Shown here: one piece after another, positions 1 through 55,052 of the stretch
How positions within the stretch are numbered: position 1 is the stretch's first letter
Layout of the letters: each line of letters opens with the position of its first letter
Translations under genes and position numbers: made by a program
Notes under the pieces: generated by a model
The model's database searches: none
Told to the model about the DNA's origin: nothing
What the model saw: only the letters and a program-made list of their open reading frames with translations
NCBI GenBank assembly: GCA_028713125.1
Contig: JAQTOU010000011.1
Location: 1 to 55,052, forward strand
From: Elusimicrobiales bacterium
GTDB lineage: Bacteria > Elusimicrobiota > Elusimicrobia > Elusimicrobiales > UBA9959
Reading direction: 5' to 3'
Length of the DNA: 55,052 bases

Positions 1-126
1 TTTAATGGAGCGATTATCGCTGTTGGACACTTTAAATTTGAATCAAAACCGATTGAACAGGATACGTGACGGGGACTTACAGCCATTCCTGCCCTTCGCT
101 TAAAAAAGTTTCTTGGGACAGCCCTG
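1..126 (+). repeat. 126-bp repeat, left copy of terminal inverted pair
   Basis: Bases 1-126 are identical to the reverse complement of 54927-55052. Similarity continues in patches to about base 200, including a shared dyad at 184-198. This copy lies upstream of, and in the same orientation as, the exported-protein gene at 262. It may be a dispersed genomic repeat at which the assembly stopped, or a duplicated promoter/leader block. No open frame longer than the first 23 codons crosses it. Confidence 0.9.
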
Positions 127-183
127 GAACAAAGGGCCTAAAGCCCCCTGGGCCTCCCGGCCCATGACGAATGCCCCGGGAAA

Positions 184-198
184 TAATACAATGTATTA
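184..198. promoter_or_regulatory. 15-bp dyad, possible operator (left copy)
   Basis: TAATACA-A-TGTATTA is a perfect 7-1-7 dyad 63 bases before the start at 262. The same dyad occurs at 54855-54869 before the phospholipase-D-like gene, while flanking sequence between the two copies has diverged. That selective conservation suggests a protein binding site. The regulator is unknown. Confidence 0.45.
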
Positions 199-261
199 CA
201 CGGTAATGACAGAGCAACACGCGGATAGCGGGGACAGGCCGGCGGATAAAGGGAGAGAAAA

Positions 262-756
262 ATGATCAGAATGATACTAACGGCGGTTTTCCTGGGCTTG
301 GCCTGCGCGCCCGCCTCCGCGGCGCAGCCGGCGAGGGTTTTCGACCCCAGGCTGGCCGGCTCGGCCGTTTATTCCGACCCCGGCTTCCAGGAATTCGTGG
401 AAACTTCGTACGGCTACCTGCGCCCCGGCTCCGGGGCCGCGGCGGCGGCCGGCTTCAGGGATTCGGTCGCTTCGCCGGCCCCGGCGGCGCGTAAAGCCGC
501 CAGCGCGGGCGCTAAAGGGGAAAAATATATTTTGGTCAGCATACAGCCCAGGTCGTCCGACTACTCCGGCCTGCTTGGGGAGATCTCGGCTTCCGCCGGC
601 TTCGTCCTCTCCGGGGAGCGGATAAGCCACCTGAAGAATGGAAAAGTCATCACGCTGCTGGGCAGGGTCCCCGCCTCGGGGCTTGCAGCGATCCGCAAAA
701 ACCCGGGCGTGGCCGCGGTTTACCGCGTGCGCAAAGCGTCCGCCAAAGCTCTCTGA
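262..756 (+). CDS. exported protein with inhibitor-I9-like C-terminal domain
   Basis: A 164-residue protein with a clear Sec signal peptide (MIRMILTAVFLGLACAPASA) followed by a low-complexity Ala/Gly/Ser stretch. Residues ~88-158 (from KYILVSIQP to NPGVAAVYRV) have the pattern of the ferredoxin-like inhibitor I9 / subtilisin-propeptide fold, especially the closing Leu-Ala-x-Ile-Arg-x-Asn-Pro-Gly-Val motif. No protease lies next to it, so a chaperone or inhibitor role is inference only. A purine-rich GGGAGAG ribosome site sits just before the ATG. The gene stands alone behind the terminal repeat and dyad. Confidence 0.7.
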   Translation: MIRMILTAVFLGLACAPASAAQPARVFDPRLAGSAVYSDPGFQEFVETSYGYLRPGSGAAAAAGFRDSVASPAPAARKAASAGAKGEKYILVSIQPRSSDYSGLLGEISASAGFVLSGERISHLKNGKVITLLGRVPASGLAAIRKNPGVAAVYRVRKASAKAL

Positions 757-803
757 GCCGGCCGCGGGTATTTTTAGATTTCATTTTTTAATAAGATAGC
801 GGT

Positions 804-1235
804 ATGACAATTTCAAAGGTCCTGGAATTCGAGCAGCGGGTGGTGCCGGAAGAAATAGACGGGCTCGGCCATGTGAACAACCAGGTTTACCTGGACTGGT
901 TCATGACCGCGGCCACGAAGCACTCGGACCTGGCCGGCTGGCCCGTGGGCAAGATGATCGCCGCCGGCGAGGGCTGGGTGGTGCGCCGGCATGAGATAGA
1001 CTATCTGATCCCCGTGCTGCCGGGGGACTCCATCCGCATGCGCACCTGGGTGGAGACCGCAGAGCGCGCCTCCTCGCAGCGGCAATACGAGCTTGTCAGG
1101 GTGTCCGACGGCAAGCTGGTCTGCCGCGGCAGCACCGTCTGGGTGTGGATAAATTTCAAGACCGGCCGCCCCAGCCGCATACCGGAGGCCGTTATCAGGG
1201 ATTTCGCCAACTGGGAGCCCGGGCCGGAAAAGTGA
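804..1235 (+). CDS. acyl-CoA thioesterase, 4HBT hotdog family (YbgC/FadM-like)
   Basis: A 143-residue single hotdog-fold protein, the usual size for YbgC/FadM-type thioesterases that hydrolyse acyl-CoA or acyl-ACP thioesters in the cytoplasm. Residues ~16-30 carry the family signature Asp-Gly-Leu-Gly-His-Val-Asn-Asn with a following Tyr, where the Asp is the expected catalytic residue. The C-terminal half contains the beta-strand pattern VCRGSTVWVWIN typical of the family. The gene lies 47 bases after the exported-protein gene and faces the exonuclease gene, so it is probably the last gene of its transcript. Substrate chain length cannot be read from the sequence. Confidence 0.85.
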   Translation: MTISKVLEFEQRVVPEEIDGLGHVNNQVYLDWFMTAATKHSDLAGWPVGKMIAAGEGWVVRRHEIDYLIPVLPGDSIRMRTWVETAERASSQRQYELVRVSDGKLVCRGSTVWVWINFKTGRPSRIPEAVIRDFANWEPGPEK

Positions 1236-1269
1236 CCGGCGGCAGGCTTTTGGCCGGCGCGCGTTTTCG

Positions 1270-1797
1270 CTAACCGCCGGCGAGAGATCTCTTCTGTGTT
1301 TTTTCCGCCCTTACCTGTTCAACAGTTATCATTATTTTCGCGCAAGCTTCGGCGTCCGAGAGGGCGTTGTGGTGCTTCAGCGGGATGCTGAGGTGGTGGC
1401 AGACATGCGAAAGGGTGGCGGGCTTGAGCCCCAGTTCTGTTCTTGAAAGCTTTACCGTGCAGATGAAAGGCTGTGGAGGCGCGCCCAGCCCTGCGGCAGC
1501 GCAGCAGGCGTAAAGCACGCTCTTGTCGAAAGGCGCATTGTGCGCCGCGATAAAGTCGGCTCCCTCGAAAAAATCGGCCAGCCCGGGCCAGACTTCCGCG
1601 AACAGCGGCTCGTTCTCCACGTCCTCCCAGGTTATGCCGTGGATGTCGGTGAACCGGATGTCCTGGCGCGGCGGCTGTATAAGGCGGTAAGCGGTCTTTA
1701 TGACGCGGCCGTCCTCCACGCGGGCGAGGCCGACGGCGCAGGCGGAGTCCCGCCCGTAGTCGGCCGTCTCAAAATCTATGGCGGTAAAGCGGGACAT
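1270..1797 (-). CDS. DEDDh 3'-5' exonuclease, DNA polymerase III epsilon-like
   Basis: About 175 residues forming one exonuclease domain. Motif ExoI is Ala-Ile-Asp-Phe-Glu-Thr near the N-terminus, ExoII is Ala-His-Asn-Ala-Pro-Phe-Asp at ~85-91, and ExoIII is His-Asn-Ala-Leu-Ser-Asp-Ala at ~143-149, giving the DEDDh set. The protein is a free-standing nuclease of the DnaQ superfamily and could act in proofreading, repair or RNA turnover. The ATG at 1797 is preferred over the TTG one codon upstream because it overlaps the stop of the lytic transglycosylase (TGATG), implying translational coupling. Confidence 0.85.
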   Translation of the reverse strand: MSRFTAIDFETADYGRDSACAVGLARVEDGRVIKTAYRLIQPPRQDIRFTDIHGITWEDVENEPLFAEVWPGLADFFEGADFIAAHNAPFDKSVLYACCAAAGLGAPPQPFICTVKLSRTELGLKPATLSHVCHHLSIPLKHHNALSDAEACAKIMITVEQVRAEKTQKRSLAGG

Positions 1798-2525
1798 CAA
1801 GGCGCGGGGGAATCCAGCAGCAATTGTTCGAAAGCCGTGAAATATTCGGTGACCTTTTTTACGTAGTTCCTGGTTTCTTTGAAGGGGGGGACGTCCTGGT
1901 ATTTGCGCACATTTCCCTGCCCGGCATTATAGGCCGCTATGGCCATCTGGGAAGTTTTTTTATCCAGGTCCGCTCCTGAAATATCAGCCGACGCGGTGAC
2001 GGCGAATTCATCCCATAGAATTTTGAGGTATTTGACCCCGTATTTTATATTGACGGCCGGGGTATACAGCTTGCTCGTGTCTTTAAGCCCGAGCCACCTG
2101 GCCGTGTCGGGCATGAGCTGCATCAGGCCCTTCGCGCCCACGGAACTGTGCGCCTTGGGGTCAAAAGAGGATTCTTTCTGTATTATGGCCAGGATCAGGT
2201 GCAGGTCTACGCCTTGCGCTTTTGACTCCGCCCTGGCTATTTCTAAATAGGGGATCTTCGGGTTGTCGCCTATAGATTTCGCGGAGGAGCGCAGCGGGGA
2301 GAACAGTTCCGCTCCCGGGTCATGCTCGGCGTCGGGCCTTATCAGGAAATCAAATCCGGCTGAGGGGGAGGAGGGGTCTTCGACGGCTTCCGGGACTATC
2401 GACGGCTCGGGCATCGTCACGGCCGGTGCGACCCTGGACTCCGAGAGCTGAGAAAAAGACTGCGCCGAGGCCAGCGCGGGCGCGGCCAGGATCAGGGCAG
2501 TAAGCAGCATCGGAAGTCTTTTCAT
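1797..2525 (-). CDS. exported lytic transglycosylase (SLT domain)
   Basis: About 242 residues from the ATG at 2525, which begins a good signal peptide (MKRLPMLLTALILAAPALAS). An upstream frame extension is not needed. Residues ~100-235 form a GH23/SLT domain: the catalytic Glu lies in IIQKESSFDPKA, followed by GAKGLMQLMPDTA and the late IAAYNAGQGNV motif. Such enzymes cleave peptidoglycan glycan strands between MurNAc and GlcNAc with formation of 1,6-anhydroMurNAc. The gene is first of a two-gene unit with the exonuclease and would act in the periplasm in wall turnover. Confidence 0.88.
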   Translation of the reverse strand: MKRLPMLLTALILAAPALASAQSFSQLSESRVAPAVTMPEPSIVPEAVEDPSSPSAGFDFLIRPDAEHDPGAELFSPLRSSAKSIGDNPKIPYLEIARAESKAQGVDLHLILAIIQKESSFDPKAHSSVGAKGLMQLMPDTARWLGLKDTSKLYTPAVNIKYGVKYLKILWDEFAVTASADISGADLDKKTSQMAIAAYNAGQGNVRKYQDVPPFKETRNYVKKVTEYFTAFEQLLLDSPAP

Positions 2526-2631
2526 AGTAAATCCTATATAGTCTAGTTGACATGTCAAGTGCTGTCAAGGGCCTGCGGGCCTATGGCCCTGCGCATGGAG
2601 GGTTCTGGCGGCAGCGCTGCCGGCGCAATAA

Positions 2632-2659
2632 AAAACCCGGGACCTGCGCCCCGGGTTTT
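2632..2659 (-). terminator. Rho-independent terminator after the CsgG-like gene
   Basis: A 10-bp perfect stem AAAACCCGGG / CCCGGGTTTT with an 8-base loop. On the minus strand it ends in a T-run, just downstream of the CsgG-like gene that stops at 2675. The A-run on the other side means it could also act weakly in the opposite direction. Confidence 0.75.
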
Positions 2660-2674
2660 CGGCCGCCTGCCCGT

Positions 2675-3586
2675 TTATTTTCCTTCTTTAAGGATATCGG
2701 TCTTCTGAACGGCGGCTTTCGTCTCGGCTATGGAGAATTTAGGATTTACTTTCACCACTTTGGCGGTTCCGACTTTTTCTTCTTCGGAGCCCAGCGACTC
2801 TCCGGTGTCGGGGTCGACCATATCTTCTCCCACGCGGTAGATGCCGTAGACGCGGCCGACTTTCTCGCCGTCCGCGCCGCCGGAGTTGATATAGACCTGA
2901 TTACCGGTGATCTTTATTATTTTAACCGCCCCTGCCCCGCCTTCGTCGAATTTCGCCGAAAGCTCCTTCGCCACGGCGTCGACGGCTTTGCGGGCGGCTT
3001 TGCCGAGGATGGTCTCGTCGAAGCCTTCTTTGCCGAAGTCGAAGCTGGGGGCTATGCTGAGGTCGCCGGAGAACTCCGCGCTGGATTTCTCTCCCTCGCC
3101 TTTGGCCGCGGCGGCTATCTGCGCGGAGGTGGTGTCTATGGCCCGCACGTCTATGACTACGCGCGCCTTCGTCTTGGAGATCTTGGCCCCGCCTCCGAAG
3201 GGGAGAACTTTTTCAAGCCCGCCTACGCCCATCTTGGAATCTTTTATCCCGAACTCGGTCACCGCGCCGGTTATGATGTATTGCGCGCCCAGCAGGCGGC
3301 CTATCTTCGCCGCGGTCTGGGCCGTTACCGCGCCCGAGGCGCCCAGCTTCTGCTCTTCCAGCACGGCTTCGAGCTTGCTGCGTTCTATCAAAGTATATTT
3401 TTTTGTTTCGGACAGGGAGGTGACCATCATCTCGGCCACGCCGGTGCCTATATTCTGCCAGCTGCCGCGATGGTTGGACTTGTCCTCCAGGTCCAGGACG
3501 CAGATTATTTTTTTGCCTCCGCACCAGCCGTTAACGGCCCCGGCCAGCAACAGCGCCGCGGAAAGCAGTTTTATTTTTGTTTTCAT
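2675..3586 (-). CDS. CsgG/HfaB-like exported protein
   Basis: A 303-residue exported protein. Signal peptide at residues 1-22, then a CsgG-like domain: start of the core IICVLDLEDKS, the NIGTGVAEMMVTSL helix, YTLIERSKLEAVLEEQ, and the strand-loop LLGAQYIITGAVTEFG. CsgG-type proteins form outer-membrane secretion pores or related lipoproteins such as LpoB. No Cys lipobox is obvious at the cleavage site. A C-terminal segment (~215-300) contains a strand-rich part with a Tyr-Ile-Asn-Ser-Gly-Gly turn. No curli genes are near, so the role is open. Confidence 0.75.
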   Translation of the reverse strand: MKTKIKLLSAALLLAGAVNGWCGGKKIICVLDLEDKSNHRGSWQNIGTGVAEMMVTSLSETKKYTLIERSKLEAVLEEQKLGASGAVTAQTAAKIGRLLGAQYIITGAVTEFGIKDSKMGVGGLEKVLPFGGGAKISKTKARVVIDVRAIDTTSAQIAAAAKGEGEKSSAEFSGDLSIAPSFDFGKEGFDETILGKAARKAVDAVAKELSAKFDEGGAGAVKIIKITGNQVYINSGGADGEKVGRVYGIYRVGEDMVDPDTGESLGSEEEKVGTAKVVKVNPKFSIAETKAAVQKTDILKEGK

Positions 3587-3693
3587 GGTTTCTCCTGTCG
3601 AATATATGGACTAATAATAGCAAAAAGCGGGCGGATTTTTAACCCGCGCAGTTTTGGTAGAATATATCTTAAGCGGCTTTCCAAGGAGGCTCT

Positions 3694-4593
3694 ATGTTTA
3701 AAATGGGTAAAAGATTTTTTCTCTTCATCGCGGTAAATATCCTCATCCTGGCGACCTTGTCGATCACCATGCGCCTGCTCGGGGTGGGGAACTATTTCAG
3801 CGCGCGCGGTATCGATTATAACAGCCTGATGATGTTCTGCCTGGTCTGGGGCATGGGCGGGGCTTTCATCTCCCTCGCGCTCTCCCGCGTGATGGCGAAG
3901 TGGATGATGGGCGTGCAGGTGATAGACCCGAACAGCCCAGAGAACGACGCCGGCCGCGAGCTGGTATCCACAGTGTACCGCCTGGCCCGTGCGGCAAACC
4001 TGTCGGCCATGCCCGAGGTGGGCTGGTACGACAGTTCCGAGGTCAACGCTTTCGCTACCGGCCCGACCAAGAGCCGCGCGCTGGTGGCCGTCTCTTCCGG
4101 CCTGCTGCAGAAGATGGACAGGGAGGAGATAGAGGGCGTGCTGGCCCATGAAATTTCCCACATAGCGAACGGCGACATGGTCACCATGACGCTGATCCAG
4201 GGCATCATAAACGCTTTCGTCATGTTCCTCGCGCGGGTGATCGCTTTCTTCATAGCCAACCGCGGGCGCGACGAAGAGAGCAGTTCCGCCCCCAGCTACC
4301 TGGTTATTTTCCTGCTCGAGATGGTGCTGAGCGTGCTGGGCATGCTGGTGGTGTCCGCTTTCTCCCGCCGCCGCGAATACCGCGCCGACGAAGGGGGCGC
4401 GCAGCTGGCCGGCCGCACCAGCATGATCAAGGCTCTCGAAGCCCTCCAGAGCACGGTGGCTTATGCGGACCTTACCCATAAAGAGGCTTTGGCCACGCTG
4501 AAGATCTCCGGCAAGCCCTCCGGCTTCTTCGCGCTGTTCGCCACGCACCCCCCGCTGGAAGAGCGCATCGCCAAGCTCAAGTCCGCTGTCTGA
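3694..4593 (+). CDS. htpX: membrane zinc metalloprotease HtpX (M48B)
   Basis: A 299-residue protein of normal HtpX length. Two N-terminal membrane segments (~8-28 and ~45-65) precede the catalytic motif His152-Glu-Ile-Ser-His156, with the third zinc ligand expected in the Arg-Glu-Tyr-Arg-Ala-Asp-Glu region near 230. Two further hydrophobic segments follow at ~170-190 and ~205-222. HtpX degrades misfolded inner-membrane proteins with its active site on the cytoplasmic side. An AAGGAGG ribosome site precedes the ATG, and a strong terminator follows. Confidence 0.93.
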   Translation: MFKMGKRFFLFIAVNILILATLSITMRLLGVGNYFSARGIDYNSLMMFCLVWGMGGAFISLALSRVMAKWMMGVQVIDPNSPENDAGRELVSTVYRLARAANLSAMPEVGWYDSSEVNAFATGPTKSRALVAVSSGLLQKMDREEIEGVLAHEISHIANGDMVTMTLIQGIINAFVMFLARVIAFFIANRGRDEESSSAPSYLVIFLLEMVLSVLGMLVVSAFSRRREYRADEGGAQLAGRTSMIKALEALQSTVAYADLTHKEALATLKISGKPSGFFALFATHPPLEERIAKLKSAV

Positions 4594-4610
4594 GCCTTCC
4601 CGTCCCCGTG

Positions 4611-4642
4611 AAAAACCGCCCGCGCGAACGGGCGGTTTTTTT
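4611..4642 (+). terminator. terminator after htpX
   Basis: AAAAACCGCCCG and CGGGCGGTTTTTTT form a strong stem with a short loop followed by a T-run, 18 bases after the htpX stop. Confidence 0.85.
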
Positions 4643-4679
4643 ATGCAAAGAAGTTGTATAATTTTCGGGGGAAACAATT

Positions 4680-5411
4680 ATGTGCGGCAGATACTCACAA
4701 ACCATGGACCTGGCCGAAGCGGTTAAACGCTTCGGCGTCAAGCAGGCCCCGTTCAACTGCAAGCCGAGCTACAATATCGCTCCCGGGGCCTCCGCGCCGG
4801 TGGTCTGCGCAGGCGGGCTGAGGCTTATGAAATGGGGCTTTATCCCGGCCTGGTCCTCGGCGGCCTTCGGGAGCGGCCCTTCCACGCCGCTGTTCTCCCC
4901 CGGCAATACGCTCGAGAAAAAATTTTCCGAAGAGACGACGCCCGATACGGCGGCGCCGCAGGAGCGCGAAGGGCTTATCAACGCCCGCGCCGAGGGGATA
5001 GCGTCCCGCCCGGCTTTCCGCTCGGCTTTTTACCGGACCAGGTGCATAATTCCGGCCGACGGTTTTTACGAGTGGCAGAGCTCCGCCGGAGTGAAAACCC
5101 CCTACCGCTTCGAGATGAAGGATAAAAGCCTGTTCGGCATGGCCGGGGTTTACGAGGAGAAGACCGGGACCTTCGCCATAATAACGGCCGCGGCCAGCGC
5201 GCTGGTCCGCACGGTGCACCACCGGATGCCGGTGATCCTCGAGCGCCGCCACGAGGCGCTCTGGCTGGACCCCAAGTTCCGCGACAGCGAGACCCTGCTG
5301 CCCCTGCTCCGCGCCTACGATTCCTCCCTGATGCACGTTTACCGCGTATCCGACATCGTCAACGATCCCAAAAATGATTCCCCCGACTGCCTGAAGCCGC
5401 TGCAGGCCTAG
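4680..5411 (+). CDS. SRAP-domain protein (YedK/HMCES family)
   Basis: A 243-residue protein beginning MCGRYSQT, where Cys2 after Met removal becomes the N-terminal nucleophile of the SRAP family. Other family landmarks are a conserved Asn in the CKPSYNIAPG segment, the MKWGFIPAWS stretch, NARAEGIASRPAF, CIIPADGFYEW, and a late HHRMPVIL with the catalytic His. SRAP proteins bind abasic sites in single-stranded DNA and form a protective thiazolidine crosslink. The gene stands between the htpX terminator and the sirtuin gene, 28 bases upstream of the latter. Confidence 0.92.
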   Translation: MCGRYSQTMDLAEAVKRFGVKQAPFNCKPSYNIAPGASAPVVCAGGLRLMKWGFIPAWSSAAFGSGPSTPLFSPGNTLEKKFSEETTPDTAAPQEREGLINARAEGIASRPAFRSAFYRTRCIIPADGFYEWQSSAGVKTPYRFEMKDKSLFGMAGVYEEKTGTFAIITAAASALVRTVHHRMPVILERRHEALWLDPKFRDSETLLPLLRAYDSSLMHVYRVSDIVNDPKNDSPDCLKPLQA

Positions 5412-5439
5412 GAAGGCGGACGGCTATCTCCCAGAGCGC

Positions 5440-6180
5440 ATGGCTGAAATATCGAACAAGGCTAAACAGCTGGTTTCAAGATCGAAAAAGATCCTGATCT
5501 TCACAGGCGCCGGGATCTCCACCGGCAGCGGCATCCCCGATTATCGCGGGCCGGAAGGCGTCTGGCTTAAGCGCGAGCCTGTTCTTTACCAGGATTTCAT
5601 CGCTTCCACAAGATCGAAAGTTGAATATTGGAAATACAAAGCCGAGACCTTTCCGGCCTTCCTCGCGGCCGTCCCTAACGCGGCGCATAAAGCCGCAGCG
5701 GCGCTGGAGAGAACCGGCAGGCTGCTCGCGCTGGTCACCCAGAATATCGACAATCTGCACCGGGCGGCCGGAACGCATACCGACAAGCTGATAGAGCTGC
5801 ACGGCTCCGGACTCTACGCGGAATGCCTGGACTGCATGAGCTGGACCTCGATGGAGGTAGCCCTGGGCAGCTTCAGGGCCGACGGGGCTCCGCCCCAGTG
5901 CTCCTGCGGCGGGTGGCTGAAGCCGGCGGTAGTGATGTTCGGCGAGCCGCTTGAGCGGGAGAGCCTCGTAAAGGCTTTCAAGGCGGCGGAGGACTGCGAC
6001 CTGGTCATTTCGGCGGGCTCCTCGCTGGCGGTGGAGCCCGCGGCTTCGGTCCCTCTTTCCGCGAAGGCGGGGGGAAAGCCTTACATTATCGTGAACCTCG
6101 GGCCTACGGCGCACGATAAGGCCGCCGACATAATACTGGACGGCGACGCCTGCGAGATCCTCCCTTTCATCCTTTCCTGA
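5440..6180 (+). CDS. cobB: Sir2-family NAD-dependent protein deacylase
   Basis: A 246-residue sirtuin. The NAD-binding motif GAGISTGSGIPDYRG lies at ~22-36, TQNIDNLHRAAG at ~106-117 and the catalytic His in ELHGSG just after. A zinc module follows with Cys-x2-Cys (AECLDCMSW) and Cys-x-Cys (QCSCGG), and then the Rossmann segments VISAGSSLAVEP and VNLGPTAHD. Such enzymes remove acetyl or other acyl groups from protein lysines with NAD. It is probably cotranscribed with the SRAP gene. The exact acyl preference cannot be decided. Confidence 0.9.
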   Translation: MAEISNKAKQLVSRSKKILIFTGAGISTGSGIPDYRGPEGVWLKREPVLYQDFIASTRSKVEYWKYKAETFPAFLAAVPNAAHKAAAALERTGRLLALVTQNIDNLHRAAGTHTDKLIELHGSGLYAECLDCMSWTSMEVALGSFRADGAPPQCSCGGWLKPAVVMFGEPLERESLVKAFKAAEDCDLVISAGSSLAVEPAASVPLSAKAGGKPYIIVNLGPTAHDKAADIILDGDACEILPFILS

Positions 6181-6236
6181 AAGTTCGAGAAAACCTGCGC
6201 CCCGGCTGAGGGCTTGTATTTTGTAAAATATAGGTA

Positions 6237-8144
6237 ATGGCTAGAGACCGCCGCGGGCTTTTTTTCAACTTCCTCATTCTATTCCTTGGCTTTTCACTGC
6301 TTACGCGGTTCACGCTGCTGGCTATGGCCTGGCCCGAGCTGGACGGCGGACTTTTTGTCCTTATCAGGATATTCGCGGCGGGGCTGCTCTATGACTGCGC
6401 GGCTTTTTCCTATGCAGGGGCGGGGCTGGCGCTCTACCTGCTCGTCCTCCCGGAGAAAATTTATACGGCCGCCTGGCACCGCCTGGCTTTCTACGGCGTT
6501 TTCTTCATAGCGGCTTTCCTTCTCGCCTTCAACCTGGCGGCGGAGTACTATTTTTTCTACGAGTTCGGCGTGCGCTATAACTTCATAGCGGTGGACTACC
6601 TGGTCTATACCAACGAGGTCCTGGGCAATATCCGCGAATCCTACAATCTCCCGGTGGTCCTGCCGCTGGTCGCGGCCCTGGCCGCCGGGGCGCTCTGGCT
6701 TTTCCGGCGGCGCCTGGCTTCCTCTTTCTCCGATCCCCTGCCCTTCCGCAAAAGGCTTTACAGCGCTCTGCCGGTCCTTGCCGCGCCGGCCCTCTGTTTC
6801 TTCCTGCTGGACGGTCGGCTCGCCCAGGTCTCGAAGAACGAGTACGCCAATGAAGTTGCGATGAACGGCCTTTACGCTTTCGGCTCGGCGTTCATCAATA
6901 ATGAGCTGCCCTACGATAAATTCTACGCCACCATGGACGGGGAAAAGGCTTTTAAAGGACTGCGCGAAGATTTGGCGGCCCCGGGCACCGAGTTCAGCGA
7001 CGGCGGCCTGGATATAGCGAGGAAGATAAAAGCCCGCGGGCCATTCAAAAAGCTGAACGTGGTCGTGATAGTCGGCGAGAGCCTGAGCGCGGAGTATTTC
7101 CAGGCTTTCGGCTCTGCCAAAGGCGCCGGCACGCTGCCGAACCTGGACGCGCTGGCCGGCAAGTCGCTCTTCTTCAAGCGCTTCTACGCCGCGGGAACCC
7201 GCACCGTGCGCGGGCTCGAGGCAATAACCCTGTCCATCCCGCCGCTGCCCGGGACCTCCATCGTGAAGCGCCCGGATAACGCCGATTTCTTTTCCTGGGG
7301 CTCGGTGATGAGCGGGCTCGGCTATTCGAATAAATTCATTTACGGCGGCTACGGCTACTTCGACAATATGAACGCCTTCTATTCCGGCAACGGTTTCGGC
7401 ATAGTGGACCGCGCCAGTTTTTCAAAGGACGAGATAACTTTCGCCAATGTCTGGGGCGTCTGCGACGGGGACCTGCTGACGAAGACCCTGAAAGAAGCCG
7501 ACGCTGATTTCAAGGCCGGCAAGCCTTTCTTCTACATGCTGATGACCACCACCAACCACCGGCCTTTCACTTACCCCGACGGGAAAATAGATATCCCGCC
7601 CTCTTCGCAGAGCCGCCGGGGCGCTTTGAAATATTCCGACTACGCGATAGGGGAGTTCCTGGCGGCGGCCTCTAAAAAGCCCTGGTTCAAGGATACGGTT
7701 TTCGTAATAACGGCGGACCACTGCGCGAATTCGGCCGGGAAGACCGAGATCCCGGTGCGGAATTACCATATCCCGCTTTTGATCTATTCCCCGGCGCATA
7801 TCAAGCCGGCCGCAGTTGATACGCTGACCGCCCAGGCCGACCTGGCGCCTACCATGCTGGGGCTTCTGAACGTCTCTTACGAGAGCCGCTTCTTCGGGCG
7901 GGACATTCTCAACGGGAAGCCGGCGGGACGGGCCTTCCTCTCGACTTTCCAGAAAATGGGCCTTCTTAAGGACGGGCGCCTGGCCGTGCTTGGGCCGAAA
8001 AAATACCTGAAGACCTATAAATGGGACGAGGCCGCAAAGACCATCGCCGAAACTCCCGAAGATAAAGCGCTGGAAGAAGAGGCGGTCTCCTTTTTCCAGG
8101 GAGCTAATTACGTCTATAAAAAGCGCCTGAACCGGGTAAAATAG
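6237..8144 (+). CDS. LTA synthase/MdoB-like phosphoglycerol transferase 1
   Basis: A 635-residue membrane enzyme. Five hydrophobic segments lie in the first ~200 residues, followed by an extracytoplasmic sulfatase-fold domain (~275-575). Active-site landmarks are VVIVGESL (metal-binding Glu), the catalytic Thr in AAGTRTVRGLEAIT, and late metal ligands in VFVITADHCAN. The family transfers glycerol phosphate from phosphatidylglycerol to a polymer or glucan and releases diacylglycerol. This is the first gene of an apparent operon with the YaiO-like protein, a second transferase, a glycosidase-like protein and dgkA. In a cell with an outer membrane the acceptor is more likely a periplasmic glucan or envelope glycan than lipoteichoic acid. 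Confidence 0.85.
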   Translation: MARDRRGLFFNFLILFLGFSLLTRFTLLAMAWPELDGGLFVLIRIFAAGLLYDCAAFSYAGAGLALYLLVLPEKIYTAAWHRLAFYGVFFIAAFLLAFNLAAEYYFFYEFGVRYNFIAVDYLVYTNEVLGNIRESYNLPVVLPLVAALAAGALWLFRRRLASSFSDPLPFRKRLYSALPVLAAPALCFFLLDGRLAQVSKNEYANEVAMNGLYAFGSAFINNELPYDKFYATMDGEKAFKGLREDLAAPGTEFSDGGLDIARKIKARGPFKKLNVVVIVGESLSAEYFQAFGSAKGAGTLPNLDALAGKSLFFKRFYAAGTRTVRGLEAITLSIPPLPGTSIVKRPDNADFFSWGSVMSGLGYSNKFIYGGYGYFDNMNAFYSGNGFGIVDRASFSKDEITFANVWGVCDGDLLTKTLKEADADFKAGKPFFYMLMTTTNHRPFTYPDGKIDIPPSSQSRRGALKYSDYAIGEFLAAASKKPWFKDTVFVITADHCANSAGKTEIPVRNYHIPLLIYSPAHIKPAAVDTLTAQADLAPTMLGLLNVSYESRFFGRDILNGKPAGRAFLSTFQKMGLLKDGRLAVLGPKKYLKTYKWDEAAKTIAETPEDKALEEEAVSFFQGANYVYKKRLNRVK

Positions 8145-8156
8145 GACTTGTTCATT

Positions 8157-9770
8157 ATGATGAAGGCTTTCACTTCTTTTGTTTTACTGCTCTCCTTCGC
8201 GCTCCCCGCGCCCGCCGCGGACCAGCCCGCGCCGGGCGGCGCCGGGCTTTCCACGGCCGCCGTTAATACTTCTTCCGCCGCGGCGGTCCCCGTTCTTTCT
8301 TACGATTACGGGATGGCGCAGCGCAAGCGGGGCGATACCGCCGCCGCCAAGGAGACCTTCCTGAAACTCCTGGAGCAGACTCCCGACAGCGGGGGGGCTT
8401 TGGAAGGCCTGTCTTTGACCTGCATGGCCCTCGGGCAGTACGAGGAGGCGCTGGTCTACCTCGGGCGCTGGAACGCTCAGTCGCCTCACAATACATACAT
8501 TCTCGGGCTTCTCGTCCGGGCCCAGAACAGGCAAAGGGACGAGGCCGGGGCCCTGCGGACTTACAAGGAGATCGTAGAATGCGACAAGCGCGACTGCGTT
8601 TCGAGGCGGCGGCTCGACTCCTCCATGGAACTGCTCCAGGCCGGGATCTTCCCTCGCGCAAGGTCTTCCAAGTCTTATTCCGTAGAAGGCGTAGGGACAT
8701 CGAACCCCCAGCGCATACTTTATGAAGGCTACTCGGTCGGCAGCCGTTTCCGGGCGCCGCTCAAGGCCGGCCTCGACCTCGTCGGAGGCGTCGAGATACG
8801 CGAAGAGGCGCAAAGGAATGACGGCCAGGGTTTTACCTATTATGACGTACAGGAAAAGATCTATTCAGCCGGTCTTGGCGGGCGGCCCAGCCGCGACCTG
8901 AAATGGGAAGCCGAGTACGGGCAGTCCGCGCTTTCTGACCTGAAGGGCTCGGGCGTCGGGAATAAAGTCATGAACCGGGCGCGGTTGGCGGGCGCCCTGC
9001 ACGCCTATGATTCTGATTTCAGGCTTGCGCTTGCGCATGCCCCCAGGTTCCTCCGCGGCTCAGGCGGCACGCAGTATTTCAGCCTGCTCAGGGAGAACTC
9101 CGCGCGCGCGGAGGCGGAATTCAGCGCCCTCAACTGGAACTGGCTGGCCCGCGCGGGGCTCTACGGGACCTCCGACGGCACTACCCTCGGGACTTATTCC
9201 CTGCGCGGGAACCGCGAGCTTGGCGGCAATATTCTTCAGTCCGGCTATTCGCACGGCCAGCAGGAATTTTACAGCGCCTCGGCGTCCGGGCGCCTGCGCT
9301 ACGTCAATACCGACACTCTCAGCGCGGGCCTCCGGCGTAGCGTGGACGATAAATACCGCGCGGGAGCTTCTTACGCCTATACCGGCTACTCGGACAGGAA
9401 TTACCTCAATGAGCTGGACGGGGAACTGACCGGCTGGCTCCCCTGGAACAAGGAGTTCTACGGGACCTACCAGTACTCGCTGCAGAATTTCAGGGCGCCC
9501 TATGCCGGCTATCCCTCCAGCGACCTGACCGCGCATTTGCTCGGCGCGTACTGGCGGCGCTGCCATGGCCGGAACTGGGCGGCGCTTGCCGGCTATGAGC
9601 GCGGGATCATGCGGGACAACCGCGGCTCCTACCAGGCGAACACCTATCTTGCGGAGGCGGAGTGGTACCGGGGGGCTAACGCTTCAGTCCGCGCCCAGGC
9701 AAAGAAGCGCGACACCACCGGGCGGGGCCATTCCTACTCGGCGGGCCTGCAGGCCCGCTATAGTTTCTGA
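8157..9770 (+). CDS. TPR plus YaiO-like outer-membrane beta-barrel protein
   Basis: About 537 residues from the ATG at 8157, chosen over a TTG at 8148 because a signal peptide begins there (MMKAFTSFVLLLSFALP) and an AGGAC ribosome site is correctly spaced. Residues ~45-150 contain about three TPR-like repeats (YGMAQRKRGDTAAAKETF, EGLSLTCMALGQYEEAL). The rest alternates aromatic and polar residues in ~14-18 short strands and ends in Tyr-Ser-Phe, the usual outer-membrane barrel terminus. The TPR-YaiO layout is common in polysaccharide export or modification loci. It follows the first transferase by 12 bases. Confidence 0.75.
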   Translation: MMKAFTSFVLLLSFALPAPAADQPAPGGAGLSTAAVNTSSAAAVPVLSYDYGMAQRKRGDTAAAKETFLKLLEQTPDSGGALEGLSLTCMALGQYEEALVYLGRWNAQSPHNTYILGLLVRAQNRQRDEAGALRTYKEIVECDKRDCVSRRRLDSSMELLQAGIFPRARSSKSYSVEGVGTSNPQRILYEGYSVGSRFRAPLKAGLDLVGGVEIREEAQRNDGQGFTYYDVQEKIYSAGLGGRPSRDLKWEAEYGQSALSDLKGSGVGNKVMNRARLAGALHAYDSDFRLALAHAPRFLRGSGGTQYFSLLRENSARAEAEFSALNWNWLARAGLYGTSDGTTLGTYSLRGNRELGGNILQSGYSHGQQEFYSASASGRLRYVNTDTLSAGLRRSVDDKYRAGASYAYTGYSDRNYLNELDGELTGWLPWNKEFYGTYQYSLQNFRAPYAGYPSSDLTAHLLGAYWRRCHGRNWAALAGYERGIMRDNRGSYQANTYLAEAEWYRGANASVRAQAKKRDTTGRGHSYSAGLQARYSF

Positions 9771-9816
9771 ATAACAGTCTTTTTTCGCTGGAACACCGTT
9801 TCGAGGCCATATTTCT

Positions 9817-12213
9817 ATGATGAAGTTTTTCAGCCGGCTGCCGGATCTTCCAAGGATCTCTGAAGCCGTTTCACGGTTCTTTAACCTTTTACCGGCCCTG
9901 CTGCTCGCTTTCTTTTTCCTGCGGGCCGCGGAAATGGGCGGCGGGATAGAGACCGGCGCGGCTTACTCGGCGATGGCGGGGGTGGCGGCGGCCGCGGTCT
10001 GGCAGGATATGATCAGCCTGGCCCGGTACCTGCCCGCCCTCTTCCTGTACTCGCTCCCTTTCCTTCTTCCGCGGTCGCGCCGCGTTTGTTTCTGGGGCCT
10101 GGGCCTGGCCTGGTCGCTGCTTCTGCTGGTGCAGACCTCGCTGGTACAATATTTCCTCACGGCGCGCGTCCCTCTCGGCGCTGACCTGTTCTCTTACGAC
10201 CTGACCGACATAATAACTACGACCGAGGGAGGCCTGCCGGTCAAGGTCGCGGCCGCCGCCGGCCTGCTTCTGGCCTTGTCCGGCTTCTGGTCGGCGCTGC
10301 TTGCGCTGAGCCGGAGTTCACGGCAGGTCCTGCCGAAGCGTATAGCTTTTTCCGTGCTGGCGGCTGCCCTGTTAGTGATGGCGGGCGCCCCGAAGCGGTC
10401 CAGCTACGCCGGTTCCGGTACCGAGTACATTTACGATCTGACCCTAAATAAGGCGGCGTATTTTTTTGACGACAGCTTTTCTTACCTGGTTAAAGCCCGG
10501 TTGAAAAAAAAGACCGACCCGGAAGCCGGGCCCGTTCCGGCCCCTTCCGCTACCGGTTTCCGCTACCTGGACCCGAAGTATCCTTTCCTGCGCGAAGAGC
10601 GGACCCCCGACGTCCTGGGGCCTCAGCTCCAGATAAAACCCGGCAGCCCGCCGAACTTGGTCTTTATCATCGTGGAAGGCCTTGGCCGGGCTTTCTCCGG
10701 GCCGGACGCGCACCTTGGAAGTTTCACGCCCGAGCTGGACAAAATCGCGGAGAACAGCCTGTACTGGGAGAATTTCCTCGCAGTCCAGGGGAGAACTTTC
10801 GGGATCTTGCCGTCTTTATTCTCTTCTCTTCCTTTCGGAGATGAAGGTTTTGCCGAGCTGGGGGAGCGCATGCCTCCGCATGTTTCGCTGCTCAGCGTGC
10901 TAAAGGCCAATAAGTACCGCCTGAAATGCTATGTCGGATTCGACATGAATTTCGATAATGACCGCTCGTTCTACCGCCGCCAGGGCGCGGACCTGCTGGT
11001 GGACGAGAATGATTTCGGGCCCGGCTATGTCCGAAGCAATAGCTGGGGCTATGCCGATAATGACCTGGTTTCCAGGGCGCTGGAGAGCGAGGCCCAGGAC
11101 GCGAAGCAGCCTTTCGTGTCGGTGCTCAAGACCACGACGATGCATACCCCCTACACTTTCAACGGCCAGAAGGATTCCTATGCCGGCTTCGAGCGGTACC
11201 TCGACAAAATAGGCATAGCTGAAAAGAAGAAGGACGCCTACCGCGAATACCGGAACATCTACACTTCCATCCTCTACACCGACCGGGCGCTCGGCCGCTT
11301 CTTCGAAGAAATGAAAAAGAAGCCTTCGTACCAGAACACGGTGTTCATAATCACCGGCGACCACCGGCTGCCGGAGATCCCGCTGGCGACGCGGATCGAC
11401 AGGTTCCATGTGCCGCTGATAATTTTCTCGCCGCTGCTGAAGGCGCCGGCCAGGATCAAGTCGGTCTCCTCCCATTTCGACGTCGCGCCTTCGCTCCTGG
11501 CTTTCTTCTCCCGCAATTACGGCTTCCAGACTCCGAGCTCCGTCACCTGGCTGGGCTCCGGCCTTGATATGGAGCCTTCCTTCAGGAACGTCCATGAGTT
11601 CCCGATGAAACAGACCAAGACGAATTTGGTGGACTTTGTTTCAGGGACCTGGTACCTTAACCAGGAGACTCTTTATAAACTTGGCGACGGAATGGACAGC
11701 GAGCCGGTCCGCGACAGCGCCGCGCTGGCCCTGATACAGTCGCAGTTCGCGGCTTTTCGCGCCGCAAACGACCAGTTCGCCCGCACGCTGGCGATCGCTC
11801 CCGGCGGGGTGGGCGTCCGGTCTAAAGCTTATGCCGCGGAAGCCGCGGTCAAAGCGCCGGCGCCGCAGGGCGGCGGCCCAAGCGCGCTTTCCGTCAGCGA
11901 AGTCCTGGCGCCGGAGGAAGCGCAGTCCGGGAAATTGACCATAAAGGCGGTATTCGCCAATACCGGGCGGGGAGAGTCGGATCCTTTCGTCCCGCTGGTA
12001 GTCCTGCTTGGAGCGGACGGCCGGGAGGTGTCGGAATCTTACGGCCCGCAGCAGCAGCTTGCGCCCGGGAAAACGGTAGCTCTCCAGCTTCCGATAAAAT
12101 CCGCGGGAGCGGCCCCGGGCCGGTATTTCCTGGCGGTGATCCCGTCGCACCCGATGACCGGCAAGCGCGTTGGCGGGGGGAAGTTCCATATCCCGGTAGC
12201 TTTACACGATTGA
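9817..12213 (+). CDS. LTA synthase/MdoB-like phosphoglycerol transferase 2 with C-terminal extension
   Basis: A 798-residue paralogue-type enzyme. About five membrane segments in the first ~200 residues precede a sulfatase domain (~285-570) with LVFIIVEGLGRAFSG (metal-binding Glu), the catalytic Thr in VQGRTFGILPS, WGYADNDL and the late TGDHRLPE. Beyond it is an extension of ~130 residues (668-798) with an Ala/Pro linker and a beta-sandwich pattern ending KFHIPVALHD, resembling a CARDB/Ig-like accessory domain and probably binding an acceptor. The stop overlaps the next ATG by 4 bases (ATGA), showing coupling. Two transferases in one operon suggest initiation and extension or different acceptors. 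Confidence 0.8.
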   Translation: MMKFFSRLPDLPRISEAVSRFFNLLPALLLAFFFLRAAEMGGGIETGAAYSAMAGVAAAAVWQDMISLARYLPALFLYSLPFLLPRSRRVCFWGLGLAWSLLLLVQTSLVQYFLTARVPLGADLFSYDLTDIITTTEGGLPVKVAAAAGLLLALSGFWSALLALSRSSRQVLPKRIAFSVLAAALLVMAGAPKRSSYAGSGTEYIYDLTLNKAAYFFDDSFSYLVKARLKKKTDPEAGPVPAPSATGFRYLDPKYPFLREERTPDVLGPQLQIKPGSPPNLVFIIVEGLGRAFSGPDAHLGSFTPELDKIAENSLYWENFLAVQGRTFGILPSLFSSLPFGDEGFAELGERMPPHVSLLSVLKANKYRLKCYVGFDMNFDNDRSFYRRQGADLLVDENDFGPGYVRSNSWGYADNDLVSRALESEAQDAKQPFVSVLKTTTMHTPYTFNGQKDSYAGFERYLDKIGIAEKKKDAYREYRNIYTSILYTDRALGRFFEEMKKKPSYQNTVFIITGDHRLPEIPLATRIDRFHVPLIIFSPLLKAPARIKSVSSHFDVAPSLLAFFSRNYGFQTPSSVTWLGSGLDMEPSFRNVHEFPMKQTKTNLVDFVSGTWYLNQETLYKLGDGMDSEPVRDSAALALIQSQFAAFRAANDQFARTLAIAPGGVGVRSKAYAAEAAVKAPAPQGGGPSALSVSEVLAPEEAQSGKLTIKAVFANTGRGESDPFVPLVVLLGADGREVSESYGPQQQLAPGKTVALQLPIKSAGAAPGRYFLAVIPSHPMTGKRVGGGKFHIPVALHD

Positions 12214-13157
12214 TGAAAAATAAAATATTAATTTCCCTGGCGCTCCAGCTCCTCGCCGCTTCCGCTTTCGCGGCCCCGGCGGAGCGGGCCGTCTGGACCT
12301 GGGAGAAAGATTCCTATGCCGTGGTGGAAGACACAGCCGCCGCCGACGAGGCCATAGCCTTCATGCGCGCTAAAAAAATACGCACGCTCTACCTTTACGC
12401 CGACGCTTTCGAGGGGCGCAATTTGCTGGAGGACAGCCCTGAATCGTACCGCCGGTTCATCCGCCGCCTGCACAGCCGCGGCCTGCGAGCCTACGCCCTG
12501 CTCGGTTCGGCGTACCTGCATACCGAGGAATATGTCCTGCCGGAGAACAGGCAGGACGCGCTGGCCATGTTCCAGCGGGTGCTTACCTACAATGCCTCGG
12601 CCAAACCCGGTGAGCGGTTCGACGGCGTGAACCTGGATATCGAGCCCCACCTCCTGGACCAGTGGGATACGCAGAAGGACCGGCTGCTTCTGCAGTTCCT
12701 CGACCTGGGGCAGGCACTGATGGAGCTTAAGAAGAGCTCCGGGCAGAAACTTGCGGTCGGCCCGGCCATCCCGTTCTGGCTCGACGGGACGGAGCTGGAA
12801 TGGAACGGATCTAAAAAGCCAGTAAGCGAGCATGTAATTGATATTTACGATTATGTCGCCTTGATGGATTACCGCGACCACGCCGAAGGCGCGGACGGGA
12901 TCATCTCCCACGCGCTGAGCGAATTAAAATACGCCGGCCTCAACAAGCGCAAGGTAGTCGTAGGCGTGGAGGTTACGCCCAATGAGCTGCAGAAGGTCTC
13001 GTTCAACCACCTGGGCGAGCCGGAGCTGGAGCGCGAGCTTGCGCTGGCTGAAAAAGCCTTCCGCGCCGAGCCGGCTTTCGCGGGCTTCGCTATCCACCAT
13101 TTCCGGGGTTACAAGGTCTGGCTGGGGCGCAAGCCCGTGACGGAAGGGGACAAGTGA
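12210..13157 (+). CDS. exported glycoside-hydrolase-like TIM-barrel protein
   Basis: A 315-residue protein with a signal peptide (residues 1-21, ending SAFAAPA). The remainder alternates helices and strands like a TIM barrel. RTLYLYADAF, GLRAYALLG, the acidic FDGVNLDIEPHLLDQW at ~142-157, YDYVALMDYRDHA and VVVGVEV resemble the strand ends of GH18/GH-A-like catalytic domains, with Asp/Glu in VNLDIEPH as probable catalytic acids. I cannot assign a named family. Its four-base overlap with the second transferase suggests it trims or binds the same periplasmic glycan. Confidence 0.55.
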   Translation: MMKNKILISLALQLLAASAFAAPAERAVWTWEKDSYAVVEDTAAADEAIAFMRAKKIRTLYLYADAFEGRNLLEDSPESYRRFIRRLHSRGLRAYALLGSAYLHTEEYVLPENRQDALAMFQRVLTYNASAKPGERFDGVNLDIEPHLLDQWDTQKDRLLLQFLDLGQALMELKKSSGQKLAVGPAIPFWLDGTELEWNGSKKPVSEHVIDIYDYVALMDYRDHAEGADGIISHALSELKYAGLNKRKVVVGVEVTPNELQKVSFNHLGEPELERELALAEKAFRAEPAFAGFAIHHFRGYKVWLGRKPVTEGDK

Positions 13158-13163
13158 TATTTT

Positions 13164-13523
13164 ATGAGAAAAAGAATCCAGAGCTTTAAATACGCCTTCA
13201 AGGGGATCCATAACGTCGTTTCTTCGGAGATCAATTTCCGGATCCACCTGGCCGCGGCGCTGATGGTTTCGCTTTCAGGCTTCTATTTCAGGATCTCCGC
13301 CGGCGAATGGCTCGCCGTGCTGCTCTGCTTCTCCATGGTGATGGCGGCGGAAGCGTTCAACAGCGCTATCGAGGAGCTGGTGGATTTTGTCTCGCCCGGG
13401 CAGCACGCCAAGGCGGGAAAGGTTAAGGATATCGCGGCCGGGGCCGTCCTGATCGCCTCGGTCGGCGCCGCGCTTATAGGGTGTCTTATTTTTTTCCCGA
13501 AAATAGCGGCGCGGCTGAATTAA
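13164..13523 (+). CDS. dgkA: diacylglycerol/undecaprenol kinase
   Basis: A 119-residue integral membrane kinase of the DgkA family. The N-terminal amphipathic stretch FKYAFKGIHNVV is followed by three membrane helices and the signature AEAFNSAIEELVDFV at ~64-78 with active-site Glu and Asn residues. It phosphorylates diacylglycerol (or undecaprenol in some relatives) with ATP. Six bases separate it from the glycosidase-like gene, so it closes the operon. The placement makes sense because phosphoglycerol transferases consume phosphatidylglycerol and release diacylglycerol, which this enzyme can return to phospholipid synthesis. Confidence 0.9.
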   Translation: MRKRIQSFKYAFKGIHNVVSSEINFRIHLAAALMVSLSGFYFRISAGEWLAVLLCFSMVMAAEAFNSAIEELVDFVSPGQHAKAGKVKDIAAGAVLIASVGAALIGCLIFFPKIAARLN

Positions 13524-13525
13524 GC

Positions 13526-14641
13526 TCAGTTCTTCCCGGCTTTGGCCCTGCCGTAGCTTTCGATAAAATCCGAACATTCCGGCGCGGACGAATTGAAAGC
13601 GTGGATGGCTATCGGCCTCTCCAGCTTCATTAGTTCCTTCATCGCCTCGTTCTTGCCGGCCTTGCTTAAGGTCTTCCAGGAATAATTTACCAGCGCGAGC
13701 TTATGCTGCGCGGCTATCGTTCTCTCTTTCGTGATCCAGGGGAGGTCTTCCTTGTCTTCCGGGTCGAGCAGCGAGACGACCGTCTTTACGCTTCCGTTCA
13801 GGATATAGCCGAAAAATTCTTCGTCGGTAGGGTAGGGAATGAAAAACACGTTCTCGGCCAGGACGCTGATCCCGCCCCTTTCGAACTTCTTGATATCGTA
13901 AAGGGTGCGAAGGCTCTCCGCCTGAAGAGAGGTTAATTTAACGTCTTTGGAGACCGAGCCCAGGATCTTTTTAAATACATTGACCCGGTCCTTTCCCAGG
14001 TAGCAGTGCACGTAGTACCTGCCTGCGCCTTTGTCCATCAGCTCTTTAAGCCTGTCCCCTACCTGGTTATTGTCCGAGACCCAGGGCAGCATCGGGATAC
14101 CGATAAGCGCGATGCCGGCCTCTTTTGCCGCCGCCTCTTCCCGGCTTATCAAAGCCGGCTCGAACGGGACCACGGCTGGGCTCAACAGGGAGATAACGGC
14201 GGTGTATCCTTCTTTCCGCAGCTCCGCCAGCTTCGCTTCATCCGGATACGGGCCGAAGACGAACTCTATCCCCGCCGAGCTGGCGGAGCTCTCTTTCATC
14301 CCGCCGTCTATCATAAGTTTCGGATTCATCCAGAACCAGAGGGAGACGGCGAAGACCAGCAGGGACCCGGCGGGAAGCCCCGCTTTTCCAATTTTCCCGC
14401 CGGTTGACGCCGTGATCCTGGAAAACAGCCTGGCGCAGAGAAAAGAGACGACGATCAGTATACCTATGAACAGAAAAACCAGCGCCTTTTCTCCGGGATC
14501 GCTCCACCCGTTGGCCCTGGAGAAATTGGCCAGCCAGCGGACCGGGCCCATCAGGGTCAGCGTCCCCAGGAAGAAGCCGAGACAGAGCCAATAGTAAAGC
14601 AGTAGAAAAAAACCCTTTAATGAGAAATCGCTTTGGTTCAT
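13526..14641 (-). CDS. membrane protein with tandem dual-specificity-phosphatase-like domains
   Basis: A 371-residue protein. Four hydrophobic segments occupy the first ~115 residues, then come two related domains. The first (~128-235) runs from FGPYPDEAKLAELRKEGYTA to the P-loop His-Cys-Tyr-Leu-Gly-Lys-Asp-Arg, a complete HCX5R phosphatase signature. The second (~265-365) begins similarly (FIPYPTDEEFF, TVVSLLDPED), but the matching loop reads IHAFNSSAPE with no catalytic Cys, so it looks catalytically dead. Substrate may be a phosphoinositide-like lipid, protein or sugar phosphate. It is the last gene of the minus-strand group with the glycosyltransferase, three bases downstream of it. Confidence 0.7.
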   Translation of the reverse strand: MNQSDFSLKGFFLLLYYWLCLGFFLGTLTLMGPVRWLANFSRANGWSDPGEKALVFLFIGILIVVSFLCARLFSRITASTGGKIGKAGLPAGSLLVFAVSLWFWMNPKLMIDGGMKESSASSAGIEFVFGPYPDEAKLAELRKEGYTAVISLLSPAVVPFEPALISREEAAAKEAGIALIGIPMLPWVSDNNQVGDRLKELMDKGAGRYYVHCYLGKDRVNVFKKILGSVSKDVKLTSLQAESLRTLYDIKKFERGGISVLAENVFFIPYPTDEEFFGYILNGSVKTVVSLLDPEDKEDLPWITKERTIAAQHKLALVNYSWKTLSKAGKNEAMKELMKLERPIAIHAFNSSAPECSDFIESYGRAKAGKN

Positions 14642-14644
14642 GGT

Positions 14645-16054
14645 TTAATGCGCTTTCCTTTCCTGTTTGCCCCAGCTGGTCTCCCTGAACGAGAAAGTCG
14701 CTTTTACCCGCTCGAGCAGCATGATCTCCCTGTAGCCGAAGAATTCCACTACGGAAAGCAGGCAGAGGCGCAGGATGTCGGAATTTTTCCTGTAGCGGCG
14801 GTAGTTGAAGTTATCCAGGAAGACCGCGGCTATATTTATGGAGATGCCCCAGAGTATGGCCACCGCTATCAGCAGGAGCAGGAACTTTGTATTCAGCACC
14901 CCCAGCAGGTAAAAGATCGGGATGGAGATATAGCCCATCAGCTCAAGTATGGGCCCGACCACTTCAACGAAGACGAAGTAGGAAACCGCGAACAGGCTTA
15001 CCTTGCCGTACTTCGGGTTCAGGATCATGACCCGGTTGGTGCGGAGGCAGTCGATGAGGCCCCTGTGCCAGCGGTTGCGCTGTCTGCGGAGTATCGACAG
15101 GGTATAGGGAACCTGAGTCCAGCAGACGGGGTCGGGGACGAAAAATATCTTGTAGGGGATCTTGTTGTCCAGGCAGTGCCGGTGCAGGCGCATTACCAGG
15201 TCCATATCCTCGCCGACGGTCTTCCTGTAGCCGTTCACCGCCAGCACCATGTCTTTCCTGAAGACGCCGAAAGCGCCGGAGATTATCAGCAGGCTTTTGA
15301 GCAGGTTCCAGCCTGTGCGCCCCGAGAGGAAGGCCCGCGTGTATTCCAGGACCTGTATGGCCTCCATGGTTTTCTCAGGCAGCTCGATATCGCTGACCGC
15401 CCCGTCTTTTACTTTGCAGCCGTTTATCACGCGTACTATGCCGCCGGTGGCTATCAGCTCGTCGTCCTCGATGAAAAGCTTGGAGGCTTTCAGCACCGCG
15501 TCCGGCTCAAGGAGGGAGTCGGCGTCTATGGAGCAGAAAATAGGATAGGAGGAAACGTTTATCCCGGCGTTTATAGCGTCGGCTTTCCCGCCGTTCTCTT
15601 TATCCACTACGATAAGGTTGGCGTAATCCCCGGACACATATACGGCTTTTATCGGCGCGTGCGGGACCTGCAGGCGCACCGGTTTCGTGTAGGGTTGCAA
15701 TTTGAAGTCCCGCTTCAGAATGCCGATAGTATCGTCGGAAGAGCCGTCGTTTATGACGATTATCTCGAATTCCGGATAATGCAGGTTCAGCAGGGACTTT
15801 ATGCTGTTGGAGACTACCTCCGCCTCGTTATAGGCCGGCACTATGACCGAAACGGGCTTGTAATAAGAGTCGGAGAGCAGCAGGCGCCTTGCGCTGCGCG
15901 TGGTGGAAAGATAGGAGTGCTGGACGATGTCTTTAAGGGCGGAAAAGATAAGCAGGGTGTAGGTGGAGTTTATGGCGATGAAATATAAAAATATTATCCC
16001 CTGTATGAAATAGGCGATGTATATTACCGTAGGGCTCAGGATTATGTGGTTCAT
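14645..16054 (-). CDS. family 2 glycosyltransferase, PgaC/hyaluronan-synthase-like
   Basis: A 469-residue processive-type membrane glycosyltransferase. It has one N-terminal membrane helix (~10-32), a GT2 catalytic domain (~70-300) with VIVPAYNEAE, INDGSSDDT, the DxD-like FCSIDADSLLE, the acceptor-side GEDMDL (Glu-Asp) and the QxxRW motif as RQRNRWHRG. Three to four C-terminal membrane helices follow. These enzymes build beta-linked polysaccharides such as poly-N-acetylglucosamine from UDP-sugars and push them across the membrane. It overlaps the HEAT gene by four bases and is followed by the phosphatase-like gene, indicating a signal-controlled polysaccharide unit. Confidence 0.85.
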   Translation of the reverse strand: MNHIILSPTVIYIAYFIQGIIFLYFIAINSTYTLLIFSALKDIVQHSYLSTTRSARRLLLSDSYYKPVSVIVPAYNEAEVVSNSIKSLLNLHYPEFEIIVINDGSSDDTIGILKRDFKLQPYTKPVRLQVPHAPIKAVYVSGDYANLIVVDKENGGKADAINAGINVSSYPIFCSIDADSLLEPDAVLKASKLFIEDDELIATGGIVRVINGCKVKDGAVSDIELPEKTMEAIQVLEYTRAFLSGRTGWNLLKSLLIISGAFGVFRKDMVLAVNGYRKTVGEDMDLVMRLHRHCLDNKIPYKIFFVPDPVCWTQVPYTLSILRRQRNRWHRGLIDCLRTNRVMILNPKYGKVSLFAVSYFVFVEVVGPILELMGYISIPIFYLLGVLNTKFLLLLIAVAILWGISINIAAVFLDNFNYRRYRKNSDILRLCLLSVVEFFGYREIMLLERVKATFSFRETSWGKQERKAH

Positions 16055-17280
16055 GAAGCGGTTTTCGCGCCGTCCAGCGCGTATCTCGCCGCGTCGGCGG
16101 CGAACTTGTCCGGGGAAGCAGTTTCCTCTTTGAGGATCTCGAGCCCGCGGTCTCCCATCCTGGAGAGGGCCAGGGCGGCGTTAAGCCTTATGTGGTAATT
16201 GCCGTCATGCAGCAGCGACTTGAGGGCCCGGAGGATCTCCGTGCTGTGGAGATGGGCGTTCCTGAGGTCGGTAAGCCGCGCCCGCCAGTCTTTATGGCGC
16301 AGTATGCTTGGCAGGACGGCGAAGTGGTGATTGGGGTCGTGCAGCAGGGTTTTAGAGTCTTCCTTGATGTCGGAGTCGCTCAAATGCGCGTATTTCAGGG
16401 CGGTCAGCCTTACCCGCCAGTCTTTATGGCGCAGAACCTCCGGCAGCACGTCGAAATCGCCCATCCCCACGAGCGTTTTTATGCAGGAAATAATAATTTC
16501 CGGCTCGGACTGGAAGGCCGCATAATATTCTCTTACGACCGGCCCCGCCTTGTCGCAGGCGGCGGCCCGGCAGGCCGAGAGGCAGTCCCGCTTAACCTTT
16601 ACGATTATTCCGGCGTCGTTCATTATCTCCCTGAGGAAAGAACCGAAATCTTCTTCCAGCCCGGAGTTCTTGAGCGCCGTTACTATATTAAAAAAAACGT
16701 CCTCGGTGTATTTGGCGGTCAGGTAGGGGAGGGAGGAAAGCATTTTTGAGACGGCGTAAAGGTCCTCTTTGCCTTGTACCAGCAGGCTGAGCCCGTAGAG
16801 GATGCGGTACTTTACCGTATTTGAGTTTTCTTTCTCGAAAGCGCTGAAGAAGAAGTCCCTGTTCGTTTTCAGCTTAAGGGAAGAAAGGATGTCTATCGCG
16901 TGGGCCCGCTTGTACCAGATCTGGTTGGAGGCGAGGCGTATGTAATACCGGTCTATCCCGAACTCGGTTATAAGCCGGGAGGCGCGCTCCGCTATTTCGC
17001 CCTCGAAACTCTCGATTATGCTCGAGGTCGCCTCGCCGTAGGCTTCGTACTCCGCGGAGTCCCGCGGCCTCTCTAGTATCTCCGCCGGTTCGGTCACGGT
17101 GACGGCGGCCGTCAGGATCCTGTGCTTGAGAAGTTCTTTTTTCGCCTCCGAACTCTCTATGCTGCGCTTGTGGACCAGCAGGAAAACTATCTCCGAGATA
17201 TTCAGGGCCGCAAGCAGGAATACCGCAAAATAGAGGAAGGTGTAGAAATCGGGGGAGGAAGTGAGGCGCGTCAGGAACAT
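16051..17280 (-). CDS. membrane-anchored HEAT-repeat protein
   Basis: A 409-residue protein with one N-terminal membrane helix (~13-35). The cytoplasmic remainder is helical, with HEAT/PBS-lyase-like repeats becoming regular after residue ~270: SCIKTLVGMGDFDVLPEVLRHKDWRVRLT-type units, including two nearly identical blocks around LRHKDWRxRLT, and a final NYHIRLNAALALSRMGD. HEAT repeats are protein-protein scaffolds. Overlap with the glycosyltransferase gene suggests it forms part of, or regulates, that enzyme's complex, as seen for HEAT partners of other GT2 synthases. It has no catalytic motif. Confidence 0.7.
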   Translation of the reverse strand: MFLTRLTSSPDFYTFLYFAVFLLAALNISEIVFLLVHKRSIESSEAKKELLKHRILTAAVTVTEPAEILERPRDSAEYEAYGEATSSIIESFEGEIAERASRLITEFGIDRYYIRLASNQIWYKRAHAIDILSSLKLKTNRDFFFSAFEKENSNTVKYRILYGLSLLVQGKEDLYAVSKMLSSLPYLTAKYTEDVFFNIVTALKNSGLEEDFGSFLREIMNDAGIIVKVKRDCLSACRAAACDKAGPVVREYYAAFQSEPEIIISCIKTLVGMGDFDVLPEVLRHKDWRVRLTALKYAHLSDSDIKEDSKTLLHDPNHHFAVLPSILRHKDWRARLTDLRNAHLHSTEILRALKSLLHDGNYHIRLNAALALSRMGDRGLEILKEETASPDKFAADAARYALDGAKTAS

Positions 17281-17319
17281 ATTGCTATCCGCGGGGACCG
17301 GCTCCGCCCTGGACAGCTC

Positions 17320-17697
17320 TCAGCGGGCGGCGCGGTTCTCAAGGAATTTGTTTATCCTCAGCAGCAGGTGGGAGACATTAGTGGGCTTGGTGATATATTC
17401 TTCCACGCCCAGCTCATAGCCTTTCTTTATATTGACTTCCTGCTTGAGCGAGGTCATTATGAAGATCGGGATGTTTTTCGTCTCCGGATTCTCTTTGAGC
17501 TTTTTTGCCAGTTCAAAACCGGACATCCTGGGCATATTGATGTCCAGCAGGATCAGCTCCGGCCTGAAGGACGGGATTTTCGTAAGCGCGTCCAGGCCGT
17601 CCACGGCAGTTTCCACCGTGTGCCCGCCTTTGGTCAGGTGGGCCCTGAAGACCAGGAGGATGGTATCGTCGTCGTCAACTACAAGTATTTTCGCCAT
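17320..17697 (-). CDS. single-domain response regulator (CheY-like)
   Basis: A 125-residue stand-alone receiver. The acidic pocket Val-Asp-Asp-Asp-Asp lies at ~6-10, the phospho-acceptor Asp in LILLDINMPRMSG at ~51, Thr/Ser in FIMTSLKQE and Lys in EYITKPTNV. There is no output domain, so it must signal by protein contact. Its gene leads the HEAT-GT2-phosphatase group with 39 bases to the next start, making control of exopolysaccharide output a reasonable inference. No kinase lies adjacent. Confidence 0.88.
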   Translation of the reverse strand: MAKILVVDDDDTILLVFRAHLTKGGHTVETAVDGLDALTKIPSFRPELILLDINMPRMSGFELAKKLKENPETKNIPIFIMTSLKQEVNIKKGYELGVEEYITKPTNVSHLLLRINKFLENRAAR

Positions 17698-17710
17698 GTT
17701 CAGTGCTGTA

Positions 17711-17743
17711 AAAGCCCGGCCCGTTCAAGCGGGACCGGGCTTT
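17711..17743 (-). terminator. terminator after the cyclophilin gene
   Basis: On the minus strand AGCCCGGTCCCG pairs with CGGGCCGGGCT (one bulged T), followed by TTTT. It separates the cyclophilin gene from the downstream response regulator. Confidence 0.75.
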
Positions 17744-17758
17744 GATCCTTTGACTCTC

Positions 17759-18466
17759 TTATTTAAGCAGTTCCGCGCTCTTTATATAGTCCATCTTGGG
17801 GAAGTCTTTTTTCAGATAGGCGTTGCCCTGGGACTGGACGCGGCCCTGGTCGGGGCCCATGCCGCTCGGGGCGCCTTCGCCGTAGCCGGAGTAGATGCTC
17901 TCCACCACGTTCATTCCGTCGACGACCTTGCCGAAGGGCGAGAAGCCGGAGTCGTCCAGCCGGGCGTTATTGCCGAAGTTGATGAACATCTGTGAAGTGC
18001 GGGTGTTCGGGCCGGCCATCGCGTAGGAGATATAGCCCTTCTTATTGGACTCTACGACAGGGTCGTCCTGGATGCGGGCTCCGCGCCAGGCGGAGGCTAC
18101 GGCGGGATCCCCGTGGATGCCGAACTGCACCATGAAACCCTCTATCACGCGGAAGAAAGCGATGTCGGTGAAAAAGCCGGCTTTCACGAGATTGAAGAAC
18201 CGGTCCGCGCCGAGCGGGGACCAGGCCCGGGTGACTTCTATCGTGAAGTCGCCCTTGGTGGTGTTGAATTTGACTTTAAAGGTTTCGGGAGCTTTCTCCG
18301 TGGCTTTCGCCGGGTTGGTAAGTGTGTCCATGTCGGTTTTTATCTCCTTGGTTTCGGCGGTGACGGCAGCGGGCGCGATGCCGCTCTGCGTCGTTTCCGG
18401 GGCTTTGGGGGCGCAGGAAACTATAGAAACTGCGGCTGCTATGAACGCTAAATGACGGATTTGCAT
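17759..18466 (-). CDS. cyclophilin-type peptidyl-prolyl isomerase lipoprotein
   Basis: A 235-residue protein with a lipoprotein signal (residues 1-18, ending SIVSC, predicted acylation at Cys18) and a ~45-residue linker. The cyclophilin domain runs from KFNTTKGDFTIEV to the C-terminus and includes FFRVIEGFMVQFGIHGDP, YISYAMAGPNTRTSQMFINFG and FSPFGKVVDGMNVV, matching active-site Arg, Phe, Met and Gln positions of periplasmic PPIases. It would assist folding of exported proteins. The gene is monocistronic, with its own terminator, and diverges from osmC. Confidence 0.88.
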   Translation of the reverse strand: MQIRHLAFIAAAVSIVSCAPKAPETTQSGIAPAAVTAETKEIKTDMDTLTNPAKATEKAPETFKVKFNTTKGDFTIEVTRAWSPLGADRFFNLVKAGFFTDIAFFRVIEGFMVQFGIHGDPAVASAWRGARIQDDPVVESNKKGYISYAMAGPNTRTSQMFINFGNNARLDDSGFSPFGKVVDGMNVVESIYSGYGEGAPSGMGPDQGRVQSQGNAYLKKDFPKMDYIKSAELLK

Positions 18467-18534
18467 TATACGGGACCTCCTGCAGTGCTGACCATAAATA
18501 TTATAATAAATAAGACGGGTTTTAAGGAGGACTT

Positions 18535-18936
18535 ATGGCTTTTAAAATTAACGCCGTGTACCTGGGCGACGACCAGGTCGAGCTCACCCACGGTCTCAGC
18601 GGAAGCAAGATGCTGACCGACCTGCCTCCGGACAATGGCGGGAGGGGGAGGACTTTTTCCCCGACGGACCTGACCGCCGCCTCGGTGGCCTCCTGCGTCC
18701 TTAGCATAATGGCGAAGCTGGCCGGCCGCGAGGGCATTAAATTCGAGGGCGCTTCTATAGAAATAGAGAAGCAGATGCAGGAAAGCCCGCGCCGGATCTC
18801 GAGCCTGACCGGCATAGTAAAGCTTCCCGCCGGCATAACCCCGCTGCAGCGCGAAAAGCTCATGGCCTGCATAAAGGCCTGCCCGGTAAGCCGGAGCCTG
18901 CATACTGATATTAAACTGGAGCTGACCGCGGGATAG
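18535..18936 (+). CDS. OsmC/Ohr-family protein
   Basis: A 133-residue OsmC-like protein. Two redox cysteines are expected: Cys in SVASCVLSIMAKLA at ~60 and Cys in MACIKACPVSRSL at ~115-119. The family reduces organic peroxides or hydroperoxides using a Cys pair. An AAGGAGG ribosome site precedes the ATG. It is followed 13 bases later by msrA, so the two form an oxidative-stress pair. Confidence 0.85.
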   Translation: MAFKINAVYLGDDQVELTHGLSGSKMLTDLPPDNGGRGRTFSPTDLTAASVASCVLSIMAKLAGREGIKFEGASIEIEKQMQESPRRISSLTGIVKLPAGITPLQREKLMACIKACPVSRSLHTDIKLELTAG

Positions 18937-18949
18937 AGGCGCGGACGCT

Positions 18950-19531
18950 ATGAAGAAAGTAATTCTGTTTTTGGCCGTCTGCCTCGCGGCGCAATCATAT
19001 GCCGGCAATGTTCCGGCGAGGAGCAGGAAAATGGACGCGAAAATAAAACTTGAGACCGCCACGCTGGCCGGGGGCTGCTTCTGGGGGGTAGAGGACATAC
19101 TCCGCGCCCTGCCGGGCGTGACGGATCCCGTAGTCGGTTATACCGGCGGAAAAACGGAAAATCCTAAATACGAGGAAGTTAAAACGGGGAAGACCGGCCA
19201 TGCCGAGAGCATAGAGCTGCGGTTCGACCCCGCTAAGATCTCCTACGGAGCCATTTTGGACATGTTCTTCAAAATGCACGACCCCACCACGCCCAACCGG
19301 CAGGGGAACGATGTCGGCACGCAGTACCGCTCCGTTATTTTTTACCACGGCGAGGCGCAGAAAAAAGAGGCCGAGGCCGCCGTAAAGCGGGCGCAGGCTT
19401 CGGGGCGCTGGAAAAGGCCCATTACCACGGAGGTGGTCCCTGCCGGCAAGTTCTGGCCGGCGGAGGCATACCACCAGGATTATTTAAAGAAGCATCCTGG
19501 CGGCTATACCTGCCATTATATAAGGGATTAG
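18950..19531 (+). CDS. msrA: exported peptide-methionine (S)-S-oxide reductase
   Basis: A 193-residue MsrA with an N-terminal signal peptide (MKKVILFLAVCLAAQSYAG), so a periplasmic enzyme. The catalytic motif GGCFWG with Cys43 opens the domain. Later come GYTGGKTENPKYEEV, HAESIELRFDP, FKMHDPTTPNRQGNDVGTQYRS and the terminal KHPGGYTCHY, whose Cys may be a resolving residue. It repairs Met-S-sulfoxide in exported proteins. Its pairing with osmC and proximity to a cyclophilin suggest an envelope stress group. Confidence 0.93.
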   Translation: MKKVILFLAVCLAAQSYAGNVPARSRKMDAKIKLETATLAGGCFWGVEDILRALPGVTDPVVGYTGGKTENPKYEEVKTGKTGHAESIELRFDPAKISYGAILDMFFKMHDPTTPNRQGNDVGTQYRSVIFYHGEAQKKEAEAAVKRAQASGRWKRPITTEVVPAGKFWPAEAYHQDYLKKHPGGYTCHYIRD

Positions 19532-19541
19532 GGGGAGAGCT

Positions 19542-20000
19542 TTACGACGGTTTGTGGTCCAGCTCGAACTGCCTGTCCTTGGCCAGCTGTTTTATTTCCT
19601 GGGCGAAGGACGGGTTCTCGGCCAGCACCTGGCCGAAATGTTCCGCGGTCAGGATAAAAATTTTGGAGTCTTCCTCGCAGGTCACCGTGGCGTTCCTCGG
19701 CTTCCGCTCCAGCAGGGCCATTTCCCCGAAGCAGTCCCCCGCGCCGAAAGTCGCCAGCGTCCTGGAGAAAAGGAAAGCTTCCCGCACGCTGACCTTCAGC
19801 TTCCCCTCCGCAACCACGAAAAAAGTGTCCCCGGGATCGCCCTGGCGGCAGACCTTCTCGCCTTTGCCGTACTGGTAGTAGGTGATCCTGTTCAGGATCT
19901 TCTCGAGCAGGCTCATGTTCATGGAGGCGAAAAAGTTTATTTTCCGCACCAGTTTGGTGAAGAGCACTGTGTCGGCGTCGGTCAGCGGCAGTTTGTTCAT
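19542..20000 (-). CDS. cyclic-nucleotide-binding-domain protein
   Basis: A 152-residue protein that is almost entirely one cNMP-binding beta-roll (~20-135): YYQYGKGEKVCRQGDPGDTFFVVAEG, then the phosphate-binding cassette FGEMALLERKPRNATVT with the Glu and Arg used to bind cyclic nucleotide. No DNA-binding domain follows, so it is not a full CRP-type regulator. It may act by protein contact. An alternative longer frame in another phase is not supported. It converges on msrA. Confidence 0.82.
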   Translation of the reverse strand: MNKLPLTDADTVLFTKLVRKINFFASMNMSLLEKILNRITYYQYGKGEKVCRQGDPGDTFFVVAEGKLKVSVREAFLFSRTLATFGAGDCFGEMALLERKPRNATVTCEEDSKIFILTAEHFGQVLAENPSFAQEIKQLAKDRQFELDHKPS

Positions 20001-20049
20001 TTTTAACCCCGGGAAATTCTAGCAAAAAAACCGGCTGGCCGCTAAAAAA

Positions 20050-20075
20050 GAGAACGCGCCGTATGGCGCGTTCTC
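20050..20075 (-). terminator. terminator after the 105-residue membrane-anchored protein gene
   Basis: GAGAACGCGCC and GGCGCGTTCTC form an 11-bp perfect stem around GTAT. On the minus strand the stem is followed by a six-T run, downstream of the gene ending at 20097. Confidence 0.85.
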
Positions 20076-20096
20076 GATAGTATAAGGAACGGGGCT

Positions 20097-20414
20097 TTAT
20101 TTAACGAGCTGCTTGCTGATATGGGACCAGGCTCCCTTGACCTCGTTTTTAAGGTGTTCCATTTCCTCGGCGCCTACGCGTTCCGCGCGTTCGTAGCGAA
20201 CGGCTACTTCATCCACCAGCGCGTGGTAAGCCTCCTTGTTTATGGTTTTCAGCTTTTTCATCTTCTCAAGAACTTCGCCCTTCATCTTGAGCGTCCAAGC
20301 CGCTATCTTCTCCCGGTTCTCTACACCGCGCTTCCCCGTGAGGAAATAAGTGGCCGCCGCGGCTACGGCCGCCAGCGCTATCCCGGCGCCTATTACTTTT
20401 TTAGATTTTTCCAT
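20097..20414 (-). CDS. small membrane-anchored coiled-coil protein (YtxH-like)
   Basis: A 105-residue protein with one N-terminal membrane helix (KVIGAGIALAAVAAAATYFLTG, ~5-26) and a highly charged helical remainder of Lys/Glu heptad-like character. This resembles YtxH/general-stress proteins in layout, but no conserved motif supports a function. A GAGGGTACC ribosome site precedes the ATG and a strong terminator follows, so it is a monocistronic gene located between the stress genes and tRNA-Asp. Confidence 0.6.
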   Translation of the reverse strand: MEKSKKVIGAGIALAAVAAAATYFLTGKRGVENREKIAAWTLKMKGEVLEKMKKLKTINKEAYHALVDEVAVRYERAERVGAEEMEHLKNEVKGAWSHISKQLVK

Positions 20415-20597
20415 GGTACCCTCCCTAAATTTAAGAAATTGCTCTTATCCGCTAATCATACAAAAAAAAACCCGGGCTTTGTCCACGCGGCAAACGCGGT
20501 GTTCGCCCCGGGGCCGTTAAGGGCCGTCCGCCCGGCGGCGGCGCAAGAATTTTATGGCAATGGATTTATTATTTTGATATCCTATACAAATCACCGC

Positions 20598-20674
20598 GGG
20601 GTCGTGGTGTAGCTGGTTAACACGTCGCCCTGTCAAGGCGAAGATCGCGGGTTCGAATCCCGTCGACCCCGCCA
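20598..20674 (+). tRNA. tRNA-Asp (GTC), island integration site
   Basis: A 77-base cloverleaf: acceptor stem GGGGTCG/CGACCCC, D-arm GTAGCTGGTTAACAC, anticodon loop CTGTCAA giving GTC, T-arm CGGGTTCGAATCCCG, discriminator G and encoded CCA. The 3' end (from 20666) is the left copy of the 15-bp repeat that bounds the island, so integration rebuilds the tRNA intact. The terminator that would naturally follow is now at 45017-45043. Confidence 0.96.
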
Positions 20675-22156
20675 AATTTTTGAGTCCCGGAATTTGGCAC
20701 AATTTAAGTCCGCTAGAGCGTTTAGCTCCCGCAGTTTCTCCGCCGGAAAAATAAATTTTAATTTTATTTTCTTCCCGCCTATAATTAAGTTCGAACCGAT
20801 ATTTTTCAATATTTGCAGGTTTTCCTCGGGTTTTCCGGAGACTGCGGACTCTCCGGCGTGAACTGCGGTCTTGTAGAAGGCCATAAGCGGTTCGAACCGC
20901 TTACTCCCCTCCCGCTCAAAAGCTGCGAGTTTCATTTCATATTCCTTTTTCTCTTCTATACATGAACGCTTCTTTTGGGCGTATTCATCCTGCGTTATCA
21001 TCCCGCTAAGGATCATGTCCAAAAGAGCGTTCATGTTCTTCGTAAGGAAATCTATTTTATCTCGCAGATTTTGTGCGGCGCTTTCCCCGGCCTGGGCCGC
21101 CTTCAATTCTTCCTTTTTTAGTTTATCAAGAGCATCGGCGGCCAGGGCCGGGGGTAAGGAAACTCCTTTTAATAAGTCGCGTATCTGTTTTTCCACTTCC
21201 TCTTCCCGCACAAAGGGCTCGGAACAGGGGCTCTTGCGCTTGGTGCAATGCAGGTAGTTATGGCCCTTTTGGGTTTCGGTGGTGATGAAGCAGCCGCAAT
21301 TAGCGCAACGGAAAGCGCCCCGGTAGACGTAGGGCTTTAAGGTTTTAGTGTGGGACTTGCTTTTCCTGGCAAGCACCTCCTGGCATTTATCGAAGAGCGC
21401 CTTGGAGATAATGGGCTTATGCTTGCCCTCATAGATCTCCCCATAGTAACGTATAACCCCGTAATACAGCGGATTTTGAAGCATGTAGTGGTAATTCGAT
21501 ACGGACATGACCTTTTTATGCCTGCGCCCTTCCAGGCCAGCGGCGTTTATAAGGCGCCGCACCTCTTTAATGGGGTATTTGCCCGTGGCGTAGAGTTCGA
21601 AGGCTTTCTTGATAAGAGGTGCCTTGGGGCGGTCTACGACAATGGTGTGGGTATTCCGGTCGTTTATATAGCCCATAGGCGCCCAGGCAGGCCAGATGCC
21701 ATTGCGCAGCTTTTGGCGTATGCCGCGCTTAACGTTCTCGGACAGGTTGTCCACGTAATACTTGGACTGGCCGAAAGCGATAGAGAGCATGAATTTGCCC
21801 TGCGGTGTGGGGTCGAACCAAAAGGTGGGGAACTTGAGCGCAAGGACCTTGCCGGTGTCCACCAAATATATCAAGCGGCCACCATCAATGGAGTTACGGC
21901 AAAGCCTGTCAGGGTGCCAGGCGATTATGCCCTGGGCCGCGCCCTGCTCGATGCCGGCGACCATCTCGTTGAATATCTCGCGGCCCGGTTCTTTGGCCGT
22001 TTTGCTCTCAATGAACTCGCGGACAATGGTGAGGCCTTCCTTTCTGGCGTAGTCGCGTAGTTCAGTGAGCTGCGCCTCGATGGACAGGATCTGCCGGTCA
22101 GGCTCGTCCGTGGACTTGCGGGCATAAAGGAAATACCGCATATTAGACTTCTCCAT
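20633..22156 (-). CDS. large serine recombinase (integrase)
   Basis: A 507-residue recombinase. The resolvase catalytic domain is at ~6-150 (nucleophile Ser15 in YARKSTDE, with HPDRLCRNSIDG), the Recombinase domain at ~165-270 (GYINDRNTHTIVVD), the zinc ribbon at ~285-330 (FRCANCGCF...LHCTKRKSPC), and a coiled-coil tail. The ATG at 22156 has a good GGGGAGG site. The last 10 residues (RRDSNPRSSP) are read from tRNA-Asp in antisense, so they come from the host site and not from the element. The native tail, reconstructed from the element's other end, is FQDEVITYFAQHPEVTL. The gene catalyses integration and perhaps inversion at its flanking att cores. Confidence 0.92.
   Translation of the reverse strand: MEKSNMRYFLYARKSTDEPDRQILSIEAQLTELRDYARKEGLTIVREFIESKTAKEPGREIFNEMVAGIEQGAAQGIIAWHPDRLCRNSIDGGRLIYLVDTGKVLALKFPTFWFDPTPQGKFMLSIAFGQSKYYVDNLSENVKRGIRQKLRNGIWPAWAPMGYINDRNTHTIVVDRPKAPLIKKAFELYATGKYPIKEVRRLINAAGLEGRRHKKVMSVSNYHYMLQNPLYYGVIRYYGEIYEGKHKPIISKALFDKCQEVLARKSKSHTKTLKPYVYRGAFRCANCGCFITTETQKGHNYLHCTKRKSPCSEPFVREEEVEKQIRDLLKGVSLPPALAADALDKLKKEELKAAQAGESAAQNLRDKIDFLTKNMNALLDMILSGMITQDEYAQKKRSCIEEKKEYEMKLAAFEREGSKRFEPLMAFYKTAVHAGESAVSGKPEENLQILKNIGSNLIIGGKKIKLKFIFPAEKLRELNALADLNCAKFRDSKIWRGRRDSNPRSSP
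20666..20680 (+). repeat. attL core of the island
   Basis: ACCCCGCCAAATTTT occurs here, at 44979-44993 in the same orientation, and inverted at 22425-22439. It lies within a 28-bp dyad, GCCAAATT-N12-AATTTGGC (20671-20698), a plausible recombinase dimer site. Sequence to the left is tRNA, and to the right is the element's own arm. Confidence 0.88.
20666..20779 (+). repeat. 114-bp inverted repeat, left arm (recombinase 3' end)
   Basis: These 114 bases equal the reverse complement of 22326-22439 with no mismatch that I can see. They contain the att core plus the last ~33 element-encoded codons of the recombinase. Together with the other arm they bracket the recombinase gene, a configuration that permits inversion of 20681-22424. 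Confidence 0.9.
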
Positions 22157-22174
22157 ACCTTGCCTCCCCTTGCT

Positions 22175-22216
22175 CTTAAGGCCGGTTTTGCCCAGCAGGG
22201 CGGAACCGGACTTAAG
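22175..22216. other. hairpin upstream of the recombinase
   Basis: CTTAAGGCCGGTTTTGCCC pairs with GGGCGGAACCGGACTTAAG at 16 of 19 positions around an AGCA loop. It lies just before the recombinase start and could be an operator, a leader hairpin or part of an accessory site. Confidence 0.6.
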
Positions 22217-22243
22217 TGCTATTTCTGCAACTCTGCGCCGCTG

Positions 22244-22283
22244 GTAATTACGGCTTGGCTTAGCAAAGCGAAGCCGTAATTAC
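22244..22283. other. second hairpin upstream of the recombinase
   Basis: GTAATTACGGCTT and AAGCCGTAATTAC form a 13-bp perfect stem, with a further GCTT/AAGC pairing inside. It lies between the first hairpin and the inverted attP copy, in the region that would carry the recombinase promoter. Confidence 0.65.
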
Positions 22284-22325
22284 AGGCGGCCATAAGGACA
22301 ATAATTCGGTTCGCATTTAATCATG

Positions 22326-22439
22326 GGCGGGAAGAAAATAAAATTAAAATTTATTTTTCCGGCGGAGAAACTGCGGGAGCTAAACGCTCTAGCGGACTTA
22401 AATTGTGCCAAATTCCGGGACTCAAAAATTTGGCGGGGT
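22326..22439 (-). repeat. 114-bp inverted repeat, right arm
   Basis: Reverse complement of 20666-20779. It joins directly to the 329-bp cargo repeat at 22440, so 22326-22768 as a whole has the structure of a joined attP in reverse orientation. Confidence 0.9.
22425..22439 (-). repeat. internal inverted att core (attP-like)
   Basis: AAAATTTGGCGGGGT, the reverse complement of the 15-bp core. It is flanked on one side by the arm found at the left end of the island and on the other by the arm found at the right end. That is the arrangement of the excised circle's attP. Confidence 0.88.
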
Positions 22440-22768
22440 TTTCAGGATGAAGTTATAACCTACTTTGCGCAACATCCCGAGGTAACATTATAAGTTCCAC
22501 GCCCCCGCCCAGCCTGGGATCGAAAAGGAGGCCCGATCTTATCCGCGAGATGCCGCACGGTCGGCCACGCAGCGCGGCCGCCCATGCTTCGCCGCTAAGA
22601 AGTGGGTTCGCAAGGCTCGGCACTACGCGCCTTCGCACCTGCTCCCAAGGTGTTCTGCATCTTATCAACACCTCCGATGCGCGGCCGGCCGGCTACAAAC
22701 AGGCCTTGCCCGGCCATACCGTTCGCCGCAGGCGTCCGTACAACGCAGAAAATTATTTCCCGCGCCCA
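22440..22768. repeat. ~330-bp inverted repeat, left copy
   Basis: Near-identical to the reverse complement of 44649-44978. Roughly the 240 bases nearest the att core differ at only a few positions, while a ~50-base GC-rich part is more divergent. It carries the last 17 codons of the native recombinase tail next to the core. Apart from that I see no convincing gene in it. The stretch 22494-22891 holds only this repeat and a GC-rich hairpin region (GGCGGACG...CGTCCGCC near 22833-22880). Confidence 0.9.
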
Positions 22769-22891
22769 TAAATCTTCGCTGTTATAAGCCGCAGAACACC
22801 TTTTGTCTGTTCTCTTGCTACAAAATCAGGGGCGGACGACTTTCCCTGGGGTTAGGGGTGGGTTTGGGGAGGAAAAGCCGTCCGCCGTAAT

Positions 22892-23296
22892 TTATTGACC
22901 CGGCTCCCAGGAAACAACCGCCCCCGTATGCCCAAGAACTTTCATCACAATACTCGGAAGCTCCATCATACTGTGCGACCCTTTAAGCACAAAGTAATCG
23001 GCGCGGCACTCCGCATATGCCGTAATCTCCGCACTCGGGTCGGAACTAACAATTATCACTGGATATTTTGGCTTTGCTTCACCCTTTTTTAGCGCTATGC
23101 ATACGTCAACTGCATCCCCGTCGCCCAAATGAAAGTCCAGCAGGATACAATCTGGCTTATGCTGTTCCGCCATCCTCACCCCGGCCTTGCAACTGTCGGC
23201 GGTGTGCACGTCGTAATCCTCTTCGCCGAAAAGCCGTTTCACAAGCTTGTGCCAGAACAGATCATCGTCAATAATAAGTATTTTTCGTTTCGCCAT
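22892..23296 (-). CDS. single-domain response regulator
   Basis: About 134 residues from the ATG at 23296, which has an AGGGGG ribosome site and starts directly at the receiver fold. It has an acidic pocket Ile-Asp-Asp-Asp, phospho-acceptor Asp in CILLDFHLGDGDAVD, Ser in VIIVSSDPSAE, and the usual Lys in YFVLKGSHS. There is no output domain. It is the cargo gene nearest the recombinase module and diverges from an XRE regulator. It may be controlled by the hybrid kinase on the same island. Confidence 0.85.
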   Translation of the reverse strand: MAKRKILIIDDDLFWHKLVKRLFGEEDYDVHTADSCKAGVRMAEQHKPDCILLDFHLGDGDAVDVCIALKKGEAKPKYPVIIVSSDPSAEITAYAECRADYFVLKGSHSMMELPSIVMKVLGHTGAVVSWEPGQ

Positions 23297-23414
23297 AGCA
23301 CCCCCTGCGCATAGTATAACAGGCGGCGGCCTCCATGTCAATACCGCTGGTGTGTCCCGCGCGCAGTACTATTAGTGTGTAGACCGAAGGGGGCAGAGGT
23401 TATACAATTCTAAC

Positions 23415-23774
23415 ATGAACACCAGTGATTATCGCTCAAGTATAGGCAAAAGAGTCCGGCAGGAACGTTTGGGACATGGCTGGACGCAGGAAGAGTTGGC
23501 CGAGAAAATAGATCTCCACCCGTCCTTTATAGGCCAGCTAGAGCGAGGGCTCAAGGCCGCAAGTTTCGACACATTGAAGCGCTTAAGCCTTGTTTTCGGC
23601 ATAAAGTCCGCCGAATTTTTGAATGAAGGTGACAGCAAGGAACCTAGCCGCAAAGCTCAATCTGTAGAGCGAAAGATTATAAATCTTCTGAAAGGCTATA
23701 CTGTACACGAACAGGAAGCCGTCTATCAAACCATCAAATACATATTGCGCCAAAAGCGCAAATTGGGCAAATAG
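23415..23774 (+). CDS. XRE-family transcriptional regulator
   Basis: A 119-residue protein with an N-terminal helix-turn-helix of the Cro/C1 type (~10-65): IGKRVRQERLGHGWTQEELAEKIDLHPSFIGQLERG. The C-terminal ~45 residues are helical and basic. It probably binds as a dimer. Its divergent position relative to the response regulator gene, 118 bases away, suggests control of that intergenic region. A role in element maintenance or excision control is possible but unproven. Confidence 0.85.
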   Translation: MNTSDYRSSIGKRVRQERLGHGWTQEELAEKIDLHPSFIGQLERGLKAASFDTLKRLSLVFGIKSAEFLNEGDSKEPSRKAQSVERKIINLLKGYTVHEQEAVYQTIKYILRQKRKLGK

Positions 23775-23940
23775 CCCAAAATCCCCTCATTTAACCGCAG
23801 AGATCATTTATATTGCCGAAATTCGCTTTCGGGGAGGCATGTTTTTCTCTGCTCAGCGGGAATAGTATTTTCCGGATGAAATGATCACGAGCACCATCGG
23901 TTTTGTGGCAGCACACAGCCGCTTGTGCCATATGCTGCTA

Positions 23941-24297
23941 TCATGCCTGTTTATCAAGAAGCTTTTTGGCAAGAACCGTTACGGTAGCCAGGATTATTTC
24001 TGTGTCTTCCGGGTTCTGGTTCTGCAGCAGTTTCAGAAGTTTATTCAAGGCTTTTTGTTTCTCATCCGTAATATTTCGTACGATCTGCTCATCAAACAAT
24101 TCACAAGCAGAAATATCCAGCGCCGCGGCAAGCTTTGCTATGGTGCTCAAGCTGGGCTTCTTTTTATTTGTTTCCAAATAAGCTAGAAAGCTTGTGCTTA
24201 TCCCCGCCGCATCCGCCAGAGCCTCCAGCGTAAGCCCGGCCTGCAATCGTTTAAAGCGCAGTTGCCTGGCGACCGTGGCATAAATATGTATACCCAT
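23941..24297 (-). CDS. second XRE-family transcriptional regulator
   Basis: About 118 residues from the ATG at 24297, preferred over an upstream start because GGAGGG lies nine bases before it. The HTH covers ~7-62: VARQLRFKRLQAGLTLEALADAAGISTSFLAYLETNKKKPS. A helical C-terminus ends LLDKQA. It points away from the histidine kinase gene. The 467-base non-coding stretch between them (24298-24764) contains a dyad over a TATAAT hexamer that could be its operator. Confidence 0.83.
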   Translation of the reverse strand: MGIHIYATVARQLRFKRLQAGLTLEALADAAGISTSFLAYLETNKKKPSLSTIAKLAAALDISACELFDEQIVRNITDEKQKALNKLLKLLQNQNPEDTEIILATVTVLAKKLLDKQA

Positions 24298-24577
24298 AAA
24301 ATATCCCTCCCTAATAGCATAGCGAACGGACTTACGGGAAAGCTCAAGCACGGCTCAAATCAAGTTCAATTAAATCTCTGTATCGTTGAAAAACGGCGGG
24401 CGTAGAAATCGCCCGGGCGTCTATGTCTAAAAAAATACGCTACAAGAAAAGTGATAAGCCGCTGAAAGCGAACTGCCCTTTAATACCTCACCCTGCGTAA
24501 ACTTTATGATATGTCCCCTGTATTTCCCATAATCTATAGGAATAATGATAGTTCTGCAATACACCTGTAGTCATAGG

Positions 24578-24597
24578 TATACATATATGTGTATAAT
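24578..24597 (+). promoter_or_regulatory. dyad overlapping a -10-like hexamer
   Basis: TATACA-N6-TGTATA (24578-24595) overlaps TATAAT at 24592-24597 in the intergenic region between the XRE gene and the kinase gene. No good -35 is seen. The remaining ~440 bases of this gap show no gene. Confidence 0.35.
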
Positions 24598-24764
24598 CGG
24601 AATTAGAAACGAACACCTGGGAGCCGCAGGCGGGCGCCTATACCATGAAAAGGGTATTGAAAATCAAATTTTTATCAAGTAGACTTACATATAATTAATA
24701 ATTATGTAGTGCCGCAAAAAACAAAAGCCCCCTTCCCATTCCCACTGGTCTTTCCTAGATAATT

Positions 24765-26846
24765 ATGTCCGCTGCTAAATTGAAAATACTGGCTATAGAC
24801 GACGGGAAAGACAGCCTGGACGCTTTAGCCGCTGCCGTGAAACACGCTTTCCCCGGCGCCGTATTTTTTCCTGCCCCAAACGGCCTTAGCGGCATAGAAC
24901 TGGCGCTGGCCAAGGATCCGGATATAATCCTGCTCGATATAGTCATGCCGGGAATGGACGGGTTTGAAACATGCAGGCGGCTTAAGGCGGATGCGCGCCT
25001 CAGCCATATTCCCGTCGTCTTTCTGACCGCTCTCAAACCGGACAAGGGCACCTTGGAAAAGGCGTTCGCGGCCGGCGGCGACGCGTTTCTTTTAAAACCC
25101 ATGGAATTGTGGGAATTAACCGCCCAGATACGGACCATGTTGAAAAACAAAGCTGCCAACAACTTACAGCGGACCGACCATGCACAAGTCGGGATCCTGG
25201 TCACGCAGCGCACCCGCGAACTTGCGGACGAACTTGCCGCCCGCGAGAAGGCGCTGGAATCGTCAAAGAAGAGCGAGGAACTGTTCAGGATCATATTTGC
25301 CGAAGCGCCTATAGGTATCGCTTTGATCGACTCCCTGACCGGACATATTTATGAGGTAAACCGCATGTTTGCCGCGATCGTCGGCCGGACCATGAAACAA
25401 ATGCTGGATATCGACTGGATGAGCATCACTCACCCCGACGATGTGCAAAAAGACTTGGATAATATGGCGCTATTGAATACCGGAAAGATAAGCGGATTCC
25501 AGATGGAAAAACGGTACCTCAAACCCGACGGTACGGCTGTCTGGGTCAATATGACGATCGCCCCGGTGAAGATCGGGGATAAAGGCAATCCGCGCCATCT
25601 CTGCCTGGTAGAGGACAAAACCGCGGTCAAGGCCGCCGAACAGGAGAAGTTAAAACTTGAAGAACAGTTCCGCCAGTCACAGAAGATGGAGACGGCCGGC
25701 AACTTGGCCGGCGGTATAGCGCACGACTTCAATAACATATTGACGGCGATCCTGTCTTATAGCGACTTCCTGCTCAAAAATCCGAGCCTGGACGGACCCT
25801 GCCGCGCGGATGTGGAAGAAATAAAAAAAGCGGGGGAACGCGCGACCGCTTTAACGCGCCAGCTCCTGATCTTCAGCCGCAAGCAGGTGCTGCAGCCGAA
25901 AGTGCTGGATTTAAACCAGATCATTCTGGGAGTAAAGACAATGCTCGGCCGCCTCATCGGCGAAAACATAAAATTAACGACGCTTACAAGCAAAGTGCCG
26001 CCGCTTATAAAAGCCGACCCGGGTTATATGGAGCAGGTGCTGCTGAATCTTTCTATCAACGCCCGCGACGCCATGCCGGAAGGGGGTAAGATCACCCTTG
26101 AAGCCTCTATCGTGCGCATGGACGAGGCGCATATCCACCGGCATGGTACTGTCGAGCCTGGCAATTATGTGCTGTTATCCGTCAGCGACACGGGAACCGG
26201 GATGAGCGCGGAGACGCAATCCCATCTCTTTGAGCCTTTCTTTACCACAAAACCGCGCGACAAGGGCACGGGCCTGGGGCTTTCCACGGTCCACGGGATC
26301 GTTAAACAGAGCGGCGGTTCTATAGTTGTGTATAGCGAAGAAGGCCGCGGCACGGTTTTTAAACTCTATTTCCCGCAGGTCGCGGGTAAAGCGGCGGCAG
26401 CCGAACCCCAGGCGGCTGTTGTTAAGAAGATGCTTGCCGGGACCGGAACCGTGCTGCTGGTGGACGATGACAGCTCGCTCCGGGCCCCCATCCGGCGCGC
26501 CCTGACGCTGGCCGGTTTCAACGTCATTGAAGCCTCCAGCGCCGAGGAAGCCCTGGCGGCCTGCAAGAAACAAAAAGAGCGCATTCATCTTCTGTTGACG
26601 GACATGGTGCTGCCTAAAATGAACGGCATCGAACTGGCCGAGCAGGTGGGAGCGCTCCGCCCGGGGATAAAAGTGCTTTTCATGTCCGGCTACACGGACC
26701 ACGCCGTACTAGCTCAGGGCATACTAGACCCGGACCAAAACTTTATCCAGAAACCATTTACACTCGATACGCTTACCCGGAAAACGCAGGAGCTTTGCTC
26801 AACATATTATCCCGTTGAAAAGTCTTCAAAGGCTGGCCGCAAGTAA
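24765..26846 (+). CDS. hybrid sensor histidine kinase (REC-PAS-HK-REC)
   Basis: A 693-residue soluble kinase with no membrane segment. Receiver 1 (~5-125) has Asp-Asp-Gly, ILLDIVMPGMDG and LKPME. A coiled linker follows, then a PAS domain (~165-285, FRIIFAEAPIGIALIDS) and HisKA with phospho-acceptor His in GGIAHDFNNILTAIL (~315). The ATPase domain has NLSINARDAMPEGG, DTGTGM and GTGLGLSTVHGIV. Receiver 2 (~563-685) has VDDDSS, LLTDMVLPKMNG and KPF. An internal receiver at the N-terminus suggests it is itself controlled by another kinase. It heads a run of two further receiver proteins on the same strand. Confidence 0.92.
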   Translation: MSAAKLKILAIDDGKDSLDALAAAVKHAFPGAVFFPAPNGLSGIELALAKDPDIILLDIVMPGMDGFETCRRLKADARLSHIPVVFLTALKPDKGTLEKAFAAGGDAFLLKPMELWELTAQIRTMLKNKAANNLQRTDHAQVGILVTQRTRELADELAAREKALESSKKSEELFRIIFAEAPIGIALIDSLTGHIYEVNRMFAAIVGRTMKQMLDIDWMSITHPDDVQKDLDNMALLNTGKISGFQMEKRYLKPDGTAVWVNMTIAPVKIGDKGNPRHLCLVEDKTAVKAAEQEKLKLEEQFRQSQKMETAGNLAGGIAHDFNNILTAILSYSDFLLKNPSLDGPCRADVEEIKKAGERATALTRQLLIFSRKQVLQPKVLDLNQIILGVKTMLGRLIGENIKLTTLTSKVPPLIKADPGYMEQVLLNLSINARDAMPEGGKITLEASIVRMDEAHIHRHGTVEPGNYVLLSVSDTGTGMSAETQSHLFEPFFTTKPRDKGTGLGLSTVHGIVKQSGGSIVVYSEEGRGTVFKLYFPQVAGKAAAAEPQAAVVKKMLAGTGTVLLVDDDSSLRAPIRRALTLAGFNVIEASSAEEALAACKKQKERIHLLLTDMVLPKMNGIELAEQVGALRPGIKVLFMSGYTDHAVLAQGILDPDQNFIQKPFTLDTLTRKTQELCSTYYPVEKSSKAGRK

Positions 26847-27035
26847 AATCTCCCGGTACCCTATACTCCCCTCCGGTACACGCATCTTAAACCTGATGTC
26901 CGTGGCATAGGTTCTGCGGCCCATAGCCTTATAGGCCATATGTCTCTGTCGGAGATGTGTAACTTATGTTACACTCATGAAGTAGCCGGGGGGCTATATG
27001 CGGGTGAGGGCATCTGGCGGGGTAAGGGGAATAAG

Positions 27036-27383
27036 ATGCCTAGAAGTATCCTTGTTGCCGACGACGATGCAGCCATGCGTGATGTTTATACGCGCATATT
27101 TGCCGCAACTGACCATTTAATTTCACAAGCTTCCAGTTTTGCCGAAGCCGCGCGGCTTATAAATTCCAAAAAATACGATCTGCTGATAACGGACCTGATG
27201 CTCGGGGACGGGCTGGGCACGGACCTGATAAAGATCTTCGAGAGAAACCGGGCAGGCGCCAAAAGCCTGCTCGTGTCAGGCTCCGTTGAGATACTCGCCC
27301 CAGAGCACCGCCCTGACGTGTATTTTGAAAAACCTTTTAAAGTGGAAGTTTTTATGGCCGCTGTCGTCAAGGCTCTGGCATAG
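27036..27383 (+). CDS. single-domain response regulator
   Basis: About 115 residues from the ATG at 27036 (AAGGGGA ribosome site). The longer upstream frame encodes no receiver sequence. Motifs: VADDDAAMRD, phospho-acceptor Asp in LLITDLMLGDGLGTD, Ser in SLLVSGSVE, and Lys in YFEKPFKVE. It is a stand-alone receiver between the hybrid kinase and another receiver, so phosphorelay within this group is likely. Confidence 0.85.
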   Translation: MPRSILVADDDAAMRDVYTRIFAATDHLISQASSFAEAARLINSKKYDLLITDLMLGDGLGTDLIKIFERNRAGAKSLLVSGSVEILAPEHRPDVYFEKPFKVEVFMAAVVKALA

Positions 27384-27421
27384 TCACGGGTTGTGCGGGC
27401 TGCTTAAACTTTTATGAGAAA

Positions 27422-27787
27422 ATGGGGGGTATTATAAAAATACTGCTGATCGAAGATAACGAGCAGACGAGGTATGTTATAAAGTCTTTGTTGCAGAAGC
27501 TCGGGCATGAAATCGTGGGCGAGGCCGAGGACGGGGATAAAGCGGTACAGTATTTCACCAGTTTAAAACCGGACGTGGTCTTTCTTGACCTTATCCTGCC
27601 GGGAAAATCCGGCGTGGAAGTCTTGGAGGATCTCAGGCGCGTGGACCCGAAGACGCGGGTTGTGTTTATAACGGCCGTTGACCAGGAAGAGATATCCCGG
27701 CGGCTTTCCGGCAAGGGCGTTCACGCTATATTGCGCAAACCTTTTTCCTTTGGGGATTTTAAGACACTGATGGCGAGCTTGGCCTGA
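27422..27787 (+). CDS. single-domain response regulator (CheY-like)
   Basis: A 121-residue receiver: LLIEDNEQTR, phospho-acceptor Asp in VVFLDLILPGKSG, Thr in VFITAVDQEE, and Lys in AILRKPFSFGD. It has no output domain. It ends the plus-strand signalling run, after which a 9-bp perfect hairpin (27906-27927) precedes the convergent minus-strand cluster. Confidence 0.88.
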   Translation: MGGIIKILLIEDNEQTRYVIKSLLQKLGHEIVGEAEDGDKAVQYFTSLKPDVVFLDLILPGKSGVEVLEDLRRVDPKTRVVFITAVDQEEISRRLSGKGVHAILRKPFSFGDFKTLMASLA

Positions 27788-27905
27788 TGAGCCAAGCAGC
27801 GCAGAGCCACCCAGTATTACGCCCCAATACAACCGCCGCTGACGGCTCTTGGAGGCGCTTTCCCGGCCAAAACCACCTTTCCCCCATCCCTAAAAGCCCA
27901 AACTC

Positions 27906-27927
27906 GCGCCATTGCAGCCAATGGCGC
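27906..27927. terminator. hairpin between convergent gene groups
   Basis: GCGCCATTG and CAATGGCGC form a 9-bp perfect stem around CAGC. It lies between the plus-strand receiver gene and the convergent gene ending at 27970. No long T-run follows, so its terminator function is moderate at best. Confidence 0.5.
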
Positions 27928-27969
27928 AAGTCTTGTAGTACTGAATGACCGGTTTACGAATGGTTGATT

Positions 27970-28359
27970 CTATTTTGTTTTAGGCGTTCTTGTCTGTTTT
28001 TCGCCCATCCCGGAAACCACTTGAAAATTACACTGTCCGGTCGTAAACACCCGGCCATCTTTCGTCTGTGCCTTGGCTTCGGCCTGGTATTTCCCTGCCG
28101 TATACCCTGCCCAGTCATACCACCAGTAGCCTGATGAATTCCGGCATGGCTGCCAGGGCCCATTGTTAATCGATATCGCCACCAGTTCGATATCGCCTAT
28201 CGTCCCTATACGGAATGTGTATTGAGGCGCGGTGATCTTTTCACCCTGCTGCGGGTGGTCCAGCATGGCGCGAGCCCCGGCAGGCTTTACTGCCTCTTTA
28301 GTTTTAGCTATCTCAGTTTCCTTTTTGCTTGTTGACCACAGCATTTTAGTTATTCCCAT
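27970..28359 (-). CDS. protein with Ig-like/carbohydrate-binding-type fold
   Basis: About 129 residues from the ATG at 28359, which has AAGGAG nine bases upstream. The longer frame is not needed. After a Lys/Glu-rich start, residues ~38-118 show a beta-sandwich pattern: YTFRIGTIGDIELVAISINNGPWQPCR, WWYDWAGYTAGKYQAEAKAQTKDG, TGQCNFQV. This resembles Ig-like accessory domains in which an aromatic WYDW core packs. No signal peptide is present. It ends the minus-strand group that includes the DUF4912 gene. Function unknown. Confidence 0.6.
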   Translation of the reverse strand: MGITKMLWSTSKKETEIAKTKEAVKPAGARAMLDHPQQGEKITAPQYTFRIGTIGDIELVAISINNGPWQPCRNSSGYWWYDWAGYTAGKYQAEAKAQTKDGRVFTTGQCNFQVVSGMGEKQTRTPKTK

Positions 28360-28376
28360 GTTTTTACCGTCTCCTT

Positions 28377-28640
28377 TTATTTTCCCGCTATTATTATCTG
28401 GCCTGTTTTCATGTTTTTCAATATACCCCACATCATATTCTTACGCCGGACCGCGGTAGCGCGGCAATTTTTACAGTCCTGGCTGTCGTCTTTATAATCG
28501 GCGCATGTCAACAGCGAGTCGGCCTCCTGCCCCAGTTTCTTGACCAGCCTTGTTTTCTCGCCATTGGTCCTGCCCCGGCCCAGCCTGTCGGTGATATCTT
28601 TCATCACCGCCGCCTTATTCTGGTATATTAAACACTTCAT
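28377..28640 (-). CDS. small hypothetical protein
   Basis: About 87 residues from the ATG at 28640; a TTG at 28658 is an alternative. It is basic and helical with four Cys, two in a Cys-x2-Cys pair (DCKNCRA), hinting at metal or redox binding. It begins inside or just after the end of the preceding gene, which stops at 28645, and is followed 17 bases later by the Ig-like gene, so it belongs to the same transcript. I do not recognise the family. Confidence 0.5.
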   Translation of the reverse strand: MKCLIYQNKAAVMKDITDRLGRGRTNGEKTRLVKKLGQEADSLLTCADYKDDSQDCKNCRATAVRRKNMMWGILKNMKTGQIIIAGK

Positions 28641-28644
28641 AGCG

Positions 28645-28941
28645 TCAAAGCGCCGCAAACTCCTCCCGGCGCCGGCGAGGTTTAAAATGGCGTCTATTGT
28701 CCGGCGGGGGGGAAGCCTCCGCCTTCAAGTTTGATAATTCCCTTTCAAGCACCTGGTAGAACCTTTTCCAGTTGGTCGCGCCGGCAAAAGCCCTGTTACC
28801 GTACCTGAACTCATGCGTTTCGCCGGCTGCGGACAGCGTAACCAGAAGCGACAGGTGTTCATCCACCACCGAGCATTCAATGCCCCTGTCGGCGTAGAAG
28901 TCTATTATCTTATGGGCGAAAACTGTTCCTTCACGAAGCAT
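28645..28941 (-). CDS. small hypothetical protein in the DUF4912 cluster
   Basis: A 98-residue protein with a compact alpha/beta N-terminal part (FAHKIIDFYADRGIECSVVDEHLSLLVTLS) and a basic tail rich in Arg. Its start lies within the last codons of the DUF4912 gene (11-base overlap), indicating coupled translation and joint function. Family not recognised. Confidence 0.55.
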   Translation of the reverse strand: MLREGTVFAHKIIDFYADRGIECSVVDEHLSLLVTLSAAGETHEFRYGNRAFAGATNWKRFYQVLERELSNLKAEASPPPDNRRHFKPRRRREEFAAL

Positions 28942-29827
28942 ACTCTACCTCCTTCGACCTTAAATTCTCAGGCTCCGGTTGCGTGGTGCTCCTGGCAACA
29001 CTGATCTCGATCTGCCGGGAATCCCTCTCGTCGTTTGACATCGCTTTTATCGGCAGGTCCATTACGCCGTCCGGCAGGGCGAACCGCATGGAAAAGGTCC
29101 CGTCCGGGTTCAGCTTCACTTTGCGGCCGGAAACGGTCACAAAAGCGTCCGGCTCGGTGGCTCCGTACAGGATAAGTTCACAGTCGGCAACCAGCCAGAA
29201 CTTCTTCTGCTCCGGCTTCTGCGGGGCCTGCGATGACATAGAACTGACACCCCATGAGGCGCCCCGAGAGAACACGGCCCTAAGCATCTCCCAGCGTTGA
29301 GCCAGGGATTTAGCCACTTCGCCCGAGCCCTTGCCGATATACTCAACCCCGGAAAGCTGAAGAAGTTTGTCAAAATCCTCGGAGACCGCCATCCATTTCT
29401 CGTCCATAACGTCCGAAACCCGACCAGGCGGCAGGGTTACCGGGTTGGTCTTTACTATTCCGATAAAATTCCCGTCAGGCAGCGCCAGGCCGAGTTCGCA
29501 ACAATATGATCCTCCGCCGGCTTCAACGTGTATGTACCAATTATTAGCGTCGAGCATTACAGGGACGTCGAAATGTTTTCCGGCATGGCCGTCCACGTGG
29601 GCGATATCGTAGACGCGAAGAACCTGGCGGCCTTTCTCGAATATATCATGCCCATGCTCGCGGGCAAGGCGGGTTTTCGAGTTGGGTGTTATCTCCCAGT
29701 AGACGAACATCCAGTTCGGGTCCCTGGGCATTAAAGCCGCCATTGTTACGCCGTATTCCTGCGGCAGCGCGGCGGACTCTGAGTCCGGTTGAATGTTCTT
29801 ATCTAGGAGCGCTCCTGATGAAGGCAT
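28931..29827 (-). CDS. DUF4912-domain protein
   Basis: A 298-residue protein. Residues ~25-165 match the DUF4912 pattern: MAALMPRDPNWMFVYWEITP, then a strand-rich core (QVLRVYDIAHV, NWYIHVEAGGGSYCCELGLALPDG, IVKTNPVTLPPG). A C-terminal part (~205-285) repeats a small beta-domain pattern (LYGATEPDAFVTVSGRKVKLNPDGTFSMRFALPDG). DUF4912 is often found beside glycogen and glycan enzymes, but none lie here. An AAGGAGGG site precedes the ATG. It leads the four-gene minus-strand cluster. Confidence 0.78.
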   Translation of the reverse strand: MPSSGALLDKNIQPDSESAALPQEYGVTMAALMPRDPNWMFVYWEITPNSKTRLAREHGHDIFEKGRQVLRVYDIAHVDGHAGKHFDVPVMLDANNWYIHVEAGGGSYCCELGLALPDGNFIGIVKTNPVTLPPGRVSDVMDEKWMAVSEDFDKLLQLSGVEYIGKGSGEVAKSLAQRWEMLRAVFSRGASWGVSSMSSQAPQKPEQKKFWLVADCELILYGATEPDAFVTVSGRKVKLNPDGTFSMRFALPDGVMDLPIKAMSNDERDSRQIEISVARSTTQPEPENLRSKEVEYAS

Positions 29828-29837
29828 ATATCCCTCC

Positions 29838-30062
29838 TTATGCCGCTTCGCACAAAAGGCGCATCGAAGTCTTAAGGAGCTGTTCCGCCTTAAGATAATA
29901 GAACGCGCTACGGATGAATTGCCCCGCTATGCATTTTGCGGAACGGGTCTTCCTAAGGCTTGAGCGGCGGCGCCCCGCAGCAGCGCGGCGCCGTTTGTGA
30001 ATGATCCCCATATTTCCCCCTGTAATGATGCGACGACTTCGCCGGCCTTGTGATAAAGACAC
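29838..30062 (-). CDS. possible small basic protein
   Basis: A 74-codon frame (an internal Met gives 57) ending 11 bases before the DUF4912 start. It is very Arg/Lys-rich, with a more protein-like C-terminal half (AGQFIRSAFYYLKAEQLLKTSM). It may be the true first gene of the cluster or merely an open frame in its leader. No recognisable domain. The gap 30063-30306 downstream of the helicase gene contains a weak inverted repeat (AGCCGG...CCGGCT near 30190-30222) and nothing else convincing. Confidence 0.3.
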   Translation of the reverse strand: MSLSQGRRSRRIITGGNMGIIHKRRRAAAGRRRSSLRKTRSAKCIAGQFIRSAFYYLKAEQLLKTSMRLLCEAA

Positions 30063-30306
30063 AAAAGCCGGAAGGTTGTTGATTCAGAATCTCGGCGGTA
30101 AACCGGGATTACAGTTGCGGTATCTAGAACCCTACCCCTAGGAATTCAATATCTACGGTTAGTCTAGTTAAAACGTTCTGCTGATGTCAAGCCGGTTTTC
30201 TGTGAAGTTTTTTCAGCCGGCTGATTTCTCCTTGATGGTCAGTGAATATCGCCAGGATCGCGAAGGCATTAGGTTTAAGTATTAAAGAATTCTTCGATTA
30301 GGCCTC

Positions 30307-32238
30307 TTAACTCGACAATAATCCCATTTCATATAGGAATCGAGAAGGTTTCTTTGGCCAACCAGAGTAATTCCCAGCATAGCTCAGTGTTAACGTGTTA
30401 ATTGTGCGCGTAATAGCAACAAAACAATTTCGGCGTTCCTCCTCCATCTCTGGACTATCAGGTCCCTTCTTTTTGCTCTGAAACGACGGCAATTCATCCT
30501 CTACTAATCCAACTAGATAGACATCGCTAAATTCTTTTCCTTTTGCACCATGAATTGTCATTAACAAAATGGTGTTAGAATGAGGGGCAGCCTCTTTAGA
30601 ATGCATTTGGAGTTCTTGTAGAAATGCTTCAAGAGTAGTATCCTCTCCAAGTGAGGCAGTAATCTCCCTAACTAAATTCTCCCAGACAGTCCTCTCCTCT
30701 GTATATCTAGCATACACCTCCTCTCCAGGCGTAAGATCTTCCGAAACCAACTGGTTAAACCAGGACATTACATCTCGGCTGAATTGTCGGAAGTCTCGTC
30801 CCTCACCCAAAGAACGCCCGGTTTGATCTAGAACTTTCTTTATGACGTCATTAGTCTCCAACCGCTTCACCAGCTTCAACCAATGCTGGAGCAAATCACG
30901 ATTTGCTGCACGCGCCTGCATAACCACTTCTGCCGGATCGACTTCGAGTCCAGTTAATTGAGCGAAGCTTCCACATACTGCTTCAAGATAGCCCTGATTT
31001 TGTCTATCATTTGCGAGCTTAAGTATTGAATGCAGCCATATGAAGGGGGTACTCTCAAACTCATCTTTTCTCTGCATGATTGCGGATGGCAGTTGAAGAC
31101 TATTTAGTGCATTCTGGACACCATCCAAAAGTTTTCTGCTCCGCCCTAATACCGCCACACTCCCTAATGTTTTTAGATGGTGAGTCTGTATATCTTTAGC
31201 AATTCCCAAAGCCTCATCTTCAAATTTTCCGAACCCATCCAGCACTCGCACCACCCCATCACCTTGTGGCGGACGATATGCCTCTAGTGGTTTCTTGTCT
31301 GGAGTTCGCAGAAAATTGTGTTTAATCAAATTATTGGCCAAATCGACAACCTCTGGTGGGCATCGATAATTCATGGGAAGTTGCAGGACTTGTGGGGAAT
31401 AATTAGTAGCAAACTCTTCGAGCCGTTTATGGCTTGCACCATTCCATTGATAAATAATTTGGTCATCGTCAGCGACAATAAACAGGTTCTTATGCTGGTC
31501 TCCAGTTAATGCGCGTAGGAGACTGTATTGAGCATGATTTGTGTCCTGGAATTCATCAACACATATATACGGGTACACAATCCGATATCTTTTTGCTATG
31601 GCTGGGAAATTATTGAACAACTGATATGTTTTCAGAATTAATGAGTTGAAGTCTAATGCATTTCGCTTGGCTAACTCTATCTCGTATGAGGAATATATAA
31701 CCCCCATTCGCTTACCGAAATCCGGATCTTGGAAAACACCTTGTGCTTGTTCAGGGAGTATTAGCATGGACTTCATGCGTTCAATAATAGACAATGTCTC
31801 TTTATCCGCATCGCTGACAATCGGATTTTCTTTTTTTGCACTCTCCACTGCTTCAGACAGAACCGCCTTCAAATCTGGATATTGAGAATAAATTTGAAAA
31901 TTCGGGTTAATGCCGACATGTACCCCATGTTGCCGCAAGACATCAGCGCAAAAGGAGTGGAAGGTCCCCAGAAATAATCGTGTCTCTTGCCCTGGCACAA
32001 GATCCGTTACTCTTGTGCGCATCTCATCTGCGGCCTTAGTGGTAAACGTTAATCCTAGGATACGAAAGTTCTTATCAACACTCTCATCTAGAATTCGCGC
32101 AATCCGACAGGTTAAAACCCGAGTCTTTCCAGACCCAGGGCCAGCCAACACAAGTAGGGAGCCTTCATTCCATTGCGACGCTTCTCGCTGAATAGGATTT
32201 AGACCCGCCCATGCTGCTTTAAATTTTTCAGTGCTCAT
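30307..32238 (-). CDS. gajB: UvrD/Rep-like helicase, Gabija GajB-like
   Basis: A 643-residue SF1A helicase. Walker A GPGSGKT at 33-39, GLTFTTKAADEMRTR (motif Ia), VDEFQDTN (motif II), VADDDQIIYQWNGA (motif III), PMNYRCP (IV), MTIHGAKGKEFSDVYLVG (V) and FVAITRTINTLTLSYAG (VI) are all present. Its ATG directly abuts the stop of the OLD nuclease gene (TAAATG), as expected for the GajA/GajB pair of Gabija anti-phage defence. Known GajB proteins are shorter (~500 residues), so this one keeps more of the canonical UvrD length. A plain repair helicase is less likely given the pairing. Confidence 0.85.
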   Translation of the reverse strand: MSTEKFKAAWAGLNPIQREASQWNEGSLLVLAGPGSGKTRVLTCRIARILDESVDKNFRILGLTFTTKAADEMRTRVTDLVPGQETRLFLGTFHSFCADVLRQHGVHVGINPNFQIYSQYPDLKAVLSEAVESAKKENPIVSDADKETLSIIERMKSMLILPEQAQGVFQDPDFGKRMGVIYSSYEIELAKRNALDFNSLILKTYQLFNNFPAIAKRYRIVYPYICVDEFQDTNHAQYSLLRALTGDQHKNLFIVADDDQIIYQWNGASHKRLEEFATNYSPQVLQLPMNYRCPPEVVDLANNLIKHNFLRTPDKKPLEAYRPPQGDGVVRVLDGFGKFEDEALGIAKDIQTHHLKTLGSVAVLGRSRKLLDGVQNALNSLQLPSAIMQRKDEFESTPFIWLHSILKLANDRQNQGYLEAVCGSFAQLTGLEVDPAEVVMQARAANRDLLQHWLKLVKRLETNDVIKKVLDQTGRSLGEGRDFRQFSRDVMSWFNQLVSEDLTPGEEVYARYTEERTVWENLVREITASLGEDTTLEAFLQELQMHSKEAAPHSNTILLMTIHGAKGKEFSDVYLVGLVEDELPSFQSKKKGPDSPEMEEERRNCFVAITRTINTLTLSYAGNYSGWPKKPSRFLYEMGLLSS

Positions 32239-34161
32239 TTAAGAAGCCCCCACCAAGTCATTAATTATTTTCACAATACTACTTGGAACACGGCTTGAGT
32301 TAGCGCCAGATGCCTTTAAGGAATCAATCAGTGCGGTGGTGTATCCGATTTTATCGCATTGCACTTTTGAAACAATTTCCTTTGTGTATAGCGGGTCTGC
32401 CGGCGCCAAAGAAATTGATTGTCCTTTTGCCCCAATTATTTGAACATATTCCGGAAGAAAGCCGTTTTTTGCAAGAAACATTTCCCACTGCATATTTGGC
32501 TCTGGGAGCTGAAAGACTTGAGTTGCTATGCGAGAAGCAGTTATTCCACGATCCTGGAGTTGTGTCATAAACCCATTTCTGGCAGAGTCATTATCACAAA
32601 TCATTGCCCAAGGAATCTGGAATGCTTCAGCGAGCCCGACAAATGCACCAGGTGATCCATTGTTTTGGTAATCAACTAGCGAAACACCAGTACGGTCAAA
32701 CGGCTTGCCTAGCAATTCCGCAAAATATCGCAACAGTAAATACTCACTCTGTCCCTCACACAGCAACCAAGATCGTGAGAATAATATCTCACCACGAATA
32801 CGTTTAACATATGTATCCAGTTGCCTTAATTCATCTTCTCCCAAATAAGCGCAAGAATCTTCTTTTAAACGTTTTAGTTCTGCATGAACATCTAGCTGTC
32901 CTGGGTAGAGGGTCAGTAGGCTACGATACTCTCTCTCCTCTAATCTGCCACGCACACTTAGTTCTAATTTGGTTATGTTAAATGCGAACTTAGACGGATT
33001 GCCTGCGCAAAAAGTGGCGATACCAGGAATTTGAGGCACTTTCGCCTTAAATACACGTTTTATATACATGACGCGCGAGGAAGCCCCGTTACGACGAAAC
33101 ATTCGTATCTGTGAAAAGTGAAGATCCTGAATAAAGTATGGGGAATGTGTAGACAGAATCTTCTGACTACTAATCTGCGCTAGGCTGGCGGAAAGTGCCC
33201 TCGTGGCTTGTGGATGTAGATGTGCTTCAACCTCATCTAAGGCCAGAATTGCTTCTGTTTCAGGTTTATGCGTGGGTTTAAGCAGAACTTCAAGATATGC
33301 TTGGAATAAAAATAAAACAGCCAGACTTTGCATACCTTGCCCATGCCGATTAAGTGGGAAATCCACTTCGCCGCCGGCTCCACGTATGACTATTTCCGAT
33401 TTTGCCATCAATTCCCATGGCTTCATTGGGATTGCTTGTATAGAGGCGCTGTGTTCTATCCCGACGTTAATTATCTTTTGAACATTATCAAGAGAGGAAC
33501 GGACCTGTTCTAGCCGTGGGTCGGCTGTGAGTAATGTTTCATTGAGCTTTACAAGTTCTTCACTTAATACTTTGCGTTGCTCGTCAGTAATTTTAAGATC
33601 CCGCAGAATTCTGCCCCAAAAAGCAGAGCGTGGAGAAAACTCTTTCTCCGCATCTCGCATAGCAGATAGAGAAAATAGGCGCACATATTCCCAAAAACGA
33701 GAAATATTCGCTGGATTTGCTGCTTTCCCCGATAACGGTTGCCCATCAATAGCAAGAAACTCACATTTCGTAACAAATTGCCTTGAGACAGAATCAAATT
33801 TACTGCTTGTCCTAAAACCAATAGAGTCGATATCGGTTATCGGATCCGTTTGAATAATTTCAGTTAGAGCCTGAACCAAAGATTCCGGCCACTCATCGCT
33901 CACGTCCTCATTGAACCATAACTCTATCGATATGCCCTGGCTTTTCTGAGGAGTATCCCCTGCTTTCTCCATGTGGAAATCATAGTCATCGAAAGCTTGC
34001 GCACGGGAACCCGGGCCACGTGAAAACATCAATTTTAATGCGTCTAATAATGCTGTCTTTCCGGTATTGTTCTCGCCGATAAGAACAATTGTGTCATCCA
34101 CGGGGAAAGCAATATCCACAAGATTGCGAAAATTTTTAATCTTAATTTCTCTAAGTTTCAT
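32239..34161 (-). CDS. gajA: OLD-family ATP-dependent nuclease, Gabija GajA-like
   Basis: A 640-residue class-2 OLD protein. The ABC-type ATPase half has Walker A GENNTGKT at 29-36, a signature-like NRHGQGMQSLAVLF at ~271, Walker B ILALDE at 305-310 and switch His in LSTHSPYF at 339. The C-terminal TOPRIM nuclease has its Glu in LLCEGQSEYLLL (~469) and the Asp pair in ICDNDSARNG (~523/525). In Gabija, GajA nicks DNA when nucleotide levels fall during infection and acts with GajB. The intergenic 34162-34358 upstream could hold its own promoter (TATAAT on the minus strand near 34290) but no strong -35. Confidence 0.88.
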   Translation of the reverse strand: MKLREIKIKNFRNLVDIAFPVDDTIVLIGENNTGKTALLDALKLMFSRGPGSRAQAFDDYDFHMEKAGDTPQKSQGISIELWFNEDVSDEWPESLVQALTEIIQTDPITDIDSIGFRTSSKFDSVSRQFVTKCEFLAIDGQPLSGKAANPANISRFWEYVRLFSLSAMRDAEKEFSPRSAFWGRILRDLKITDEQRKVLSEELVKLNETLLTADPRLEQVRSSLDNVQKIINVGIEHSASIQAIPMKPWELMAKSEIVIRGAGGEVDFPLNRHGQGMQSLAVLFLFQAYLEVLLKPTHKPETEAILALDEVEAHLHPQATRALSASLAQISSQKILSTHSPYFIQDLHFSQIRMFRRNGASSRVMYIKRVFKAKVPQIPGIATFCAGNPSKFAFNITKLELSVRGRLEEREYRSLLTLYPGQLDVHAELKRLKEDSCAYLGEDELRQLDTYVKRIRGEILFSRSWLLCEGQSEYLLLRYFAELLGKPFDRTGVSLVDYQNNGSPGAFVGLAEAFQIPWAMICDNDSARNGFMTQLQDRGITASRIATQVFQLPEPNMQWEMFLAKNGFLPEYVQIIGAKGQSISLAPADPLYTKEIVSKVQCDKIGYTTALIDSLKASGANSSRVPSSIVKIINDLVGAS

Positions 34162-34358
34162 TCTATTTTATGCTTTCCGCGTTTAAAGACTAAAGTGTGC
34201 CACGTTGGGTACTGAAGAGAAAGCTGCTTGTAAAACCCTTATGAGACCTTTCCGGATAATGAAAAATAAAACCCCAAATAATATAGTCAATTATAGACCT
34301 TAATTGGCGTTAATTACCATTAAGGAGATGTCGATACTAATCTCCACTTCCTGAGAGC

Positions 34359-34973
34359 CTAGTCTTTCTTAGTGGGAGCAGCCGGTTTATCTGCTGGTGG
34401 TGGAGTATCTGTAGGGGGCTGGGCTGGTTTAGGGCGTAAAGCTTCCATCCCATTAAGACTTCTGCCCTCGTTCTTCGGGCTCATTTTGTTTAGACCATTA
34501 AGACTATTCTCCAACTTGTCTTCCATACACTTCTCCTTCGTAATTACATGGTTATTTAGATTGATAACTGCTATCCCAAAAGCAAAGACAACCCCGATTC
34601 CAAAAGAAGTTAGTAAGGCTTTATCTAAATAGCACAAGACAGGGTCTCCTGAATCACATTTGCGTTTGTCTGCCGGGCATTCAGAATCTTCTTTAAGTCG
34701 CGTAAGAAACTCTTTGTTCCTTTGAAAAATAAACAGGACTATTATTATAGTGGCCAAAAAAGCCGTAAGAGATATAAAATAAAACAAGAATTCCCATCGC
34801 GTAAATGCTTGTGCCGTTGTCGCTAAAGTGATTAATAGGCCGATTGCACCAGATGCGATATAAAGAATGCTTCTATCTCTCTCCATGCTGGACCCGACCC
34901 AGGCGTCCACTATTGCAGTATAAAACGCGACCTCCTTCTCATTTGCTACATCGCCTTGTTTTGATGGTGACAT
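34359..34973 (-). CDS. three-helix membrane protein of unknown function
   Basis: A 204-residue protein. Membrane helices lie at ~40-60 (ILYIASGAIGLLITLATTA), ~65-87 (FLFYFISLTAFLATIIIVLFIF) and ~118-140 (ALLTSFGIGVVFAFGIAVINL), followed by a flexible Pro/Lys-rich tail of ~60 residues. A small loop holds two Cys. It lies 56 bases after the radical SAM gene and before the Gabija pair, all on one strand. Membrane proteins of this size act as effectors in several abortive-infection systems, but nothing in the sequence proves that here. Confidence 0.65.
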   Translation of the reverse strand: MSPSKQGDVANEKEVAFYTAIVDAWVGSSMERDRSILYIASGAIGLLITLATTAQAFTRWEFLFYFISLTAFLATIIIVLFIFQRNKEFLTRLKEDSECPADKRKCDSGDPVLCYLDKALLTSFGIGVVFAFGIAVINLNNHVITKEKCMEDKLENSLNGLNKMSPKNEGRSLNGMEALRPKPAQPPTDTPPPADKPAAPTKKD

Positions 34974-35029
34974 AAATAAACCATAGGAACTTGCTTCTCA
35001 CTCAAACCCATATTTGCAGAGGCGTTGAT

Positions 35030-36436
35030 TTATGCTTTACAGTGCTTTTTCTTCTTCTCATGGGAAGTAATATTCAGGCTGTAATAATCCAGTTGTGCCA
35101 GCAAATAACGATCCAACTCTGGCTTTTTTAATGACCTGAGATCTGGGGGGGTGATTTTATTTTCAATGTGGTGGTGCTTTATTCGTGTTAAAAATTTAAT
35201 TCTTTCCTGGAACTTGGGGCTCTCCTCAATGCGTGACATAAAGGGGGGCCTTTTGAGATTAAAATATTTATAGGTGTTATTTATCGCACTCCATCGCTCC
35301 ATTTTCTTGTCATATGCAAGTCCTTTCTCCATTGCATACCGAACCCATATGTTATGCTCACGGACCTGGTGGCGGAACAATCTGATATTTTCATCAGTCC
35401 ATCCTGCTTTTTTATGAATATAAAAGCTACCCTCGGGCTGCCCGTTTCTCATATGCGGGCTATAATTATCATAGTCTAGTGTTAAAGGCCGATATCGGCA
35501 GTCGGTAATTTGAACACCCCACTCTTTACATGCCTCTAATTTTGAGACCATCCCCTCATAGGGTGGTTCAAAGTTGTATATCATAAAAACCGAAATATCT
35601 TTAGCCTTGTACCCTGCATTAACCAAAAGGTCCAACTGTCTTTTTATTGAATCTTTATCCTTAGCAGGGCCATCCCATGCTATTCGGATATTTCGGAACC
35701 TGGCCTTTCTAAGTAGTAATGCAAGTTCGGGTATGTTTTCCAGTAAGCGGCCATCGAAACCGCTTTGTGATTCAAATACTACGGGATGCCTTTTAATTCT
35801 TAATTCGCTTAATCCCTGCAAGATCTGCTTGATATCGGGATTATCCAATATATTGTTATCGTAGAAAACAATCTTATTTTTATTGATCGCCTTTAGCTCT
35901 AGCTCTATATCCTTAAAAGACTTGTTTGTTCTTTCAGGTTCAATGCGCCAGGTGCCGCAGAAGGCGCATTTACGCATACATCCCCGCATCATATGTGTAG
36001 CGTGATACTCGACTTTGGAGATTAATGAATAATCCGGGTAGTGTTTCTCGGCGCCTGGGTGAATTCCGGTAAAGACTGTAACATTCGTGGCCTGGCATCT
36101 TTCTATAAACTTTGGATCTTTTGCGAACAAAGTCGCGTAAATGCCGCCGAGTGTTATTTTGGCTTTTGGGAATAATCCCCGATAATGGTCAATACTATCC
36201 CAAACGTGCTTGGACCAATACGTAAATAATGAGGTGACAAGAACTTCGTCAGGGACGAAGTCTATGTCATTCTTGTCCCTATTCCCTCTTACGAGTTTAA
36301 CCTCGTCTCCATTTGCTCTATGCATTTTCCCGAGCTTTAAAAGCCCTAGGGGGACAAAGTTTTTATGCACCGAGCCGGCCTTATTCTTGCTCTTATTGGG
36401 GTAAGGGAAGCTTGGCTCTACTAACAGAATTTTCAT
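35030..36436 (-). CDS. radical SAM protein with B12-binding-like N-terminus
   Basis: A 468-residue protein. Residues 1-~130 have the Rossmann-like pattern of cobalamin-binding radical SAM enzymes (MKILLVEPSFPYP, VPLGLLKLGKMHRANG, VTLGGIYATLF-type strand). The [4Fe-4S] motif Cys153-x3-Cys157-x2-Cys160 (GCMRKCAFC) opens the radical SAM barrel, followed by IVFYDNNILDNP, FESQSGFDGRLL and IRIAWDGPAKD. A ~110-residue C-terminal part is basic. Its start shares one base with the preceding stop (TAATG). The substrate is unknown. It lies in a run of defence-like genes, which is unusual for this enzyme type. Confidence 0.85.
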   Translation of the reverse strand: MKILLVEPSFPYPNKSKNKAGSVHKNFVPLGLLKLGKMHRANGDEVKLVRGNRDKNDIDFVPDEVLVTSLFTYWSKHVWDSIDHYRGLFPKAKITLGGIYATLFAKDPKFIERCQATNVTVFTGIHPGAEKHYPDYSLISKVEYHATHMMRGCMRKCAFCGTWRIEPERTNKSFKDIELELKAINKNKIVFYDNNILDNPDIKQILQGLSELRIKRHPVVFESQSGFDGRLLENIPELALLLRKARFRNIRIAWDGPAKDKDSIKRQLDLLVNAGYKAKDISVFMIYNFEPPYEGMVSKLEACKEWGVQITDCRYRPLTLDYDNYSPHMRNGQPEGSFYIHKKAGWTDENIRLFRHQVREHNIWVRYAMEKGLAYDKKMERWSAINNTYKYFNLKRPPFMSRIEESPKFQERIKFLTRIKHHHIENKITPPDLRSLKKPELDRYLLAQLDYYSLNITSHEKKKKHCKA

Positions 36437-36897
36437 TAGACTTTCTCTGTTGCGCTGTATTTACTGAAGATCTCAAAAAGCATTTGTTTCTGAAGATAAT
36501 CCTTATTCGAAAACTCAAGATGGCAATCATCTCCGACCTTATGAACATATTTCTTGAGACAGGTAGTTTTGAGCAACTCTTCCATCCCGGCATTGGCATA
36601 TGTTTGAAGCCATTTCATTGCTTCCTCTTTGTCCTCTAATAATGTGCGGTTTCCCTTTTCGTTTTCGAGGACAAATAGTGCGTAGAAGCCATTTAACTCA
36701 TCTTGCGAAAAAGTATTAGACCAAAAAAGCTCTTTTTTATTGGTTGTTGGGATCGGCTTTTGCGTTTTATAGCCGAGAAAAACAGCAAGAGCAAAGAGCG
36801 TGTGATACTGACTGAATACTTTGCCGTTTAAGCTCTGATAAATCCCGTAATGCTCTTTTTTTACGTAGACGCGTATTTTTGAAAGGTCATTTGGCAT
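36436..36897 (-). CDS. small protein resembling Dnd-associated protein 4
   Basis: A 153-residue soluble protein. The segment KVFSQYHTLFALAVFLGYKTQKPIP followed by a Trp-containing NTFSQDELNGFYAL and a C-terminal MEELLKTT helix fits, as far as I can judge by eye, the pattern of the small phosphorothioation-associated protein 4 family. It begins 11 bases after the DndD-like gene and shares a base with the radical SAM start. It may be an adaptor for the ATPase. A profile search is needed to confirm the family. Confidence 0.5.
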   Translation of the reverse strand: MPNDLSKIRVYVKKEHYGIYQSLNGKVFSQYHTLFALAVFLGYKTQKPIPTTNKKELFWSNTFSQDELNGFYALFVLENEKGNRTLLEDKEEAMKWLQTYANAGMEELLKTTCLKKYVHKVGDDCHLEFSNKDYLQKQMLFEIFSKYSATEKV

Positions 36898-36908
36898 AAA
36901 TTATATCC

Positions 36909-38942
36909 TCAGTCCGCCTTTGTCCTTTTGGGGGTATATGTGTCAACTTTTTTCTCAACAATTTTCGTAGTGTCAGTTCTGGAGGATTCCAGATCATAGA
37001 TCTTTCCCCATCTACCGGTTTTCCTCAGTTTATCGGCCTCTTCCTTGGTAAATTCGGTATCGGTCGCAAGCAACACCCATTGCTTGGTCCAAAGAGGTAT
37101 TTTTTCTAAAAGTTTATCACGGTGCGCACCTGATAAACGACCGAAAGGCGTATCCATAAATAATGGAACCTCAAGCATATCATTGCTAGAAGCTATTCGT
37201 GCCAAGGCCATAATGAAACTTATGGATGTGATCTGTCGCTGCCCGGCCGAAATGTTGGCGAGGAAAGGCTTATCCCTGAAATCAAATAATTCAAGGGAGT
37301 AATCTTGCTGAATTTCTATTTTCTTGAAAGTGCTGCCGCCCTCTTTGTCAATTAATTCCTTGAATATTTCCGAGGCACACTTTCCAATTTCCACCTTAAC
37401 TTCACTGGTAAAATCATTGTAGACCTGAGTTAATGCGTCGCTTGCTTCATTTACAAGCTGGCACCTGGAAGCGATATCGCTTTTAACTGCTTCATCTTTT
37501 TCTAGTTGTTTTACGTTATCGCGAACTTTGTCCAGCTCTTTTTTCGCCATTTCCTTTTTTAAAATTGCATCATCAAGCTTTTGCTCTAACTTTATTTTTG
37601 CAACCCTCGCCTCTTCATACTTGGCCTCAAGAGTAGCAATGTCTTTATTCGAAGTCTGGTCTCCTATTTGTTCCTTAATTGCTTTTCTTTCTTTTTCAAA
37701 AGACTCGATTTGCTGAATTCTGTCAGAGTAATCTCGCATCTTCCTTTGTATTGAATCAACTTTGGTCTTTATATAACTTTCAGTGCGAGCTAGGTCGGCA
37801 TGTGCATTGATAATACCTGTTTCGGCCACTTCACTCATGGATTTATCCTTCCATGCACGGATAGCATTAATAGCAGCCTGATTTTTAGATAAATCCGCAT
37901 TGCATATGCAGATATTATCTTTAAGTATCTTTTCAAATAATTTCGCGCGGTAAGTAACAGGAATGTCTCCACGGTCAATCTTTGAATTTATTGTTTTGCT
38001 GGCTGCTTCTATTTCTGACTTCGCTAATAGGATACCAATGTCGTCATTCTCTTGAACAAACTCGGACACTAATGTGTCTAATCCTGCCTGTGTTCGCCCT
38101 TGTTCTTCATCAATTTGCTTTCTACGTTTTAGAAATTCAGCGATTTCCTTGTGGGCGCTGAGTTCTTTGTTGTAGTCGCGCATAACAATTTCAGCGCCTT
38201 TTATTTCTTTGTCAAATTGCTCCACGGAGGCGGAAGTTTTCGCTAGTTCCGATTCTTTTTCTGATAGGAGTTCCAGCTCTTTCTTATACGCGGCATTAGC
38301 CTTTAGTTTTAACTGGTTCTGGAGGTCCTTCAGTAAACACGCTAAGCCATCGTTTGCGATGAGCAATTTATCAATATTGAGCAGATTTTTTATGCCTTCT
38401 TGGATCTGTCTCTTTTGCTCTCGGGATATGCGAGTTAAATTTTCCATCTTTTCGCCGTCAAAGAGGAAGTACTCCTTAATTCTTTTGTCCAAGATGGAGT
38501 TTATCTTTTCGTCTATCTTTTCAACGCTTGTTTCCTTTTCAGTATTGCCGCGTGAGGTGGTCTCCTCAAGACAAACTTCACTGAGTTGTTCCTCCTGGTT
38601 ATCATCATCATCTGATATCGCCAAAACACTCCGGCGCAGAACAAATTTATGCCCACGATGCTCAAATTCTATTTCCACAAATGCGCTTACGCCATCTTTG
38701 CCTGCTTCCGATACGGCATGCTTGTTTACAAGTCTTAGATTATCCGCGCTCTCGCTAGGGTCCTGGGCGAGAGTCTTGTCTCCATAGAGGCAAAACATAA
38801 TCGCGCGATAAAGGCTGGTTTTGCCTCTGCCATTTGCGCCATATATGACTGTTACATTCTTTTTGTTGTCGGTAGCGAAGACAATTTCTTGCTTGCCATG
38901 GAATTGCTTGAAATCTTTTAAGGTTAGTTTTTTTAATAGCAT
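36909..38942 (-). CDS. DndD/Rad50-like SMC-type ATPase
   Basis: A 677-residue ATPase. Walker A GANGRGKT is at 35-42. The DndD-like insertion FLFDGEKMENLTR follows ~150 residues in. Long coiled coils (~200-290 and ~380-510) surround a Cys-Ile-Cys apex (NICICNADL) instead of the Rad50 CxxC zinc hook. The ABC signature LANISAGQRQITSISF and Walker B VPLFMDTPFGRLSG lie near the C-terminus. DndD supplies ATPase activity for phosphorothioation, and relatives act in DNA-sensing defence. No DndB, DndC or DndE is nearby, so a nucleic-acid-sensing role is more likely than sulfur modification. Confidence 0.85.
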   Translation of the reverse strand: MLLKKLTLKDFKQFHGKQEIVFATDNKKNVTVIYGANGRGKTSLYRAIMFCLYGDKTLAQDPSESADNLRLVNKHAVSEAGKDGVSAFVEIEFEHRGHKFVLRRSVLAISDDDDNQEEQLSEVCLEETTSRGNTEKETSVEKIDEKINSILDKRIKEYFLFDGEKMENLTRISREQKRQIQEGIKNLLNIDKLLIANDGLACLLKDLQNQLKLKANAAYKKELELLSEKESELAKTSASVEQFDKEIKGAEIVMRDYNKELSAHKEIAEFLKRRKQIDEEQGRTQAGLDTLVSEFVQENDDIGILLAKSEIEAASKTINSKIDRGDIPVTYRAKLFEKILKDNICICNADLSKNQAAINAIRAWKDKSMSEVAETGIINAHADLARTESYIKTKVDSIQRKMRDYSDRIQQIESFEKERKAIKEQIGDQTSNKDIATLEAKYEEARVAKIKLEQKLDDAILKKEMAKKELDKVRDNVKQLEKDEAVKSDIASRCQLVNEASDALTQVYNDFTSEVKVEIGKCASEIFKELIDKEGGSTFKKIEIQQDYSLELFDFRDKPFLANISAGQRQITSISFIMALARIASSNDMLEVPLFMDTPFGRLSGAHRDKLLEKIPLWTKQWVLLATDTEFTKEEADKLRKTGRWGKIYDLESSRTDTTKIVEKKVDTYTPKRTKAD

Positions 38943-38958
38943 GATTGCTCCGGGAAGA

Positions 38959-39120
38959 TTAGGCTTTAAGTAGTGTTCTCAGGAAACCCTTTAACTCTTC
39001 TGCTACATGTTTTGGATTCCCATGCTTGTCGGCAAGCGAAAAAGCCTCTTTGATCAGCTTTTGGACTTCAGGCGGATATTTCTTGAGTTTCTCATTAATT
39101 AACTTGTTCATCTCAGTCAT
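38959..39120 (-). CDS. 53-residue protein of unknown function
   Basis: A short gene that starts within the end of the helicase gene (8-base overlap) and ends 16 bases before the DndD-like ATG. Translation begins MTEMNKLINEKLKKYPPEVQ and continues as amphipathic helices (KLIKEAFSLADKHGNP, HVAEELKGFLRTLLKA). Tight packing between two operon genes and protein-like composition argue that it is real. It may be a small subunit bridging helicase and ATPase. Confidence 0.6.
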   Translation of the reverse strand: MTEMNKLINEKLKKYPPEVQKLIKEAFSLADKHGNPKHVAEELKGFLRTLLKA

Positions 39121-41239
39121 CTTGTTCCTCCGAGTCGAATTTCCGCTGTGCCTTATCCCTAGCGTAAACTTCCCAGGGTTTTATTGTCATTAGCTCAAGT
39201 GACTCAAACTTGGCTAACACCTTGCTTATCATCGACTGTGCCTCAAAATGGTTTAGCGCTAGAGCTGTGAACTCAGCAAAGCGCGGGATTTCGCGCTTTA
39301 ACATGTTTTGCTTAAATGCAATATCCGACATGGAACCTGTAAGGGGAGGAATTGTGATAAAGTCATGAATTATCGCTTTAGTTTTTCCATCTGACTTGCG
39401 GAGAATCCGCCCTCTTCTCTGCACAAACTCACGGGGATTAGTTGAACTCGCAATAATGAAGGCTGTTTTTGTGGATGGGATATCTACTCCTTCATCAAGA
39501 CATCGAATAGCTACAAGTGCCTGAAGGGTTCCCTCTGAAAACTTGGTTAGTATTCCTGGACGTTCATCGGCTGGTATCCCAGCAACAAATTCATGCGCTT
39601 TCACGCCCAAATCAGCGACCATACGTAAATAATCCAAATGCGCCCCTTTGGGAGAATAAACAAGGGCATGGGAAAATCTTTCACCAGATGTTTTCGCTTT
39701 TGCTAATTCCTCAGTAAGGATAGAAACAAAAGCCGCGTTTTTGTTCCCGGCATTATTGATTAACGCTGTTCGCTTTCGCAACAGTGACTGCAGATACGGA
39801 TTTTCGTTTATTTCTCGGTCTGAAACGAATGCGCGACTGATATCTTTGGAAAGGGTTACGTAATCTGAGAATTCGGAATCTGTCAGCTCTACTAAATGTG
39901 GGATATATTCATAAGGGACAAGGAATTCTTTGTTAATGGCATCTTCAAGGGTAAATTCAAAGCAGGTTCCATTAAAATACTTGTTTAAAACAGCTGTGCC
40001 GGCATCATCAAACCACCGCGCAGGTGTTGCGGATAGCCCGACTTTGTGCGTAATTGTGTCTGATAGAGCGGCCCTTAAATCTTTTGCCCCTAAGGCGTGG
40101 ACTTCATCGAAGATTCCAAAGAGCGGCGTAGCCGAAATTGAGCGGACCAGGCCTTGAAATTGCGGCATGGAACAGGTTTTATGAACGGCTAAGCAACAAA
40201 TCTCTTGTGTGAGGTTCAAGTTAAAGTCTTGAATTTTAGAAACAAGGGTTCTTTCCCAATCCCCATGCGCTGAAGAGCAGAGTATTGGAGAAAATGAGAA
40301 TTTTTCCAGTTCTTTCTCCCACTGATCCACAAGATGGAGGTAAGGGACAGAAACAATCAGTGCAATTTTACCGTGTTTCTTCTTAATACGGTCTGCGCAT
40401 GAAATGGCTGTAATAGTTTTGCCAGACCCTGTTGCCATTTCAAAAATACCGGAGTATCCAGCTGCCTCCCATTTGGTAAAGGCTTCTTCTTGATAGTCTC
40501 TAAGAATCGGGGCGGATGCTCTAGTGAATAGCGGAGCAATAGGCTCAGATTTGGCTTTGTATGGCCTGGAGGCAGTACGATACCGAAGGATATTTTCTTT
40601 TACGGCATCCGGAATCTCATAAATATTAAAAGCTGGATTTTTATCATCCCACATGTTTTTGAATCGGTGGTCGTGATTCTCGACGTAATCTTTTTGCCCG
40701 TCATTCCAGGATTTAAACACGGAGAATGCTTCGCCATTTAGGGAGGCATGAGCCGTATCATTGTATGACCCGTGTATTGCTACTCTGTCCCCGGCTTTAT
40801 CCTCGAAGATTGCAAATTTATCGTGAAAGTCACCGCCGGATAAATGCCCTTTAGGGATTGCAAACTTTAGTGAAAGAACATCATCAGCGATTAGCCAAGC
40901 TAATGCATTCAGTGGATTCTTTCCAAATTCTGACGCAAGGTCCTTAACAGAATTCATTAGAATGTTATAAAGGACTGCATCCTTCTTAGCTGCGTCCCCT
41001 GTTTCTAAGGCCTTAAAATCTTCTTTGGAAATAATGGGGGAGGTTATAAGACGGGCGTGCCCATCATTATCGGCAAAATCCTCAAGACCTTTTGCGGCTA
41101 ATCTAAGCCAGCCAGATGTAAAAAAACCAACTCCGCGGTCATACCTGATTGAATTTTTCAGCAAGGGAATCATCAGGTCCGAAACTAAATCATTTTCGGA
41201 ACTGTCGTATACTGACTTTAAATCCAAATCTCTTAGCAT
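39113..41239 (-). CDS. PLD-like nuclease fused to SF2 helicase
   Basis: A 708-residue fusion. Residues ~1-200 form a phospholipase-D-like domain with YDRGVGFFTSGWL and a single HxK motif (His139-Asp-Lys141, Asp147, then GSYNDT). The SF2 helicase follows: Q-motif-like LRDYQEEAF, Walker A MATGSGKT at 268-275, DEVH at 378-381, GLSATPARW and motif VI RRGRILRK. One HxK per chain implies dimerisation for cleavage. The same architecture occurs in the restriction component linked to DNA phosphorothioation systems. It overlaps the 976-residue gene by 7 bases and the 53-residue gene by 8. Confidence 0.85.
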   Translation of the reverse strand: MLRDLDLKSVYDSSENDLVSDLMIPLLKNSIRYDRGVGFFTSGWLRLAAKGLEDFADNDGHARLITSPIISKEDFKALETGDAAKKDAVLYNILMNSVKDLASEFGKNPLNALAWLIADDVLSLKFAIPKGHLSGGDFHDKFAIFEDKAGDRVAIHGSYNDTAHASLNGEAFSVFKSWNDGQKDYVENHDHRFKNMWDDKNPAFNIYEIPDAVKENILRYRTASRPYKAKSEPIAPLFTRASAPILRDYQEEAFTKWEAAGYSGIFEMATGSGKTITAISCADRIKKKHGKIALIVSVPYLHLVDQWEKELEKFSFSPILCSSAHGDWERTLVSKIQDFNLNLTQEICCLAVHKTCSMPQFQGLVRSISATPLFGIFDEVHALGAKDLRAALSDTITHKVGLSATPARWFDDAGTAVLNKYFNGTCFEFTLEDAINKEFLVPYEYIPHLVELTDSEFSDYVTLSKDISRAFVSDREINENPYLQSLLRKRTALINNAGNKNAAFVSILTEELAKAKTSGERFSHALVYSPKGAHLDYLRMVADLGVKAHEFVAGIPADERPGILTKFSEGTLQALVAIRCLDEGVDIPSTKTAFIIASSTNPREFVQRRGRILRKSDGKTKAIIHDFITIPPLTGSMSDIAFKQNMLKREIPRFAEFTALALNHFEAQSMISKVLAKFESLELMTIKPWEVYARDKAQRKFDSEEQDD

Positions 41240-44163
41240 TTTGTAAGGCTGATCTCTTCATTCTCTATTGTATATTTTTCAGATGAGCCGCTTATGTTCT
41301 TTGCAATCCCTAGCTCTACGATACGTCTTGTAAATTCTGTTTTGTTTGCAGCCCCGGAGAATTCGGTCTTCAAAATGTGGCATATGAGGTCATCTGTGCT
41401 TTCAATTGAATATTTATTAGGGATGCATACATAAACTGATTCAAGGCTGCCAAGGACCTCTATGCCGTCAATTTCCTCTAAAATATCCACTAAGAGTTTT
41501 TTTTGCCAGTAAATCCCTTGTTTGTTTTCGTCTATCTCCGGGAGTTGCTTTTCAAGCAACTCTTCAATATTTACATAAGGACGTCCTAATTGGCAGTTTT
41601 GGGCATACTTACCTAGAGCAATATCTTTAAGTTGTTTTTGTTTTTCAATATTCCATGAAATTGCAGTTTTAGATATGAATGCTCCTAAGGAATACCTAAA
41701 GAATCCTTCGCAATAAAACGGAAGACTATAACACCAAATAGATGGATAGCCTCGCTCCTCTGAAAAGTGTTTTACAAGGTCCTTAATATAAACTGGCCCG
41801 TGCTTATCATTAAAGTATTCCTCGACCAAAGCTTGCGCGTTAACTTTCGCATCTTTGCCGAGGAGATCATGCTTTAAGATGTAGGGAAGTCGCGGGCAAT
41901 CAAACAGATCGTTATATCTTCGTGCCAAAAACGAGTAAAGACAGGTGGAATCCGGTATACCTATCTTTGTCAAAAATACTCGGTTATCATCGTAGACCTG
42001 CCGAACACTGATATGTTCGTATTTATCCAGTTTCGCCTTAATATCGGTTAGAAGCATTTCAAGAATTTGTTTTTCCGAGGCTCCGATATTCAATTTGTTT
42101 ATATGGACACATTTCCCATTCGCACATTTCAAAACCACAAGGCTTTCCTGGATAGCATTAATTACTTGATACTCTCTAAGGCCCAATTGGTCAGCTACCG
42201 CGCCAGTTGTTAGCGCGCCTGACTGATCGTGCATATATGACTCAATTGTCTGCTTTGTGGCGCCAATGATTCTCTTTTTAGTGTGGCGGGGATAAATATA
42301 TGGATATTTAAAAAATCTATATTTCCCTTTTGTCCAGATTCGCAAACAAGAATACAGTGCACATGGGTTCGGAATCCCAGAAAGGATAGCCTCCGGCTTA
42401 ATGTCTTCAAAAACGCCATACACAGACACACATACCAGGTCTGCATCGAGTCTTATGTCGATACGTTCTTCTGCAAGTTTTAAAATGTGTTTGTTGATAG
42501 AGATGGTTGAACGCGCGATATAGGTTCCTCTATCCCATAAAATAAAACGCTCCCGATCGTTTAAGGCTGCGCGCAATGCCCCAAGGGGTTTTTGTGTAGT
42601 GCTGGCGAATTCGCTTTTCTTGAATACGGATAAAAATTTATCTGCATCTTCTGCATTGGTCGGAGAAATCCCAGTTGGAAAATGTTTCTGCACTAAAATT
42701 TCCACTATTGCGCCTCTCTTCGGTGCTCCAACAGCATAAAGTGCTCTTGCCTTGCGCAATCTCGTTTTATGCGTCTTTCTGAAAAGGTAGTCCTCCCAAT
42801 TCTTGCTTAGATCATTCTTCGAGCAAAAAGCGGATATGCTATTCCTGATTTCATTTTCGTCCAAAAACTCGCCATTCTCGGACTCTTTCTCAAAATGACG
42901 GTTCAGTTTGGAGACGAGAACCTCCTCATCTTTAGCGAGCCAGGTGGTTTCATCAAAATCGAAATGAACCAACTCACTTACCTTCTTAGTCATTTCTATA
43001 AAAATATGAAATTCTATGCCTGAAAGTAAGTCTTTCGAATCATTACATTCAAGGACACCGCCAGATTTTATGAGATTTCCAACAAAGGCCTGGAGAAATA
43101 GCCAACACGCGCGGCCGATATGCGGTTCCAGAACCTCCAGCCCTCTGCTTTCTAGCTGGCGCACCCGTTCTCGTGTTAAACCAAAATCGCGTGCCAATTC
43201 CTCAAGTGTTTTACTCTTACCCTTACCAGCGAGCCTGGCGAATAAAATTTTCCTGATTCTGTTGCTTTGTACTTTGCCGGAAGCGAACTCCGCATCATCA
43301 AAAGTCTTTTTTATTAGCGTAAGTGCTTCTTCAAGATTGGATATTGGGTTGGTGATAGTCCCTGTTAAAACAGGGTCTTTTAAGCCCTTTGTGATGCGGA
43401 GTATGCCTTTTACAGTGGCAGCCCCAAGGTTTTGTATTGCCAAAAGTTCATTCTCTGTGCGGGCCATTAAATCGGCCACAGTTTTAATTTTATTTCTTCC
43501 AAAAGCATTGAGCGCACGGCCGCTAAAAGGCAGCTCGGTAACTTTTAAAGACAGTATTCCATCCGGTAGAATGTCTTCGGATATTTGAGGGGGAGCATCA
43601 ACAAAATCTTTTGTTTCGGCTATGTTCTTAACGTCGGATCTAACTAATAGAGAGGCAAAAAAATGCTCTAAGGCAGAACCAATTTCAAGATATGTTGCCA
43701 CACCACAGTTCTTTATGCCGTAGAGGTCAGACGTTTTTAATGCTAATACTTCTCCTAACTTTGTTGCTTTTGTCTGTGCAATCGCTCTTTTAGCCCTGGA
43801 ACCTGCCGCGATATCTTTAAACTGAAGTTCTTTTGCCTGTGGGATTAGGTCGGGATTTGAGAAGGTATGGCCGTTTCTGAGGAAATCTGAGAATATAATC
43901 CCTTTTTGCTCCGCATATGCATAAAATTTAGAATATGAAAAACTAACATCCCTCGGAATGCCTAACTCTTCCAACCTCACCCCAATTTCATAAATTATTA
44001 GATTATTTATCCCATTGATAAGGGCAAGTTTTTCGTCTGGGGTCTTAACAAGATCAATAATAAGCGATAGCCCTGCTGCCCTAAGCTTTCCATATGCTTT
44101 GCGGGGCAGTATAATTGCCGAAGTGGGCTGAAGTAATTTATCGAATAACGCTGTTGAGTCCAT
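41233..44163 (-). CDS. 976-residue protein with RNAP-alpha-CTD-like and sigma-region-4-like motifs
   Basis: Largest gene of the defence operon and its first. Residues ~20-66, ~122-168 and ~212-260 each resemble a helix-hairpin-helix unit of the RNA-polymerase alpha C-terminal domain; the third is clearest (FGRNKIKTVADLMARTENEL then IQNLGAATVKGIL). Residues ~315-348 (SKTLEELARDFGLTRERVRQ) match sigma-70 region 4, a DNA-binding HTH. The remaining ~600 residues contain several repeated winged-helix-like blocks without a catalytic motif I can see. This looks like a DNA- or promoter-recognition protein. It could be the sensor or regulator of the system. An AGGGA ribosome site precedes the ATG. Confidence 0.75.
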   Translation of the reverse strand: MDSTALFDKLLQPTSAIILPRKAYGKLRAAGLSLIIDLVKTPDEKLALINGINNLIIYEIGVRLEELGIPRDVSFSYSKFYAYAEQKGIIFSDFLRNGHTFSNPDLIPQAKELQFKDIAAGSRAKRAIAQTKATKLGEVLALKTSDLYGIKNCGVATYLEIGSALEHFFASLLVRSDVKNIAETKDFVDAPPQISEDILPDGILSLKVTELPFSGRALNAFGRNKIKTVADLMARTENELLAIQNLGAATVKGILRITKGLKDPVLTGTITNPISNLEEALTLIKKTFDDAEFASGKVQSNRIRKILFARLAGKGKSKTLEELARDFGLTRERVRQLESRGLEVLEPHIGRACWLFLQAFVGNLIKSGGVLECNDSKDLLSGIEFHIFIEMTKKVSELVHFDFDETTWLAKDEEVLVSKLNRHFEKESENGEFLDENEIRNSISAFCSKNDLSKNWEDYLFRKTHKTRLRKARALYAVGAPKRGAIVEILVQKHFPTGISPTNAEDADKFLSVFKKSEFASTTQKPLGALRAALNDRERFILWDRGTYIARSTISINKHILKLAEERIDIRLDADLVCVSVYGVFEDIKPEAILSGIPNPCALYSCLRIWTKGKYRFFKYPYIYPRHTKKRIIGATKQTIESYMHDQSGALTTGAVADQLGLREYQVINAIQESLVVLKCANGKCVHINKLNIGASEKQILEMLLTDIKAKLDKYEHISVRQVYDDNRVFLTKIGIPDSTCLYSFLARRYNDLFDCPRLPYILKHDLLGKDAKVNAQALVEEYFNDKHGPVYIKDLVKHFSEERGYPSIWCYSLPFYCEGFFRYSLGAFISKTAISWNIEKQKQLKDIALGKYAQNCQLGRPYVNIEELLEKQLPEIDENKQGIYWQKKLLVDILEEIDGIEVLGSLESVYVCIPNKYSIESTDDLICHILKTEFSGAANKTEFTRRIVELGIAKNISGSSEKYTIENEEISLTKC

Positions 44164-44367
44164 TTTTCCCTAACCGACAAAACATAGTATATCAAATGGG
44201 TCCTTTCTCGCTGTATAGGCAATAAAGACTGCTCAATATATATAAAAAGTGTAGCAGACCAACCCGACAAGGGCGTGTCGCGATGAAAAATGGTGTTTTT
44301 GGCTATTTTGCGTAATAATTGGGTGGGTAATTATGCTGTATCATGAATGGGTGGGGGCAAATAAGGC

Positions 44368-44421
44368 GGGCCAGGCCGGGTGCGGCGGCCCTCACGCGGC
44401 AAGACGCTACCGGCCTGGCCC
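44368..44421. other. GC-rich hairpin near the right end of the island
   Basis: GGGCCAGGCCGG (44368-44379) and CCGGCCTGGCCC (44410-44421) form a 12-bp perfect stem around a 30-base loop. A further palindrome CCACCGCGGTGG lies near 44480. The stretch 44164-44648 contains no convincing gene and may be an element-specific structural site or a non-coding RNA. Confidence 0.55.
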
Positions 44422-44648
44422 TTCCTTACGGTCTTCCTGCCCCGTTCCCCCGGTGGCGGCATAACATTAACAGAAAAGACCACCGCGGTGGCCGCAGCAG
44501 CGGACGCCGGGGTGGTGTTTTATAATTACGGCTGCCACCGGATAAATCATTAGATGGATAACAGGAACAAGCCCGCGCCGCGCGTGGCAGCAGCCACTGG
44601 CGAGCGCGGGCAGAGTCTGTAACGAAATTATTTATCAACTCTTTGCAG

Positions 44649-44978
44649 TGGGCGCGGGAAATAATTTTCTGCGTTGTACGGACGCCGAAGGCGGACGGGA
44701 GCGGCCGGGTAAGGCCTGTTTGGGGCCGTCCGGCCGCGCATCGGAGGTGTTGATAAGATGCAGAACACCTTGGGAGCAGGTGCGACGGCGCGTAGTGCCG
44801 AGCCTTGCGAACCCACTTCCTAGCGGCGAAGCATGGGCGGCCGCGCGGCGTGGCCGACCGTGCGGCATCTCGCGGATAAGATCGGGCCTCCTTTTCGATC
44901 CCAGGCTGGGCGGGGGCGTGGAACTTATAATGTTACCTCGGGATGTTGCGCAAAGTAGGTTATAACTTCATCCTGAAA
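44649..44978. repeat. ~330-bp inverted repeat, right copy
   Basis: Partner of 22440-22768 in opposite orientation. It ends exactly at the attR core. The minus strand at its inner end next to the core encodes the native recombinase tail, showing that it is the element's right arm. Confidence 0.9.
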
Positions 44979-44993
44979 ACCCCGCCAAATTTT
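44979..44993 (+). repeat. attR core of the island
   Basis: ACCCCGCCAAATTTT, direct repeat of 20666-20680. The 28-bp dyad GCCAAATT-N12-AATTTGGC at 44984-45011 continues into chromosomal sequence, so half of it belongs to the original attB. Confidence 0.88.
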
Positions 44994-45016
44994 CGAAGCA
45001 CGGAATTTGGCATACG

Positions 45017-45043
45017 AAAGCTCCTCAACCGAGGGGCTTTTTT
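45017..45043 (+). terminator. probable original tRNA-Asp terminator
   Basis: AAAGCTCCTC-AACC-GAGGGGCTTTTTT, a stem with one G-T pair and a T-run. In the reconstructed empty site it would lie ~40 bases after the tRNA-Asp CCA, so the island has separated the tRNA from its terminator by 24.3 kb. Confidence 0.75.
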
Positions 45044-45114
45044 ATTTCGTCTTGTCGGCCAGGCCCGTGCGGCCCATATATAAGGAAGGGGGAAACGCAA
45101 AATATAAATTTGTG

Positions 45115-45143
45115 TTGACAGGGTTTTACCTTTTATGGTAAAA
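45115..45143 (+). promoter_or_regulatory. promoter with operator dyad for the fabG operon
   Basis: A consensus -35 TTGACA (45115-45120) is followed at once by the perfect dyad TTTTACC-N6-GGTAAAA (45124-45143), which fills the spacer and reaches the -10 position (TAAAAA at 45139-45144). A repressor bound here would block RNA polymerase. The operon's own TetR-type protein is the natural candidate. Confidence 0.6.
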
Positions 45144-45276
45144 AATGAATACTGAACCATTATTCACTATTATTCCTGCGGGGAAAGAGGGGTGGGGAAG
45201 GTCCAGGATAAAAATTGCGGTTTCCCTTAAGTGCGCGGGGTTTAGCGGGCGCGGGGAAAAATCAAGGAGAACTAAA

Positions 45277-46020
45277 ATGACAAAGAGAAACGCTGTAATA
45301 ACCGGGGCGGCAAGGGGACTCGGGCGCGCGGGCGCGGAGAGGTTCCTCAAGTCGGGAGAATGGAAAGTCACGCTTTTCGACGTGAATGAAGAGATGCTGG
45401 TGGCCGCCGCCCGCGAGCTGGGCGAGAAGTACGGCGCCGAGAACGTGAACTACTGCAAAGTGGACGTCACCTCCAAAGAGTCCGTGGACAATGCCATCAG
45501 CCAGACCATCGAGAAGATGGGCGGAGTGGACACGCTGATCAATAATGCCGGCATCACCCGCGACGCGATGCTCCATAAAATGGAAGAGAACGACTGGGAC
45601 CTCGTCCTGGACGTCAATCTTAAGGGCGCTTTCCTCTGCACCAAGGCCGTGGCCGCCCACATGAAGGCCCGCAAGAGCGGGACCATCGTCAATACCTCCT
45701 CCGTGGTAGGCATTTACGGCAATATGGGCCAGAGCAACTACGCCGCCTCCAAGTTCGGCATCATCGGCCTCACCAAGACCTGGGCCAAGGAAATGGGCCG
45801 CGACGGGATACGCGTCAACGCGGTCGCTCCCGGCTACACCATGACCGAGATGCTCGGCACCGTGCCCGAGAAGATCCTTACCGCTATCTCCGACAAGACC
45901 CCGCTCAAGCGGCTGGGTCAGCCGGAAGATATCGCCAACGCCTACTATTTCCTGTCCAATAACGAGTCGTCTTTCGTTACCGGGCAGGTCCTTTCCGTGG
46001 ACGGCGGGCTGGTAATATAA
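45277..46020 (+). CDS. fabG: 3-oxoacyl-ACP reductase, SDR family
   Basis: About 247 residues from the ATG at 45277, which has AAGGAG upstream. The longer upstream frame covers the promoter region and is rejected. It is a classical SDR: cofactor motif TGAARGLGRAGAERF (~9-23), NNAGITRDAM (~91-100), catalytic Ser in IVNTSSVVGIYG, Tyr-x3-Lys as NYAASKFG, and the end FVTGQVLSVDGGLVI. FabG reduces 3-oxoacyl-ACP (or acetoacetyl-CoA in PHB synthesis) with NADPH. The stop shares a base with the TetR start. Confidence 0.88.
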   Translation: MTKRNAVITGAARGLGRAGAERFLKSGEWKVTLFDVNEEMLVAAARELGEKYGAENVNYCKVDVTSKESVDNAISQTIEKMGGVDTLINNAGITRDAMLHKMEENDWDLVLDVNLKGAFLCTKAVAAHMKARKSGTIVNTSSVVGIYGNMGQSNYAASKFGIIGLTKTWAKEMGRDGIRVNAVAPGYTMTEMLGTVPEKILTAISDKTPLKRLGQPEDIANAYYFLSNNESSFVTGQVLSVDGGLVI

Positions 46021-47186
46021 TGAGCGCACCGGCCACCCCCAAGGGGATTCGCACCAGGGAGCGCCTCATCGAGGCGTCCGGTACGGTGTTCGCCCGCAAG
46101 GGCTGCGCCGCCTCCGGGGTGGCCGATATCTGCGCGGCGGCGGGGCTGGCAGTGGGCGGTTTCTACAGGTATTTCGCTTCTAAGGAAGAAATAATAGAAG
46201 CGCTGGCCCGGGAGCTGCGCGACGACCTTATCCGCGCTATCTCCGAATTGCCGCAGCAGAAAGACGCCGAGAAGGAGGCCCTGGTGATTTCCGCGGCCTT
46301 CTTCGAGGCGGCTTCGGCGCGCCTTGATTCGTTCAAAGCCATGCGCGAGGCCGAGGCCGGGAACGAATCCCTGGCCAGGGATTTTTACGGGCCGCTGGCC
46401 GAAGTTATAGCCGGTCGGCTGGGGCGCTTTGTGCCGGGGCCGCGCGCCGCGGCGCACGCCTGGGCGCTGCTCGGGTCGCTGTATTTCTACGCCGTGAAAT
46501 TCATGGTCTGGGATAAGGGCTCGGTTCCGGCGCGGGCGCCGGAAGCGGCCGCCAGGCTTTGCGCGAGGGGCCTGAGCAGGAAGAGTTTCCCCTGGTGGGA
46601 GCCGGCGCTTACCGGGCCCTCGAAGGCGAGGCCGGCGCCCGGCGACACGGGGGCGATAATGCTTGCGGCGGCGGAAGAAGTTTTCGGCCGCTGCGGTTAT
46701 AACGGCGCGCGTGTCTCGGAGATCGCGAAAAAAGCCGGGTTTGCCGCCGGAACTTTCTATCTTTTCTTCGCCTCCAAGGAGGAGGCGCTGGAGAAAGTGG
46801 TAATGCGCATGCGCGATTCCCTGGTGAAGAAAGCAGCGGCCTACTCGGCGGGCGCGGGCAGCCGCGTCGAGACCGAAGCCATGGCTTTCAGGGCTCTGTT
46901 CGACTTCATCCGCGAGCACCCGTACGGCTACCGCATAATGCGCGAGGCCGAGTTCACGGACGCCGCGCTCGCCGACGCCTACTACGGCTACATCCTGCGA
47001 AACTATGCGGCCCAGCTTAAAAAAACGGCCGTCGCGGGGGAATTCAATATAGACGACCCCGAACTGCTTGCGCTTGCGCTGATGGGCATGGGCCATATGC
47101 TGGGCATGAAGCGCGTGTTGTGGGGCGGTTTCCGCGGGATGACCGAGAACGAAATGCTTAAAGCCGTTTTCGAGGGTATAAAATAA
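46020..47186 (+). CDS. double TetR-family regulator (two fused repressor units)
   Basis: A 388-residue protein, twice the usual TetR length. Unit 1 (~1-195) starts with the HTH region RERLIEASGTVFARKGCAAS and GLAVGGFYRYFASKEEIIEALA. Unit 2 (~210-388) repeats it: IMLAAAEEVFGRCGYNGARVSEIAKKAGFAAGTFYLFFASKEEALEKV. Each has a helical ligand-binding part. A tandem fusion would let one chain act like a dimer and recognise a near-symmetric operator. It is coupled to fabG (1-base overlap) and probably controls the operon via the dyad at 45124-45143. Confidence 0.82.
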   Translation: MSAPATPKGIRTRERLIEASGTVFARKGCAASGVADICAAAGLAVGGFYRYFASKEEIIEALARELRDDLIRAISELPQQKDAEKEALVISAAFFEAASARLDSFKAMREAEAGNESLARDFYGPLAEVIAGRLGRFVPGPRAAAHAWALLGSLYFYAVKFMVWDKGSVPARAPEAAARLCARGLSRKSFPWWEPALTGPSKARPAPGDTGAIMLAAAEEVFGRCGYNGARVSEIAKKAGFAAGTFYLFFASKEEALEKVVMRMRDSLVKKAAAYSAGAGSRVETEAMAFRALFDFIREHPYGYRIMREAEFTDAALADAYYGYILRNYAAQLKKTAVAGEFNIDDPELLALALMGMGHMLGMKRVLWGGFRGMTENEMLKAVFEGIK

Positions 47187-47204
47187 AAGGTTAGGAGAAA
47201 AACG

Positions 47205-48179
47205 ATGTTTAAAATAATAAGCACGGGGATGTACCTCCCCAAGAACCTGATGAGCAACGAGGCCTTCTATAAAAAATTCGGGTCGGACCCGCTGCAGAAG
47301 GTGTTCGAGCGCATTGGCCACGGCGCCCGCTATTATTCCGATAAAGACGAATCTTCGGCCACGCTGGCCATCAAGGCCGGCGAGCAGGCGCTGAAGAATT
47401 CAGGCCTGAAGCCGGAGCAGATAGACCTGCTGATAATCTCCACCGACACTCCCTCGCAGCTTTCACCGGCGACGGCCGCGGAAGTGCAGCACAAGCTCGG
47501 GATAAAGTCCGCCGGGGCTTTCGACGTGAACTGCGCCTGCGCCGGCTTCGTCACCGCGGTGGACATGGCCTCCAAATATCTCAACGGCGAAGAGTACAAG
47601 CGCGCAATGGTCATCGGAACCTACGCGATGAGCAAGCACCTGGACCACGACGACGGCAATACCTCCATACTTTTCGGCGACGGCGCCGGCGCTTTCATAC
47701 TTGAATACGCCCCGAAGCATGGCCTGACCGCTTCCACGCTTAAATCCGACGGTTCCTTCTGGGACTTCATGGGTATCTACGGCGGCGGCAGCGCTCTGCC
47801 GGTGGACGAGCAGGTTCTTCTGGACCGCACCCACAAGGTGAAGGTTCCAAAGAAGTTCCCTGCCACGCTGAACAGCGAAGAGTGGCCCCCGCTCATAGAG
47901 AAGACCCTGGCGAAGATCGGCCTTAAGCCTGCCGACGCCCAGGCCTACGTGTTCACGCAGATCCGCAAGCCCACCATCGTGGAAGTGATGGAGAAGTTCA
48001 ACCTCCCGATGGAAAAGACCCATACCATAATGGAAAAATGGGGCTATACCGGCTCGGCCTGCGTGCCTATGGCCTTCCATGACATGGCCGAGCAGGGCAA
48101 AGTGAAGCGCGGCGACCGCGTGGTTCTGTGCGCTTCCGGCGGCGGCTATTCGATGGCCTGCATGACGTTCATATACTAG
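47205..48179 (+). CDS. FabH-like thiolase-fold protein lacking canonical His/Asn
   Basis: A 324-residue protein with the KAS III fold. The nucleophile Cys112 lies in DVNCACAGFV and a glycine-rich GDGAGAFIL follows. Where FabH has its catalytic His (PHQAN-type motif) this protein reads VFTQIRKPT (Thr251), and where FabH has the Asn of GNTSAASIP it has GYTGSACVP (Tyr281). Decarboxylating condensation as in FabH is therefore doubtful. Acyl transfer or Claisen condensation of another type, as in OleA- or DpsC-like relatives, is more likely. An AGGAGA site precedes the ATG. It is the third gene of the fabG operon. Confidence 0.8.
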   Translation: MFKIISTGMYLPKNLMSNEAFYKKFGSDPLQKVFERIGHGARYYSDKDESSATLAIKAGEQALKNSGLKPEQIDLLIISTDTPSQLSPATAAEVQHKLGIKSAGAFDVNCACAGFVTAVDMASKYLNGEEYKRAMVIGTYAMSKHLDHDDGNTSILFGDGAGAFILEYAPKHGLTASTLKSDGSFWDFMGIYGGGSALPVDEQVLLDRTHKVKVPKKFPATLNSEEWPPLIEKTLAKIGLKPADAQAYVFTQIRKPTIVEVMEKFNLPMEKTHTIMEKWGYTGSACVPMAFHDMAEQGKVKRGDRVVLCASGGGYSMACMTFIY

Positions 48180-48194
48180 GAAAATACCCGGGAC

Positions 48195-48216
48195 CTGCGG
48201 CCGGAAACGGCCGCAG
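48195..48216 (+). other. GNRA-loop hairpin after the fabG operon
   Basis: CTGCGGCCG-GAAA-CGGCCGCAG is a 9-bp perfect GC-rich stem with a GAAA tetraloop, 15 bases after the FabH-like stop. No T-run follows at once, so it may be a stability hairpin or a Rho-dependent end. Confidence 0.6.
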
Positions 48217-48283
48217 TACCCAGGCCCCGCTGGGCCTTATGCCCCTGATAGGGCTGATTAGGAAGATGTAAAATATTCTGACT

Positions 48284-49576
48284 GTGAATACAATGATATA
48301 TATATTCCTCGCTTTATTCCTTATGCCTTCAATGACCGAAGCCGGCTCGCCCGGCGCTTTTACACAGCTTTCCACCGCGGTTGAAATTTCCCCTGCTCCC
48401 GCTGCCGTGCCTGCCCCTGAAAAGGCGCGCGCCGTAGCCGGCCTGCGGCTTCTCCGCTCCATCCAGTCGAAATACTGGGAGAGGATAGAGTGCTACCAGG
48501 ACACTGTCCGCCCCTTCGCCGTGGAGAGCGTGCTTAATAAGTCCAGGCATGAGACGCCCGAGATCATTTCGGCTTTCGGCTCCAATTTGCCCCCGGCTTC
48601 CACTTTCCTGCTTCATTACGGGCCGAAGTGGAAGACTAATACAGGAAAGGTCGTCGTACTCGTGCACGGCGCTTCGGATAACGCCAACCGCGCCTGGGCC
48701 ACCCCCGCGATACTTCTCGGCGACGCCAATGCCCCCGGCCTCCTGCAGGCGCTCGAAGGGAAAGGCTTCAGGGTTTTCGCCATCACTTTCCCGCACAAGC
48801 ACGGCAATCTTTTTTACGAGTCGCAGTACCTGGCCGACGCTATTGAACTGGCCCGGCAGGCCACCGGGGCCGCCAAGGTCACGCTGATAGGCCACAGCGC
48901 CGGCGGATTGGCCGCTCGCGCCTACGTATCCAGCTTCCGCCTGAACGGGGCCTGGACAGGGTTCCGCGGCGACGTGGACCAGCTGATAACCATGGCCGCC
49001 CCGCACCGCGGCCAGGATTTCGCTTTCCGCCACCCGGAATTCAATTATTATTTCATGAAGGACGAACTTGCGGCCAATGCCCCGATGAGCTGGGACAAGA
49101 TCCTGGTTTACGGCGTCTGGCAGGACACGCTTGAATTCAGCATTTACAGCGACAATTTCCCGATGCAGCAGCAGGTTCTTTATGACTGGACCGGCAAGTA
49201 TCCCGTGAAGGCGACTTCCCCGGATTACTATACCACGCTGCACGGCGGGCAGGGCCTGATGAGCCATTCGCTGGGTATAAGCAATGCCGTCATGAAAGGC
49301 GGAAATTTCCTGAACGCTTTCAGGGGCTACCCGGTCCCGGCTGATATCTCCGTCACGGTAATAGCCGGGAACAATAATAAGATAGAGAATGTCCCGCAGA
49401 CCGAGACCGACGGCCCTTCCGACGGGCTGGTCTTCGTGGAAAGCGCCGCCCATACCGCGGATCTCACCCACCCGGCCCGCACGGAGCCGATACAGAGGCT
49501 GATCGTCAACGAGAACCACGTGACCATAGCCTTCAGCTCCGCGATGCTGAAGCTGGTGGCGGGATTGATAAAGTAG
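48284..49576 (+). CDS. exported lipase / alpha-beta hydrolase
   Basis: A 430-residue protein with a signal peptide (residues 1-20, MNTMIYIFLALFLMPSMTEA). The alpha/beta-hydrolase fold starts at VVVLVHGASDNANRAW (oxyanion region ~122-137). The nucleophile Ser lies in GHSAGG (~205-210), Asp is likely in the DGPSDGLVF segment, and the catalytic His in VNENHVTIAF. This resembles bacterial class 2 lipases/esterases that attack triacylglycerol or wax and phospholipid esters. It stands alone between the fabG operon and the REP hairpin. Confidence 0.82.
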   Translation: MNTMIYIFLALFLMPSMTEAGSPGAFTQLSTAVEISPAPAAVPAPEKARAVAGLRLLRSIQSKYWERIECYQDTVRPFAVESVLNKSRHETPEIISAFGSNLPPASTFLLHYGPKWKTNTGKVVVLVHGASDNANRAWATPAILLGDANAPGLLQALEGKGFRVFAITFPHKHGNLFYESQYLADAIELARQATGAAKVTLIGHSAGGLAARAYVSSFRLNGAWTGFRGDVDQLITMAAPHRGQDFAFRHPEFNYYFMKDELAANAPMSWDKILVYGVWQDTLEFSIYSDNFPMQQQVLYDWTGKYPVKATSPDYYTTLHGGQGLMSHSLGISNAVMKGGNFLNAFRGYPVPADISVTVIAGNNNKIENVPQTETDGPSDGLVFVESAAHTADLTHPARTEPIQRLIVNENHVTIAFSSAMLKLVAGLIK

Positions 49577-49591
49577 CGAACAGCGCGAAAA

Positions 49592-49632
49592 AGGGGACAG
49601 GCTACTTTTTTTAAGTAGCCTGTCCCCTTTCT
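49592..49632. repeat. REP-like GGGGACAGGCTACTT hairpin
   Basis: An 18-bp perfect stem, AAAGGGGACAGGCTACTT, around a TTTTT loop. It lies between the convergent lipase and OPT genes. The GGGGACAG...CTGTCCCC form is typical of repeats moved by REP-associated (RAYT) transposases. No such gene is in this window. It could also stop transcription from both sides. Confidence 0.85.
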
Positions 49633-49648
49633 TTTGCTCTAGCCGTTT

Positions 49649-51664
49649 TCAGGGGATGCGCAGGGCGGCTTTTACCGAGTTTATCATGGGCTTTACGGGC
49701 GCCAGGAAAGCCGAGAACATGCCGCGCGCGTCGGAGAGCGCGATAGCCACGCCCATAAGGGATTCCCCGGCTATGATACCGGAGCTGACGGGGACGATGT
49801 ATTTCTCAGCCCCTTTCTTATTGGTCTTTTCAAGGAACAGGGCTATTGTTCCGCCGATGAACATCGATAGCGAGTTCCAGAACGGTATGACCATGGCCAG
49901 GCCTATACCCATGGCCGAAGGTATATATTTCCGGCGCTTGGGGAAAGCCAGTTCCAGGCAGGGTATGATTATTCCGACCAGGGCGCCTGCTATCATGCCC
50001 ATACGCGCGGCAGGGTGCAGCGAGTGTATACCGTTGGACAGGAGCCGGGCCACGGCCGCCCAGACCTGTGCCGAGGGGGCCGGCCACTGGTCGGAGCCCA
50101 GCACGGAAGCGTCCGGCACGAGTATATAGAAAGCCGGGACGACCACCAGCGTGCCGGCGAAGATGCCGAAGAACTGCGCCAGGAACTGCTGGCGCGGGTT
50201 CGCCCCGAGCAGGTAGCCGCTTTTAAGGTCGGTGAGGAGGTCTGCCGTGGCCCCGGCGGCTCCGGCCGTTACTGAAGCCGTCATCAGGTTCGTGGTCATG
50301 TTGGACGGGGCAAGCATGCCGAAAGTGAGCTGGGTGATCTTTCCCATCGCGCCGATGGGCGTGATATCGGACTCGCCGGTAGCGCGCGCGGCCACCATGG
50401 CAAGGAAGAAGGTCATAACTACCGCGACAAAGCCCATCCAGAAGCTGGTCTGGAAAGCGTAATGCAGGACCATGATGCAGCCCAGGCCGGAGAAGGCCGT
50501 GCCGGTGAGGAACCAGGAAGAGGGAACTTCTATATGCGCTAGAGGGTCGGTATTCGTCTCCGGCCTCGCGTGGAGTATATTTGTGACCCCGCCGAAGGCG
50601 CGCATCACTGTCTTCCACTGCAGGGCGAAAGCGAACAGGCCGGAGGTTACCATGATGGCCGCGCCGGCCCAGGTGCTCCACTGCATTATGGCGCGGTAGC
50701 CGAGCTTGGTCATGTCTATGGCTCCCGTGCTTGAGACCCAGGGCGCGAGCACGCCGTAATTCAGTATAGCGCCGAGCAGCAGGGACCAGGAGATCTTCCA
50801 GCCGATGATGGCGCCCGCCGCGACCATAAGAGCGCTGACCTCGAAATTAAAAGTCCACTTTTCCAGGGGATAGCCTTTTATGTTCCCGTTAAAAGGCAGC
50901 ATGCCGGGGAGTGAAAAGTTAATATTGAAAAGTTTCTTGAAAGAAAAATGTACGCCCGTGCCGTGCCCGCCGTCGCGCAGCAGGGCCACCAGAGCGCCGA
51001 AGACGCCAGCGGCGCCCATCGCTTTGGCTTTATCGGAGGCTTCATTGCCCTTAGCGTGCAGGCTTTTGAGCGTCTCGGCCGCGGCGATGCCGCTGGGGAA
51101 TTTAAGCTGCTCGATATTTATCATCTGCCGCTTCATCGGTATCGCGATGAAAACGCCGAGGGCCGCCAGGAAGAAGGTCCACAGCGAGAGTACCTGCCAG
51201 GACATGTTGTGCCCGGTAATTATCAGGTAAGCGGAGATCGCGGAGACCATGGTTCCGCCGGTGGAATAGCCGGCCGAGGAGGCCGCGGACTGCATGCAAT
51301 TGTTCTCCAGGATGGTCATGTCGGTCTTGAACAGGAAAGGCAGCAGCGTGCGCAGGGTTTTCCAGATAGTGTAGGAAAGGATGCAGGCGGTGATGGCCAC
51401 GCCCAGGCCCCAGCCCGTCTTTAGGCCGATGTAGAGGTTGGAAAGAGACATGAACCCGCCCAGGAAAGAGCCCATGATCACCGAGCGCAGGGTGAGCTGC
51501 TTCATGGTGTCGCCCTGGTAGACTTCTTTATACCACTTGAGTTCTGTCTCTTCGGGGGAGAGGCCCGCCACGTGGGGATCTTCTTTGGGTTCCTGAAGGA
51601 GCTCGACAGAGTCCTCCGAACGCATCTCTTCGAGGGGAAGGTCGTCGCGGTTCTCGTCGGACAT
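49649..51664 (-). CDS. OPT-family oligopeptide transporter
   Basis: About 671 residues from the ATG at 51664, which has AAGGAG upstream. The longer open frame runs antisense across tRNA-Val and is rejected. It has roughly 15 membrane segments starting at ~residue 55, with OPT landmarks TLRSVIMGSFLGGFMSLSNLYIGLKTGWG, FPSGIAAAETLKSLHAKG (the conserved substrate-path region) and an NPRQQFLAQFFGIFAG motif. OPT proteins import small peptides or metal chelates using the proton gradient. It is probably transcribed with tRNA-Val. Confidence 0.88.
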   Translation of the reverse strand: MSDENRDDLPLEEMRSEDSVELLQEPKEDPHVAGLSPEETELKWYKEVYQGDTMKQLTLRSVIMGSFLGGFMSLSNLYIGLKTGWGLGVAITACILSYTIWKTLRTLLPFLFKTDMTILENNCMQSAASSAGYSTGGTMVSAISAYLIITGHNMSWQVLSLWTFFLAALGVFIAIPMKRQMINIEQLKFPSGIAAAETLKSLHAKGNEASDKAKAMGAAGVFGALVALLRDGGHGTGVHFSFKKLFNINFSLPGMLPFNGNIKGYPLEKWTFNFEVSALMVAAGAIIGWKISWSLLLGAILNYGVLAPWVSSTGAIDMTKLGYRAIMQWSTWAGAAIMVTSGLFAFALQWKTVMRAFGGVTNILHARPETNTDPLAHIEVPSSWFLTGTAFSGLGCIMVLHYAFQTSFWMGFVAVVMTFFLAMVAARATGESDITPIGAMGKITQLTFGMLAPSNMTTNLMTASVTAGAAGATADLLTDLKSGYLLGANPRQQFLAQFFGIFAGTLVVVPAFYILVPDASVLGSDQWPAPSAQVWAAVARLLSNGIHSLHPAARMGMIAGALVGIIIPCLELAFPKRRKYIPSAMGIGLAMVIPFWNSLSMFIGGTIALFLEKTNKKGAEKYIVPVSSGIIAGESLMGVAIALSDARGMFSAFLAPVKPMINSVKAALRIP

Positions 51665-51696
51665 TGGGGCTCCTTGGGAGGAATGAATGGAAAATT

Positions 51697-51771
51697 TGGT
51701 GCGCGGTACAGGATTTGAACCTGTGGCATCCTCTGTGTAAGAGAGGCGCTCTACCGCTGAGCTAACCGCGC
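51697..51771 (-). tRNA. tRNA-Val (TAC)
   Basis: A 75-base cloverleaf on the minus strand: acceptor GCGCGGT/ACCGCGC, D-arm TAGCTCAGCGGTAGAGC, anticodon loop CTTACAC giving TAC, T-arm ACAGGTTCAAATCCTGT and encoded CCA. It lies 33 bases before the OPT transporter start. Confidence 0.95.
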
Positions 51772-51850
51772 GGTAAGACAATACATTCTACCAATAGAGA
51801 GGGGGGGACTCCAAGCGTATTAAATAGCGCGCGCGGGAAGAATAGCAAGC

Positions 51851-52672
51851 TTAGTTAAAAAGGTCGAATAAGAATCCAAGATGCGGTTTATCGAATACAA
51901 GATCCATTGTTTCCGGGCTATTATCCGACCTGCCAGCCTTGGCTTTCGCCTGGTTGAGGTGATTCACCATCGAGGCCGTGGCTTTTAGGCCCAGTTCTCT
52001 CGCAGCCTTTGACCAGCTCTGATGGTTTTTTGGCGCGCCGAATCTGAAACCGACCCCGTTTTCAGCGTCTATGACAATATTATCACGCGCGTCGCTGTAG
52101 CCCGCCTCGTACAGGGCCTTTAAAAAAGCGTTCCGCATGCCCTGGCTGTTGAAGCGCAAATAAACATTTTCCATGGTCAATTCTTCGGGGGCCGCGTACA
52201 CTCCGGGCTTAAACCCGGTGAGCCACCAGTGCACGCCTTCCCTGTCGAATAATTTTACGCCGTTTTTATAGAGAGAATACGACATGTAGATCATGTTCTC
52301 GTCCGACACGCATCTGTAATTATAGCCATGCTTTTTTTCGTACAGGCCGATCTCCGCACCGGCCATTACATTGTACTGGCCTTTCCAAAGCTCGAGCATA
52401 TAGCGCCTGCCGCCGTAGTCGAACTTGACCGGCTCGGCGTCTATGACCATGGCCGCGGGAAGGGCCATCCTGTCGTAAAAGCCGTTGTAGCCGAAATATC
52501 TTTGAAGAGAATCTATTTTGGTAACGTAAATATCCTGCGCGGGGTCATAGATAAAGCCAGCCGTACGGGCGGTCTTTTCAAAGCTCAGGGCAGAGGCGCT
52601 ATTACTGAAGAAGGCGCCCGAGAATATTAGGAACAGAATAAGTCGCTTAACGGCAGAATTTGACGCTTTCAT
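51851..52672 (-). CDS. exported DUF4474-like protein
   Basis: A 273-residue protein with a signal peptide (residues ~1-28, RLILFLIFSGAFFSNSASA). The body matches the DUF4474 pattern: AGFIYDPAQDIYVTKIDSLQRYFGY, PAAMVIDAEPVKFDYGGRRYMLELWKGQYN, AGAEIGLYEKK, VHWWLTGFKPGVY. The family is of unknown function and is found mostly in secreted or membrane-linked proteins. It lies 10 bases downstream of the exported phosphatase-like gene and is probably cotranscribed with it and the phospholipase-D-like gene. Confidence 0.75.
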   Translation of the reverse strand: MKASNSAVKRLILFLIFSGAFFSNSASALSFEKTARTAGFIYDPAQDIYVTKIDSLQRYFGYNGFYDRMALPAAMVIDAEPVKFDYGGRRYMLELWKGQYNVMAGAEIGLYEKKHGYNYRCVSDENMIYMSYSLYKNGVKLFDREGVHWWLTGFKPGVYAAPEELTMENVYLRFNSQGMRNAFLKALYEAGYSDARDNIVIDAENGVGFRFGAPKNHQSWSKAARELGLKATASMVNHLNQAKAKAGRSDNSPETMDLVFDKPHLGFLFDLFN

Positions 52673-52682
52673 TTTGGTTTCC

Positions 52683-53429
52683 TTACTCGCAGAGCCAGGG
52701 CCTGTGTTTGTCGAAGTTCTCCACCCAATCCTTTATCTCCGAGTGCCACATCGAAAAAAACCTGAAGCCGAAATTGTGCTTCCTGAGCGAGTTGTCCAGA
52801 ACACTGATAAGCCGGGCCTTGTCGAAAGTCTTTCCGCAGGCCTGGTCCCTCAGTATCAGCGCGGCCGCGAGCGCCCCGGTCCTGTCATTGCCCAGCAGGC
52901 AGTGTATATACACCTTGCGGCCGGCTTTCCGCTGCCGATTGACAAAACGGAAAGCTCCCTGGAAATTAGAGCGGCTGTCGGTCAGGCTCTTAACCCCGAA
53001 CGGCGCTATTCCGAAATCCCCGCAGTTCAGGCCGTACTTGCCGCAAAGTCTCTGGTTTGACGGATGGATGTTCTGAAGATTCGCTACCGCGCCGACTCCG
53101 AGGCCGCGCAAAAAGGCAAATGTCTCCTCGCTGTCTAGTTTTCCGCCGCGGTAGATGACTGCTTCTCCGTCGCGTCCGCCGGCAGAGGGTTCCTGCCGGA
53201 CGACCACGTCCAAATTGTCTATAGGGCTGCCGGCAAGTTCATCTGTCTCCGATTTCTCCCCGGCCATGGCAAGAGTAGGAACCGGGAGGTCCGGTTTTTC
53301 GCTTCCGATAATCAGCATGTCGGCGTTCAGCTGCGGAGCGTACATAGTTTCGGCAAAAGCGCTTCCATATGCAAGGACCAGAGCGCCTGCAGCTGCTATA
53401 GCGGAAATCCTGGATTTCAGTTTTGTCAT
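52683..53429 (-). CDS. exported dual-specificity-phosphatase-like protein
   Basis: A 248-residue protein with a signal peptide (MTKLKSRISAIAAAGALVLAYGSAFA). The C-terminal domain (~85-240) carries the P-loop IHCLLGNDRTGALAA, a complete HCX5R signature followed by Thr-Gly, and begins with GAVIYRGGKLDSEETFAFL-like secondary structure of DSP/PTP proteins. It would act outside the cytoplasm on lipid, protein or sugar phosphates. It follows the phospholipase-D-like gene by six bases, which fits a joint role in phospholipid turnover. Confidence 0.78.
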   Translation of the reverse strand: MTKLKSRISAIAAAGALVLAYGSAFAETMYAPQLNADMLIIGSEKPDLPVPTLAMAGEKSETDELAGSPIDNLDVVVRQEPSAGGRDGEAVIYRGGKLDSEETFAFLRGLGVGAVANLQNIHPSNQRLCGKYGLNCGDFGIAPFGVKSLTDSRSNFQGAFRFVNRQRKAGRKVYIHCLLGNDRTGALAAALILRDQACGKTFDKARLISVLDNSLRKHNFGFRFFSMWHSEIKDWVENFDKHRPWLCE

Positions 53430-53435
53430 AGTTAT

Positions 53436-54824
53436 TTATTCCACAGATCCGTTGAGCAGGTCAGGCGGCAGATTTAACTGCGGGGTGAGAAAGGGGAGGT
53501 GCCCTGAGATATCGTCCCCCGCATTGGGCTTGTAGGCGGTTATCCGCAGGCTTTGGGCTATGTCATTGTCGAAGATACGGCTGTCTATCTCGGCCGCGAA
53601 TTCTTTGTCAAAGACCAAAAGGTTCAGTTCATCGTTGTATTTCAGGCTCTGTGGGTCTAGGTTGGACGAGCCTACGGTCGACCAGATATGGTCCATGACC
53701 GCTACTTTCAGGTGCTCCATCCGCGGCTGGTATTCGTAGACCTCTATCCCGGCTTTGAGCATGTCGGGGTAATGCGAACGGAAGGCGCGCAAGGTCACCG
53801 GCATATCATTAATGGCGGGGACAACTAGCTGGATCTTCAGCCCTGGGCGCCTGGGGTCACTGGCCGCGTTTATAAGGGCTTTTATAATATCTTTGTCCGT
53901 GAAATACGGGTCTTCGATGCGGATGAGCTGCCGCGCGGTATTTATCGCCAGGAGGTAAGCCTTCTTGATATTCCGGTCGGTATCGCCGCCGGTATGGGTG
54001 ATGACATAGGTCTGCGCGCCTTCCTCTACCGCCTTCGCCGCGGGAAAGCCGGAAAGCTCCTCGCCAGTAACCTTTTTCCAGCCGTCTAGAAAGGCGCGGT
54101 TCAGCAGTTCCGCCGCCGGCCCGTTTATGCGCGTTTGCTGGTCGTGCCAGTTCCGCTGGTAGTCGTTCCCGATATTCATTCCGCCGGTATAGGCAACCAG
54201 GCCGTCGTAGCCGTTATCCATTACTATTACCTTGCGGTGATCCAGGTGAAGGAGCTGGAATTTACGCACTTTGACTTCTATACCCGCGCTTTTCATTGAT
54301 TTAACGAATCTTTTCTCAGGACCATCAGGGGCCATGAGCGAGCTTCCAAGGCTGTCCAATATCACCCTGACGCGGACTCCGGCCTTAACTTTCTTCTCAA
54401 GGACGTCGCGCAGCGAAGCGCCTATCTCATCCGCCTGCCATTGGAATATCTTTATATGGATAAAGCTCCGGGCCTGCGCGATATCCGGACCGGCGGCGTC
54501 CATTACCTCCCTGCCGTCCACTAAAAGCTCAAGCATGTTCTTGCCGGCATCGGTCAGGCCGCCTTTCCTTACTGTTTCGCCCAGCCGGCGGAAATAGCCC
54601 TCCCAGGCGGCAGCCTCCGGCGCGGCGGGGGGAGTTACTGCGGCCGGCAGCGAGGCTTCGGGAGGAAGAGGCGCATCGGGCGGCCTGCTAAAAGTATCGG
54701 CAAAGGGCCTTATATTTTGAGGCATTGCGCCGATCCCGGCGCCTGAAAGAGCGCCCGGGAAAGCTCCCGAAAGTAGAGCTAAAGCCAGCATCGAAGTAAG
54801 CTTAAGCGGAATTATTCTTTTCAT
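53436..54824 (-). CDS. exported phospholipase D / cardiolipin-synthase-like protein
   Basis: About 462 residues from the ATG at 54824, where a signal peptide begins (MKRIIPLKLTSMLALALLSG). An upstream in-frame start is not needed. Two HKD motifs mark the PLD superfamily: HLDHRKVIVMDN with YTGGMNIGNDY, and MEHLKVAVMDH with GSSNLDPQS. Cardiolipin synthases join two phosphatidylglycerols, and phospholipases hydrolyse them; both chemistries use these motifs. An exported location favours a phospholipase-type or periplasm-facing enzyme. The gene is first of a three-gene set behind the right terminal repeat and dyad. Confidence 0.85.
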   Translation of the reverse strand: MKRIIPLKLTSMLALALLSGAFPGALSGAGIGAMPQNIRPFADTFSRPPDAPLPPEASLPAAVTPPAAPEAAAWEGYFRRLGETVRKGGLTDAGKNMLELLVDGREVMDAAGPDIAQARSFIHIKIFQWQADEIGASLRDVLEKKVKAGVRVRVILDSLGSSLMAPDGPEKRFVKSMKSAGIEVKVRKFQLLHLDHRKVIVMDNGYDGLVAYTGGMNIGNDYQRNWHDQQTRINGPAAELLNRAFLDGWKKVTGEELSGFPAAKAVEEGAQTYVITHTGGDTDRNIKKAYLLAINTARQLIRIEDPYFTDKDIIKALINAASDPRRPGLKIQLVVPAINDMPVTLRAFRSHYPDMLKAGIEVYEYQPRMEHLKVAVMDHIWSTVGSSNLDPQSLKYNDELNLLVFDKEFAAEIDSRIFDNDIAQSLRITAYKPNAGDDISGHLPFLTPQLNLPPDLLNGSVE

Positions 54825-54854
54825 TTGATGGTGTCTCCAATCCATAAAACAGCG

Positions 54855-54869
54855 TAATACATTGTATTA
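54855..54869. promoter_or_regulatory. 15-bp dyad, possible operator (right copy)
   Basis: TAATACA-T-TGTATTA, the same 7-1-7 dyad as at 184-198, 30 bases before the start at 54824. Its short distance to the start codon fits an operator or a -10/start region. Confidence 0.45.
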
Positions 54870-54926
54870 TGCCCCTGGCTTTCTGTCATGGGTCAGGGGA
54901 CCCAGCTTCATATAGGCCCTTCGCCT

Positions 54927-55052
54927 CAGGGCTGTCCCAAGAAACTTTTTTAAGCGAAGGGCAGGAATGGCTGTAAGTCCCCGTCACGTATCCTGTTCAA
55001 TCGGTTTTGATTCAAATTTAAAGTGTCCAACAGCGATAATCGCTCCATTAAA
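54927..55052 (-). repeat. 126-bp repeat, right copy of terminal inverted pair
   Basis: Reverse complement of bases 1-126 with no mismatch. It lies upstream of, and co-oriented with, the phospholipase-D-like gene. In this copy GCCCTTCGC and GCGAAGGGC form a 9-bp inverted repeat that is only partly kept in the left copy. Confidence 0.9.

Follow-up and report, generated by a model that had tools for sequence, protein, structure and literature searches.

An integrase gene between two inverted attP sites in a tRNA-Asp element of Elusimicrobiales, and a possible link between integration and the integrase C-terminus

Direction control in serine integrases normally requires a separate protein. How integrated elements restrain their integrase is often unclear, and in the element described here the attachment site itself could encode the control. 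For the Dehalococcoides islands found at ssrA, it has been suggested that the serine integrase DsiB, whose gene overlaps attL, may reach full function only when the island is circular or adjoins a second one (McMurdie et al., PMC3146451). In relatives of mycobacteriophage BPs, attP lies within a coding gene and integration alters the C-terminus of its product (PMC4557955). We analysed a contig of 55,052 nucleotides from an Elusimicrobiales bacterium, the whole of which is referred to here as the window, carrying an element in which the 3' end of the integrase gene belongs to the attachment site and an inverted second copy of that site lies upstream of the gene. No description of this two-site layout was found in the open literature, a search in which few subscription journals were covered. 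The mobile elements of Elusimicrobiota and Patescibacteria are little known.

Anatomy of the element and its attachment sites

The integrative element occupies 24.3 kb (20675-44987) in tRNA-Asp, in the order tRNA, R1-integrase-R2 (inverted), L2 (inverted)-cargo-L1, chromosome. Its features are the following.

20598-20674, plus strand: tRNA-Asp(gtc), the integration target (ARAGORN, Rfam); its 3' end is the left half of attL
20666-20779, minus strand: R1 arm, the common core (from 20666) and the last 38 integrase codons; forms attL with the tRNA
20633-22156, minus strand: large serine recombinase (integrase), 507 aa (Pfam Resolvase, Recombinase, Zn_ribbon_recom)
22157-22325, minus strand: upstream region of the integrase, within the putatively invertible segment (self-BLAST)
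22326-22439, plus strand: R2 arm, repeating the integrase 3' end and core in inverted orientation; supplies the right half of the internal attP
22440-22768, plus strand: L2 arm, the remainder of the internal attP, beginning with the native tail codons FQDEVITYFAQHPEVTL and a stop
28931-44163, minus strand: part of the cargo (Pfam, PADLOC)
44649-44978, minus strand: L1 arm, at the far end of the element; inverted copy of L2
44979-45012, plus strand: attR, core ACCCCGCCAAATTTT leading into the chromosome (BLAST to 20666-20699; empty site L374)

A tRNA at one end, a repeated core at the other and an empty site in a relative identify this as a tRNA-targeted integrative element. In that relative (L374) the same tRNA-Asp is joined directly to the element's right flank, and its attB has 34 bp in common with attP. 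The integrase is a large serine recombinase whose Resolvase, Recombinase and zinc-ribbon domains all exceed the Pfam cut-offs; it is the only Recombinase-domain protein (PF07508) in the window, and phmmer matches it to the A118 integrase (4kis/6dnw). An Rfam scan returned tRNAs only.

The preliminary description of this DNA had the recombinase bracketed by a 114-bp perfect inverted repeat, with its last codons read from tRNA-Asp antisense. Both arms were located in that geometry (20666-20779 and 22326-22439), with imperfect similarity running ∼24 bp beyond them (133/138), and the tRNA was found at 20598-20674. The repeat is not a product of chance, given a BLAST E of about 1e-63 and the same arrangement in more than 90 relatives. 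The integrase reads KIWRG followed by RRDSNPRSSP, the latter being tRNA-Asp antisense codons (protein end KIWRGRRDSNPRSSP), and the inner arm reads, in the same frame, KIWRG followed by the native tail FQDEVITYFAQHPEVTL and a stop. The suggestion that inversion would regain this tail is borne out on paper, since inversion in silico, modelled with three different breakpoints within the repeat, gave each time an ORF of 514 aa ending in the native tail; the locus has, in silico, the inverted repeats and the intact product in both orientations that are expected of an invertible switch.

The earlier account of the att cores was correct for the left end and incomplete for the inner arm, which is a whole attP: it continues for ∼330 bp past its core, and this stretch (22440-22768) recurs inverted at 44649-44978, at the far end of the element (BLAST, 95% identity across 364 bp, core included). 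An assembly error is an unlikely source of the internal copy and was rejected because the far L arm is 5% divergent and the layout is seen in many independent assemblies. A nested remnant of a second element was likewise rejected as a general cause, the layout being conserved. True tandem arrays do exist (L230, L240, L223 and contig C15 of the same genome as the window).

G+C drops to about 0.42 over 30-44 kb. The cargo includes the Gabija genes GajB (30307-32238) and GajA (32239-34161), both on the minus strand (Pfam, PADLOC), and beside them a Pbe system, PbeC (36909-38942) and PbeA (39113-41239), also on the minus strand (PADLOC); a DUF4912 protein and further ORFs make up the rest of 28931-44163. 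Among the cargo of relatives are Old-like genes or restriction genes of types II and III. Defence genes (Gabija, Pbe, type I-III restriction, PrrC and Old) travel with the family, which is thus a vehicle for their movement. A cluster of response-regulator and histidine-kinase genes (22892-27787) lies just inside the internal attP. The contig ends, 1-199 and 54854-55052, form a 200-bp inverted repeat of 90% identity and are perhaps the ends of another repeated element that halted assembly.

Conservation of the layout in relatives and in a second lineage

Searches of the family, of the phylum and of Patescibacteria yielded a non-redundant set of 242 related integrases, nearly all from metagenome assemblies; the loci are related, and the counts that follow are not independent. 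tRNA or tmRNA antisense forms the 3' end in 188 of the 242, with nineteen target types, Ser being the commonest. Both Elusimicrobiota and Patescibacteria commonly carry the family. In plasmid and phage collections there were distant relatives only, with identities of some 30% at most in the best matches listed, and viral contigs gave few loci. The genomes of four integrases that are 92-97% identical (L128, L122, L160 and L239) bear the labels Gracilibacteria, Caldisericales, Elusimicrobiota and Parcubacteria, a pattern suggestive of either recent cross-phylum transfer or binning errors.

The layout could be assessed in 104 of the 188 loci, namely those having 400 bp or more of upstream sequence together with a stop codon inside the contig. 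An inverted R arm is present upstream in 93 of these (median 122 bp, about 98.7% identical within the locus) and is diverged or gone in 11. The layout is retained across phyla at integrase identities of 43-95%. The inner boundary of the R arm is conserved, mostly 0-6 or about 13 codons past a GSN motif, and the start of the arm coincides with the last beta-hairpin in the AlphaFold model. The L arm is also repeated, inverted and mostly at 97-100%, 2.5-15 kb away in 18 of 20 relatives for which 12-34 kb of sequence was examined. Many integrases have a contig break 0-500 bp upstream, which is compatible with a long repeat there and is no proof of mixed orientations.

Within a locus the R arms are about 98.8% identical, versus 82.9% to the nearest other locus, and the within-locus value is still 98.9% in the 50 loci without a close relative. 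The arm copies are therefore kept alike, as the within-locus match far exceeds that to the nearest locus although the integrases differ at up to half of their residues. Between paired arms dN/dS is slightly below 1 (75 synonymous and 165 non-synonymous changes). One way to account for complementary R and L arms is that the two inverted attPs pair into a single duplex site on folded single-stranded DNA, by analogy with CTXphi, as both arms would need to be complementary for such pairing and would be kept so by repair of the folded DNA. The arms, however, lie 1.5 kb and 2.5-22 kb apart here and, to our knowledge, no large serine integrase uses folded DNA; we regard this as the remotest of the explanations considered.

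Among the Elusimicrobiota large serine recombinases compared, the layout was found in the clade of the window's integrase and in one other lineage, and no such repeat was seen at about 22 others with enough flank. The second lineage is integrated at miaB (the target being identified by the TFGCQMNEADSE motif) and its integrase is 22% identical to that of the window. It occurs twice in tandem in the window's own genome (G000 contig C15:594000-632400, L392 and L393), the first copy lying in miaB with cargo that includes type I restriction and PrrC. Both C15 elements have the two-site layout with the same R and L arms, the arm match of the second copy having been seen in one comparison and missed by the scripted repeat scan. 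Every large serine recombinase identified in this genome, three in all, thus follows the pattern. A 168-bp stretch of the L arm (22533-22693 in the window) is common to the window element and the second lineage at 79% despite the very divergent integrase, perhaps as a binding region or an RNA.

These comparisons bear on whether the arms have a function at all. The loss or divergence of the arm in 11 of the 104 loci is in keeping with a neutral relic, an ancestral inverted duplication kept alike by gene conversion and without function. Such a relic is nevertheless a very improbable explanation, given that the layout is kept across phyla over the above range of integrase identity with a conserved inner boundary, and that it is present in the second lineage while missing from the other large serine recombinases.

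The upstream attP lies 85-350 bp ahead of the integrase start codon in nearly all loci, which would suit an autoregulatory operator at which bound integrase represses its own gene, the long arms being by-products of duplication and gene conversion; such an operator would also stay intact in the integrated state. Tens of bases would suffice for this purpose, yet a coding R arm of ∼120 bp and long L arms are nearly identical, and upstream sites have recombined with tRNAs. An operator is therefore an improbable account of the layout. A promoter scan performed no better than on shuffled sequence. The stretch from the integrase start to the inner arm contains an imperfect 54-bp palindrome (22237-22290, self-BLAST), and similar palindromes of 48-56 bp are found upstream of the integrase in several relatives.

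Use of the upstream site and the fate of the integrase tail

The upstream site is fused to a tRNA in seven loci, two of which have a tRNA on both sides. The reversed state implied by the preliminary description does exist in related elements: in L239/L133 and L194 a tRNA-Ser lies at the 5' side of the integrase, which has its native tail. Three further loci (L363, L139 and L362) have the 5' tRNA and a gene cut at the contig end. The doubly joined loci are L442, which has like arms and lies between tRNA-Ser(GGA) and tRNA-Ser(GCT), and L064/L100, flanked by tRNA-Ser and tRNA-Glu, whose arms are unlike. The genes adjoining the upstream-joined tRNAs are ordinary chromosomal ones (IPP transferase, ParB and PGM/PMM, for example), which establishes the upstream copy as an attachment site in use. 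Both states thus occur in nature, strongly skewed, with the tRNA at the integrase 3' end in 188 loci versus the upstream site in 7 (2 of the 7 at both). On a circle with two attPs alike over more than 100 bp to either side, the enzyme would be expected to treat both equally, yet the skew is 188 to 7; the reversed state must be either lost or re-mobilised, or flip back.

We propose, at a probability of about one half, that the integrase cassette lies between two complete, inverted attPs, that the choice of site at integration sets the C-terminus of the enzyme, and that the state with the tRNA-derived tail is locked. Each attP consists of an R arm (the last ∼38-45 integrase codons), the core and an L arm (the conserved tail of ∼17 residues and flanking DNA). 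As the core lies inside the gene, the C-terminus is set by whatever joins the attP beside the integrase 3' end. Judging from the arms, the excised circle would give the native tail from both sites; integration via the 3'-side attP, the state of the window, replaces it with tRNA antisense codons, whereas it would be kept if the upstream attP were used instead or the cassette flipped between identical R arms. The native-tail enzyme is most likely the fully active one and the common tRNA-tail state the stable, resting one. Locking of that state would explain the skew between sites that are alike to the enzyme.

The same two states follow whether the excised circle integrates through either inverted attP or the cassette flips between the R arms while integrated, toggling the tail by means of the integrase or homologous recombination. 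The preliminary description favoured such switching while integrated and supposed that the tail might govern the direction of the reaction, a role that is at most conjectural. Perfect arms 1.5 kb apart, an ORF intact in both orientations and the existence of reversed relatives are all compatible with such an in-situ switch, and recurrent recombination between the arms would give their within-locus homogenisation, which inversion could explain, although the data do not require it. Free flipping, however, would be expected to give a ratio nearer 50:50 than 188:7, and the arms differ in both complete reversed loci, L239/L133 and L194 (Fisher test on unlike arms, p = 0.01 with three loci, weakened by the later-found L442 with its like arms). 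Moreover, we know of no standard large-serine-integrase reaction between attL and attP. In-situ switching is thus an unlikely explanation.

A conserved native tail, in frame across the core, favours integration choice. The tails of the upstream copies (74 aligned) follow roughly C-x-L-[DN]-[EK]-[VI]-R-T-[FY]-F-x-x-N-P, and by a loose motif the conserved tail is in frame across the core in 63 of 98 upstream copies, the motif itself having partly served to choose the tails counted; tRNA-derived tails vary in length and sequence. Where an element lies behind another, the integrase reads the neighbour's L arm and retains a tail of the native type, as with L240 and L227, from one genome, and on contig C15. 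By a crude test, pN/pS is 0.54 for the tail motif and 0.69 and 1.14 for the other frames, so that purifying selection on the native tail appears weak, which counts against integration choice as the best explanation. The low confidence of the tail helix in the AlphaFold model of the native-tail enzyme counts against it too. Separately, a 33%-identical serine integrase (L242/L397, G310 C72) shares its terminal sequence, RLLNEIRTFFEENPDSDF, with an element of that genome.

The doubly joined loci L442 and L064 imply that an upstream site reacted after the 3' end had been fused to a tRNA, or that the order was the reverse. They count against a fully locked enzyme, which could only have done so with help in trans.

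More tentatively, and with appreciably less confidence than for the window element itself, these elements may represent a widespread class in which the integrase C-terminus is a built-in commitment switch: loss of the tail would lock the element in and its retention would leave it mobile, and identical arms would permit a later reset by inversion. Two very different serine-integrase lineages have this same design. For integrase engineering, the element is a natural tail-swap experiment.

Comparison with known systems

The CcrA and CcrB enzymes of SCC elements are, like the integrase described here, large serine recombinases that move defence or resistance cargo, and profile similarity between them is weak: the curated SCC models score the integrase at 77.3 bits for CcrB (cut-off 900) and 69.8 bits for CcrA (cut-off 700). 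The SCC target differs, and we know of no SCC integrase cassette placed between inverted att sites. CTXphi, like the window element, has a pair of att sites in inverted orientation (attP1/attP2); it relies, however, on XerCD and a folded single-strand site and has no integrase gene. The integrase of the BPs relatives is of the tyrosine type.

In Rin/Min-type shufflons, inversion exchanges the C-terminus of a gene, as proposed here (PMC6109161). Those systems switch a tail protein (PMC6109161), whereas in the window element it is the recombinase itself that would be switched and the sites are attachment sites. In BPs-type immunity the altered gene encodes the repressor, and there is no inverted second attP (PMC4557955).

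The Dehalococcoides ssrA islands resemble the window element in that the 3' end of a serine integrase gene overlaps attL at an RNA gene, the C-terminus varies and islands accrete in tandem (PMC3146451). They differ in having direct repeats of the ssrA end only; the term 'inverted repeat' appears nowhere in the text and no second, upstream attP is described (PMC3146451). They target ssrA with a DsiB-like integrase and a DsiA partner, while the window element, whose integrase is likened to DsiB by description, targets tRNA-Asp. The DsiB islands are the nearest precedent for an effect of integration on the integrase tail.
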